A stretch of 64,000 nt of DNA, taken from assembly GCA_021234155.1 (NCBI GenBank), contig JAJEKV010000028.1, positions 17,844,825-17,908,824 of the forward strand. The letters run 5' to 3'. Within the stretch, counting starts at the first letter, position 1. Each line of letters opens with the position of its first letter. Both the position numbers and the translations under genes were made by a program. The notes below the pieces were generated by a model. The model searched no databases. It worked only from the letters and a program-made list of their open reading frames with translations, and was not told the DNA's origin. Positions 1-64,000 of this stretch are shown piece after piece. This DNA comes from Isoetes taiwanensis. Taxonomy: Eukaryota; Streptophyta; Lycopodiopsida; Isoetales; Isoetaceae.

Positions 1-10
1 TGTTATAATG

Positions 11-1074
11 CTACATATTCAATCCAAAAAGATTACCAACTCTTTTGCCAATAAACTTTAATTCACCATTAAGAAACACTTTACAATGGATCTGTTCAAA
101 CAACACTTTATATCCCAAATCCACCAGCTGGCATACGGATATGAGATTTCTAACAAGACTGGGCACACACAAAACATCTCTCAATTTTACAATTTTGCCA
201 TTTAAGTCAAACAACTCTAAAACTCCAGTATCTTCTATTTTCTTCAAACCCCCATCACCAAGTTGCACATGTCCTTCTTTCTTTTCCCACTCCTTAAGCA
301 TATGCAAATCACACATCACACTTTTTACGCTCCCCCGAATCTATAACAACAAATTGGTTATTGCTTTTCCTTGGAAACTCAAACATTGCAAGTTAAATTC
401 TTCCTTACTTCCAAGGTGTCATCCTCAAGTTCACCTTCACTACTATCTTGTTTTTCTACCACATTAATACTTGAGCCTCCTTTGAATTTTCCCTTGCCCC
501 TGCCACCTCTATAAGTTCCAGAAAATCTCCCTCGACCTCTTCCCTTTTTAGGGCTTGGGCAATCAGAAGCAAAATGACCTTTGCCTTCACAATTGAAACA
601 TCTAAATTCCTTCTCACTATTGTTTGGACACTCACTCTTTAGGTGACCAAATTGATTACATGCATAACAAGGTCCTACTTTTTCCTCTTGAAAAACCACC
701 TCTTTTAGTCTTACCGCATACAAGATCTCGAGGGTGATGAGCTTCCTTCCGGTAATAGTAGACTGTTCAAATTCTGTGCGTATCATTCTGATAGCATGCT
801 CCTTGGAAGTGGCTACATTTCTGAGTAAAGTTGCCAAGTGACTATTATGAGATACTGCTCTTGCCAAAGCTAGTATTTGATACTGTTCATTCAAGATATT
901 TCCAGCTCCCTCAAGATCTGCAATAATGGAATCAAATCTCTCCAAAAAGTCAGTCAAGTTATCTTTCTCAAACAATTTCATCTTCCTTAACTGTTTTTCT
1001 AGCACATCTATTTGTGAAGAACTTTTTTGTTCATAGTGCTTTATCAAATAATCCCACATTTCCTTAGGCTTCAT
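11..1074 (-). pseudogene. Ty1/Copia retrotransposon gag to pre-integrase region, truncated
   Basis: A minus-strand Copia polyprotein remnant that runs off the left edge. The block at 379-1074 is gag: it begins with a UBN2-like segment (KPKEMWDYLIKHYEQ) and ends with two CCHC zinc knuckles (CYACNQFGHLKSECP, CFNCEGKGHFASDCP) and an RG-rich tail, as expected for an RNA-binding nucleocapsid. The block at 11-319 is in another frame and matches the region between protease and integrase (HVQLGDGGLK, DVLCVPSLVRNLISVCQL). The frame break between them, and the loss of the gag N-terminus between 1,080 and 1,430, indicate a dead copy. The order fits the PBS and LTR to the right. Class assignment is confident; the lineage within Copia is not determined. 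Confidence 0.85.
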
Positions 1075-1436
1075 GCCTCGAAGCCAGAGTTTTAAAAGGT
1101 GCCTACCTTACACATGATTATGGCACGGGCCTCCATAATCTTAGCTTCATCTTACGCTCGAACTTAGAGAAGTTGTCCTTCCGGTAGACACACCTTCACT
1201 GAAGTTCCCCCGCACAGATTGAGCATTACTACTACTAGCGGCTAGGACTTGAATCACACGAGCTAGTTGCACCCCTTCTTGGACTACCATCAAACAAATA
1301 CCACAATTTTTCAAACTCGGTAAAGCTCTAATACTCTCCTTCAGATTTGAAATCCTCCATCTCCTTTAAAAACTTCAATAGAGTTCAATAGATTTGCCCC
1401 GAATCGGGTTGTCATTATCAGGAGAGGATTTAGTTA

Positions 1437-1448
1437 GCTCGATACCAA
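1437..1448 (-). other. Primer-binding site of the Copia element
   Basis: Read on the minus strand the bases are TTGGTATCGAGC, close to the initiator-tRNA-Met complementary PBS (TGGTATCAGAGC) usual for plant Copia elements. They directly follow the inner edge of the proposed LTR. Confidence 0.7.
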
Positions 1449-1790
1449 TGTTAGAATCGAGCTTGGGATTGAACCCAAGTATGTCAAGACTCTGTCTCCT
1501 TCAAACCCCTCCCGCACCTATATTTGCATACACGCACTTTGTATCGCACTTTCGGTAGCATATTTTCTATGACAATGGGTCATATATATATTTTCTCATC
1601 AACTTTGGATATATCCACTTGTCAAATCGTGCATGCCCTTCATATAGAAAGTTTTTCAACTTGCCTAAATAATAGGATGCCCCGTTTGTCCTTATCTTCC
1701 GGCCGTTGACTTTGACCCGTTGACCATCAACCCAAAACCCTAAGTGGCGGGCGGGGGGGTGTCTGTGTGTTTCTAGCGAGCCCAGCAACA
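1449..1790 (-). repeat. Putative 5' LTR of the Copia element
   Basis: The segment begins TGTTAGAATCG at 1,449, immediately next to the PBS, and a TG...CA pair closes at 1,790 (CCCAGCAACA). The inner edge is well supported by the PBS. The outer edge is a guess, because the other LTR and the target-site duplication lie outside the window. Confidence 0.5.
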
Positions 1791-1810
1791 CCCGGGTAGG
1801 GTGTGCCCGC

Positions 1811-1940
1811 TACCTTTGACTTTGACTTTGACTTTGACCTACTGCCACTGCTTCTCATAGGTCTCCCCCATTCAACTGCTTAAATTTGAATAACATGACA
1901 CCATTTAACAACTCTAATCTACTGCCACTGCTTCTCATAG
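1811..1940. repeat. TTTGAC microsatellite and 22-bp direct repeat
   Basis: A short run of TTTGAC hexamers at about 1,815-1,838 is followed by two exact copies of a 22-bp word starting CTACTGCCACTGCTTCTC, at 1,839 and 1,919. This is a local duplication with no coding content. Confidence 0.7.
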
Positions 1941-2010
1941 ATTAGAATATCACATGACACATAATTTTGTCATTTCCAACATTTCTTGATATGCTTTGAT
2001 ATGCTGATCA

Positions 2011-2433
2011 CTAACTAGCTGGTGTCTTCTTTTCTGCATTGACCATGCACATTTGTCTTCTTTTCTGCCTTTCCTGCTGGAAAATATTCCGGGTCTTTTC
2101 TTGTGTCGCCCGCAATGGTGGCTGATTCCAGATAATTTGAAGAACCTCTGGGCTGCCTGCAAAAATAACATGTTATCTACAAGGAAAAAAAATTTAACTA
2201 ATAGCATACTTACATTCGTCAATGTCCTGTTCTGCCAAAAACCTATAAAGGATTAACACCATAACTTCGTCTGAGATAGGGCATGACGTATTCTTTAACA
2301 CTTTAAAGCAATCGAAAAAAGTATCTTCTTCCACAGGATACTTTCTGTATTTCCTTCTAGCACTCCAAAAAAGCTTTTGAATTCGCGCTCGAGTGATTTT
2401 TTCTTTCCCTTCGCTGCCACTTGAGCTTGCCAT
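2011..2433 (-). CDS. Small two-exon gene, 121-residue protein of unknown function
   Basis: Exon 1 is 2433-2214 (73 codons plus one base) and exon 2 is 2156-2011. The donor is a perfect GTAAGT and the acceptor is TTTTTGCAG; joining them keeps the frame open to TAG at 2013-2011. The protein starts MASSSGSEGKEK, has a basic stretch (RARIQKLFWSARRKYRK), a Cys-containing hydrophobic middle, and a Gln/Lys/Arg-rich C-terminal helix (QEKTRNIFQQERQKRRQ). No signal peptide or membrane segment is seen. A TATA-like AAATATAAAG lies about 35-45 bases upstream of the ATG, giving a very short leader. I do not recognise the family. A basic, possibly nucleic-acid-binding small protein is compatible but unproven. 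It could also be an isolated gene fragment. Confidence 0.5.
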
Positions 2434-2469
2434 ACTGACAGACGGCGGAAGATTGGAGCCTGGATGGCT

Positions 2470-3340
2470 TTATATTTAAATTAAAAATGCAATGGCTATA
2501 CAATGGTAAAATTACTTTTTAGACTAATTTTTACTTGAATCTATTTAGAATTAAACATTTCAATAATATTAATTTTATTTTTTAGTGATTTGCTAACAAA
2601 TTTCAGGATAATTTGTAAATGAAATATAATGGTTTGATAAATGATTGCCAAAAAACTATATGAGAATTTTATAATTTACAAATTCTTAGCACTATAAAAA
2701 GAGTTTTAGATTGAAATTAATTAAATGCTAAAGTTTATAGTTTTAATAGCAAATATTAGTTTATTATTGATGAAATAAAATATATTGAAAACCAATTAAA
2801 AATTTAACTATTCCTTTTTTTTAATTAAAACATAAACATAATCATTTAATTTGTTTCATCTAGAACTTTCTTTAATCATTTTGAAAAAATAATGTTTTTA
2901 TCATATAGAGTTCATCTTAGATAAAAATATAATTCTAAAATAAGCAATGTGTTGTCAAAGGTTTTGCGGAGATGGTTTGTACGATTTTTGTTGCTCATTT
3001 GTTATTTGACATACGATGCATTCTCAATTGCAGGTGACGATAAATTAGAAAGTTTGCCACAATTCATAATAGTATCCTCAAAAATGCCTATTTATTAAAA
3101 AAAGTTCTTAATTGATACATGTTGCTAAATAATGCAATGCCTCTAAAAAATACTAGCGATTGTCCAATATGCAATGGTTTGTTCTTTATTTGTGCTGTGA
3201 AGGGTATTATATCAATCATAACTTTACACATAATACAAAGGATAGGCATAAAGCCTTCAGAGTGTAAACAGAGAAATCTCTGATACACATAACATAGAAC
3301 ATTAGAGCAGATGATTGTTGACATCAATAAATTGGTGCAA
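2470..3340. other. AT-rich intergenic spacer
   Basis: About 870 bases of strongly AT-rich sequence with short poly-T and poly-A runs. I see no convincing exon, tRNA or repeat here. Confidence 0.6.
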
Positions 3341-3394
3341 ATATGGGCATTGTAGGCCTCTTTGAGGAGAAATTTCAGTCAGAAGGTAGCCTTG

Positions 3395-4580
3395 GCTGCT
3401 TGGCATGGAGTACCTGTATGATCATTGGGGACGTCATCAGGAAGCATAACTGCTCTGAACACTTGCACCACATTGTTCAAGAATGTTGCAATCCAGGAAC
3501 GAATTTTGGTCAATTAGAGAGTCAAAGCAAACAAAAAAAGTGGACATAAACTCTCTCCAGTGAAGCCAATCAGTATTATATTTTTCCTTCCTAGCAACCT
3601 TGTGGGCCAGAGAACATCTGATGAGTTCGAATTGGAAATTAAGTTTCATCAGGGTAAGATCACACTTCTTATTTGCCAAGGCCACATTATTTCTATGCTT
3701 CCAGACAATCTATAAGGCCATTTGAAGAACAGAGGTGTTAACAATAGAATCTTGAGATTGGAAGAATTGGGATGTACTGGTGGCAGACTCCATATTAGGG
3801 AAATTCAATTTAGGACCAATCTGAGCTGGCCAGTTCTAGAAGCTTTGTACATTGGGACATGTAAAAATATGCAACACACTCTCATCATAGATCTAGAGAG
3901 CAAGTAGAACATTGGACTATTTTAAGATTCCTCTTAATCATGTTGGTATTGTTGATAAGGACGTCATGGAGAACAAGCCATGAAAAAACTTTAATTTTAG
4001 AGCAAAAGTAGGATTTATCGCTAGAGTAGAGGATGCTTTTGAATTTTTAAAGGATTAAGCCTTGAATAGAAGCATGCTTATTACACTTAGCAGGAAGGCG
4101 AGCATGATAAATTTTGAAGATCTTATAACTCCCTTTGATCTTAAAAAACCAATTCAGGGAATTAAAGCTCTCCCAGTCCCATCCTTACTGAGGTAGGGAG
4201 AGTAGGTCTTAACAACATGATTATAGATAAATTTGTTGGTTTTACCTCCTCCCACAATGTTTTGAACCTTCTCCCATAGTATCCATTGATTGTTGGTACC
4301 AATCAGGTTCTTAACAGTCAAAATATTTGAATTATGCCAATTTTTGTAGCAAGTGGGATGGCAGACAGACATCGAAATGGATGAGGAAGGGGCGATAATA
4401 GGAGACCAAAAGATCGACATGTGAAAGTTGGGAGAGACCAACTTCCAGGCTTTAAAATATTTCACATCAGGGGGAAGTGTTAGCAACGCATTCAAAGTTA
4501 TAATATGTAGCAAAATAACAGGGGGTTCCAGGGGGATTTTGATATAGATGTAAAAATAACAATTCTTGAAACCATAGACC
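3395..4580 (-). pseudogene. LINE retrotransposon ORF2 3' end, degenerate
   Basis: The minus strand holds the zf-RVT region that ends plant L1-like ORF2 proteins: a CIFLHVPMY/ESVLHIFTCPNV-like zinc-binding stretch around 3,820-3,900, followed by IVWKHRNNVALANKKC around 3,640-3,720. A preceding block (ILWEKVQNIVGGGKTNKF) around 4,200-4,300 fits the linker upstream of zf-RVT. Stops and frame changes interrupt it throughout. The RT catalytic core is not visible, so this is a 5'-truncated, decayed insertion. The clade is not determined. Confidence 0.65.
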
Positions 4581-5042
4581 ATATATCCCTAAAACAATTG
4601 AATGGGTTGTTATAAAAAAAAAAACATAGATTCAAGATAAAAAATAATCACATTAACTCACTGGATACATTGGTTAAAGTAGTCTTATTAGGATGTTGAG
4701 TTATTTTGGTAGAGGTTCAAGCCCCCGTATTTCATATTCTAAAATCTTAGGCAAAGCCGTATAGAGGTTCGATATTTCCTCAAAACCTTAGGTAAAATCG
4801 TATTTCATGTTTCAAAATCATAGGCGCCTCCAATCATAAATGACTATAAGCGAAACGAGAGGTGCCCAGAGGCCCCAACGTTTGATCTGGCTATAGGATC
4901 GACGAATCCGACAACTGTGGGACTGTGGTAGTCCAGGGTGCACCTTGTTTAGAATATGTAGCAAAATAACAGGGGGTTCCAGGGGGATTTGATCCTGAAA
5001 CCATAGACCATATATCCCTAAAACAATTGAATGGGTTGTTAT
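4497..5042. repeat. Direct duplication of about 95-110 bp
   Basis: The segment from AATATGTAGCAAAATAACAG to GAATGGGTTGTTAT occurs at about 4,500-4,606 and again at 4,953-5,042. The first copy carries an extra insertion of roughly 17 bases. The second copy ends exactly where the hAT left terminus begins. Confidence 0.8.
4655..4740 (+). repeat. tRNA-derived SINE-like head
   Basis: The sequence resembles a tRNA gene body with an A-box-like TGGATACATTGGTTAAAG and a B box GGTTCAAGCCC, about 40 bases apart. No acceptor stem can be paired, so it is not a functional tRNA. A tRNA-derived SINE promoter is the likeliest reading. Confidence 0.45.
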
Positions 5043-5468
5043 CAGGGTTCGAAATTCTTTACAATTTAAGGACAAAATTTTAAGGTATGCTGTGACGAAA
5101 TTGAAAAGGTATGCACAAAATTGAAAAGGAGGGAAAAAGTGACGAAAATGGAAAAAAGCAAATAAAAAGGAAAAAGATAATAATAGAGATGTTTTTTTTT
5201 ATTATTATGTTAAAATTCGTATTTAAATATGATAGATAATTATTATTATCATATAACATATATATATTATGAAAATAAGCAATAAAAAAGTCCTCCTCCC
5301 CATTATTTGAAGAGGATGAAATCCTCTTTGTTCAAAATGTATGGGTCGGAGTCCAATTCGGTAACTTTTTTTTGAGGACGGCTTGTCCTGCTCGTGTAGA
5401 CAATAGGTGGACATTGACAAAATTTATAGGACGAAACATAAGATCATCCTCACGTTTTTCGAACCCTG
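5043..5468. mobile_element. Possible hAT-type MITE within the left end
   Basis: A second inverted terminus lies at 5455-5468 (TTTTTCGAACCCTG), the inverse of CAGGGTTCGAAA at 5,043. The 426-bp interval could therefore be a non-autonomous hAT MITE nested at, or forming, the left end. It contains the AT-rich repeat also found at 8,504. Confidence 0.4.
5092..5270 (+). repeat. AT-rich direct repeat, copy 1
   Basis: About 150-180 bases beginning near GTGACGAAATTGAAAAGG and including TTAAAATTCGTATTTAAATA. It recurs in the same orientation at 8,504-8,655. This copy is inside the left TIR while the second is outside the right TIR. Confidence 0.8.
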
Positions 5469-5691
5469 GTCACAGTAGCTCCGTTGGGCGCGAACAGAAG
5501 CTTCGCCCACCAAATCAAGCCAGGCCATTCCGTTCCAAAACCCAACCCATTCCGTTCCGGTATTCAAATTCCGTTCTGTAGCACGACAGCAGCAGGCCAA
5601 GCCAGGTACGTTTCTCAGTTTTCTATTATTTTGAAAGGGGACAAACCTCTGATTCTATATTTTATGTGAATAATCAGAGAGTTGCAACTTG

Positions 5692-5833
5692 CATGCTGGA
5701 CAATGACATATTTATTATAATACATGGAAGAGAGAACTGCCATTGTGCAAGAAGCTGAGTCTGCATGCTGGAAAATGACATATCTATTATAATACATGGA
5801 AGAGAGGACTGCCATTGTGCAAAAAGGTGAGTC
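5692..5833 (+). repeat. Tandem duplication of about 70 bp in the transposase 5' leader
   Basis: Two near-identical copies starting GCATGCTGG lie head to tail. The second ends at AAAAAG followed by GTGAGT, a good donor. Together with the acceptor TAAAATAG before 5,903 this suggests a 5' UTR intron. Confidence 0.7.
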
Positions 5834-5905
5834 ATTGTCTCTTCTTTGAGATGTAAACTTGCTTTTTTAATCTAAACTTCATTCTTTGCTTCTATAAAAT
5901 AGATT

Positions 5906-8242
5906 ATGTTAACCAAAATGAAGAAGAGAAAGCAGATTACTGGGCCCATGGATTTCTTTACAAAGAAAAAATCTACTGCACCAACAGATGAGCCTGTAGC
6001 TGAACATGCATCTGCATCTAGAGAGCCTATAACCATCAATGATGCTACCGATAAAGAGGTTTCAAGCGACGATGAAGAACCAAAAGATGGATACCGTCAT
6101 TATAATCCTCTATGGAAGAAGACCTGGAAGTGGCTACGATACGATGATAATCGAAATCTGATTTTCTGTAGAGTGTGCAAGAAATGGACTTCTTCAGGTA
6201 ATACACCATTCTTATACATATTTAATTATTCTATTACTTAGTTTTATAACGCATATGAATGTTTGATCTTTTATAATGCATATGAATGTTTGATTTTGAA
6301 TATTACAGGTAATAGGCAATTTTCAAGTGGAGGTTCCAATAATTTTAGAACCTCAAGCTTTCATTTGCATGCACGCACAAATACGCATAAGAAATCAGTG
6401 GAAAAGGAGCAAAATGCCAATGATAAGGAGAAGCATATAGTAGCTGTGGTCCAGAAAATGCATGACAGCATTGATGGTGCAATTCTCAACTTATTTCGGG
6501 CGGCTTACACAGTGGCAAGAAGAAATCTATCCATGTTGGATTTCGCTTACATAATCAGGTTACTTCAAGTTGCTGAATGTCCATCTATCACAAGAACTAT
6601 GTACCAGAATGATCAAGCATGTAAGGAATTCATTTTGAGCATTAGTGTGAGCATACGCCAAACTTTATTAAAGAATATTAAAGCTAGCCCCTTCTTTGGT
6701 ATCCATGTTGATGAGTCTACTGATATTGCTACTCAAAAACATATTGTGTTGTGTGTTTCTTATATTGAGCATGGTGAATGTCATCGGACTTTCTTGGATT
6801 TGTTGAGAGTGCAGGATGCCAATGCAGCTACTTTGTGCAATCAGATTGTTGATTATATATGTGGGGCTGGTTTGGATATGTATAAGATGGTAGGTTTTGG
6901 ATCAGATGGTGCTTCTGTCATGACAGGTCATAAGAATGGCGTTGCAACACGATTGAAAAAGAGAGTGCCATTTTTAACTTCTTTGCATTGTATTGCTCAT
7001 AGAGCAAATTTAGCTGTTGCTGATGCTGCAAAGCTTGATGGTATGGATTGGGCACTGGAAATTGATGGCATTGTTAATGGTATTGCATCTCAATTCTCTC
7101 GAAGTAGCCAACGGTTAGAAAAGTTCCAAGAATTGCTTGAGGAAATGGCTTGTAGTGTGTTACGCCTTGAACACATCAATGCTACAAGATGGTTAAGTAG
7201 ACATAATGCCATAAGCAAGCTATGCGAGGACTTTCCAGCTGTTTTAAGGTATACAGAGCTCGAGTCATTTCAAGTATTCAAGCAGATAACAAACTTCAAG
7301 TTCATTTATTTAATACATTTTCTTGCTGATATTCTTGGTGGCCTCTCTTTAATGAGTAAAGTGTTCCAAGCTAAATCAGTTGATGTAACATGTGTGCAAA
7401 GTATTGTGAGCAGACAAGTAAATGCAATCAAACAATACTATCTTCATGATCCTCAGCCTGATTTGAATGCATACCAAGAGGATAGCAGTCAATTTCCTAT
7501 AATTCCATATTATGGTCCTCCAGCTGGCAAGATGGAAGGGTTAAGGAGCTGCATTTATGGGGATGAATATCAGGGATTCAAGATTGAAAGGGATGTGAAT
7601 GGGGCTGATTTAGAAGATGCTATTCAAAAACAAAAGGCTTATGCAACAGCTATTTGCAAGAGCTTGGAAGCCAGGTTTGAAGACAGTTCTATTCTTAAAC
7701 ATCTTGGAATTTTTTCTGCAGTGAATATGCCAAAAAGTGCCAACAGTAGCAAAAGATTTGGTGAGGAAGAATTGAAAGAGCTCATATCTTTTTATGGAAC
7801 GTCAAAAAAGGTAGTGATTGGAGGTAAGAAAGATATTGTTTCACCTTTGATTGATGGGCAGGCTTTGCGAAGAGAATATGCTGAATTCAAATTACATGTT
7901 CAAGCTAATTGGACGCACATGAAACTTGAAGAAATAGGAGTTGCTATTGCATGCAATGAGGTACAGGCTAACAGTTTCAGCAATGTATTGAAATTGATAC
8001 AGGTTGCCCTTGTTCAGTGTGCAAGTAATGCCATTGCCGAGACCGTGTTTAGCCATCGAACTGCTATAAAAGATAAGTTTTCAAACAGGATGGAATCAAA
8101 GATGCTTGACGCGTGGTTGCATGTTACCATAAACGGTATTGATGATTGTGGCAATTTTGATTATAGTAATAGCATTGAAATATGGAAAAAGAGTGCTAGT
8201 CACCAAATCTACAACGGTACAAGTGATCCTCTTGTACCTTGA
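5906..8242 (+). CDS. hAT transposase, TTF-type zinc finger/DUF4371 family, 741 residues
   Basis: Two exons, 5906-6197 and 6309-8242, join TCAG|GTAATA to ATTACAG|GTAATAGG in phase 1. The N-terminus is acidic and low complexity. A TTF-type zinc finger spans the intron (CRVCKKW, then HLHARTNTH near residues 90-125). The DDE core shows HVDESTDIATQKH and FGSDGASVMTG, followed by LHCIAHRANLA. The hAT C-terminal dimerisation motif is QCASNAIAETVFSHRTAIK near the end. The overall pattern matches the ZNF862/DUF4371 branch of hAT proteins. It should bind the element ends in the nucleus and catalyse cut-and-paste transposition. No stops or frameshifts are seen and the length is normal, so it may be recent or domesticated. 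An upstream noncoding exon ending near 5,828 is likely. The start is the first ATG after the acceptor; a second ATG lies 9 bases later. Confidence 0.85.
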
Positions 8243-8503
8243 CAAATCTGTAGCAGTTCTTATTTTAATACATTATTCTGTCTTTGCAAATTAAAATTTT
8301 TAATGCTATATTTTACTTGTATTGATGGGATTTCACAGTTTTATTAAATTGGACGTCGTCCTACAATTTTGGTTTCGAATTGGACACGTCCTACTCAATT
8401 TAAGAAAGTCCTACTAGTTTTGGGATTAAAAGGACTTTTATATTCCTTAAATTGTAAAGAATTTTGAATCCTGACTGTGACCTGTTGGCAACATAACAGA
8501 GAG

Positions 8504-8655
8504 AGCCACGAAATTGAAAAGGAGGGAAAAAGTGACGAAAATGGAAAAAGCAAATAAAAAGGAAAAAGATAATAACGTGTTTTTTTTATTATTATGTTAA
8601 AATTCGTATTTAAATATGATAGATAATTATTATTATCATATAACATATCATAATA
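8504..8655 (+). repeat. AT-rich direct repeat, copy 2
   Basis: Same sequence and orientation as 5,092-5,270, with a few indels. It sits just outside the right hAT terminus. The two copies bracket most of the transposon. Confidence 0.8.
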
Positions 8656-8659
8656 TAAT

Positions 8660-9186
8660 ATATATAAAATTACTTTGGATGCCCCCATGGAATAGATATC
8701 TATATATTCAAATCGATCTAGGCCGTTCATTTAAAAATTGGTGAGGTGGTGAACACATAGCCATTGGATCTCCATGGGGGGCATGCATGGGCATGCATGG
8801 GGGCATGCACCAAATCCCCAAGCCATTGGATTAAAAGGTGAGAAGAAATCCTAGCCTTTCAATTTTGTGAGGAAGGTGCAAGGAAGGTGCCAAAAAGTGG
8901 TTTTGGTGCAACAAATTATAACCATTAGATCAAAAAGTGAGGACCCTTAACTTTTTATATTAAATTGATATATTTTTTTTAAAAGAGGTGAGGTGGCACT
9001 CTCATTAATAAAAAGTTAGAAAGCATTTATGAATACACTTTCCAAGAAGCTTCTTTTTCTTAATCGCATTCAAAGGCACGTAACTTCCAGTACAGAGGTC
9101 GGATGAAGGTGAGGCCTACGCCATTGGATCCCTCTCATCGAGAGCTTTCCAATGACTAGTGCTTTGGCACTATTCCGTTGCAATTG
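8660..9186. other. Non-coding spacer with GCATGCATGGG repeats
   Basis: A short GCATGCATGGGG repetition lies at about 8,777-8,815, and CCATTGGAT recurs four times between 8,760 and 9,130. No reading frame of note. Confidence 0.5.
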
Positions 9187-10925
9187 GAGTTAACGTGATC
9201 GGATTCTAAGAATCTTCTAAGAATCTTAGAAGTTTACGAAATCTATGGTAATTTAAGGGAATCTAGGGGAATCTTCATGGGATCTTTAAGAATCTAGAGG
9301 AATCTCAACAGAACCTTAGGGAATCTGAAGAATCTCAAGAGAATCTTCAGGATTCTTGGGAGAATCTTTGAGAATCTAGGGGAATCCTCATAATATCTCA
9401 GGAAAGCTAAGAGAATCTACATAGAATCTTGGGGAATGTAGAGGAATCTTGATATAGTCTTTGGGAATTTAGGGAATCTCAAGAAAACCTTAGGGACTAT
9501 GGGAACCTTAAGAGGATCTAATCTATATGAATCTTGAGAGAACAGTTCAGAATATAGGAAAATCTCGATGGAATCTTTAAGAATCTAGGGGAATCTTGAT
9601 GAAATGTTGGAGAACCAAGGAAAGCTTCGTAGGATCTAAGGGAATCTACATAGAATTGTGGGAAATCTAGGTGAATCTTGGGACAATCTTTGAGGATCTA
9701 TGGGAATCTCGAGAGAATTTATGGAAACCTAGGGAATCTTCATAAAGTATTTGAGAATCTAGGTGAACCTTGATAGAATCTAGGGGAATCTACATAGAAT
9801 CTTTAAAAATCTAGAAGAATCTCGATAGAATCTTTTAGATTCTATGGGAATCTTGATGGAATCTCAATCTTCATAGTATCTAAGGGAATCTAAAGGAATC
9901 TCAATAAAATCTTTAGGAAGCTAGGGGTACCTTCATGAAATCTTTGAAAAATTATAGGAATCTTCATAATCATGGAAAATCTAGGTGAATCTTAGGGCAA
10001 TCTCTAGAAATCTAGGGGAATTTTGAGAGGACGTAAGGATATCGAGGGGAATCTTCATAGGATATTTGAGAATCTAGGGGAATCTTCTTAGGATCTTAGA
10101 GAATCTAGGAGAATCTACATAGAATCTTGGGGAATTTATGTGAATCTTAAGAGAATATTTGGGAATCTTGATGGGGTCTTTGAGATTCTAGGGGAATCTT
10201 GATGGAACCTTGGAGAGCATAAAGGATTCTACATATGATCTAAAGGAAGCTTCATAAAATCTTTAATAATCGAGGGGAATCCCTGGGAATCTTGATGAAA
10301 TCTTGGAGAACCTAAAGGAATCTTCATAGAATCTAAGAGAATCTAAAAGAATCTTCATAAAATCTTTGGAAATCTGATGGAATCATGGAGAATCTAGAGG
10401 AATCTATATAGAATCTTAAGGAATGTAAGGGAATCTTGATGGAATTGTGGAGAATCTAGAGGAATCTTTATAGAATCTATGGGAATCCAAGATAATCTAC
10501 ATAGAACCATGGGGAATATTGTGAATCTTGAGGCATCTTTAGGAATGTAGGGGAATCTTCATAGAAATACTTGATAATTTAGAGGAATCTTGATAGAATC
10601 TTAGAGAATCTAGGAAATATACATAGAATCTTGAGAAAACTATGTGAATCTAAGAGAATCTTCATGGAATCTTGGAGAACCTTCTATGATCTAAAGGAAT
10701 CACAAGGAAATCTTGGAGAATCACAAGAGAATCTTTAAGAATTTAGGGAAATCTTGATGGAATCTTGAAGAATATAGGAGGATCTACATAGAAACTCGAA
10801 GAATCTAGAGAAATCTTGGGATCTCAAGATCTTAAGGAATAATGGAAAAATTTGAGGAGAATCTTAAGGAATTTATGAAAATATCAAGAGAATCTTTGAG
10901 AATCAAGTAAAATCTAAGAGATATA
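9187..10925 (+). repeat. Degenerate GAATCT satellite array, about 1.7 kb
   Basis: The whole stretch is built from variants of GGAATCTTGATAGAATCT and GAATCTAGGGGAATCTT, giving a hexamer-level motif and an irregular 12-13 and 24-26 base period. Copies diverge freely and no long open frame exists. A smaller block of the same motif lies at 11,690-11,880, and inverted pieces occur near 35,870-36,020. Confidence 0.85.
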
Positions 10926-10995
10926 TCTCTGTATTTGGCTTCTAGTTGGATTTGTACAGTCCCTAACTCATACAGGCCCTACATAGTACAAAAAC

Positions 10996-11410
<415 letters not shown>

Positions 11411-11477
11411 ATGCTCGGGCCTTGGTATTTTCAACAAACTTTAAGCAAAGGCTTTTAAAATTTTTTATGTTATTGGG

Positions 11478-11535
11478 AGGATTCGAACCCTGGTCATTAA
11501 CCCCCCAGCCCCCCATTCTAACCACTAGACCAAGC
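11478..11535 (-). repeat. tRNA-like sequence, probable SINE head
   Basis: On the minus strand an A box (TGGTCTAGTGGTTAGAAT) and a B box (GGGTTCGAATCCTCCC) are spaced as in a tRNA. The 5' acceptor arm does not pair with the 3' side, so this is a tRNA-derived pol III element or tRNA relic, not a working tRNA. Confidence 0.55.
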
Positions 11536-11689
11536 ATTAATTCTATGAATAATTCATGTTTCAAATATACTTAAGGGTAATATCCTAATTAAGATAAAAT
11601 GGAATATAACATTCTAGTAAGGAAATAGGGAAATACTTCCAAAAAGGGACGTTTTGAAAGTTTCAGAATGTTCCAGAAAGTTCTAGAAT

Positions 11690-11880
11690 GTTTTAGAAAT
11701 TTCTAGAATGTAAAGGAATCCAGGAGAATTAAAGGGAATCTAAGGAAATCTCATAAATTGTAAGAGAATCTAGGAAGATATTTACAAGTCTAAGGGAATC
11801 TCTTAAAATCTAGTTGAATCCAAGGGAATCTTCATAATATCTAAGGGAATCTAAGAAAATCTTGATGAAATCTTAGAGTT
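11690..11880 (+). repeat. GAATCT satellite, second block
   Basis: Same motif as the array at 9,187-10,925. The (TA)n, GC-rich and tRNA-like segments at 10,996-11,690 look like an insertion that split one array. Confidence 0.7.
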
Positions 11881-11893
11881 TTTTTAAGATTTT

Positions 11894-12037
<144 letters not shown>

Positions 12038-12039
12038 AG

Positions 12040-12240
12040 TCGAGGAAGAGAGTGTGTGCGTACAAAAATGATAGATCAAGAGAGTGTGTGTGAAAAGGAT
12101 ACGGGGAGAGATGGAGGTGAGAAGAAGAAGAAGGGTGGGAGGGGGGTGAGCAGAGAGGTGTGGGGGTGGAGTGTGTAAAAGAGAAAGAGAAAGAGGGGTG
12201 GGGGGTTGGGGAGGGATAGAGAGGAGGATGTCTTAGGACA
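12040..12240 (+). repeat. Purine-rich low-complexity tract
   Basis: GA- and GGGGTG-rich sequence next to the Helitron 3' end. Not coding. Confidence 0.8.
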
Positions 12241-13340
12241 GGTGCGGTTCCTTTATTATTTATTTGTTTATTTGTTAGCATGTATGTTGAATATGCAATT
12301 GCTACGTAATGCCTTGCATTCACCCTACACATTTGCTTGTTGGCCAAGTTACCACGAACTTGTGTCCAAGTTGCTGACTCTATCTAGATTAACTCACCAA
12401 ATTTGTGGTAATTTATTTCATTGAAGTCAAATGTTAACCTATAGCTTGTGCACTTGTTATTAAGCATTTGTTGTTGCCCTATGGCAAATAGTTAAGAATC
12501 TAATTAGAATCAAAACTTAATAGCTCGCTCCTCAATCTGAAGTGGATAAGGTTTCCAATAGCAAATGTCCTACCAATATAAGGCATTCATGTCGTATGCA
12601 ATAATGTGATTGTTAAAAATATGCAATCACTTGAAAAAGAAATGAGCGTCTCTAAATTACATTTCTTTTAATGATTTGACATTAATGCATTAACATATTG
12701 GATGGGGTGTGGCATTTAGATATAGGTGCTATAATGTCTTCTTCATAACCATGAGTTACATTAGGTTTAACTGAACCCTTGTAATAGTTTTGAAGTCATT
12801 GCAAGTTAAAATTTGTCTAAAATTTTAATTTCTTGTTCTATTTGCTAATCCCCTGCACCAAAAACCTTTTCTTTCTTTTGGTAATTCAAAAATATTTGGT
12901 ATGCCCATTATCACATGTAATCATAGATTAGAAGCTGTCATTGGTAGGTATAACTGGACATAGTAGGTATAGTTGGCTATTTTATAACGCTTCTAAATAT
13001 GAGGCATAATGGGCATTTTATGAGACCTCAAAATATCATAGAGGTTTTGAATATGTACAAAGGGTTAAATCCTTGTCTTATTTGCTACTTTTTGAATGGC
13101 ATATAATGTTTGCATAAGTTGTCCTTGCCTTCTCTATCTTTGGAAGGCATGTTGCATTTCTCTATGAACATAAGCTAAGGCTCTAGAGTCTAGAATAAAA
13201 TCGAACAAAGTATAATTTACGCTTCCAATATGTAGCTGCCTTTTAGTCGAACCTTGTGAGAAATTTATTATACAAATAGGCACAGCAAGATGTAGGATTA
13301 ACTATTTGTTAAGAAGTCACCTCACCAACCTGAAATACTC
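12240..13340. other. Non-coding spacer inside the putative Helitron
   Basis: No convincing exon or repeat could be read on either strand in this stretch. Confidence 0.4.
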
Positions 13341-13350
13341 CTTGTGTTGC

Positions 13351-13581
13351 CTAGATGTCTAGCACTTCGAAGCTGCAAACCTGCTTTTACAGATTGCAAA
13401 AACACCTCCACATGTAAACCAACATTCATTGCATATTTATAAAGACCGAAAGAAGGAAAGGAAAGAGCTACTCGTTACCATTGGGAGAGAGAGAATTTCA
13501 ATTTGACAGCTTCACTCAAGAGGACACCGCTTTTCCAGTTTAGAGAGGCACCATATAATTTAGCTTCTTGCAAAGCATGAT
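13351..13581 (-). pseudogene. Two C-terminal exons of an unidentified gene
   Basis: Exon 13581-13479 reads HALQEAKLYGASLNWKSG and then SEAVKLKFSLSQ. It has a TTGCCAG acceptor and a GTAACG donor in phase 2. A 22-base exon 13372-13351 completes the codon and ends FEVLDI followed by TAG. The alternation of polar and apolar residues would suit beta strands, but I do not recognise the family. It lies downstream of the exon set at 14,527-15,849 on the same strand and may be its 3' end. It could be a captured fragment rather than a working gene. Confidence 0.35.
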
Positions 13582-14526
13582 CTGGCAAGTACAAATTTTT
13601 GCAAACAATAGAAAGATGGTGACAGTTTGCTAATGTTGAAATTGATGGGCCTCAAATAATCGTAAAGAAGGACAGGCTTGGGCCATGCTAAATAGCCAAA
13701 GTTAAGAAAGTTATCCATTTTACCTAGTGAGAAACTTCAAAGCCTATACTGCACTCCAAGCTCCAATTAACGAATATAACAGCATAGCATGACGATTAAG
13801 CCTGAAAGCAAAGGAAAAAGATGGTTAAACGCATGAAAACAAAGTCTAGTAACTATCTTGTATTGATAACTAACATGGAGAGAATGTTAAGCGCCTTGTT
13901 GATCATTGTCTTCAAGCAAATAAAAGCGCCTTTTGTTCCTTAAAAATTCACAATTTGATTCATAAAATACCTCCTGCATACAGTCATCAAGGGTAACCAT
14001 GTCATACATCAAAAGAAAACACAGACAAAGAGCTTCAAAACGCACCCAAAAATGCCTCAAACTGAGCTTCCTAGACAAAGATATCATGGAAAATGTGCGA
14101 GATCAATTAAACTGCGGAAATCCATCTAATATGTTGTCGCCATTCTGTTTTGTCTTAATGTAGCAGGAGGAAACGTTGCTGGCCTTAGGAGATCTGCTCT
14201 CTCATGGGCACCTGAACAACACAGCAAAAGCTCCACCGGGATGAAGCTATGCAAAAGCAATTAATATTTACCTTGATGCATAGTGCTTGTCTACTTACAT
14301 TGAATATCTCCCAAGTCCAAGATGCTTGTTTGCAAAAGAGAATACTTGAATACATGAATATTTAGAGCTGGACTTCCAAGAAGAAGAAACTACTGTCCAT
14401 CATGAGTAAGATTGGCATGCCTAGGAATCCAAGTATAGAAGTGGCATACCTAGATGCTTTACAAAATCGGAAATGGATGCCTCTTGTCCTATTAAAAAAA
14501 ATGCAGAGGACCAAATCCTTGATGCT

Positions 14527-15849
14527 TTACTTATCTAGGCTGAGAACATCGGTAGAGAATAGAATATAGCACAGTCTAACAAAATTTCTAACCAACAGGG
14601 TTTTTGGTCTGCGAGAAAGAGAAAGTAAAGATGCAAAAGAACCCATAATCAATCCACCTGCTACCTTACTATCAGATGGTACTGGTAGATATCGATCTGC
14701 AATTTTTTTGACGAATCGAAGTCCTTGTAATGTCAGCCAATATCCACCTAATCTGTGAATGCTATATCTCCATAAGATGGCTTGAGACTCTTGGAAAAGT
14801 ATTATAATGTTGAGATATAAAGCTTATTATATGAATCCATGGGTTTAGCTTGAGATGCTCTTCGACCTAATAAAACCTATAAACCATATAAACACATTCT
14901 TAACACTGAAACCAAGGACAAAATAAGAACTCCATTTCTGCTGAATGTGTTTCTGATTACTGACAGAGATGCAAGTTGAAAAGCTCTTGTGCATTTTAGA
15001 AAACCTTCTTGGGTAAAGAAACTCAAACACTATCCTGCATTGTTGAATACTCAGGCTTACTTGTGACGGACGCCCTAGAAGAGTTGCAGAAATTGTGATC
15101 CGTCCATTCTGCGACCTTGCTAACCAAACAAATGCTGGCCCTGGAATCAAAGTAAGATATAAGCATGATTGTAAAGGTCTTCCTTTTGAAAACTCGAAGC
15201 AACTCATCTTAGAATGTGCTATTTCCAGAAAGCAAATCTCATCAGTGGTTTACGCATACAAAAACTTATATCAAGAAGATGCTAAAAAAAATGAATCCTA
15301 AATGTTACCAGCGGATGCTCTAGACTTTGTAAGCAGAGAGTAGTTATAAAATCGTAAGCTTGGCAATTGCAAGTCTTGAAATCAAAAAAGAAAAGCATAG
15401 AAAAAGCCACCGTAATGGAATGAGAAAAAGATAGAAGTTCAAACTAACCCTAAAGGAGCCAGCGATGCATATTGCAGTTGGCCATTTTGTGAAGCAACAG
15501 AGCAACCATTTCCGGTGGCCATTTTCCTACATTTGTCTAGAGGATGCACTCCACGGGCCGAACAAAGCGTGCAATAAAGCTTTAGGACTTTATCGACAAC
15601 CCAACAATCTCAGCATAAAGCAAAAGAAACAAAATCAAGTAGTTCAGATGCATCCGCTCCAGAGCATACCTGTCGCAAGTCGTTTAAGAGGCAAGTACTC
15701 CGGGATAACCCTTGATGCACTATAAAGCATGTGGCTATAGCTTCTAGTTCAAGTTCTCCACCTAGCAGGTTGCCGTATTTACTGAAATTCGGAGAGAGGC
15801 CATAACCTCTTGCAGAGTTATGCCATTCACTCTTCAAGCTCAGTTTCAT
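14527..15849 (-). pseudogene. Multi-exon gene or captured gene fragment, unidentified
   Basis: Exon-like blocks on the minus strand with matching phases. 15849-15670 starts MKLSLKSEWHNSARGYGLS and has a GTATGC donor. 15522-15449 starts MATGNGCSVASQNGQLQ. 15358-15309 reads RFYNYSLLTKSRASA. 15140-15061 reads PAFVWLARSQNGRITISATL. About 14787-14527 reads AILWRYSIHRLGGYWL, then KIADRYLPVPSDSKVAGG. Blocks two, three and four splice in frame with standard GT-AG signals. The joins of the first and last blocks are unsure, and the last runs to a stop that may be intronic. No family is recognised. The exons lie inside the proposed Helitron in its orientation, so gene capture is a fair reading. Confidence 0.4.
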
Positions 15850-16542
15850 AGTTGATAAGCTGCAGATGTTGCACCAAATGCCCTAATGTATGACGGATAA
15901 AGAACGGGAGCAACGGCCATGGCTAAGCAACCCGAGAGCTGAAGCAAGCCTGCCTGCATGATCGTGGCACCCTCCAACCAAAATGAGATAGGGAAGTTCA
16001 AAATTTGACGGTCTTGATCTCCTCAGTTTGAAATCAAGGGTAGGAGATTGTTGTATACATGTATACAAAGGGCACATGAAATTCAAGTTCAAATTGGAAT
16101 TCAAATTCGAATTTGAGGGATACTGGGTGGGAGGGAAAATTTGAAATTCAAATTTTTACACAAATTCGTGTTGGTTTTTCGGCCATAACTTTTGCTAGGC
16201 ACCTCCAAATCGAGTGATTTCAGATGCAATGGATTCATCTCGATGAGAACTATCCATTGGGTACCCATCTTGATATGTTTGGAGCTGTGGTTAGAGAGCT
16301 ACACTCGTTTGAATGAAAACGGGTTAAAGAGCATGTGCAAAATGCATTAATTGCAATTTGAGCACATGTTTGTACTATTTGGTGGAAAACGGTTTTTGGA
16401 AGCCAAAACACGAATATTGACTTTTGGGAGGACAAAAAAGGGGCAAGTTGGCGGAAAATTTTTTTAGGTTGTATACATGTATCAGGGGGTGCACAAATGG
16501 GGGCAGCAATTTGTATATCGAAACATTTTTAATAATGTATAG

Positions 16543-16543
<1 letters not shown>

Positions 16544-16592
<49 letters not shown>
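16544..16592. repeat. (TA)n tract with TG interruptions
   Basis: TA-rich junction between the proposed Helitron 5' end and the Penelope-like element's left repeat. Confidence 0.9.
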
Positions 16593-16595
<3 letters not shown>

Positions 16596-19432
16596 GGTCC
16601 AGATCCTGTTTCCAAGATCCAGACATCCAGCCATGCACAGGATATCCTGCCATGCCTAGACTTATCAGCTCCTCATTAAGAAAGGAGATGAATCTTGGAA
16701 GACACTATACAAATAGCATTTAAAAGGTCAACAAACTAAATTCGTTCATAACCAAACAAAGTCTTCAAGACAATCATGTTATGTCCAATGGAAATCCCAC
16801 TAAAGGTTTGAACCTTCAACAGAAATATTAGTATATTATTTCATTATTCCCAAATGTATTTATCAAGTATTACTGTTCTCTGAAACCTGTGTTTGAACTT
16901 AGATAACTCTTTCAATATGTTCCCACTGATTAGTAAATGTATGATTTTTTATATATAGTTCTTGTAAAGTAACTTCGATTCTTTACATTTTATCAGATAA
17001 TGGTTCTAGTTCTTTGCTTCCATGTTTGTATTAAAATTTTCCATGCATTTCGAACACCTAACTGTCAATGCATAACTTTAAATTTCTGGACAGTGACATC
17101 AATCATGAAAACATAGTTCAAATATGTTTTTCAAAATTCTTTTTCCATTTTTTTGCATTTTCAAATAAAGTAAGGTAACCAGCATTCCGTATATATGCCC
17201 GATCATTCAGAATGTATCAGACTTAAAATCCTAGATATATAACCTATAAAACTTTGAAGAAATGTTAAAGCCCTTTTTCAGATATCCTCTGCTACTTTAG
17301 ATAGAAATTCCTGTTCAATCTCCATTGCCCTTTGTTCAACTTCGCACTTGCTACATTTAAAATCAGGGAAAAGATAAAACCTGTATATCTTAGACAAAAC
17401 CTTTTGATCTTCACATCTAGCATCCTTCTTTCTACAAATGACATATTTGAACCATTTCTCTTTGCTGATTATGCATTCCTTTGAATGCTTCATGCTTCCA
17501 AAAACATTAGAGTAGGTAGAGTAGAACCTGGTTACCTGCAATCCAAACAACCAAACATTAGCCAAAATATGGGTAAAGCTGGAAGGGATTAGCAGGTAAG
17601 CTATAGGGTCTACTGGCTTAACGCCCTTCAAACCTAAACAAAATGATAGGTCTGCAGAAAACATAAGTATCATTTGACTGTGCAAATAGATCTAATAGTT
17701 ACAGAATTCTTGCATCAATTAAAAGGTTATAAGCACTTCCTGTATTTGCCACAGTGTTACCATATTTGCTGATACGTCCATAATCAATCAAATTAACTGC
17801 TCACATATTATACTCAGTATAGACAGAAGATTACTTTCCTGTTGCAGCTAAAATTCGTGACCTCCTTTGAAGCTCATGTTGCTGTAGATCATAGTACAGA
17901 TTTATGCAGTGGCATGTGTTCAATTCTTGTTAACTCTCAATCTCAGACCCCCCATTTTTTTGCTGTTCTAAATGGTGTAAAACTAATCTATTAAACATTA
18001 AAACCTATTAACTACTTCATCTTTCATGGATTGAAACCAAAACCTGATTCAGTGGCATCGCCTCATCTTCAAGAAAATCGTCTCCATTCCCAGAAATGTT
18101 GATGCTGCTTCCAGCTTCCATGTTTGCAACTTTTTCAGCTCGATGTGCAACCGCCGCTAGACATGCTTCAATGCTCGATCCAGGGCGTTTGCCTGGATTA
18201 GATTTCTTGGCAAATATATCAATTCCAGCATTCTTGGCCATCTCCTCTAACACCGATTTTTTAATAGTGACCCCATCATTTTTGCAATCAATTCCTTTCT
18301 CTCTAAGCAGAGCAATGATATCCGCCTTTGTTGGATTGACATTACTTGAGCCTTGGTCTTGGCATTGCGTCCAAAGCAGAGCGCGAGTGCTGATATACTT
18401 AGGAGGATTCTTATTATAAAGCCATGAACCCTAATATTCAAAATATAATGTTTCATCCCTCCGGTCATTTCAAATCTGCGTGCCAAAAAAATTATACCGA
18501 ATCTCCATTTTTCTTGATTTAGGTTGCGTGCTGATCAAGCTTTGCCAGTTCCCACGGGATATGAGCAGAGGATGAATCAATTTGGCGTGCATATGCGGAA
18601 CCGACCACCATCATTCAAGATGTGAATGAGGTGCGCTATCATTTCGATCCCTAAAACCTTTGCTTAGGAATCGGTCTATGCCGATGTATGCCTCCGCCTA
18701 TGTTGAATCACGAACCCTAAAATTTTATGCTAAGCATATCAAGTAAAATCCTATTCCCACGTATTGGGGTCAATTTGTTACGCTTAAAAACCGTAAAATA
18801 TACCCGTATTCCCATCAAGCGGGTGTTAGGTGACATTAAATATAATGTGGTTTTATCATTTATCACGAAAAGTATGTAGGTCAAGTCCTATGCTTAAGTT
18901 TTATAGCCCTTAGTGTATTCAACATGTTTTTATCTTAACATTATAAATGAGCTATGATATCAACCAGCAAAGGCAATCTATTAGTTAATTGAACCTGAAA
19001 GATGACTTACCCATCCACAAGCCACCAGCTAGTATTTATGAAGGCTACGTGGCTCTTGTAACTATATTATCCCCACCAGATATCCACTAGATAGTGCCAA
19101 ATGTACCTAAGGGACCAAGTTAGATATCCTTGGAATTAAGAAATATTATACCGTGATTATTCACTTATATAGGTAATGTTAAAGACATCTTGGTTCCATA
19201 TTTCAGATAAAACCTTGCACTCCATACCAGGGGTGCCTGTCTTTAATTGAGGCTTGTCTTATACTCCCTAGGAATCTACCATATGTCATACATAGTATGT
19301 CAAGTATTCCTGTGTTAGAAAATGTCGTATGCTTGTATTAGATTAAAGAAAGTATGTGCATCATAACAGGAAATTACTTCATGAACTAAGCCAACCTTTT
19401 GGATATATATGTATATATGTATATATATATAT
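16593..19432 (-). repeat. PLE terminal direct repeat, copy 1 (downstream)
   Basis: Nearly identical to 23792-26627 over its whole length, with scattered substitutions and small indels. It carries a frameshifted copy of the N-terminal ORF. Confidence 0.93.
17278..18365 (-). pseudogene. PLE N-terminal ORF, copy 1, frameshifted
   Basis: Exon 1 is 18365-18044 and exon 2 is 17535-17278, with the same splice sites as copy 2 (donor AATCAG|GTTTTG, acceptor GATTGCAG|GTAACC). Compared with copy 2 it lacks two bases shortly after the start codon (CCAAGACCAAGG against CCAAGACCTGAAGG), which shifts the frame and brings a stop within eight codons. The rest of exon 1 and all of exon 2 are conserved, so the loss is recent. 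Translation from an internal ATG (MLEEMAKNAGIDIF) is possible but speculative. Confidence 0.6.
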
Positions 19433-19440
19433 GTATTTTT

Positions 19441-19545
19441 TAACCTACCTCCTACCGGGAGGTGAGGAGGGTGCCTTATCCTAAGTATATAGGGATGCAG
19501 AGGGATCCCTATATACATAGGGACCCTCCGCACCACCTATATGTT
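19441..19545 (-). other. PLE 3' hairpin region
   Basis: A short inverted repeat, GGGATCCCTATATACATAGGGACCC-like (arms about 19,500-19,525), follows the RT stop codon, then a GGAGGTAGGTT motif and a (TA)n tract. A related sequence in the same order occurs on the plus strand at 60,130-60,220, right after an RT C-terminus fragment, so it appears to be the conserved 3' end of the unit. Confidence 0.55.
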
Positions 19546-19564
19546 TTAAATCTAGACATCAGAG

Positions 19565-21749
19565 TCAGTGCTGATATTGAAAAGCATAATATAGATAATA
19601 GGGGTACCTGTATTTTTTAAGTTCGTTCCTCAATGTACCCAAATCATATTGCAGACCAGGGAAGTTCGCGTTTTTGCAGACCTTGTTTAAAGACTTCCAA
19701 ACGTCCTTCTCATTGAAACCCTTGCTAATAAATACCTTGACCAACATTCCTAGATCTTCAGCAGCCAGTAGAGGGTTATTATGCACGTACATATATGGCA
19801 TGACTTGTGACATGATCACATTGCAAGCCATTATGTAAGGTCTACATCCACATGCATGGATAAATTTGGTGGCTTCAAAAGGTAGATTGTCCCTCTTATC
19901 ATATCTATAAGTACAGTATCTCCCTTGAAAACGATTGACCACTTCAATTGTCATATTAAGGAAGTTGACTTTCCTACCTATTGTTGTATTCTGATCCAAT
20001 ACCCAGTATTCGGTTTCATCCTTGATCTTGAGTATGTCAAGATCATATATCATATCATCTCGTGCATTTTCACCATTCAGCCCTAGATACGATCTCATGT
20101 AATAGCTGTTGATGCCAATCAGATCATCAATGTATCTATACGTGTCACCAAAGGATGCCGCTTCAATCATTTTACCATTTCTAGCCAGCTTTAGTATAAA
20201 CTTTAGTTCGAACATGGCAAGATAGAGATTGCACCATGCAGGACTGCACGGGAATCCCATTGGTATACCCCTGCACTGTTTCCAAATTCCCTCTCCCATG
20301 CTTAGGAAGCAACTGTTTAAAAGCCATATGTTAATTTTAACAAACAGTTCTTGACTCATAAGCTTCCACTTTTTTCCTTTTGGATCAATGTTTTTCCATT
20401 TGACTTTAACCCTGTCACTGCCAGTGAGACTGTACCACATTTTGCTTTTACTGTTTAAACTTACTTGGCTTTTCCATACCATATTGCAGATTTCCTGTAT
20501 AATACTACCAATTCCATGCTCCCCGTTTAATGGTATGTTTTCAAAACACTTGGTAATGTCACATACAAAGACCTCATCAATTTGTCTTGGTAGATTACAG
20601 ACCAAGTCATATATTGAGTTAATTACCCAAGCTGCTTTGATTTTGTGTTGGCTAAAGAGGTTGAATATGGCACACTTTTCGTGGCATATTCTTGGCCATA
20701 GCTCCAATATGGCGTTCGGACCAAATTTTGCAACTAGTGTAGCAATTCGAAAAAAAATGGTGTTGTGTGCGTTCATTTATCCATCTATATTCCCTTTTGT
20801 GTGCCTTATAAATGCCTAAAAGGTATGGTAGCTCAGTATATGCAAAGTTATTTTCTTCAATCAATGCCCTAATATCCTCCTCAATTTTTTTGTTGATATC
20901 TGCTGGCATGGCTTCAATCCTTTCAAAATCATGACTGTTTAGTCTTTTATATGCCTCCTTCCTGATGTGTACTGGGCATATAAAGGATGCATTGTTCGCT
21001 GCCTTGTCTATACCCGAAATATAGAAATGTTCATTGAGCCATTTCACATTCTTCAACACATCAGGATCATTTATCAGAAATTTGCATTTATTGTCAAAAT
21101 TGGTTTTGACAAGATCAGCAGCCTCTCGTTTGGCTTCCTTATATATTGCAATTTTGCATTTTTCAATCAGTGCAGATTCCTTCTCATGAAATGAAAATCT
21201 GTGTAAACTGAAGAACTGCTCAATAGTAGTCTTCATTTCTCTTTTGAAATGCTGCATAGTAAATGGTTGGTCCGGGATGTGGTTTAATCCCATGACAAAG
21301 CATTTTCTTAGAGATTCATTGTGCACAATGTCAAGGCATGTGGTTCTGATATGGCCGATGTCATGATCTACAAACCTTGCCAATGTGGGATTATTGCATG
21401 GGCAGTTAAGCTCACTTGATTGTGCAAAAATGGCTTTGGGTTTATAGAACATGCTTTTTATGTTGTTGATATATCTCCATCCAAATATGGAATTTTCATA
21501 AAGGAGTAACCCTTTCTCCCTAAAGCACTCTTGCAGCTGATTTTTAAAGAATATATCGATCTTCAGCTTGCTGATCAGTTTAGAGAAATAGCAGAAATGT
21601 ATAAACTTCTTTTTATCTTTATCCTTGGAGAGTGTGAGCCTCCATCTCCCGTCCTCATTTAGAACCAAGGATCTGGTCTTCATCTGGATTATGTTTTGTA
21701 AAAAGTGATCAAGAAGATCAGTTTTCATATGTAATGCCATTTTAGGCAT
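19565..21749 (-). pseudogene. Penelope-like reverse transcriptase, one frameshift
   Basis: The upstream block (21749 to about 20,776) starts MPKMALHMKTDLLDHF. It contains a CxC motif region (ELNCPCNNPTLARF, then DIGHIRTTCLDIVHNE), a DKAANN block and the K-HK pre-RT motif LPYLLGIYKAHKREYRW. A single extra A in the ATAAATG run near 20,776 shifts the frame. The second block (20776-19565) carries RT motifs A (FVCDITKCFENIP), B (GIPMGFPCSPAWCNLYL), C (TYRYIDDLIG) and D (GRKVNFLNMTI), ending in a thumb-like ELKKYRYPYYLYY. The joined protein would be about 727 residues. YIDD and DKAANN-type motifs fit Penelope-like RTs, possibly near the CxC-bearing Naiad/Chlamys clade; a phylogeny would settle it. 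It would copy element RNA into DNA in the nucleus. No nuclease domain is seen. Confidence 0.75.
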
Positions 21750-22342
21750 TGAATCAGAGTGTTTGTTTAAGGAGTATTCCCTTGCCCCCTTTCATGTTGT
21801 TAGTCAATATTATTATACTAAGTACCATAATACAGTAGCAACATTTCGATATAATAATTTTAAACAGATATTTTTAAAGAGAGGCAAATAGAATAAGTGT
21901 AGATTTGTACTCGTACCTTAAAAGAGACTGTTTAAATGTCAAAATCCCGACTGTCGATGTCGTATGCCCTGTTTGCTGAAGTTGTTGCTTTTGTCACGGA
22001 TCTGTCACCTTGGCTAGAATCATCAATTTGTATAATATCAATGTCATGGTCGTGGGACGTTATGTGGATCGCTAGATTCAGCCTGGTGGTAATGCGATCG
22101 TGGTGGCATGATGATGGAACGCTTTTGGGCTGTCCGGGTTATTTGGATCTTTTTTCTCTTGTTACTAGTTAGCCGGGGCTACTCAAATCCTCGGCCGCTT
22201 ACCAATGAGGAACTTAAGTGGTTTAATGGTCTTTTCGGGATATCCGTAAGCCTTGTATTCCCAAATTCCATATTCAGATCTGTATTTGTGTCCTCGAGTA
22301 TTTGATGACCATTTTAATCGGGGTATCTCTTACCCTAAGATA

Positions 22343-23545
22343 TCAAGTAGAGCTATCCTGACATTCTTTAATGGTGCAAAGTGGATAGTAGAGATGAGAA
22401 GAAGCCAAATCTAACAATTGTAGGCAGCTTCGCCATGCCTTCTCGAGGTTGTTCATGAGAAACCATACACCATGGTCCAGCCATATTATGGTATCCGGAC
22501 AAAGTCCCCATTTTCCTTGGCCATTTTTCCACATGTGCACTTAATAAATGGGCATAGAGTCCTCCACATCTTCTTAATGTAAAAGTCATGTCTTCTTTCT
22601 TGATTTTAGCTTGATGCCCTTTTTGGCCAATGCTTATGGTCATACTATTTCGCATTCCAATCCAAAACATTTTGCGGGGAAGGGTAATACCACTTCCATT
22701 TTGTCAACCCTTCTAATGCAGGTTGTCAACATCTTCAAAGGCACGTTTAACATCTTCATCGAGAGATACCGCCAATTTCTTCCAAGCTTCCACACTTATT
22801 GGGGCCGAACCCCAAGGTTCTTGCTTTTCCATAAAGCCCATTTTTATATTGCTCCCCATGCGATTCAACTTCTCTTTGAGACATAATTGGAAACCTTCCA
22901 CAGGTTAAATAGGTTTAGCATTGCAATAGGAGGTTTATCATTCTCATCTTTCGACTGTTAGTTTTCTCTACGTGTACTCTCATTGTTGGTAGTAAACGAC
23001 TTCTATATTCCTCGGGCAACATGTTGACATTGAATAGGCGATTATTGCTCAAATTGTTTGGCACAATGGTGGCCTGCGACAAAGCGCCCTACCCGGACCT
23101 TTCGGTTGTTCTTTGGATGGAAAAGTAAATTTCACACCGTTTGCCCTTTTCGGTCAAAGTAAGACATTTAACAAATGTCTTTAGGTTGGCAACCTCCCCT
23201 TTTCGTTGCATTAAAAAGAATGCGTGTAGGTAGTCTATTGTACCTGCTATCAATAATGCCCTTGCATGCCTCCATATTGTAGTTACTTTGTGCAAAACCA
23301 GCAACCATTGTAAGCCAGTTGCTCATACCCATATGGATAATAGCAGAGTGGTCACTGTTGGGAACATTTACTTCCTTGTGAATAATATATTGATGCAGTT
23401 CGGGACTGAGAATACATGCTATCACTGTTTGTACTGCCTGATTTGGGGCAGGGCGCCCCAAAAGATTGTAACCATGCGCCTTTAATTCTGTATACCATTC
23501 ATTAGGAGCAATAACTCCTTCAGCATTGCTATTGCCTGCAACCAG
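22343..23545 (-). pseudogene. PLE internal ORF between N-terminal ORF and RT, frameshifted
   Basis: The best block, 23545-23168, reads GRPAPNQAVQTVIACILSPE, then NWLTMVAGFAQSNYNMEACK and RILFNATKRG, after a likely TTGCAG acceptor. The frame changes near 23,195 and continues as VANLKTFVKCLTLTEKGKRC. Further blocks at 22901-22713 (SAPISVEAWKKLAVSLDED) and 22670-22368 (TFTLRRCGGLYAHLLSAHVE) are in other frames. The consistent composition suggests one decayed coding region of about 350-400 residues. I recognise no domain. Its position between the N-terminal ORF and the RT, on the same strand, makes it part of the element. Confidence 0.5.
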
Positions 23546-23791
23546 GGCCTGTTTATTTGTATATCCTTCCTATAAAAATAAGTAGAACATTAGTATTAAT
23601 ATTTGAATATAACACATATTTCATGCATAATTATTTACTCTAAGTCTCTTTTTGCCTTATATAAAAGATACGAAAGTTTTATCAACCACAAAGCTTCCAA
23701 CAGTATGATGTTTGACCTCCATGTCTAAATGCATAGTGCCACCAAGTGTTCACTGCCAGTTAAACCAGCAAACTGAAATCACTGAATATAT

Positions 23792-26627
23792 ACAGGTCCA
23801 GATCCTGTTTCCAAGATCCAGACATCCAGCCATGCACAGGATATCCTGCCATGCCTAGACTTATCAGCTCCTCATTAAGAAAGGAGATGAATCTTGGAAG
23901 ACACTATACAAATAGCATTTAAAAGGTCAACAAACTAAATTCGTTCATAACCAAACAAAGTCTTCAAGACAATCATGTTATGTCCAATGGAAATCCCACT
24001 AAAGGTTTGAACCTTCAACAGAAATATTAGTATATTATTTCATTATTCCCAAATGTATTTATCAAGTATTCTTGTTCTCGAAACACGTGTTTGAACTTAG
24101 ATAACTCTTTCAATATGTTCCCACTTGATTAGTAAATGTATGATTTTTTTTATATATAGTTCTTGTAAAGTAACTCCGATTCTTTACATTTTATCAGATA
24201 ATGGTTCTAGTTCTTTGCTTCCATGTTTGTATTAAAATTTTCCATGCATTTCGAACACCTAACTGTCAATGCATAACTTTAAATTTCTGGACAGTGACAT
24301 CAATCATGAAAACATAGTTCAAATATGTTTTTCAAAATTCTTTTTCCATTTTTTTGCATTTTCAAATAAAGTAAGGTAACCAGCATTCCGTATATATGCC
24401 CGATCATTCAGAATGTATCAGACTTAAAATCCTAGATATATAACCTATAAAACTTTGAAGAAATGTTAAAGCCCTTTTTCAGATATCCTCTGCTACTTTA
24501 GATAGAAATTCCTGTTCAATCTCCATTGCCCTTTGTTCAACTTCGCACTTGCTACATTTAAAATCAGGGAAAAGATAAAACCTGTATATCTTAGACAAAA
24601 CCTTTTGATCTTCACATCTAGCATCCTTCTTTCTACAAATGACATATTTGAACCATTTCTCTTTGCTGATTATGCATTCCTTTGAATGCTTCATGCTTCC
24701 AAAAACATTAGAGTAGGTAGAGTAGAACCTGGTTACCTGCAATCCAAACAACCAAACATTAGCCAAAATATGGGTAAAGCTGGAAGGGATTAGCAGGTAA
24801 GCTATAGGGTCTACTGGCTTAACGCCCTTCAAACCTAAACAAAATGATAGGTCTGCAGAAAACATAAGTATCATTTGACTGTGCAAATAGATCTAATAGT
24901 TACAAAATTCTTGCATCAATTAAAAGGTTATAAGCACTTCCTGTATTTGCCACAGTGTTACCATATTTGCTGATACGTCCATAATCAATCAAATTAACTG
25001 CTCACATATTATACTCAGTATAGACAGAAGATTACTTTCCTGTTGCAGCTAAAATTCGTGACCTCCTTTGAAGCTCATGTTGCTGTAGATCATAGTACAG
25101 ATTTATGCAGTGGCATGTGTTCAATTCTTGTTAACTCTCAATCTCAGACCCCCCATTTTTTTTTTGTTCTAAATGGTGTAAAACTAATCTATTAAACATT
25201 AAAACCTATTAACTACTTCATCTTTCATGGATTGAAACCAAAACCTGATTCAGTGGCATCGCCTCATCTTCAAGAAAATCGTCTCCATTCCCAGAAATGT
25301 TGATGCTGCTTCCAGCTTCCATGTTTGCAACCTTTTCAGCTCGATGTGCAACCGCCGCTAGACATGCTTCAATGCTCGATCCAGGGCGTTTGCCTGGATT
25401 AGATTTCTTGGCAAATATATCAATTCCAGCATTCTTGGCCATCTCCTCTAACACCGATTTTTTAATAGTGACCCCATCATTTTTGCAATCAATTCCTTTC
25501 TCTCTAAGCAGAGCAATGATATCCGCCTTTGTTGGATTGACATTACTTGAGCCTTCAGGTCTTGGCATTGCGTCCAAACAGAGCGCAGGCGCTGATATAC
25601 TTAGGAGGATTCTTATTATAAAGCCATGAACCCTAATATTCAAAATATAATGTTTCGTCCCTCCAGTCATTTCAAATCTGCGTGCCCAAAAATTATACCG
25701 AATCTCCATTTTTACTGATTTAGGTTGCGTACCTGATCAAGCTTTGCCAGTTCCCACAGGATATGAACAGAGGATGAATCAATTCGCGTGCATATGCAGA
25801 CCGACCACCATCATTCAGTACCGTAATGATGTCTGCTATCATTTCGATCCCTAAAACCTTTGCTTAGGAATCAGTCTATGCCGATGTATGCCTCCGCCTA
25901 TGTTAGATACGAACCCTAAAATTTTATGCTAAGCATATCAAGTAAAATCCTATTCCCACGTATTGGGGTCAATTTGTTCTGCCAAAACCGTAAGATATAC
26001 CCGTATTCCCATCAACGGGTGTTAGGTGACATTAAATATAATGTGGTTTTATCATTTATCACGAGTATGTAGGTCAAGTCCTATGCTTAAGTTTTATAGC
26101 CCTTAGTGTATTCAACAAGTTTTTATCCTAACGTATAAATGAGCTATGATCTCAACCAGCAAAGGCAACCTATTAGTTAATTGAACATGAAAGATGACTT
26201 GCCCATCCACAAGCCACCAGCTAGTATTTATGAAGGCTACGTGGCTCTTGTAACTATAGTGTCCCCACCAGATATCCACTAGATAGTGCCAAATGTACCT
26301 AAGGAACCAAGTTAGATATCCTTGGAATTAAGAAATATTATACCGTGATTATTCACTTATATAGGTAATGTTAAAGACATCTTGGTTCCATATTTCAGAT
26401 AAAACCTTGCACTCCATACCAGGGGTGCCTGTCTTTAATTGAGGCTTGTCTTATACTCCCTAGGAATCTACCATATGTCATACATAGTATGTCAAGTATT
26501 CCTGTGTTAGAAAATGTCGTATGCTTGTATTAGATTAAAGAAAGTATGTGCATCATAACAGGAAATTACTTCATGAACTAAGCCAACCTTTTGGATATAT
26601 ATGTATATATGTATATATATATATATA
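23792..26627 (-). repeat. PLE terminal direct repeat, copy 2 (upstream)
   Basis: Partner of 16593-19432 in the same orientation. It carries the intact version of the spliced N-terminal ORF and leads directly into the internal ORFs and RT. Confidence 0.93.
24479..25568 (-). CDS. PLE N-terminal ORF, two exons, 193 residues
   Basis: Exon 1 is 25568-25245 (108 codons) and exon 2 is 24736-24479 (85 codons plus stop), split by a 508-bp phase-0 intron with donor AATCAG|GTTTTG and acceptor GATTGCAG|GTAACC. The protein begins MPRPEGSSNVNPTKADIIAL, has a helical N-terminal part (DGVTIKKSVLEEMAKNAGID), a conserved exon end (EAMPLNQ), and a Cys-bearing second half (VICRKKDARC, FKCSKC) that may bind zinc. 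No known family is recognised. Related exons occur at 17.3-18.4, 57.7 and 61.7 kb. It is probably an element-encoded accessory protein like an ORF1, though a host-derived gene copied with the element is possible. Confidence 0.6.
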
Positions 26628-27060
26628 TCCTTATATATATACAATTATATTGGGTGCCACAAATGTTGGCAGTGCCACAAATGATGTAGAGATTGATGCC
26701 ACAAAATGTTGGTAGAGATTGATCTCGGCCGTCCATCTTTTGAGATGGACGGTCCAGACGGTGCCACCTCGTAACTCCCCAAGCATCCCTCTTGTTGGTG
26801 TACCAAAATATTGGTACAGATTGATCTCGGCCGTCCATCTCTGAGATGAACGGCCCAGACGGTGACACGTCGTAACACCCCAAGCAACCCCCCTTATTTG
26901 GGGCTTTTCATCTGGGCCCTTGAAATTGGGGCATTTCATCTCGACCGTCCATCTCAAATATTGTGTATAAAGTGTGTGTAGACACTTTAATCCTGGCCGT
27001 CCATTTTAGATCTGGACGGCCCACGTTAAAACCCCCAAATAATCCCCTGCCTTCGTCCAG
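26628..27060 (+). mobile_element. Helitron-like 5' terminal region
   Basis: After the (TA)n at the PLE edge the sequence starts TCCTTATATATATACAATTA, then GGGTGCCACAAATG and two CGGCCGTCCATCT...GAGATGGACGG hairpin boxes. An inverted, closely similar copy lies at 51,420-51,764, and shorter relatives at 43,540-43,873 and 55,735-55,855. TC at the 5' end next to TA fits a Helitron; no matching 3' end to the right could be found. Confidence 0.45.
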
Positions 27061-27099
27061 TTTCAGATCCGTCCCCTGCCTTCCTATTATCACTTATCA

Positions 27100-30000
27100 C
27101 TTCTTGCTCTACCGTAGTTGCTGGCGCCATCGACTGTTGTTTCATCTGTCTTTGTGGGATTGTAAGTAAGACCATCGTCAAGGCGGCCAAGGTCCAATGG
27201 AGCGGTGTCGAGAATCGAATCGACCTGCTTGCTCCGCAGTCCTCTGGCACTGATTCGAGTAGCATGGAAGCTCCTGGCAGGAAACCCAAGCGATATTTCC
27301 CAAGCCAGGTACTGCTTTCATTCAATTTTGAGCTTCCGGATATAGAATCCACCACCTCTCTGGCTCTCTTCCAGCTTTTCAAATTTTCCTAAATAAACTT
27401 CGTGTTTGCATCACTCAAAAAGATATTAGAGCCGGTATTCCTTCTTTCCTTGGTAATATCTAATTTCGTTCTTTAGTTCTGCAATAAATAATGTAAGGGA
27501 GAGAGTACTTGCTGCCTTTGACAACCGAGGATCTGCAGACCTAAAGTAGCTTCATCTAGGTTAGAATTTCGAACTTGGTAGGAAGCCCAAATTTACAGCA
27601 AGTTATATTACCAGGGAAACGTATCTGCCAACATATTTCTTCTAGCATTCGATGTTTAGGCCTGTGTGGCAATAATATAACAGGGGTACAGAGTTTTATC
27701 ATATGTTAAACTGCAGTTGCATAAATACGCCTGGTTGCAAGGTAGAGGAGGAATTTTTTTCTTACGATTGCCAGTGCCGGCATTGCCCTGTGCGAAATTT
27801 ACTTTGGCGCATTTCTGGGTGCCTGCTTTTCGTGATTTCAAGCAGATTTGGGCCTATCTTGGTAGTGGCTCTTCTCACGATTCGTCTAGCCCAGGTCAGA
27901 GGAGAGATCAAAAGACAGATGGGAGTTGCGCGAATTTTTTATCTGCACATGCCTTCAGCTTTTTAACTGAGGGTTATTGTGGATTCCTCATGGAAAAACG
28001 CCGTAACGAAGTATTTTAGGCAACAGAAAAAGTGTCTTCAAAATGCACTGTGAATGTTTGGTCTGGTCGTTCTTTCTTGATTCAGGGTTGTGGCAGCTGC
28101 GGCATGTTCAGGTCGCATGCCACTGATCATCATCCGACATTATCTGCTTCTCGATAGATTGCCTGCTTGCTTGAAGCTGTCGCCAGATCTTCCGCCACAA
28201 ATGAAGCTGCCCCTGCTTTCCCTTTCCGGTACTCCTCTTTTTCCTTCTAATTCTCAAATTTGATCACTTATAGTCATGTTCTTTGCTTAGTATTTGGAGA
28301 TCGATTATGCCAACAACCCGAGCCATGGACCTGTTCTTTGCTTAGTTTGGGTAGCAAGGAAATCTGGATAAAAAACAGGTCCAATGCTAATCCGGTGAGT
28401 AGAATGTTTAGTCTTTGAGTTCTTCTGTGATTTTTCCTTTGATCATGCTGTTGTAGTTAAGTTGTAGTTAAGTTGTACTGTCATATTTCATTCTAGTTTA
28501 TCTCTGTACATTATATGCTCATTTTAACTCAGGTCTTATAGCAAAGTTGCAATGAAGTCAAGTATGAAGCTAAGTTGGAGGAGGGGATGTAGTTGTGCAT
28601 ATAGAAGCTGCTTTAGCTTCTATATGCTTTGACTTTAGCTTCTCGATTATGATGGATCGCATAAGATCTTTGTTGATTAAATTTTATTTGGATTCTGAGC
28701 ATGTTTCGAATTCTGTTGTATGCGTTTTGTACATGTTAAAACATAGTGTTGTACATACAAGAGTATATTAATTGCTTATTCTACAACACAATTATTACAA
28801 CGCTAATTGACATGCGTTTGGAATGCAGCAATAGTCCTGTTAATCAGGCAAGTGCAAAGGTGACACTGACCCAAATGTTTTGCATTGTCTTCAAACAAAT
28901 GAGATCTGATACACAGGCAAGTAAATGCATAAAGGAGGGTTGTACTCTACTCCTTAGTTAGTGCACACACATTAAAGATATGAGCCAGCACGAGTCCTAT
29001 GATCATTGTTTTTGGCATTTTATTCTTATAAACTATAAGCTAGTACGTTTTAGCCATTTTGGTTTAACAGGTTTTGTATCATGAGAGGAAGAAGTTCAGA
29101 GTCCATCAGTCATTTTTAGTTTGTTAGAAATGGGCTTCATTGCATGTTTATTTCAACCGCTAGATCTCCCTCACAGGATATGAATATATGATTTCAGAGT
29201 GTGTGCAGTAGCTATAGGATCTTAGGCAGAGGATATTGCACGATTAGCATGCAACATTTTTGCACAGTGAGCTTTGCTTTATTTTGTGCGAGTTGAAAGA
29301 TATGATTGGGATGTAGGGTTTACAGTTGCAGTTATATATTGTTCCAGTTATATATTGTTGGGCTCCACTGATTTTGTTGTTGGTTTATTGATTGGATCCA
29401 GGAACCGTGGTGCTAGATAGGACTGTAAAAATGGATGAGGTGCCATGTCAATTATTGTTTAAGGTATGCCCAAGTCGTAGTTGTTAACAGATTTCTTCTG
29501 ACTCAAGCATTTTTGTTTCCCTTCTTCTGGATCTGCAATTATTTCTTCCCTTTTCCTGATAGCAATTTCTTCACTTCTTGGATTGATGAGAACGTCTTTG
29601 CAGGGAATTTATGGTTACCCCATTGAATCTGATACGAAGCAGGAATTTGCAACTATAATAAGCCGTGCAGTGCATAGCAATTTCATGTTCTCAACCTGTT
29701 GCAATTGTCCATTGCAAAACAGGTTGCGAGATCATTGGCTTCCGCAGCAACAAGGTTGAGCCAGGTACATCAACGACGGATGTTACTATTATGTTCGTGG
29801 AGTTATCCAGTTTTTTATGGAGGCAATTCTATTCTGTATCTTGATGCAACTTCTTGCTGGACGAGAGCACAACTACATTCTTTAGGTCTCCATTTCAGGA
29901 GTCATTTAGCAGCCCACTAAGACCACACAGATTTGATGATATTCGTAATTCTTGTTTGAGATCTTGATGTGCTTTCTGCAAATGTTCTCGTTGAATGCAT

Positions 30001-31170
30001 TAAGATGTGTTGCAGAACCCTATATAAGCTTTGACAAATCGTTTTTCTCTACTGAATGGTATAAATGCAATTAATCCTCCCTTTCTTATTTTTAATTGCT
30101 GATTTAATTGGAGTGTCCTTTGCTCTAGTTATATCTGGTCAGAATTATGGTTTACGAGACTCTGGACGCATGACATTCTTAGTGACAAACAGGTTTGGCA
30201 ACAAGTTGAATTGTTTATGGTGTATTTGTCCGTGATATAGTAATAGTTGATGTTGATGCTAAAAAGACATATAGGATGTATTGAGAAACTAAGTGAGATT
30301 ATTAGCTGTCTGCCATAAATGGTTGGGGCATTAGATGAATATGAGGTCTTCCTGTCTGCTGTAAAAGAGTTTTGAAGATCTGAACATTCAAATCTCTCAA
30401 ATAAATGCTCTGTGAGAGTAGTGTTCAAGTGCAAAATGCTAGAGGTCTGCTCTTCTCGTGATATGAGTGGTAGATTATGGAGATGCGTCAGCATTTTAAA
30501 CGTGTATGCTGTCGCACTTGGTTCTTCTGAATTCGTGCGGTTAGCTGGATACACAAAGCAGTTCCAAATATCTGTGGTTCTGGGTTAAAATCACATGCAG
30601 ATTTCTTGCCACTGTGATCAACCAACATGTTTAAGAATAGAATGCATTATATTGGTGTGATGTTTCGGGGTTTTGGGACCTTCTCTTCTTTCTTTAGTTT
30701 GCTATGATGTTGGAATCTCAATATTTTGTATGAGGGCATGATGGACCTATATGGCAGATCGATTGGGCTCTTTTGCCTGTGGATGAACTGTTATTTTCAG
30801 ATATTCTCACAGAGTATGTTGCATGACTTGTGGATGCACTATTTAGATGATTCAGACGTTTTTTCTTAAGCTTTTGCGCTTTGCCTGGTATGTTGCTGAG
30901 CAAGTACGTGCAGGTGGTTTTGGACTATGCAAATCCAGACCATGAATCAGTCTTTTGGAAATTACGGGTAAATTTCCTTCTTGATTAGTGGTTGTTGAAC
31001 TTGATATCAATGTCTATTATAATAATCAGTGCAACATGTTTGGAAGTTATGCCACATGCATTGTCACTTCCTTTCACATCTTACTCTTGGGTTTGTTGCA
31101 GGTTTGTTGCAGGTTGTACGCTATGGGTGATTAAGGGTGACATTTGGCAACAATTTTAAGGTACCACCAT
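27100..31170 (+). pseudogene. Scattered exon-like remnants upstream of the HAC pseudogene
   Basis: Short coding-like blocks with splice signals on the plus strand: 27,262-27,306 (MEAPGRKPKRYFPSQ, then GTACTG), about 29,431-29,463 (MDEVPCQLLFK, then GTATGC), 29,604-29,722 (GIYGYPIESDTKQEFATI onward, after TTTGCAG), 29,723-29,764 (VARSLASAATRLSQ) and 30,914-30,967 (VVLDYANPDHESVFWKLR). They are not recognisable as one protein and lie in long apparently intronic sequence with stops. They may be 5' exons of the HAC-like gene or separate captured fragments. The stretches 28,000-29,400 and 30,000-30,900 show nothing else. Confidence 0.3.
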
Positions 31171-31257
31171 GTCTTTTTATTGTACTTATTACTTGTAAGA
31201 TGGCATGTCTGTGCAATTGTATGCTACAATATGACATCCTGCATAGGCGTAGGCAGT

Positions 31258-33010
31258 TAGATGATTCCAATCCCAGGTTTAGATATGTCACATTCAATAA
31301 CCGTCGGTCATCCTAGTGTCCCACAAGGTATGAACACCACACGGTTGCAGCAACAGCAATATTTAGCAGGGAATATGTGTATCATGGCTTTAAGGGCACA
31401 GCATTGGGTAAAGATCAAGGCGGACCTCACCTCTACTTCATACGAATGAGGAATGCGCAATAGTGCACAATTCATGGCAAATTCACAACATCTAATTTCA
31501 AACGTCCAGCCTTCACCAGGTGGAAATTCAGTGGTTTCCACAGCTAACCATCCAAATCCAAATTATGGAAAGATGCAAAACTATCACAGGACAAATCACC
31601 AAAGACAATCTGTCACCCAAAGTATGTGGTAGATATTTATGTTAATTTTTAAGTGTTAGTCTCTGAGTCTTTTGCTTATTGTTTTTTTGTGATACTTAAT
31701 GCAGTTGTGTTTACAAGATCCACTGCCAGCACTGATATCAAGGCCATTGGGGCAACCTATCAATACTGTGAACTCTTTGGAGTCAGGTGGCACTAATAGC
31801 AAAACAAGCTCATCTGCAATGAAGTGCAACAGCAGACTCCTTTGCCGCAGGGGAACAATCGGCATTTGGAAATCCCATCTTTTTAACAAGGCAGCAGATC
31901 CCCTTTAAGATATCATCCAGAGCGCAATGAATTCACCTTGCAGGAAATGTCTGACGTGGATGGAGAAAAGAATCAACAATCGCAGTCAGACCACACAACA
32001 CAATAGCGAGCAGCAACAGGAGCAAGAAGAAAGAATCGACTCTGAGGTCCAAGGGGGCCCACCAAAACCACATCCACAAGTTTTAGAATCTGATGATTTG
32101 CGACTGCAGCAAAAACATAGCGATGAAAGCTCGCAACCAGTTGCCAAGTCTGTTGCTGCCAATGGTTTACTGCAAACTAACTCATCAGGTGTTGAGTCGT
32201 AAAGGGGTAGGCAATATATGAAGCAGCAACAGTGGCTGCTCATCCTGCGCCATGCTAGCAAATGTGATGCTCCAGAAGATCAATGTTAGATTGTTCCTTT
32301 TTGCCACCATATAAAGCAGCTTGTGAAACATATTTCTGGTTGTCGTGAAAGAGATTGCCAGTATGCTCGTTGTCCTGCATCACGCTGCCTTCTTCAGCAT
32401 CATAATACTTGTCAAGATCCACGATGTCCAGTGTGTATTCCTGTGAAGCAGACAGTTATGCAACAACAGATGCAGGCAAGCATTATGAGTCCTGACATTG
32501 GGAAAAATGATGCATCTGGTGTATTAAACGCTCAAAAGTTGAGATTGCTACTAATGGGAATTTTACACAGCATGACTTTTCTGTGTCATCTAGTGAAGAT
32601 GTTATGCAAGCATGAAAAACATCATCAGTAAAAACTGAAGGTGACAAGGATATTATTATGATTAGACGCAGAAGCTGACGTATGTGGTATAGGAAAAATT
32701 GAGGGAAGAATATCTACAATGAAGGTTGAATCCATCCAGAGCTTGAGTGTGAAGTCCGAACTTGGACTTGAGCAAGAGCATAAGAGTATGGCATCCCAAG
32801 AAATAAAAAAGGAGCCCATGTCTGTGTCAAAATCCGGGAAGCCTATGATTGTTGGTACTTCTTTGCTAGAGCTTTTCACGATTGACCAAATTAAGATGCA
32901 TATCGCCAGCCTTCTAAGAATGGATTGGGACAGTACATTGCGCTTTGTATATAATAATTTACATGAATGCATTGTTTCACAAAGTAGCCCAATAGGACTA
33001 GGATTATAAG
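31258..33010 (+). pseudogene. HAC-type (CBP/p300-like) histone acetyltransferase pseudogene
   Basis: The plus strand starts MIPIPGLDMSHS and runs through Gln-rich segments to a TAZ-type zinc finger at about 32,220-32,460: QQQWLLILRHASKC, a stop at 32287-32289, then HISGCRERDCQYARC and DPRCPVCIPVK. Further on, SLLELFTIDQIKMHI (about 32,860-32,900) matches the segment that precedes the PHD and acetyltransferase core in plant HAC proteins. The PHD, KAT11, ZZ and second TAZ domains are absent. The in-frame stop within the finger, frameshifts in the Gln-rich part and loss of the catalytic half make it a pseudogene or captured fragment. Functional HACs acetylate histones as nuclear co-activators. 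Confidence 0.75.
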
Positions 33011-35000
33011 AAATCTGAGGCAAAATCTGTATTAACCGCAGACTTTGGGAAACATTCAATCATTTGTTGAAAATTGTGTCATGCTATATCATAAGGCATG
33101 TTATAAAATATGGAGATTGAATTGCATTTGGAATGGTTTATGCATGTGTATTAAATTCAGTGTGCTTTTCTGCTATTTTAAGTCGATTGACACTTTCAAA
33201 TGGAAGCGTTCTGAGCCACAAGGCAGCCCCCAGTGCAACTCCCCGAGGCTACAAAAGAATTTTTGTATGCTCTCCGGAAATGAGCTATGTGATGAAGTGT
33301 CTATCCTTGCATTTTCATATAAGACTACGTAAGACTTGCTAAATCAATATTACACTAAGTTGTTTGGATCTCAGTCATGGTAGCAGGGGTCTAGGAACAC
33401 CTCCTCGATGATTTTTTTAGCGTTGCCCTTGCCTTTTCACTCATTGTCATTTTTCTTTCTCTGGATTTGCTCTCAAAATGGTTTCAAGTCTTTGCAGAAA
33501 CTAACCCATTTCCTCTTGTACGTACTTTCGAGAAAAAATTCTTGCTATCCTCAATCAGAACTCCCCAAATGTAAATCCCAGATTCGCCAAACTTGCAATA
33601 AATCCTTGCTCAAAAAGCAAAATGTAGGTCCAGACCGCGTTTTTACAGGGAGCCCAACTTAAATATAAGCTAGCTGCTCATCCTTTGGGTGATTGTGCAT
33701 AATATTTCTCGGGTGGCGAGATTTTGTTGATGATCTACATCACTTGAAGGGAAGCCATTTTGTCGGATTTCGTCTTCAAATCGGTGTAAATTTTGCTATG
33801 TAGAATCAAAGGTAAGAGTTGCATATTTGAAGTAGATATGCGCTAAACGATGATGGCTATGATGGTGGTGCCAGGGAAAGTCATCGATCTCCGACTACTA
33901 TGGATACAATTGAAGATAAGGTTAACTTTTGTGTATGCCCAAGTTGATGTTTCAATTGATCTGGCCTTTTTAAAAATATTCAGCTGTTGAGCAAAGACTA
34001 TTTTATTATTGAGAAAGCAAAGTTTGTATATATGGCATGAAAAAGTATTAATTTCAGCTTTTATTGATCTTATCTTCTTTTTGGTGATTGGTTCATTTGT
34101 GATTGAAGTTGGATGTAAGCGAGGCAGAGATTGAGGCATTTAATGACCAGAAGCTTTAGCTTGAGGTGGTGTTGAACGATATGAAGTGTTTTGATACTGA
34201 AGGATGTTCACTAAAAAATGTCATAAGCGGAATGATTGCAGCTCTCGCTTGAATAACTTGCTCGAGAAACTGACATATTGTCAACAAAAAATTCAGAACT
34301 GGAAACCAAGTTGGCGGATGCTCAATCCGATTATAAAAGGTACACTATATATCCTCCTTGTGTAAGCTTAGACATGACTGTATGGAAGTTGGCAAATGCA
34401 ATCAGATGAAATATTCTACTGTGATAGTTCTTTTGTTGCTTCTTTAATCCCATTTTTTGTTGTAATATTTTTCTATCTTTCTCTGTTTCAAGCAGCCTTT
34501 GTAGAAGCATTTCGTTATGAATGATGCGTCCTTGCATCTTCCTTCAAGAGATGATATTTCAGTACACATTACCCCTTTTCTGTTAGGTAATAATCTACAG
34601 CTATGTGCAGATTGGGATCTCAGATCAAAAAGTTTATTAAAGCTTACATGCGCTATCTTCGTAATCAAAAGGAGGTCAAGAGGCAAGTATATTTTTGTTC
34701 TGTTATAGACAACAATATTTAGGCAGCAAATAAGGGAATTGACTTAAGAGGGCTTTTGTTGTATCCCGTACAGGCTCAAGCAAAGTTGTGGATAGTGGCC
34801 TGGATAACCATGTTACAAGGCGAAAGGGTAAGTACAACTGGACAGAGTGCGTAAAAGAATAATTGAATATGCTATTTGACATGAAATATGTTGATTGCCA
34901 ATTTTGAATCTCAGTTTCCAGGTCAAATGTAGGCTATGAAAAATGTAACTTTTTGTCCAAATTATCCTTTCTGCGTGCTATATCCAATAAACACGCAGAA
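33010..35000. other. Non-coding stretch with weak coding relics
   Basis: Near 34,105-34,300 the plus strand reads SEAEIEAFNDQKL and other coiled-coil-like pieces broken by stops. Nothing else could be assigned. Confidence 0.3.
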
Positions 35001-35129
35001 TCTAAACAACATATTTTCCAGACGATGTTTTTACGTATAAACAAATAGCCAAAAAACCGAATTAGGTTACTGTAGATTACCAAAGAGGACCATTATTATG
35101 GACTGAGAAACAAGCAATCACTTTTATTT

Positions 35130-36300
35130 TGTGGACGAAGAAGTTCTAATAAACAACTGTGAATCTTTGACTAAAAGTTTTAATAAACAATGGCGAGTTT
35201 CATTGAATGGCTATTAGAGATTTTAGCTTAAAACTTCATGACCTTGAACTAGCCGCGACATCTTGTTATTTGTGTGTGGGACAAAATTGAGAAGGTAAAA
35301 TTCTAAATAGGATTTGAATTCGCCTTGAGCAAATAAAATTTTTGGAATTACCTCATAGAATCTTTCTAGAATATTCTTAGTCTTAATGGAATGTTAGTAA
35401 ACTTAAAAATCTTATAGAAACTTGGGAAATGTATATTTCCCAACGTAGGTACATTCGACTTCGTATACTCTCTGGCAAGATACCCACCAGTTGTCAAATT
35501 ATTCTTCACGTTCTATTGGTGGGGTCCATACCTTCCAATTAAAGATATTGAACCTCCAATTGAGCCGCACTCAGTGAAAGATAGGGTAAAAATCTTAAAA
35601 TTATTGCCTTTATAGAACTTATTTACTGGTTCCCAAATGGGATCATGTATCAAACACGACCTCATTCAATAATTTCTCAAATGACAATGTGGAGTCCAAG
35701 AGATTTACCAATTCCAGCAAATTGAAGTTTCTAAAAACATGACCATTGAATCATTTCTTATTTTGTGGATGAAGAGGTTCTAATAATAAATGGTGAGCTG
35801 GCTATCAGGCAAGCGATTTAGCTTAAAGCTTCATGACTTTCAAAATGTAGATGCCCCTAGATCCCCTTAGATTCTATGATGATTTCCCTACATACTCAAA
35901 GGTTTGTAGATGCCCCTAGATCCCCTTAGATTCTATGATGATTTCCCTACATACTCAAAGGTTTTAAAAAGATTCCCATAGATTCTGTAAAATTCTCTTA
36001 AATTCCCATAGATTCTGTAATACTACGAAATTGTATGTAGTAAACATTGATTTTTTTAAATAAAAGCTTTGGCTTTGAATTATTCATTTAACTTAACTCT
36101 TTTAGTTTAATTCAAATTTAGGTTTGCTTTTCGATTTAATCTCACCCATTAAGATAGATAGATAGATAGATTTTTTAGGTCCACAAGAATTAAGGTAATT
36201 TCAACTTTCAACTTTTTTGACAAACTCTTCACCGAGAAGTTCTAATAAACAATTTGGATGACTATTAGGAAGGGATTTAGCTTACGACTAGATGCATACT
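35130..36300. repeat. Dispersed repeat with GTTCTAATAAACAATGG motif and a 62-bp tandem copy
   Basis: The module GTTCTAATAAACAATGG followed by ATTTAGCTTAAAACTTCATG recurs near 35,143-35,245, 35,770-35,850 and 36,238-36,295, and inverted near 43,985-44,050. At 35,865-35,960 a segment beginning GTAGATGCCCCTAGATCC is duplicated head to tail, and reversed GAATCT satellite words follow it. Confidence 0.65.
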
Positions 36301-36381
36301 CCCATTTTGTTATTTACCTATGACTTCTTCTAACTCAATTCTTGGCACTCAACCTTAGATACTGATGCTTTTAAGCTTAGA

Positions 36382-37322
36382 TACACACACTTTCTGTATG
36401 CTATTTTAGTAGCCTACTTTTTGTAAGGGCATTCAACAAACATCCTTGCGTAAAGAAGGTTGTTTTGAACGAGATTGACTTGGGAGTTTGATCCAAGTTG
36501 GCTATGGCTGTTGACCAAGAATTTGACCATCTACATGTTCAATATATGTTGATTGGCTAGAACGGAGTATCGCTAGAGGTACATACCCACGGTTCCCAAG
36601 GTCTGTAATGTCCCTTGATACATGGCTTTTAGGTTAGGGGTTTAAGATTTACAATCAGAGTAACTATTGACTACTAGCATTGGTTTAGGGTTAAGGGTTC
36701 AGGATTTTAGGGGTTTCTCTCAAGTTTAGTGTTTGGAGTTTATGTTATTCAGGTTTCACATGGTATACTTTCTCACTCAAAGAAACGGTAACAGGTTAAT
36801 AAAGTCTTTGCAAGTTGTTGCAAGTTTTTGTACTATGAGGGGTTGTACTGTAAGAGGTTGTACTACGAGGGATTTTGCAAAGTCAACAGGTTGCAAACAT
36901 TTTATTAACCTGTTACTGTTTTTTTGAATGAGAAATTATACCATGTGAAACCCAAATAACATAAATTCCAAACACTAAACGTGACAGTAACGTCTAAAAT
37001 CTTAAACCCTTAAACCTAAACAAATGCTAGTAGTCAATAGTTACTCTGACAGTAAATCTTAAGCCCCCTAACCTAAAACCGATGTATCAAGGGACATTAC
37101 AGACCTTGGGAACCATAGCTATGTACCTTTAAGGATACTTAGTTCCAACCAATCAACATATATTGAACATGTAGATGGTCAAATTCTTGGTCAACAACCA
37201 TAGCCAACTTGGATCAACCTCTCAAGTCAATCTCGCTAAGAACAATTTTCTTTACGCAAGGATGTTTGTTGAATGCCCTTACAAAAAGTAGGGTAATAAA
37301 ATAGCATGAAAAAGTGTGTGTA
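36382..37322. repeat. Large foldback: 432-bp inverted repeat with 77-bp loop
   Basis: The left arm 36382-36813 pairs with the right arm 36891-37322 at high but imperfect identity (for example GTAAGGGCATTCAACAAACA against its complement near 37,262-37,283). The pairing resumes further out: 36,317-36,380 matches the inverse of about 37,785-37,845, so roughly 460 bases were inserted in, or lost from, one side. No transposase is inside. It resembles a foldback element or an inverted duplication. Confidence 0.8.
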
Positions 37323-38166
37323 CAAAATGGAATAAAATAGAATGCACAGATAGTTTGAAGTGTTAGAGCCAAAGATTATTGTCGAGGAAACTTTAACTTG
37401 CATCCTTCCTTTTTTACATCAAGGAATGTTTTATAATGTGAGGGGAGAACCTTATGAATTGGCAATAATTATAATGGTAGTTAAATGGCAACCTCTTAAC
37501 TCCTGATCTGAAATCTAGCTCTAAATAGAATGGATTGTGTAGAGTTTAGGATATTATTGCATTGAGACGGTGGTAGTTTATCTATTTATTAGACTTTGGC
37601 TTTGTCGACGTGTGTAAATGTAATGGGAATGTACTTAAAGCGAAATTAAATAGATATGTGAAGATCATGCAAATGTTTACACGTTTATAAATATGGTCAA
37701 AGATCCAAGTAAACGGTGGGCATAATATTAGACTATACTTGGGCTAATGGCCTTGCAAGATTTAATAGCCAAATCTTTTTACCATGCTTAAGAAGGTCTA
37801 AAGTTGAGTGTCAAAATTAAGTTAGCAGAAGTCATCCTTTAGAGCTAGTAAATTGGTTCAAAGCATTGTGTCGCATAGTTAAAAACCTCATTGAAAGAAT
37901 TGTTGCTCACACCTGTGGTTAACGAATGAATGCAACTTGTCAGAAAGTTGCGCTTGAGGTCAAATAGGGCAACTATTTTGCGGTTCCACCGGTTGCAAGC
38001 GCAAAATCATTAATACAATTGAAGGCCAAGCAATTAACCTGCAGTTAATGACAAAAGAAATGTGATTCACAAGCCAAAAAACATGCCTGGATAAAGGATA
38101 TTACTAGTAACATCGCATCATACCTTAGATTTGTGTGGCTTTTGATCTTGCATGTCCCAACTCCCA

Positions 38167-38378
38167 AATGACTAGATTGCCATCATCTCCAAAGCGATCG
38201 AAAACATTCTCATACCTTAAATGCCAAGGCGGCGTCTTCAACAACTCCCTCATGGAACGCGATATATCTCCGGATGACTAGATTGCCATCATCTCCAAGC
38301 GATCCGAAAAGATTCTCATGCCTTAAATGCCAAGGCACGTCTTCAACAACTCCCTCATGGGGCGGCACAATATATCTC
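38167..38378 (+). repeat. 105-bp tandem duplication
   Basis: Two head-to-tail copies beginning GATGACTAGATTGCCATCAT with small indels. Confidence 0.85.
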
Positions 38379-38763
38379 GATTAAGAGATACAACATGACT
38401 AGAAAAACATCATTATTAAATGTACAATGATCAATAAATCATCTCACTAAATTGATATGCCTTTCATAAAATACATAAAGCACAAAATGAAAACATAAAA
38501 TAAGAACCAGTAGAAACATGCACAACCACTTTCGTGTCAATCTCCAGTACATTTATGAAATGGGCATGTAAACGCCTTGTCTCCAGTGGAAAAACCATTT
38601 GAAAGACATACAAAAATTGGCATTTAAAAGACAAATAGCAAACATCATAATGTGCACTACAAATCCACAAGCTAGAGATGTCCATGACATTCATTGTCAA
38701 TTTCAATTATATATGTTAAAAAATCTATTCTATTCTATTCATATGTCTAAGCATCAGCATGTG

Positions 38764-38862
38764 CTACATGCCCATTCACTCAAAAATTTGAAGGTCCAAG
38801 AAACGAGCTTCATCACATGCCCATTCACTCAAAAATTTGAGGGTCCAAGAAACGAGCTCCAC
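38764..38862 (+). repeat. 51-bp tandem duplication
   Basis: Two copies beginning ATGCCCATTCACTCAAAAAT lie head to tail. Confidence 0.85.
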
Positions 38863-39304
38863 GATATGAAGCAAGACTGTTCAGCAGAAACTAGCATAGA
38901 AAACACGAACACATTCTCGTTGGAAATCAGAAGCCCTAAGTCCTGACAAAAATTCCAAACTTGACTGCTTTGCACATACTAAGATGGAAACAAAATAGAA
39001 GATGCACTGCTTGGCGTTTGGAAAAGTTTTGTGAAATGATTCTACTCCGTTAAGAAAAAGTTCATCTAAGCTTGAAATTTCAGCGGCAACCTCTTGTAGA
39101 TACATCAACTCCAAATACAACCTTTGATCGGCATCATAGCACTTGCAAGCATTAGTTTGAAGAACACATTCAAGTAGCTATTTCGAAGCACCATAAGCAT
39201 TTAAAATGTACCTCCCTTTATTAATGAGATATATGTGCTAAGGAAATACAATTGATTATCTACCGGGATACAAAAATCCCACTTTAGAATCTACTCAAAG
39301 CGCA

Positions 39305-40171
39305 TCAAATAAGTATGAGTGCCAAACTTTCTTTGCCTCCATTTCTAGTGGGAACAACAATCGGATAAACAATAGCGATTGGGCCCATTGCTAATGATAC
39401 CGCACATTGCACATTATATATAGAATGTGCATACTCATCTAGAACATTATCAATAGCGAATCTAATTTTTCTTTCACCTATAGATTGTGGCGGATCTCGC
39501 ATTGCAAGCAAATCCTACAATAGTCCAAATAAAATGCACAAGATGTCTTGAGATGTTGCTGATGTCTTGCTATAATGGAACAATAGCTCAAAGAAAATCC
39601 CCGCCTGAGTCATCCACAACATGTTATTGGAGTATAAAGCGGGGTTTTGAAATGAAAAATGATGAGGGAACTAGTTATGCCATTCGGAACAAAAACACCT
39701 TTGGATGTTGCGCCTCACCCTAGTTTATCCAACATGGAAGGACTCGGTTGAAGACAAAGCACTAGGTTGCATTTAAAATGGACCTAGCAAAACAAATGTA
39801 AACAGCTCCCTTGATAATGTTCATACCTTTAATATAATGCGACTCTGCATTATATGGCAAAATATAGGGAAGTTCGGACATAATCCATTGACAAAACTAT
39901 GTTTGAGACTTTTTATATAAATATGTAGGGCCAACTTACTCCCTTCCCATCGGAAGCATCACTAGAAGAAATCACGGGCGTGGGTGTCGGGGTTGCAATC
40001 TTCATAGCTTTAGTGATAGCTCGCATGCTTATGAAAGCATAAAGCAAGTCCTGGAAATGGCCAATTTAACAACTTTCAAGTTTCACACATGTTAGATCAA
40101 AAGCAAGCTTCCTTACCAAGTGCACCTTGATGTCAATCGGGGAATTTGCCTTACGAGCGCATAAAATCTGG
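39305..40171 (-). pseudogene. Exon-like fragments of an unidentified gene
   Basis: Minus-strand blocks with splice signals: 40,171-40,118 (ILCARKANSPIDIKVHL, then GTAAGG), about 40,050-39,945 (YAFISMRAITKAMKIATPT, then a GTAAGT donor) and 39,511-39,305 (MRDPPQSIGERKIRFAID and VQCAVSLAMGPIAIVYP). The first two join in phase 0. I do not recognise the protein. A further block at 39,120-38,881 (AAEISSLDELFLNGVESF) may belong to it. Their place among other minus-strand gene pieces suggests capture or decay rather than a working gene. Confidence 0.35.
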
Positions 40172-40519
40172 TTACAAACAAATAAAGAACATGGAGTCAA
40201 TTAAAATCGAGCAAGATCGTAAACTAAAGAAACTAAAGGCTGGATTTGATGAATACCATAGAACAGAATAACTAAGCAAATGATAACGATCAATCATACA
40301 AATAAAATCTCAAAACTATGAAGAAATGGCAGATGCCATTGCTTGCAACATAGGCACGATGAAATATACCCTTACCAGAGCTAGTTATAACAGCTCTTGA
40401 AGGCCCAACAAGCCATATTCCCAGGGTCATATTTGTTTGCCATGTTCCTTGAGAAGAGCATGTGCTTGGTGTAATGCGGGTTACTTTAAGATGATGTTAT
40501 GATATCTAGAAAGCAAAGC

Positions 40520-41330
40520 ATTCAACTGGCCGTAACAAAATTTGTTGCAGCTGTAAAAACCAAGTTCAAGAGTACATGCCTGGTGGTTTGACTCATTCAT
40601 GCTAAGCATTTGAAAAATGTATGCCAAGCAACATTTGTGGACTGACCAATGATCTTCCAATACATGTTCTTGCACAGACAATAGAGCTTTCATTAGGAGT
40701 TATGGCCATATTTTTACTCAACTATAAAACTGTGACAAGCAAAGACATTATATCATTTGGCACTGTTTTAGCCCATTTATGTTAAGAATTTGGAAAATGG
40801 ATGCCTAGCATCAATTGTGGATCTTCCAGTGATCTTTCGCCCGGATGTTCCTGTGCAGAAAAAAGAACTTTCATTTTGGAGTTATGGCCATATTTCTACC
40901 CGACTGTAAAACTGTGGCAGCAAAGACATTGCCTGATTTGGCACTGTTTTGGCCCATTTCTGCTAGGAATTTGGAAAATGGACGCCTAGCGTCAATTGTG
41001 GACCTTCCAGTGACCTTTCCGCCGGATGTTCCTGTGCAGAAAATAGAGCTTTCATTTTGGAGTTATGGCCAAATTTCTACCCGACTATAAAACTGTGGCA
41101 GCAAAGACATTGCCTGATTTGGCACTGTTTTGGCCCATTTCTGCTAGGAATTTGGAAAATGGGCCTAAGCGTCAATTGTGGACCTTCCAGTGACCTTTCC
41201 AACGGATGTTCTTGTGCATAAAACAGAGCTTCAATTTGGGAGTTATGGCCACGTTTCTAGTTGAGAAGTTACGGAAAGAGTCAAGCAAGCTCCAGCTAGA
41301 GATGGATACATAATTTAGAAGACTTTTAGA
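40520..41330 (+). repeat. 180-bp tandem repeat array, about four units
   Basis: The word GGAGTTATGGCC recurs at about 40,701, 40,879, 41,061 and 41,241, giving a period of 177-182 bases. Units share AATTTGGAAAATGGACGCCT and CCTGATTTGGCACTGTTTTG. The array ends in a unique tail, TCAAGCAAGCTCCAGCTAGA. A second array with the same units and tail lies at 53,690-54,150. Confidence 0.9.
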
Positions 41331-41683
41331 GATAAGACCAGCAAGCATATAACTTTCTTATAGAAAAAAAAGTTTTGGAGTGCGTACCCAATATCTTGTC
41401 CATCAATTAAAGGCCGCACAAGCAAGTGTCCACTTTCAGCTTGAATCATCTGCAGATATTGAACATATCATGAGATGGATGGAGTTAATAAAAATGCAGA
41501 GCAGAAATTATGGTTTGAAATGCAGAACATCCAGCTACGAAGCTGCTTGAAAAAGGCATACATAAGCATAACAGTTGAATTTCACTCTGCACACAGCAAA
41601 AGAAAACTTTATATGAATCATATTGTGTGTAATGAAACTTTAAAAGAAGTTGTATATACAAAATAAAATAAGAAAATATTTAC

Positions 41684-41930
41684 CTTCAAAAACTTTGAAG
41701 TGATCTCGGCTGCTTGTTGGAGAAGCTTTGGACTTGGATGAATTGCTGTGAGAGTGCAAACACATTCATAAAGAATGGCATTTCCGATGTTTATAGTAGG
41801 GTCACTATGTTTAAGTATGTCTACGAGGACACTGTACATGTTCTCACTTGCAATCTTATCTCCACAACCAAGTAAAGCCAATATTTTGAGCAGCTTGATC
41901 TGACTATCAACTTTATGCAGGTTCAGAAAT
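41684..41930 (-). pseudogene. AP-4 complex epsilon adaptin exon (fragment)
   Basis: One clean exon, preceded by a TTTAAAG acceptor and followed by AAG|GTAAAT, encodes 82 residues: FLNLHKVDSQIKLLKILALL, then GDKIASENMYSVLVDILKHS, NIGNAILYECVCTLTAIHPS and LLQQAAEITSKFLK. This matches the armadillo-like trunk of AP-4 epsilon, the large subunit of a trans-Golgi vesicle adaptor; the GDK and NIGNAILYE motifs separate it from AP-1 gamma and AP-2 alpha. No neighbouring AP-4 exons were found on either side (the full subunit is over 900 residues), so it is a fragment. It has no internal stop, so loss or capture may be recent. Confidence 0.75.
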
Positions 41931-42821
41931 CTTTAAACAATAAGCATCAGAATCGAAAATGCAAAAGTTTGGTGCACCCTTAGCAGAAAAAAAAATTAAC
42001 CTTCATAACTATTTCGGCTTTTACTAGATCAGACCGATGGAGTAAACTAAATAGGAGCTGCAATGAAACCAAGATTCCACGCCATGGCGTGGAATGGCGT
42101 CCAAGAACTCTTGAATGCATTCAGGAAGAGTTAGTTCACAGAACTAAGCGGGATAACCGAGCAAGGAAAATCCAGCAAGCACAGCCTGCACCACTCCACC
42201 AAGCCTGCACTGCTCTGATCCGGAAGGGCGACAGAAGAAAAATTCAGCAGAAGGCAAACTCAGAAGAAAACTGAGGCAAAGAAGGAGCACTGCTCTGATC
42301 CAGAAACTGCTATGACCCAATATCTGTATGGAGCCTACTTGTTGGAGCGGCCAAAGTGTTGCAAAAATTGATCTTAATCTGTTCCCACAAAGAAAAATCA
42401 AACAGAATAAGCCCAACCCGTGGGCTCTCTGTTTTGTTTAATCTTTGTAATTTTCTTGCTGGATTTAACCATGTTCATTGCATTCAACAAAAAGGACCTT
42501 TTCTAAAAGGCCTATTCTTCAGAATCAAAATAGTATTCTAACAATTATTCAAGATCTGGTGAAGTAAGGAAAAGGGGGCTTACCAGAAATACAGATGAGA
42601 CTTGAAGCTACTTTGCCATAGAGTACACAGGCCACCATTGATGAAGCAAGGTAAAGCATAAATTACACACCAGAATCAAGGCGTTTGAAGCTGCCTTGCC
42701 ATAGTTAAAAGTTTATGAACGAAAATAAGCCATCGAACAAAAGATCTGGATAGCCCAACCGACAGTAAAAACAAAAAAAAATAAGAAAGGGGAAAAACAG
42801 GCTACCTTCTGAGACACCAAA

Positions 42822-43097
42822 TTAGTTGCACTGCCATAGCCGATCAACGCTCCCCTCCTCTGCACTTTGGCCTGCTGTAGAAATCAACCAGCTCCATGGG
42901 GCTTTCAAATCATTACAGGAGGCAAAATGGCTTTCCTTGAGGCGATCACGGCTATCAACAAAATATCGGCCAAAAATAGAGGCATCATTCTGTGCAACAA
43001 CAAAAACTCCACCTCCGTCAAATGACCAAGCTGCCATAAACTTCCCGTGGTTCAGCATAATCCCGCTTGACACAGCATCAATGTTTGCCAAGCAGAT
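42822..43097 (-). pseudogene. Coronin-like WD40 exon (fragment, uncertain)
   Basis: After a CGCCAG acceptor at 43,098 the minus strand reads ICLANIDAVSSGIMLNHGKF, then MAAWSFDGGGVFVVAQND and, near the end, VDRLWQC. The A-N-x-D-A-V-S-S-G...KF-A...GGG-F-V pattern resembles the first propeller blade of coronins, actin-binding WD40 proteins. The frame ends in TAA at 42,822, a few bases before a GTAGCC donor, and no other blades are found. The plus strand is also open here. Treat the assignment as tentative. Confidence 0.35.
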
Positions 43098-43539
43098 CTG
43101 GCGATACAAATAGAGGTATTTTGAATAGAGTGAATCGAACAGGGATATGGGCGCTGGAGTATAGGAGATAAATCACTGGGATTAGCTTATGCTTGAAAAA
43201 TTGGCTGCCTCAATAAAATCGCTGGCTTTGTCAAACTACCTGTCAAGAAAGCTACTATGGAAGATCTGGCATGTCCGAAGAAGACGGACCTTGCCTCAAC
43301 ACCTTGAATTTGAATCTAATGGATGTGTGCTCGTAGAGGTTTAGTGGAAGCTTTGTATTTGTGTCATTAATTTTTGCTGCCAACTTATAACAAGGCATTA
43401 ATCAATATTTAATAAGCATCAATATTTAATAAACATTAACTATAAAATGCCCTCTTTTTTTTTCTTGTTGAAGGAAAATGGCCTAGTTTCAAGGATCAAC
43501 GGTCTACATAAAATGCCCCAATTGAATCCCTAGATCTAA

Positions 43540-43873
43540 CGGCTCACATCAAAAGCCCCAAATAAAGGGGGCTGCTTGGGGGTTGATTGAAGTGTCGCGA
43601 TGCGGACCGTCCATCTCGAGAGATGGGCCGGTAGAGATCAATCTTTACCAACAATTTCCTTGCACCTTCCTTAACCTAAAATCAAGGGCCCACGATTTCT
43701 CCGTGCCGTCGGCCGGCCCGAGGGATGGGGTGCATGCCCCATCCATGCCCCATGCATGCCCCCCATCAAATCCAAGGGCCATTGTCGCGACACCTCAAAA
43801 ATCGGCCCGGCGGGAATAATCTCTACAAACTTTCACCCCCATAGGACCCATAATATAATTGTATATATATACA
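43540..43873 (-). repeat. Helitron-like 5' terminal repeat, degraded
   Basis: Contains CCCCAAATAAAGGGGG and a CCGTCCATCTC...GAGATGG hairpin box, and ends ATAATTGTATATATATA, all shared with the copies at 26,628, 51,420 and 55,735. The expected terminal TC (minus strand) reads TG here. Confidence 0.5.
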
Positions 43874-45040
43874 AGTTTTGTACTTTTAAATGGGTCTATG
43901 AACTATGGTTTACAAAATCACGGGAACAAAATCCAAGATTAAGAATGGCGGGGAATGGCGGTATGCATCTAGTCCAAAAGTCTTGAAGTTTTAAGCTAAA
44001 CCCTTTGCGATGGCCATTCAATGGAGCTCATCATTGTTTATTAGAAGGGAGACTTGCAATTAGATTTCATCGATGACTCCCACGATGTGAAGCAAACTTT
44101 GACTATAATCCTATTGGGTACAACTTTATTCGAGTGAGCATCCATTCTTGGTGAAGGGTGTTCCCACTTTTTTTCAACGTGTAGGGTGTCTTTGGCTCGT
44201 GAAGTTAAATTGCATCTCCTCTAACAATGAGCATAGATATTTGGTGAGCGGTTTACATGCATCCACACACCTCATTGACAAACAAACTCTTTGATAAATA
44301 TTTTGTTCCGCTTATCGACTTCATTTATTTTCTTATTCTTGATCATTATCCAATTTTATTAGAGGCAAATTCAAAAGTGGTATGAAATGTACAAACAAAA
44401 AGCTTGTCCTTGAGTCTTGGGTGAATTAGTTTGGGCTTTTCGGGAACACTTTCGATGATAGACATTTACGTATAGGTGTACACTATTTGTAGTTGAAAGG
44501 TGCATTTTGTACTATGAATGGGTCTATGAACTATAGTTTACGAACATCTCAGAATAAAATACCTACATTGACATGCATCGTAGGGCCCCAAAATAGCATG
44601 TCTTGCAATTTTGCCAATGCTCTAATCCTTTGCTTTATGATTACTCTACCATTTTTATGCTTTTGATACCTCAAGCTCTTCCATATACCAACAATTCAAT
44701 CCTCCCCTCATCTACCATGTCGTGTTCATCTCGAGATGGTGGTACCATTAGACATGCTTTTAATACACTCTTAGCCCCAATGATGGCGTGACAATCTGGG
44801 CATTGTCTCAGCGAGAGTCTCGGTGATATACACATGCCATATTAGCACAAATGAAGCAACAAGTACAGTATCCATATGTCTATCAATTGAATTGATTTTT
44901 AACATTCATGGCGACCAAAAGTCTATCTGACATGTAAGAGCATAACCAACATCCGACAATTACGAACACAAATGTCAATATTCAATTTGTGAGAACGTAC
45001 TTTGAAATGTAACACGTAAGGCCATAAACATCCTAACACG
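43874..45040. other. Non-coding stretch with one dispersed repeat
   Basis: Holds the inverted copy of the GTTCTAATAAACAATGG module (43,985-44,050). No supported gene otherwise. Confidence 0.4.
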
Positions 45041-45042
45041 AG

Positions 45043-45162
45043 GCAATAGGCAAAAATTGCAAAGGAAAATGCCAATTAATACAATAGACATGAGCTAAGC
45101 CATTAGGCAAAAATTGCAAAGGAAGACATCAATTAATACAATAGACATGAGCTCTAGCTTCA
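45043..45162 (+). repeat. Tandem duplication, about 60 bp
   Basis: Two copies of AGGCAAAAATTGCAAAGGAA followed by ATTAATACAATAGACATGAG. Confidence 0.8.
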
Positions 45163-45271
45163 AAATGACTTTTGTTGACAAGTCAACGTAGGTGGATAGA
45201 CACCTACGACAATCAACAATCTTATCTCTTAGAGAGAAACTTGCACCATAACAGCTACACAAACTCGTGTA

Positions 45272-45486
45272 CTACCAAGAGAATCTAGAAAAAGGATCAT
45301 AAGCTGCTTCTATCCTCCATTTAAATGCATCTATTCGAGCTGCCCGATTTCCAGCTTCATCGATCAAATTAATTGCTTTATCAGGGAGTTGTCTATCAGA
45401 AATATACCTTGCAAACAACTACCTTGCCGACAACTACACAACTGCATCAACAGCTTCTCTTAGTGGTCCTACATTTATGATGGGCC
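45272..45486 (-). pseudogene. ClpD/ERD1-like Hsp100 chaperone fragment
   Basis: The minus strand reads REAVDAVV, a stop, LSAR, a frame break, then ARYISDRQLPDKAINLIDEA and GNRAARIDAFKWRIEAAY. This is the segment at the end of the first AAA+ domain of ClpC/ClpD-type chaperones (RYISDR-LPDKAIDLIDEAGS-AR). The R-I-x-A-F-K tail is closer to ClpD/ERD1 than to ClpC. Stops and a small duplication (GGTAGTTGT) show it is dead. The intact protein is a plastid stromal ATP-driven unfoldase. Only this exon-sized piece is present. Confidence 0.7.
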
Positions 45487-45966
45487 TACAATTCTGCTAT
45501 AATTTTCTTTTGCTATTTTGCAAATGTATGGACATTAAAATTATCACTAGATGCAGAATGATTTGGTGAAAGTAAAAGAATTTAGTTGGGATTCCACAAG
45601 CTCCTTGCACTGCATATTCTAAAGGTAATATGTTATTGAAATGCCTTGCATATTCTAAAGGTGTGAAATACAATGTGGATGGCATCTTGATCAAAACATA
45701 CACAATATGTAAAGCATCTTGGTCAAAAAAATATGTGAGTAAAAAATAAGCATTTTTGCCTTCCTTTGTTGGAAAACTAGACATGTTGAGGTTGCCACTA
45801 GTCTATTACATGAGATGATGCCAACATGCTTGATTTCTACAGCAACTTCTTTTGGCAAAAACACGGAATAAAACATGTGGATCCTTACTGCGTTTGGTTG
45901 ATGCGCTTTTGGTTGGTGTGCTGACATATACACATGCTAGACTAGTTATGGTACAAATATTCTATT

Positions 45967-46060
45967 ACTGCAAGAAAGAAAATCATAAAAATGTTACCTG
46001 TATGAAAAATGCCGCCAAAAGGAAATCATAAAAATGTTACCTGTATGAAAAATGCCGCAA
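45967..46060 (+). repeat. 43-bp tandem duplication
   Basis: AAATCATAAAAATGTTACCT through AATGCCGC is repeated head to tail. Confidence 0.85.
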
Positions 46061-47700
46061 ATATTTGCCTTAAATTTACATGGCATAGTCATTATTGAAT
46101 TCCATAGCTCAGAAACCTGGTTACACAAAGTATTGAAGAGATACGCAAATGCCATTATTAAAAAGAACACAACCCACTACGGCACACAATCGGATACAAC
46201 AAACTAACCCTGATCTTTTCACGAACAGATTGCTCTTGCACCAGATGGATTAAATAGCAACTTAAAGAAATAATAACAATGAAGAAAAGTGCAAACGCTC
46301 TATTTGTTTGTGCAAAAAAGTCTTTCCTCTAGGGTCCTCAATTCGACGGAAACTATAATGCACTTCATATTTGCATTTATATGTTGTGAACGTTATTTAT
46401 TTTTGCAACTTTATGTGACCTGATGTGCACCAATTATGGCTCTACTGTTTTGTTGCACCGCACCTTCTCCCACCCAAGGATAAAGGGTGCAAAATTCGTG
46501 TTCACAACGACCTTTATGCCATATTCATAAGGATATTCTTCTAGAAGCATTAGCAGACAATGAAATCACAATAAAACAATTGGCACAAACATACCTTATA
46601 TTTTGGATCAATCGGTTTAAACTTCAGCTTTTGCTTTGCTTCTCCTTTGCATGGATGGAGATGATCCTGCATGTCTAGAACCAGACATTTATTTTATCGT
46701 TGTGATAACATATGCAGACTGCAACAAGATAGTTGTGTGAACAGAATTGTGGAGATCATCATCAAAATACTGATCAGTCTACTCACAAGGTTTAAAACAT
46801 ATGAGGTTTTTAAAAATATATTTCTATGTATTATAGTTGAATCGGCATGAAATATGAAAGGACATGAAATATGCCATACCCAATAAATACCTTGTGCATA
46901 TGACATACCATCTCTGTAATTGTGGAGAAGCAGGCACAGTATGACCCACATTGGCCTCTTGTGACTTTTTTGTCTTAGGCATTGAGATCTGTCAGCAACA
47001 TGTTGAACGTGTTTTGTCTCAGGAGGGATATATATCAAACGACGGCTCTCAGAAGACTGCAGGCTCACCCACCTTCCCAAGGAGCAAATGCAAAGCTCTA
47101 CTAACAGTCACACTCGAAGGAGCACCACCGCCTAGGTTCTCGCCTATGGCAATAGCTTCATTTCACGAAGAGCAAGAGGCATCCCAATAATGAAGCGACA
47201 TATGAAGTTCCATATGCAACCACAGCAAGCACATTGAGACGCACTACGTCATGTTGATGAGAAGGTAGAATCTGGCCCAATTCAACTCCAGTACCATTTA
47301 CAGGCCATGAGGTAGCAGACCCATTCAGCAAACACTTGACACCCTGATCTATCTCAATCCATCAAAACCTACATACCTTGCCCCTTCCTTGTAAATCACG
47401 TACCCTAAGAATACTTAGGGCGAAGTCACACCTGTGGCTGTCCGTGAGCAGTATTTTTGTGTTTTGGGCAGGGGACAGAGGTGCCCAGGAGATTTCTGTC
47501 ACACCTGTGCCCAAGGATCAGTAACCGGTGGAGCAACCTTGAAGACCTAAGTCGCTGCAAATCTCTTCGTCGATTTCTGCTGCAAAATCACTTGTAGAAG
47601 CTTCAATCCGGGCAGTTTGATGCCTGCGAATGATTTTGCTTCAGTTGTAGGGATATTGCTACTGGATTTTTTGCTTTTATCATTGATTGACCCGATTCTT
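46060..47700. other. Stretch without a supportable gene
   Basis: Around 47,020-47,180 the minus strand has a coding-like piece (NEAIAIGENLGGGAPSSVTV) bounded by stops. Nothing else is recognised. Confidence 0.3.
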
Positions 47701-47715
47701 TACGCTTTCAACTTC

Positions 47716-48690
47716 TTGCAAATCTGGCGCAAAAATGTCGACTAGAATCGTCTTTGTGGGAAGCAAGAACCCTCGACCATCCTGAACCCTAAAACAAAAC
47801 AAATGCTTGCATGGAAAAAGGGTAAAGTTATATGGATCCATGACATATACGAACCATGTACCCAAAGTCCCAACATTATGCGCATCAAACACGCCATATT
47901 GGATATGGCATAAATGTTGCAGAAAGTGTACCCAATCACTTCAAATATTGATGTTCCTGTTAAAACAGAGAAGATAGCACATTATAACATGGAAAAGGAA
48001 AGCAAGACACTCACATTATGTAACTGCAAAATAAAATGAAAAACAGTGCTGGAAGTTGGTCATATAACTAACAATGAAGTAAAACTTCCTAAGCAGATTG
48101 GGCTACAGGAATTTTATAGAATGGCCAGAATATTGCCACCAAAATGGACAAAAATGCAACTCCCTCGTTCTAAATATATATGCATATTGAAAAAGGAAGC
48201 CCTGATTCCATGATAGCAAATCTGGCGCAAAAAATGTCGACTAGAATCGTCTTTGTGGGAAGCAAGAACCCTCCTGACCATCCTGAACCCTAAAACAAAA
48301 CAAATGCTTGCGGGTAAAGTTATATGGATCCATGACATATACGAACCATGTACCCAAAGTCCCAACATTGTCTGCATCAAACCTGCCATATTGGATATGG
48401 CATAAATGTTGCAGAAAGTGTACCTAATCACTTCAAATATTGATGTTCCTGTTAAAACAGAGAAGAGAGCACATTATAACATGGAAAAGGAAAGCAAGAC
48501 ACTCACATTATGTAACTGCAAAATAAAATGAAAAACAGTGCTGGAAGTTGGTCATATAACTAACAATGAAGTAAAACTTCCTAAGCAGATTGGGCTACAG
48601 GAATTTTATAAAATGGCCAGAATATTGCCACCAAAATGGACAAAAATGCAAAATATATATGCATATTGAAAAAGGAAGCCCTGCTTCCAT
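47716..48690 (+). repeat. Tandem duplication with about 500-bp unit
   Basis: Copies at about 47,719-48,215 and 48,216-48,690 share AATCTGGCGCAAAAATGTCG at the left and CTACAGGAATTTTATA near the right, in the same order. Differences are small indels. The reading frames within are not convincing. Confidence 0.85.
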
Positions 48691-49536
48691 GATAAGGACT
48701 TACCGAGACGCTGGTATAGATTCAATACTACTTGCTGCAGTGTTTTCAATATTGCATCCACCTCTTTACGTTGCATCACTCTTTACCGAAACTATGAAAT
48801 GGGTAAGCATGTGCTGCTGACATATCGAAACCTGTAGATAATATCATTTTGCAAAGAAACGTCAAATGCATTTTTCCAAAAAGGATGTCTTTGCAAGCAT
48901 ATTGCACCAAAAATTCATCACAAGCAAAGTCGAAGACAAAAATGAACACAAAGGAATAAAATTAAGATCTTGCATTCGGACCAAAAAAGAATATACCTAT
49001 GTCTTGTGCAGGCCCGATCAATAAGACAAATGAAAATATTGGAAACATTCGACCATAGATTGTAATTTTTGGCGCCAAAATCACAACCACATGGAATGGT
49101 AACTACTTTGGAAGCTCGATGATGGCAATCTCCTTTCCGAAGCGACCGAGGCGGAAGCGCCTGAGCATGCCTTTCTTTGCTTCAAAACCATGAACCATCA
49201 TGCCTTGTAAGATCAACTTGTCATCTGGTAAATTATCCATTGCAATGGCATATGAAAGCAAGGTACATTAGGCAAATGATATTCCCTTCTCCTTTGATTT
49301 GTCTCTATAATCTGCAAGTCATAAACAATGGTCATTTCCAAATTGCAAACATTAGCTAAGGAAAAAGATCTAAGCTCACCTTGCCTGCATCTTCAGAAAG
49401 TGACACGATGCTTTCCACTGGTGGAGTCCACACTCTTTATTGTCTTGTCAATGCCAGTTGTTCCCAAAATCATTACCATCGAAGTTGGAGATGCATGTTT
49501 GAAGATCTTTCAAAGCACAAGAAGGCTTAAACTTAC

Positions 49537-50093
49537 CTCTAGATTGAAGCAAAGTTTTCATCTGTTCATAAGCTGTGAAGTACACCTGCAAATATGACAT
49601 CATTAATTAACTCTATGCTGCAAAACTGAGCATATCATGTTAAACTATTTACCGCCCAATTAGGGAAGCAACGCAAAGCATAGTTGGTGGCAGAGTCACG
49701 ATAAAGTCCCTTAACCCCTTCATCGTTTAAAATTAGCCCAAACTCTACGAGCAATTATACCACCTATGATATATAAAATTTGTAAGCTTCTTTACGTCAA
49801 AATGCTAACACATGGCGTCTGAACCATTCAACTAATCAAGGTGGTCAAGGGCTATTTTTCCTCAAAACAATCTTTGGATGTATGTAAAATACACAAGGCT
49901 AATATGAGAACATTTGTTTTTGAGAGATATACTAACTGGAAGCTAGGAAACATGGAAATGAAAATTGCTAACCATTTGTTTTCCATAAGCCCGAGAAAAC
50001 GGCGTAATGTCGACTTTTTAATCCCGAGGCAAATGCACACCTGCAAGCGTCTTCACTACATCAAGAGGGCAAGCGAATGTAGCGGCAATGGCT
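49537..50093 (-). pseudogene. Mitochondrial carrier (SLC25, NAD-carrier-like) exons
   Basis: Three exons on the minus strand with GT-AG signals. 50093-50041: AIAATFACPLDVVKTLAG, the PxD-x-x-K-x signature. 49744-49653: EFGLILNDEGVKGLYRDSA, then RCFPNWA. 49585-49537: VYFTAYEQMKTLLQSR. The last two join in phase 0 to give PNWA|VYFTAYEQ, the end of a carrier repeat as in plant NDT-type NAD carriers or related SLC25A33/36-like proteins. A full carrier has three repeats and six helices in the inner mitochondrial (or plastid) membrane. Only about half of one repeat is found, and the intron between the first two exons does not leave room for the usual linker residues, so it is a fragment. Confidence 0.65.
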
Positions 50094-50099
50094 CTGTAA

Positions 50100-51420
50100 G
50101 AAAATAACAAAATAGATTTGTGGAAATATTGTAATTTTATTCTCAAATCGGACAAACCCGATATGCAACTTCGACAATTTCTTTACTTAAGCATATCCGA
50201 TGACCCAATATTCCAAAGCGGAATACATGTTTACGATGGAAGTCAAGGACACTAGATGTAAACCTTGTGCGCTTTCGCCCTTCTCACCAGAATATCCTTG
50301 GAAGCGAGAATGCAAAGTAAAGTTGGATGGAACAAACAAATCATGGCAGCGGGTCATCCAATTCCATGAGCACGGAGCTTCCTCTACAATTTTGCGGGTC
50401 CAACTCACAAGAGGCGTCAAATCCACGGCCCAATGCATCAAGTGCAAAGCTGAGCCTTAAGAAGGGGCCTCCTTACGCGGACTTTCTATCCATTACGTGC
50501 CATGGGAAGAAATAGTTTGCCATATCAGGGCTTTAAAGCGGGTCCATAAATGGCGTCCCCACAAAAGCGTAATCCATATTTTGTCTGGTCTAAGTTGGCA
50601 AGCTCACGTTTAACACGTGTATGATGGCCATTCTGAAGCAAAGCTTCAAACTTAGACTAAGTATTCTTCCGAACTGACCTATGATTTTGGAGTTTTCAAA
50701 AGATGGTTTTTTCACTCACGAAGATATTCTTTGCGGGAAGAATCCACGAAACTTAGAGATGGTTTATCGATTGCAAAAGCGCCATATGGAATCGTGAACT
50801 ACCTTGGAAGTGCCTCATGATGGCAATCTCAAAGCGACCATGGCTGCGCCTTTCCTTGCTTCAACGAACTTCGACCCGTTGCTCCATGTCACTATCACGG
50901 TCTACGGGCGGTTGCTCCATGTCACTATGGCGAATGTATAAAAAAATGCACCAACCTTTTTCAACCGATAGCTTTTTTAGAGCACGCCATAATCGCGGGA
51001 ATGAAACCATCCTCCCATGGTTTCTAAAGCGCCATATTTGAATCCTCGAGCTCGAGGACTTAATAGGGACTAAGATCAGATTGGGGGCTTTGTTGTGGCC
51101 CCAATCTTTCCCATACCTCATACCTTGTCGACCATATCCCCACCTCCGCCTAAGGCGTAAGAAAAACAAAGACATAGCGAGAAACCAAAATGTAATGGCG
51201 CCCGACAACCCGACTAAGCTAAAGGGCAAAACCGTGAAGAAGGCTCAGCTCGGCGGAGAGTGAGGAAGGATACCAATTTGGGGCTTTTGTTGTGGGTAGG
51301 AAGTAGAGAAAGATAAGAGCGTAAACGATCCGGGTACACGGATATCCACGAAGTCCAACAATCCGGCCATAGATGGAGGAGTTCTTCGAGCAAGGGCCTG
51401 AGGAAATGAGAAGCCCCAAA
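50100..51420. other. Stretch with a degraded internal repeat, no gene
   Basis: Sequence around 50,796-50,880 (ACTACCTTGGAAGTGCCTCA) is a decayed copy of 49,100-49,200, which on the minus strand encodes MVHGFEAKKGMLRRFRLGRF before a stop. No product could be named. Confidence 0.35.
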
Positions 51421-51764
51421 TAAAGGGGTCAATTTGGGGGCTTAACGTGGGCCGTCCAGATTTGAGATGGACGGCCGAGATTTAAATGTCTACACACTCT
51501 GCATCAAGGGGCTTATTTGGGGCTTTTGTTGTGGGCCGTTCATCTAAGAGATGGACGGCCGAGATCAATCTGTACCAATATTTTGGTACACCAACAAGAG
51601 GGGTGCTTGGGGAGTTACGAGGTGGCACCGTCTGGACCGTCCATCTCAAAAGTGGACGGCCGAGATCAATCTCTACCAACATTTTGTGGCATCAATCTCT
51701 ACACCATTTGTGGCACTGCCAACGTTTGTGACACTCAATATAATTGTATATATATATATATATA
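51420..51764 (-). mobile_element. Helitron-like 5' terminal region, inverse of the 26.6-kb copy
   Basis: Three CCGTCC...GGACGG hairpin boxes, GTACCAATATTTTGGTAC, and the end ATATAATTGTATATATATA match 26,628-27,060 in inverse orientation. The right edge runs straight into (TA)n and the CTAG terminus of the next element, so this end was itself invaded. Confidence 0.5.
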
Positions 51765-51792
51765 CTAGTTATGGTGCCCAGCGTTGCTGGGC
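51765..51792 (-). terminator. Helitron 3' terminal hairpin with CTAG end
   Basis: Stem 51776-51782 pairs with 51786-51792 around loop GTT, 7 of 7 bases. CTAG occupies 51765-51768, preceded by A of a TA tract. Confidence 0.75.
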
Positions 51793-51884
51793 AAATGTTG
51801 GGAACATCTGTGGATGGAAACCTATTTAGCTCAGACTCATTCTTATAAATCTAATATAATAGAAACCAAGCCTATCATTGCTAG

Positions 51885-53300
51885 GCTATCCCTTCCCTTT
51901 GCTCTATCCCGCGTATAATTTTTTTTCTCATTTTCTTACACACTTTCTTTTTTCCCTTTTTTTATTTTCCCTGCACATTTACTTTTTCCCTTCTCCTTTT
52001 TTTTTTTACTCTCTTTACCCTCCCCTTTCCCTTCCCTTTCTCCTTATCCTTTTTCCCTTTCCCTTTTTTTCCGGCTTTTTTTTTCCTTCTTTTTCATTCT
52101 TTTTCCTCACCCTCCTCATTTTTCTAGTGCCTTTTTCCCATTCCTTTTGCCTTTCTCTTTTCCCATGCCCTTTTTTCCATTTCTTTTTTTTCCTTGCCTT
52201 TTTTCATGTGACCCTTTTCGTCCTCTCCTCACCCTCTTCTTTCGTGTCTCTCTTTTCCCATTTCCTTCTTCCTTTTTTCTCGTGCCTTTTTTCCTTTCCT
52301 TCCCTCCCTTCCGCCTCTCTTTTTCTTTTTCCTTTTCATTCTTTTTTCATCCTTTCCCCACCCTTTTCCTTTTTCCCATGCCCTTTTCCTCTTTCCTGCC
52401 CCTTTCCTTTTCTCTTTCCCTTTCCCCTTTTTCCATGTGTTTTTCCATTACCTTTTTTCCACTTTTTTTTACGTGCCCCGTCCCTATTCCCCTTTTTTCT
52501 TTTTCTTTTCCCTTTCCCCATGCTCTTTTTCCCTTTATTTTTACCCTTTCCTCACCCTTTCCCTCTTCCAGTTTTTTCTGTGCCCTTTTTCCCTTCCTCT
52601 TTTCCATTTTCCCTCCTTATTCCTCGTGTTCTTTTTTCTTTCCCCGTTCCCCTTTCGCCTCCCATTTCCTTTTTCCTTTTCCTTCTTTTTTTCATCCTTT
52701 TCTCCTTTTCCATGCCCTTTTCCTCTTTCCTTTCCACCCTTTTTTTTCCTTCTCTCTTTTCCTTTCCATTTTCCCACACCTTTTTCCATTCCATTTTTTC
52801 CACCTTTTTCACATGCCCTTTTTCCTCCTTTTCCCACCCTCTTCCCCTTTTCCCTTTTCCTCTTTTCCTATTCCATGTTTTCTGTTCTCTTTTTGCTTTT
52901 CGCTTTTCCCTTTTCCCATTTTCCATCTTTTTTTCCCTTTCTTTTTTTCCTTTCCTCACCCTTTTCCTCTTCTCGTGCCACTTTCTCCTTCCTCTCTCAT
53001 TTCCCTCTCCCTTTTCCTCATGCCCTTTTCCCTTTTTCGCCTCCTTTTTCCTTTTTCCTTCCCTTTCTATTTTTCCATGCCCTTTTTTCCTTCTCTACAT
53101 CATTCTTATCTTCCCCTTTTCCCTTAGTCACCCTTTCCGAGTCTTCACCTTTTTTTCTTCACCTTTTTTCCCTTATTTCCTCACCCTTCCTTTTTCCTTT
53201 TTCATGGTGTCCTTTCCTTCCTTTTTCTCCCTTTCTTTTCTTTCCTCCTTTTTTCGTCTCTTTTCCTTTCCTTTTCCTTCTCCTTTTCCTTTTATTTTTA
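51885..53300 (+). repeat. 1.4-kb polypyrimidine (C/T) tract
   Basis: Almost unbroken C/T sequence made of CCCTTTTCC-type words with sporadic A and G (CATGCCC, CACCC). The long open frames through it (Phe, Ser, Pro and Leu only) are a by-product of the absence of purines. Such tracts can form triplex DNA. Confidence 0.95.
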
Positions 53301-53689
53301 AAATTTGACTCTAGTGTGGCATACAATGATGTTAAATGCCAAATCGAGAAGTTTAACTATGCTTTTTGCACGTAGAAAAGAAGTCGACTAAAACTTACCT
53401 TTAATATCTCCACAATTTGAATGCTTTTCCAAATCGTTCTCCGAATCTTCGACTATGTCGAAGGCATCATTGTTGTCTTCTTTGTGCAGCCCTGTTGCCC
53501 TAAATATTAGCTCACGACTTTGCTTGCTTCAAGCAATTTGGGTAGAGCAAAATGCCAAACACCTTTACAAAATCTTCTATCGATTAGAACCCAACCCGGA
53601 CCTTCATCTTTGTTAAGAAGATGGCGGATTTGGATGCCTTAATCACGAAGCTCCATACCTATGTGCCATAGATGTTGTTTACTGTGACA

Positions 53690-54150
53690 ATAGAGCTTTC
53701 ATTTAGGAGTTATGGCCATATTTTTACTCAACTGTGTAAAACTGTGGCAAGCAAAGACATTAGATCATTTGGCACTTTGTTTTAGCCCATTTATGCTAAG
53801 AATTTGGAAAATGGATGCCTAGCATCAATTGGGGATCTTCCATTGACCTTTTCGCGGATGTTCTGTGCGAGAAAATAGAGCTTTCGTTTTGGAGTTATGG
53901 CCATATGTCTACCCAACTGTAAAACTGTGGCAGCAAAGACATTGCCTGATTTGGCACAGTTTTGGCCCATTTCTGCTAGCAATTTGGAAAATGGACGCCT
54001 AGCATCAATTGTGGACTTTCCAGTGACCTTTCCAACGGATGTTCCTGTGCATAAAATAGAGCTTCAGCTTGGGAGTTATGCCCATGTTTCTAGTTGAGAA
54101 GTCACGCAAAGAATCAAGCAAGCTCCAGCTAGAAATGGATACATAATTTA
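53690..54150 (+). repeat. 180-bp tandem repeat array, second locus
   Basis: Two to three units of the repeat at 40,520-41,330, with GGAGTTATGGCC near 53,706 and 53,891 and a variant near 54,071, and the same tail TCAAGCAAGCTCCAGCTAGA. Confidence 0.9.
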
Positions 54151-55735
54151 GAAAATGTACCTGTAGATTTCCTCCATGTTAGTAATGTGCAAATGGCATG
54201 TAGAGCAGGGCCTGCAAAAACTAAGAAAGATAATAAGTAACCAAGGTAAATAATGAAGAGACAAGCAAGACTCTAATGGCAGGCTAGGTCGGTTAACAAA
54301 CCATAATGGAGTTTGCCGCGCGTGCTCGCTTCTACATCTCGTGCAATGCATCCATTCCAGCCCCATAAAAAATGAGTCACAAAAAACATGTTACGCTTCC
54401 ATTTGCAAACCCAATATCCAGGTCTTCCTATTTTGCAAGCTTAAATATTGAAAAGACAATATCTGTTGTGAAGAATTTCCTATTGGTGTCATTTACGCAA
54501 GGATTCCCAATAATGTTGGAAGTGTGATTCGGATAAGAATTAAGTCAATATAAAGGTCAGATTTCTAAACTTCATCTATGATGTGGTTTATTTAGCTTGA
54601 TCCTTGAAAGCTCCACTAAAGCTAGACCACCTCTTGAATCAAGATCCGTTTTAAAAATCTTGTCAATCACTAACTAATTAAACAACGAAACTACATTTTC
54701 TAAATAAACACCCGTTTAAAATTCTCCACGTAAATAAAACACCACGGACTAATATTTACCCGGTAACCACAATGGGGTCTCAAATGCCGATCTGTTATAT
54801 CCATCTCTTCCATGCATAAAGAACATAAATGGGAGGACATTCAAGATACCACAATTTTGCCAACCAAGAGCTCCAATCCAATAACTTAAAAGGAAATGCC
54901 AACCCTAGACATAAAATAAAAATATCAACTAAATGCATGGATGTTCTGAGAGATCGCTTAAGGTCGACCTAGTACTAAGGTGTGATGTCCCAACACTAAA
55001 CCGCTCTCGACTAATCTACCACATATAACATATCTCGGATCTTGCTCAAGCTCTAACGAGATACAAAAACCTAGTAACCAGGTGATCTACGTAAGCGTGG
55101 GAAGATCCGTGAGCACCACATCACAAAAATACAAAGCAAAGGGTCAAAAAAAATGCGAACCCGCCTTTGCAAGAACAGATGGTCGAGGAGCTCACATGAA
55201 GAAGAGATGGCACATGGCAAAAGAAGAGGCCTTGCCTCGGAATGGCATCCGGCTTCTACAAATTCAAAGCTCCAAGAACTCAACCCGAAACTCAAAATCC
55301 CAGCCATTCTATTTGCCCACATTCTACAAAAAGCCCGTAATTTGTAAGTGATTGGGCCACCGTGAAGCAAAAGAAAGGAAAAAACAATTTTGTGAACCCA
55401 AATTAGAGATACCCAACTCAAATCCGCAAGCTTAAAAACACAATTGAATCAAAAGAGAACGAGATGGCAAAAAATGAGAATCACCTGAGAAGAATTAAGC
55501 CGGAAAGCTAAGTCACATGTACTATAGAAAAAATTCGAGCTAGAGATGCGGCGCACTCCCGGAGGTCGTTCAACATCCCAACTTCAGATATTTAAAACCA
55601 GAATATAGAGCGCTGGTAGTCTCAAATCGTGCTAAAATGAGATGCCAGCACCCGACCCAACACTCGACCCAACACTGCAGAGTACGCTCGCCGGAGTTTT
55701 CTTGTTGATTAGGGGCAAGTCACAGAAATCGAATT
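54150..55735. other. Stretch without a supportable gene
   Basis: No exon with both splice signals and a recognisable product was found on either strand. Confidence 0.4.
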
Positions 55736-55852
55736 GGGGCTTTTGTTGTGGGCCGTCCAGATCCGAGATGGACGGTCCAGAGAGCGACAGCAAAATCTCT
55801 AGAAATCAGGTTTCTCTAGAAAAAGGGGGTCTCATATAATTGTATATATATA

Positions 55853-55855
<3 letters not shown>

Positions 55856-55933
<78 letters not shown>

Positions 55934-55935
55934 GG
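55856..55935. repeat. (TA)n microsatellite
   Basis: About 80 bases of TA repeats, right flank of the proposed 4.1-kb Helitron. Confidence 0.98.
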
Positions 55936-57600
55936 TGCATGTTCCTACGGAGCAAGTTCCAATTTAACAGATGGATTTGACCTAGTATAAGCTTTACAGC
56001 TCGGATTTTAGACTAACTGGTCCACGAGTTCAGAAAAATATGGAGTTGGTATAAATACTAGGTTCACATGTGTTTATGTAGTACAGACATCAGCAAGTGG
56101 CCCGTGGTGTCCACAATGGTGTACAAGCAGTAAGTATGTGGATATCGGAAGAAAAACCACACGGTTTAAATATCCCACATGGTTTATTTTCCATTGTGCC
56201 ATATCCGAGTATGAACCTAAGGTCATGTTCTTAGTATGGCTATGACGGCATAAAATGTCATAACACCATGAGCAGCTGGATTACGAAGTATGTCTAAATC
56301 GAAGGTGCATATGCCCACTTGCATATATGGTATGAAGGTAAAATTGTGCACAAAAAATGGCTTTTGAAACCTTGCTAGCATATTTTAGAAGAAATTTAAG
56401 CATTATGACATGGGGCATAATTTTTTACATCTATGGCAATTTTTGGCATTTATCTGAAGTCTCTTTAGGGATAATAACAAGAAGATGAAGTTTTCTACAA
56501 AGGGAGACACCCTTGTCTAGAGTATTGAAATCTCAAGGGAAAAGAATATGTTTGCTTTTTTTGGGGCTTATTTCTTGGCCCTAATTCTAACGGGATGGAT
56601 GGTGCGACTAGCCTTAGAGCTTTTGCATATGGACTGGCACAATCCTTGATATGCCCGAAAAAATCAGATGATTGCCATACGTGGCCTACTCTGGAGAAGT
56701 GGCAGATGGAAAAGATGGAGTAAAATGTGTGCACTTGAATATGCATGGGGCATTCTTGGACAAGGTAATTGTTTTGGCACTTTACATCTTAAATAGCAAC
56801 AGAGCATGGTGTCAAAACCTTAAGATTCGTCATTTTTAATTTGCATGTTTAAACATGAATTTTAGTATTGTTGCATGGTGGCAACGATAATTTGAGCAGC
56901 GGATACATGCAGGTGGTTGCAGACCCATGTATGATATTTTCTCAAGGGAAAACCTAAGGCACATATTTTCATCATACTTTCTAATTTAATTTGCATGATT
57001 GTCATGTTTAAACATAGAATTTTATTGTTGCATGGTGGCAACGGCATGATGAGCTGCAGACACATGCACATTGTTGCAGACCCATGAATGATGTTTTTTC
57101 ATGGGAAAATGGTAAAGGGGCACACGTTCTTATATGGAAAAATGGCTAACAATTATGTGAATATCTGCTTACAATTGGAAATAGGTGTGAAATGATTTAT
57201 TAATTAAAAAAAAGGGGGAACAAAGTGTCGAAAAACACTGTAGCATAAGCCCTTCTAAGGTTGCACTTCCGGATCCGGATTTGGCGATCATGGCGGACAA
57301 AAAATATTGCCCATTTGTTTCACGACCTTAGGGTCTAACAGTAGATTGACCGTTTGATCCCTATACTAACATTTCAGGGAAACAAATATCCTGGTATGAT
57401 CAAAGATAATGGCTATGGTCAGAAGCGACAAAGATGAGGGGATATATGGCATGATGCCAACGACATGATGCCACTAACCGGAGCTCCGCTTGAACCGGAG
57501 TTGCATGCAAGTAAGTGCTAAGTTAGATTTAAATTTAGCAAAGCTCCAGAGTTAGCAACTAGTATCTCGTGATGGCTTATCCGGCCATGTGATGGCTTAT
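55936..57600. other. Non-coding stretch with a duplicated segment
   Basis: A segment with GCATGGTGGCAACG and TTGCAGACCCATG occurs twice, near 56,873-56,945 and 57,030-57,100. A 21-bp tandem copy (GTGATGGCTTATCCGGCCAT) is at 57,570-57,612. No gene seen. Confidence 0.5.
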
Positions 57601-57738
57601 CCGGCCATGTGACTGCAAGACAGAGGAAAGCGGAATCTAGAAGCTTCGGGGCAGATAAAACTGCCAGCAGGTTATAACTAGCAAGAAACTTTGCTTTACA
57701 GTCTGTTTTTGCAAAGATCTAACAATGGCGCTCAGGCG

Positions 57739-58084
57739 ATGGCGCCTCCGCCTCCAGGCATGAAGAGCAAACTTAATAGGCATGAGATGATGGCTTTGAT
57801 CAAGAATGCAGGGCTGGATCTTGCAGCCTTATGCAAAAAGGAGAATGAGGTATTGCACAGTTTAGCAAGCAGTTTCTTATTGGCATAGTGGACAAGTGTA
57901 TGCTGGACGTGATTGCTACCACAAAGAAGAATGGTGACATGGTTAAGAATGTCTTACAGAAGGCCGGATACAGCAAGCTGATCATAGACACATGCAATGA
58001 TCAAGGCACAGAGGCCCAGGATTATGAGCAACAGGACGAATCAAATGCTGAAGAAACTGAAAATAGGAACTTCTTCTAAATCAG
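57739..58084 (+). pseudogene. PLE N-terminal ORF exon 1, copy 3, frameshifted
   Basis: Starts MAPPPPGMKSKLNRHEMMAL and continues NAGLDLAALCKKENE. A frame change follows near 57,850, and the other frame reads IAQFSKQFLIGIVDKCMLDV, in line with the SIAQPPKKLLQEIVAKYNL segment of copy 4. The exon ends LLLNQ in a third frame at CTAAATCAG|GTTCAG, the same LNQ|GT junction as the other copies. Downstream at 58,361-58,371 the exon-2 acceptor (GGCTGCAG|GTAACC) is present. It is a decayed relative of the PLE ORF on the opposite strand. Confidence 0.55.
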
Positions 58085-60023
58085 GTTCAGTGTTAGTAGA
58101 TTCTAAATTCCTAAAATAATAATAGATTGTTGATCGATGAGAACACCCTAACAAAGGGTCACTAACTGGTACACAGACTTGTATGTTTACCAATTCAAAT
58201 GTTTGATGATTAATATTGTCTTTGAATAAAAATTCTGAAGCAAATATCTGGTGAAGGGCGATAAGCCATGCTAAGATTACTGCTTACCTGTCAGCCCTTT
58301 CCTCTTTACCATGTTTTATGCTAATGTTGGACTGGTTGGCTGCAGGTAACCAATCTTGCATCTCCAGATTTCATTCGTTTATGGATGTCTTGGAGCAGTG
58401 TTACGTATAGAAGATTGCCCTTTGGGCTGAAAGCAATGGATCAGCATTTCTGGTTTCTATTTAAATGGGAGTCTTTGAACTTTTCTTAACCATCTGAGGT
58501 AACTGGTCTTACATCTCCAGTTTTCTTTTTGAACGATTGGATGGTTGGAGACAATGGACTACATAAGAAAAACAACGGTCTCGACTTGCGAGACCACACA
58601 AAGCGGATTCTGTTACTATTTGATTTTGTTGAATTGTATCTTGCGAAAGGATGGTAAACTCTATGCATTTGAAATTCTGAATTCATGCTCATAATACTGT
58701 TGTATGCTAGCTGACTGGATATTACTGCTCAAGGCATTAAACAATGTAAGCCTTTTATTTTGGTTTTTTTTGGCTTAATGGAAGGAAAGATCAATCTACA
58801 TATCGTTCTATCTTATTTAAAGCTAGTTAATGATTTTCTGGCAGCTAGTTAATTATTTTCTGGCAGTAAAACTGGTGAAATTATAGCATGCATGCCTAAA
58901 GTCAGCACGCTGCTAAACAGAATTAATGGTAGCATCTATGTCCCCTTGGTGGTGGTTAACAATGCATTACTAGTAATATAGCATAAATAATTACAAGCTA
59001 GAAAACAGGAATAATTATGCAGCATGAGCTCATGGCTAGGAGACATCATATTAACTAGTAAATGTAATGACGAAAATAGTAACAAGTTGATTTTGTGCTA
59101 TTCAAGCATAATAGATCTGTTCAGAATAGTGGATCTGCTGAAAATAAGTGGAGGTTTGGCTTTCCATGAAATGAGTTTATTGCCCAGGCTGAGGTAAAGC
59201 AGCATTGCTTAGCTCTTAGAAAAGGTTATAGATGGCACAAATTTCTGTAATAGTGTAATAATAGGCCATGGACGGGTCTATGGTATGTCATGGACAAGCT
59301 TTTTGGCTAATATGGAAAATGAATAAATAACACTTACAAAGTGTTTAGTCAAAGGACTTCCAAGGCTCCCCTAGACTATGTCTAGGGACTGATAAGTTCC
59401 AGAGCCCATGGTCTGGAATGGCTAAGTCTTTTGGATAAGGCTAAGGCCAAGTTTATATATTCTGTGATTTCAGGATGCCAGTATAACTGGCATGGGCCTT
59501 GGTAGTCCAATGAGAATTAAAATTTTGGAAGGGTATGATCCAAGTAATTCTTTATCTCTATTTTCTTTAATTTGTTTATCAGAGGATATTTAACCACTGA
59601 TTTTCAGATTCCATTGATTCTCGAAGACATACAAAGGAACGTGGCCCAGCCGCAAGCCGCAGTAAATAAGGGTATGGCGGGCGTAGTATGATATCCCTTG
59701 GAAACAAAGTAAGTACAGTGGTTCTTTCTCAATTCACTCCGAGGTCTTATATTATATGGTAAATTCGTATATTACAAGGTAGGCATTCATATGAATTGTC
59801 TGCTACTAACCAAAATATGGCCATTGGTCAAAAAGTTGCCTTAGGGCTTCTAAAGTAATTGGCAAATCTGCCAGCATAAATTAAGAACGGAGTTCATCTC
59901 CAAGTATCACTAAATTCAGCCTCAAGAAATGTTACAGTCTTGGATGGTCAACCTGTTTCAAGGGTACAGAGTAATATTGCAAAGGCTGCTATAAAGATAC
60001 ACCAGCTGTCAAGAATTCATTGA

Positions 60024-60110
60024 AATTCGGAGCACTCCCAGGACTCAAGGTCCACCGAGCAATTCTACAAAGAGAACTCAAAGCATACAGGTATTTCTCA
60101 TTTGTCTTGC
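60024..60110 (+). pseudogene. PLE reverse transcriptase C-terminal fragment
   Basis: Reads LKFGALPGLKVHRAILQREL and then KAYRYFSFVLL, aligning with the RT end FPGLQYDLGTLRNELKKYRY on the minus strand. Both are followed by the same hairpin motif. Only the last 25-30 residues survive. Confidence 0.6.
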
Positions 60111-60215
60111 TAAATTTTAGTACAGTTGGCAGGGGGATCCCTAGAGCATAGGGATCCTCCTGTCCCATTGCTATCTAGGGTTCTACTTTGCCTTCCGGTT
60201 GGAGGTAGGGTTTAG

Positions 60216-61430
<1,215 letters not shown>

Positions 61431-61744
61431 TTGAAACCTCGATGGAGGCGGCAAATCATAACAGGGAGAGACAAAATCATAGCTTCGAATATTTCGGCAT
61501 CATGGCAAGGCATGGCGACAGCCCCACTAGTCTATCTCTGGACGTATTTGGTAAGCTCAAATATTCTGTCAAATTTAGCTACAAGAGAGCGCATCAACAC
61601 TTGCAAAATCGCTGTGGGCAATGACATCCTTATTTGGTGCCACGGTACAATGGCATTTTCCCTATCTGCGACATGTTCTTAAGGCTGTTATCCTCTCTGA
61701 ACTATTTCTGGAAATGCAAGCACAGAGATAGCCGCTTGCCTGCT

Positions 61745-62119
61745 ATGCCAAAGGAGAAAAGCACGCCCAACAGGGGCTTCACCAGAGCAAAGCTCATTGA
61801 TCTGATTGATAAGAGCGGGATTGACCTTGCTAAGATTTGCAAGATGAAAAACCAGTCTATTGCTCAGCCCCCTAAGAAGCTGCTTCAGGAAATAGTTGCC
61901 AAGTATAATCTAGCTGAAACTACAAGCAAGGGAGTTGGAGATATCAGTGAATATTTGAGCAAGAACAAGGAGCCAATGTGTAATGAGGGCACCAACCCAG
62001 CAGCAAACTTGGTGGACGACCAGGAGATGGTCAACATTGCAGACTCTGTTGGTTTGGAAGATGGCATGCAAGAGGAGGACGAGGACTCAGAATTTGAAGA
62101 TAGCCTTCAACTCAACCAG
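61745..62119 (+). CDS. PLE N-terminal ORF exon 1, copy 4
   Basis: A 125-codon open exon starting MPKEKSTPNRGFTRAKLIDL, then DKSGIDLAKICKMKNQ and PKKLLQEIVAKYNLAE, with an acidic end (MQEEDEDSEFEDSLQLNQ) just before the donor CAACCAG|GTTTTC. It shares the start, the T-(K/R)-A-x-(L/I)-I-x-L core, the GID motif and the LNQ|GT exon end with the ORF at 24,479-25,568. The matching exon-2 acceptor (GGTTACAG|GTAACC) is at 63,120, but that frame stops after 15 codons (VTGSSSPFSYVNCDV), so exon 2 is either shorter or decayed. The unit runs off the right edge, so a downstream RT cannot be checked. Confidence 0.5.
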
Positions 62120-62317
62120 GTTTTCTGTCTTATAATAGTATAAAGTGCTCTAGTTTCTTCCCATTAATATTGCTAAGATGTAGTTTAACTTTGATCTGAG
62201 ATTCTCCTTTGCTGGCATGAACTAAGTGGTCTCAAACTAGGCTTGACTGTGTAGTGCAAGCCTGCCCATGTGTAGTGTATGCCACGCTTGCCCAAGTCTG
62301 ATTCATTTGGGCAGCAT

Positions 62318-62392
62318 TTAAAGATAGCCTGTAGATATTTTTAAAGATAGCTTGTAGATATTTTTAAAGATAGCTTGTAGATATTTTTAAAT
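62318..62392 (+). repeat. 24-bp tandem repeat, three units
   Basis: AAAGATAGCTTGTAGATATT is repeated three times head to tail with one substitution. It lies in the intron of copy 4. Confidence 0.9.
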
Positions 62393-62399
62393 CTTTAGC

Positions 62400-64000
62400 T
62401 GGTTCGTGGCATATTGATGGCCTTCTAATAACTGATAATTAGTGTTGACATAAGGCCTTCGTGCATTAGGTATAAGATTGGCATAATTGCTGTCACAAAG
62501 TGTGTGGATGATAGCATTTGGTGAACAGGGAATATAAAATATCTGTGAAGGGTAATTCGAATAAGCTAAGTTGTTGGTAGTTAATTTTCTCATTCTAAGA
62601 GTTAGTTTGCTGATATTTAATTATGTCTATTGGGTAAACTTGTAGTGATAGACCGACAGGCAATTTTTTATGGAAAGTGAGTCTCTGGATAGTTCACTTT
62701 TAAGATAGCAGGTTGATGAACTTGTGATCATGATCTTGGCATGTAATGTGGCCATAGGGCCGACAGAGGTTTCAATATAGCATTGCACATGCAGACCATG
62801 CTCAGGTAAAGGTTAACATACAGTTTAACTCTACTTTAACGAGGCAAAGTTGCTGAACCCCACTAAAGGAGGAAGGCGTGACATGAATCTTCCTTCGCAT
62901 GCCATTTGGATGGCTCAGTCCTTCTGTTAAAGGCTATTTACTTATGAATAAATACAGGCTGTAGCTTAAGTTTTCTAGCTTGAGTAGCTTCTAGTATTTG
63001 ACTATAACCCGATTATTCTTAATGGTGAAGGGCTTAAAAGCCATGATTGAACCATCAACACTTGTTAACCCTTGCCTCATTACCAATTTTTGTTGCTAAT
63101 GTTGGTCTGGTTGGTTACAGGTAACCGGTTCTTCATCTCCATTCTCTTATGTGAATTGTGATGTTTGAAGTTTCTGGAAATGGAGGAGCGACTTTATTTG
63201 ATTTCAAGAATCTGAACTTGTCTACCAATGTTTTTATATTTTCGATTTCAAGCATACAAGGTAATATGCTAGCAATAGATCTTGCTCACAAACTTTTGAA
63301 CTGGAGCTGGAAACTCTTGCTCTTTTATCTGGTATTCCTCTGATATACTTTGATACAAGGCCTTTTATTTGCTGTTTGGCCTCGATTTTGAACCAGTAAT
63401 GGGAATTATGGAAGCTCCACCATTATTATTTGAATTGTTGGATGCAGCACATTAAAGCTTTTTTAGGGTAGTGCTAGTTATTTGAGCTTTATTTGCTGTT
63501 GCATGACAAATAACCTGATTAATGAAGGTCTATAAATAGCCATTCATGCAAAGTACGAAATAAACATTGAATGCAACCGCTCAAGTCTCTTGATTTAAAC
63601 ATTGGCTTTTGTACTTTGATTATGGTTGGGTACGCAATGATTATGTGTCTAAATGTCTGAGTTAATCATAAGCTAGTGTGTGCATCCACTAAAATACAAG
63701 GTCTAGTAAGCAATAGACTGATTTAACAACATCTCTTTCAATTATAGCTTTTCAACGTAGACAATTGAATCTACTGTTATAATATAGGTGAAGGCTTCAC
63801 CATAGCTTTTAATTCTAGCTCTCCAGCTTAGATAATAAAATCTACCATTATATAGTTGAAAGCTTAACTAGAAACTTTGCAAGAAAGATCCTTTGGGATG
63901 GATTATGCTGTTTTACATTTTTATGCCGTAAAACTAATGGTTTTCAAGGCTGCCCTGGTCTAGGCCAGGGTCTGATAATTTTTGGGAAAACTGGACATGG
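62400..64000. other. Downstream part of the PLE-derived unit, window edge
   Basis: Contains the exon-2 acceptor at 63,120 and, at 63,940-63,980, a CAAGGCTGCCCTGGTCTAGG and CTGATAA block matching 59,360-59,395. No other coding region is supported. Confidence 0.4.

Follow-up and report, generated by a model that had tools for sequence, protein, structure and literature searches.

The locus described here lies within a 64,000-nucleotide stretch of DNA from the aquatic quillwort Isoetes taiwanensis (the window) and is likely one copy of a family of Penelope-like retroelements. The usual form of this family is repeat-unique-repeat (R-U-R), with a proposed cycle that combines a promoter in R with a TA-primed internal start. 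Judged from the sequence, our best call is a new Penelope-like variant with three open reading frames (ORFs) and without a GIY-YIG endonuclease.

An R-U-R element and its relatives

As the original prediction held, two direct repeats of 2.84 kb each flank a minus-strand reverse transcriptase (RT) region and recur at a spacing of about 7.2 kb; in a self-comparison (one alignment) they are 97.66% identical over 2857 columns. The locus had been read as one unit followed by the beginning of another. This part was not borne out: the R-U-R form is present in 18 of 20 fetched loci, spread over many contigs, indicating that it is the standard form of the element and not a chance partial tandem. Loci were fetched at 9.9 kb, and many elements extend past the fetch edge; no repeat pair is seen in L026. 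Where both ends are seen, R is about 2.5–2.85 kb long. The differences between the two repeats in the window are grouped in clusters, as judged by eye, and are often indels. Since the assembly is nanopore based (PMC8566536), some of these differences, and the frameshift in the RT, may be assembly errors.

The family is large and old. At least 103 RT relatives were scored among 3581 first-look candidates, and 151 genome matches to ORF1 were found with 150 of 738 candidates scored, so that both copy numbers are lower bounds. The window itself contains a second, decayed relative, with an exon-1-like ORF at about 57.7 kb, a match to the RT C-terminus at about 60.0 kb, the 3' RNA structure and (TA)n at 60.1–60.5 kb, and an exon-1-like ORF at 61.7–62.1 kb. 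Another repeat related to the element (51532–51756) has a (TA)n tail at the place matching the 5' TA-rich flank.

Table. Features of the element and its surroundings in window coordinates
Feature	Position	Strand	Remarks
(TA)n microsatellite	16535..16586	+	3' end of element
R2, 3' pseudo-LTR	16587..19436	-	stops at TATATAT against (TA)n
ORF1 exon 2 copy in R2	17278..17535	-	protein identical to that of R1
ORF1 exon 1 copy in R2	18038..18358	-	no in-frame start (2-base gap)
Conserved RNA structure	19438..19555	-	3' end of unique region, directly before TA-rich start of R2
RT ORF	19565..21791	-	two frames, frameshift near 20776
ORF2	21932..23569	-	broken in this copy
Conserved stem-loop	23750..23785	-	directly 3' of inferred reverse transcription start (TATATAT^TCAG...)
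R1, 5' pseudo-LTR	23786..26628	-	2.84 kb, complete ORF1; preceded by TA-rich DNA
ORF1 exon 2	24479..24736	-	85 codons and stop, begins GTAACC
ORF1 intron	24737..25244	-	508 bp
ORF1 exon 1	25245..25568	-	108 codons, ends PLNQ, donor CAG/GTTTTG, phase 0
TA-rich flank	26629..26650	+	5' end of element
Second, decayed relative	57700..63200	+	partly by eye

Three open reading frames

The RT of the window copy occupies two overlapping frames (20655–21791 and 19568–20776) and contains a CPC motif followed by motifs A (VCDITKCFEN), B (GIPMGFPCSP) and C (YRYIDD). Intact RTs are about 720 residues long. C-P-C is invariant in all 18 members, as is the DD of motif C; the RT alignment leaves out L009 and L010, in which the RT is broken. 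All 18 members match RVT_1 at E up to 1 (best 1.3e-5), with member 1 scoring 24 bits, below the Pfam cut-off of 29.6. The RT also resembles prokaryotic RT models, weakly and generically.

We compared an RT profile with 1677 sequences. It recognized a contiguous 53-residue RT fragment derived from a mussel (E 9.4e-8) and a TERT exon from the quillwort genome itself (E 0.0017), the best shuffled sequence reaching E 1.8; named Penelope-like, LINE and group II sequences are absent from the set. The fragment is of the GIPMGTNCAP type, which we take to be the Naiad group of Penelope-like elements. Together with the architecture, it supports the Penelope-like reading. A separate class of retroelement that arrived at this form by convergence is unlikely. 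It would fit the weak or missing RT matches in Pfam, NCBIfam, PADLOC and PDB, the two additional ORFs with no recognized domain, and the lack of tblastn relatives in viral, phage and prokaryote collections, but it is opposed by the mussel fragment and by the agreement with Penelope-like elements in pseudo-LTRs, intron, microsatellite target and probable internal start. Pattern scans of viral contigs likewise gave no relatives; one mussel-derived contig inside a symbiont MAG was picked up by pattern scan.

ORF2, remnants of which in the window copy were absent from the original prediction, is open over 513–562 residues in 13 of the 20 fetched loci (about 540 in intact relatives). These 13 proteins, on which all ORF2 analyses are based, contain no recognized domain. 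GIY-YIG was not found in them or in the 18 RT proteins (E up to 1). A genome search with PF01541, in which 150 of 263 candidates were scored, likewise gave 140 listed matches, none of them inside the window or any of the 20 loci. Four GIY-YIG loci were examined: six-frame scanning of L031 and L032 revealed no [YF]xDD RT motif, and L029 and L030 were read by eye.

The two-exon structure of ORF1, its 508-bp intron and its 193-residue product are as originally predicted. It had been assigned to each repeat; both exons are indeed present in both, but the ORF is complete only in the 5' repeat, because a 2-base gap shifts the start of exon 1 in the other. The intron appears to be retained in genomic copies, since none of the ORF1 matches listed spans both exons; those overrunning the junction reach residues 1–137 and 97–192 of 193.

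Sequence comparison indicates that the three ORFs of intact copies are inherited together and have low Ka/Ks. The RT, ORF1 and ORF2 trees are congruent. Using only pairs with 0.05<Ks<1.5, the median Ka/Ks is 0.09 for RT (5 of 153 pairs), 0.10 for ORF2 (1 of 78), 0.13 for ORF1 exon 1 (9 of 66) and 0.37 for exon 2 (37 of 66), the ORF1 values coming from 12 of 21 elements. Purifying selection on the predicted 193-residue ORF is thus supported.

Pfam matches confined to one or a few members were taken as chance because relatives lack them: Lipase_2 (E 2e-4) and DUF3417 (0.0016) in two RTs each, GerPB in one ORF2 (E 0.006), DUF6293_C in two exon-1 proteins (4e-4) and Emr1 in one of six tested ORF1 pieces (0.0019). 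A SAP-like interpretation of ORF1 was abandoned, as none of 19 members gave a SAP match. PDB profile searches with RT, ORF2 and ORF1 gave no match better than E 0.2. Structure predictions made without an alignment were poor for an RT piece (mean pLDDT 35) and for ORF1 exon 1 (mean pLDDT 47).

The end of exon 1 is in phase 0, as are the acceptor-like sites that open exon 2, ORF2 and RT; ORF2 and RT often lack an ATG near their start. At its 3' end the intron reads AG/GTAACC in 17 of 19 elements, or 17 of the 18 able to show the site (L016 ends before it). As this sequence is kept even in four elements without a conserved exon 2, it may be a stepwise splice site that works as acceptor and as donor. 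We raise, tentatively, the possibility that one shared exon 1 feeds three proteins, alternative splicing yielding ORF1, exon1-ORF2 and exon1-RT, and that ORF2, with its Cys cluster, is a new endonuclease or target-binding protein replacing GIY-YIG. If so, an element without GIY-YIG could insert inside chromosomes.

Termini and a proposed cycle

In 9 of the 10 elements whose 3' end is visible, the second repeat stops at TATATAT against TA-rich DNA, a count that leaves out loci cut at 9.9 kb or without a repeat pair. L027, whose RT is 53% identical to that of the window, shares this terminus. The visible 3' flank is 13 bases in L009 and 22 in L010, and R2 ends about 100 bp early in L011. At the other end, R1 is shortened in L009, and a clear TA flank is missing from the aligned 5' boundary in L020 and L027. 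No telomeric repeat is present at the visible 3' ends of the 10 elements. RNA structures at two sites, where U ends and immediately beyond R, show covariation; another hairpin considered for the 3' RNA forms good pairs, shows hardly any covariation and was rejected. The common 3' terminus fits a fixed internal start of reverse transcription just 5' of the conserved RNA hairpin.

If the R copies were LTRs, the element would be a true LTR retrotransposon or derived from one, and both the R-U-R form and the fixed 3' end would fit. We regard this as very improbable: gag, protease, integrase and RNase H families were not found in the scanned ORFs (E up to 1), the element ends are not TG...CA, RVT_1 is matched weakly and the intron is kept. 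Least probable is a local tandem duplication plus capture of a host gene that has nothing to do with mobility, for although a 193-residue ORF with no recognized domain is odd cargo, R-U-R recurs across contigs, 13 of 14 splits are common to the trees of ORF1 and RT (shuffle maximum 3) and ORF1 is under selection.

For the Penelope-like element we propose the following cycle. A promoter in R would produce a tandem RNA, whose unspliced form (or its antisense) would serve as template while spliced forms are translated. The RT complex would bind both RNA structures, the one where U ends and the one immediately beyond R. The primer would be a 3' end within a (TA)n microsatellite, lying opposite TATATAT in the RNA, and synthesis would start internally at TATATAT, placing copies of R2, U and R1 in the target. 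As no nuclease is recognizable, the element would rely on TA repeats that are broken or gapped, or ORF2 would do the cutting.

Comparison with known Penelope-like elements

The earlier assignment to Penelope-type elements agrees with the pseudo-LTRs, kept intron and microsatellite target; the coding plan has changed, to three ORFs. Naiad/Chlamys elements are characterized by a CxC motif, long spacing between motifs A and B, a preference for microsatellites and green-lineage members; Craig et al. are said to have described in 2021 an N-terminal endonuclease together with the CxC motif. The quillwort element is similar in its CPC (CxC-like) before the RT, long A–B stretch, microsatellite preference and green-lineage host. 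It differs in having two extra ORFs and in that neither its RT ORF nor ORF2 gave a GIY-YIG match.

Penelope/Poseidon-type elements (PAc of Anolis, PMC11167929; Adineta copies, PMC3846280) share the pLTR-ORF-pLTR form, AT-rich targets and introns that are sometimes kept; their fixed internal start by a stem-loop (in PAc, an internal RT start near the stem-loop) resembles the one proposed here. In contrast, the quillwort element has three ORFs, no GIY-YIG detected and no hammerhead found in window positions 15500–28000 (cmscan, Rfam, E up to 5), and its pLTRs are about 2.5–2.85 kb compared with about 0.2 kb (218 bp, PMC3846280). Dryad of conifers is likewise a plant Penelope-like element, but is listed in PMC9033089 as endonuclease-bearing, in the Penelope/Poseidon group.

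Endonuclease-lacking Penelope-like elements, namely bdelloid Athena/Terminons and those of spike moss, also pine and spruce, resemble the quillwort element in having no endonuclease domain, more than one ORF and a known lycophyte host, according to PMC9033089, PMC12477314 and PMC6431247. The bdelloid and spike-moss elements are described there as telomere-associated (PMC12477314, PMC6431247), whereas quillwort copies have the R-U-R form and terminate at TA microsatellites, many of them lying far from the ends of contigs. A large GIY-YIG-less family with many intact frames and internal TA microsatellite ends makes DNA finding and priming testable, and an intron kept in genomic copies bears on intron survival through an RNA-mediated cycle. 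The coding plan described before the giant Terminons is one or two ORFs in 4–6 kb (PMC6431247); the quillwort family would widen it to three co-inherited ORFs, one of them in the repeat with a kept intron.

The element family and its proteins

The element family is real, widespread in the Isoetes taiwanensis genome and under selection. Self-comparison bore out the 2.84-kb direct repeats of the original prediction (pseudo-LTRs, termed R), which are 97.66% identical. The RT region placed between them on the minus strand is also present there, split over two overlapping frames and accompanied on that strand by remnants of a further ORF. The two-exon ORF (ORF1) was correctly described: a phase-0 intron of 508 bp separates 108 codons from a further 85 plus stop, giving 193 residues. 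It had been assigned to each repeat, which holds for the 5' repeat only; in the 3' repeat the ORF1 start is displaced by a 2-base gap. The assembly is described as built from nanopore reads corrected with Illumina data (PMC8566536).

Searching the genome (1,658,258,908 bases, 1110 contigs) with the window RT gave at least 103 scored matches of 50–100% identity (3581 first-look candidates). Twenty loci of 9.9 kb (L009–L028), hand-picked for identity range and mostly open frames, were fetched. A long direct repeat with a spacing of ~7–8.6 kb is found in 18, many of them clipped by the stretch edge; L014 has no pair in the fetched stretch but has ORF1 matches further downstream, beyond its edge, and no pair was seen in the 9.9-kb stretch of L026. 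In U, the unique region between the repeats, the RT frame is open over 693–737 aa in 18 of 20 loci and a further frame, ORF2, over 513–562 aa in 13 of 20.

Features of the window and of contig L037
Feature	Sequence	Position	Strand	Description
R1 (5' repeat)	window	23786-26628	minus	
R2 (3' repeat)	window	16587-19436	minus	
Second, decayed relative	window	57700-63200	plus	exon-1-like ORFs, RT C-terminal match, 3' RNA structure
Interspersed repeat, first copy	window	26632-26857		opposite orientation to second copy, 96.9% identical; (TA)n tail
Interspersed repeat, second copy	window	51532-51756		(TA)n tail
Long overlapping open frames	window	51863-53375	plus	Phe/Pro/Ser/Leu-rich low complexity; apparently a pyrimidine-rich repeat tract
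666-aa open frame	window	6242-8242	plus	by eye, resembles a zinc-finger/hAT-type transposase-derived protein
Broken RT	L037	3280-3308	minus	contig assigned to a bacterial symbiont MAG of Bathymodiolus

Each of the 18 RTs gives a weak RVT_1 hit (E 1.3e-5 at best), and a Cys-Pro-Cys motif in the RT ORF is invariant. ORF2 carries an invariant cysteine pattern (C-P-x-x-K-C-x-C, then C-x-D; 13/13). No convincing domain match was obtained for ORF1, nor for ORF2, whose best Pfam hit came from a single one of 13 members (E 0.006) and whose best PDB hit reached E 0.32. Ka/Ks was calculated by NG86 from pairs with 0.05<Ks<1.5, all others lying outside that range. The median is 0.13 for ORF1 exon 1 (9 of 66 pairs usable), 0.37 for exon 2 (range 0.08–0.67; 37 of 66) and 0.09 for the RT (5 of 153); the single usable ORF2 pair of 78 gives 0.10. 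ORF1, ORF2 and the RT are co-inherited as one unit: FastTree trees of the RT and ORF1 exon 1 share 13 of 14 splits (17 elements; maximum of 3 in 1000 label shuffles), and those of the RT and ORF2 share 10 of 10 (13 elements; maximum of 4 in 1000).

Introns and possible splicing

Counting the window copy with the 20 loci, 12 of 21 elements have an intact ORF1 exon pair, with an intron of 347–683 bp at an identical position. The sequence AG/GTAACC stands at the intron 3' end in 17 of 19 elements, and is kept in L019, L020, L027 and L028 despite exon 2 not being conserved there. The joined 193-aa protein has at least 151 genome matches; among the matches listed, each covers one of the two exons and none spans the pair. 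The copies in the genome thus seem to derive from unspliced RNA or its antisense. Some matches overrun the exon junction slightly (up to 1–137, or from 97), and in L013 and L020, the loci at hand, the overrun is intron sequence. Copying of unspliced RNA or its antisense has been discussed for Penelope (PMC3846280).

In 12 of 13 elements the ORF2 frame opens at a phase-0 TAG or CAG, and GAAGG or GAGGG-like sequence mostly comes next; this acceptor-like start is suggestive, because a TAG at this place doubles as the in-frame stop delimiting the frame. In 16 of 18 RTs the conserved start follows a phase-0 CAG. No Met lies ahead of the first conserved block of ORF2 in 6 of 13, or within the first 75 RT residues in 5 of 18 (L018, L021, L022, L026, L028). 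Judged from these frames, ORF2 and the RT seem to need an upstream exon, for which ORF1 exon 1, with its ATG and phase-0 end, would be the natural candidate.

Element ends and RNA structures

In nine elements (L009, L010, L013, L021, L022, L024, L025, L027 and the window copy), R2 terminates in TATATAT, with (TA)n or TA-rich DNA next to it; R1 runs on into U beyond that point. The sole exception among 10 is L011, whose R2 ends ~100 bp sooner. L027 has the same 3' end at 53% RT identity to the window copy, so conservation of this terminus extends across deep divergence. The 5' flank is TA-rich in L009, L011, L013, L021, L028 and the window copy and not clearly so in L020 and L027; R1 of L009 begins within R, a 5' truncation. 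The retroelement in the window is apparently inserted in the tail of the first interspersed-repeat copy.

Two RNA structures were scored on the alignments of related sequences from which they were built, a bias in their favour. In a hairpin directly beyond the 3' point, 92.5% of cells are paired over 18 sequences and 18 cells are changed on both sides (matched by 0/500 shuffles); the count of pairs with double changes is ordinary (119/500). A 24-pair structure at the 3' end of U has 92.9% of cells paired over 20 sequences and 11 double-changed pairs (0/500). Rfam gave no convincing match over window positions 15500–28000.

Relationship to known Penelope-like elements

The element appears to work like a Penelope-like element, and membership in that group is probable. 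The CPC motif and the long motif A-to-B stretch of the RT resemble those of the Naiad/Chlamys group. Among 1677 sequences, a set for which no LINE or group II RTs had been picked as controls, the RT profile matched a contiguous 53-aa mussel-derived piece (GIPMGTNCAP) at E 9.4e-8 and a TERT exon of the same genome at E 0.0017; the best of 400 shuffled controls reached E 1.8. The mussel RT with GIPMGTNCAP is presumably Naiad. Prokaryotic RT models matched three of three RTs weakly (group II, E 0.01–0.06; Cas-associated RT, E 2e-5 to 2e-4). The broken RT on L037 is presumably of a type known from animals, and the contig is probably host contamination of the prokaryote database.

Neither the RT nor the ORF2 proteins yielded a GIY-YIG domain, and of at least 140 genome matches listed none falls within the window or the 20 loci. 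ORFs near GIY-YIG in two other loci (L029, L031) look by eye like Helitron-type helicase genes; GIY-YIG-bearing Helitron-like elements in this genome are worth a look.

No paper retrieved as naming both Penelope and Isoetes deals with such an element, judging by title. For land plants, the elements listed are Dryad of conifers and, lacking an endonuclease, those of Selaginella, pine and spruce (PMC9033089); the spike-moss copies are cited to exemplify telomere association (PMC12477314). For PAc, an anole element, reverse transcription is described as beginning at fixed internal sites by a stem-loop at AT-rich targets, and copies as pLTR-ORF-pLTR plus a tail (PMC11167929). A TATATAT terminus abutting (TA)n, a hairpin immediately 3' of that terminus and the R-U-R arrangement agree with this plan; the (TA)n of the target would anneal to TATATAT and prime synthesis. 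Before Terminons, the giant rotifer elements, Penelope-like elements are described as 4–6 kb long, with one ORF (RT and GIY-YIG) or two ORFs without endonuclease (PMC6431247). The Isoetes element is best read as a new variant: it has three ORFs and ~2.5–2.85-kb pseudo-LTRs containing a putatively spliced ORF, its fixed 3' end lies in TA microsatellites, and no GIY-YIG was found.
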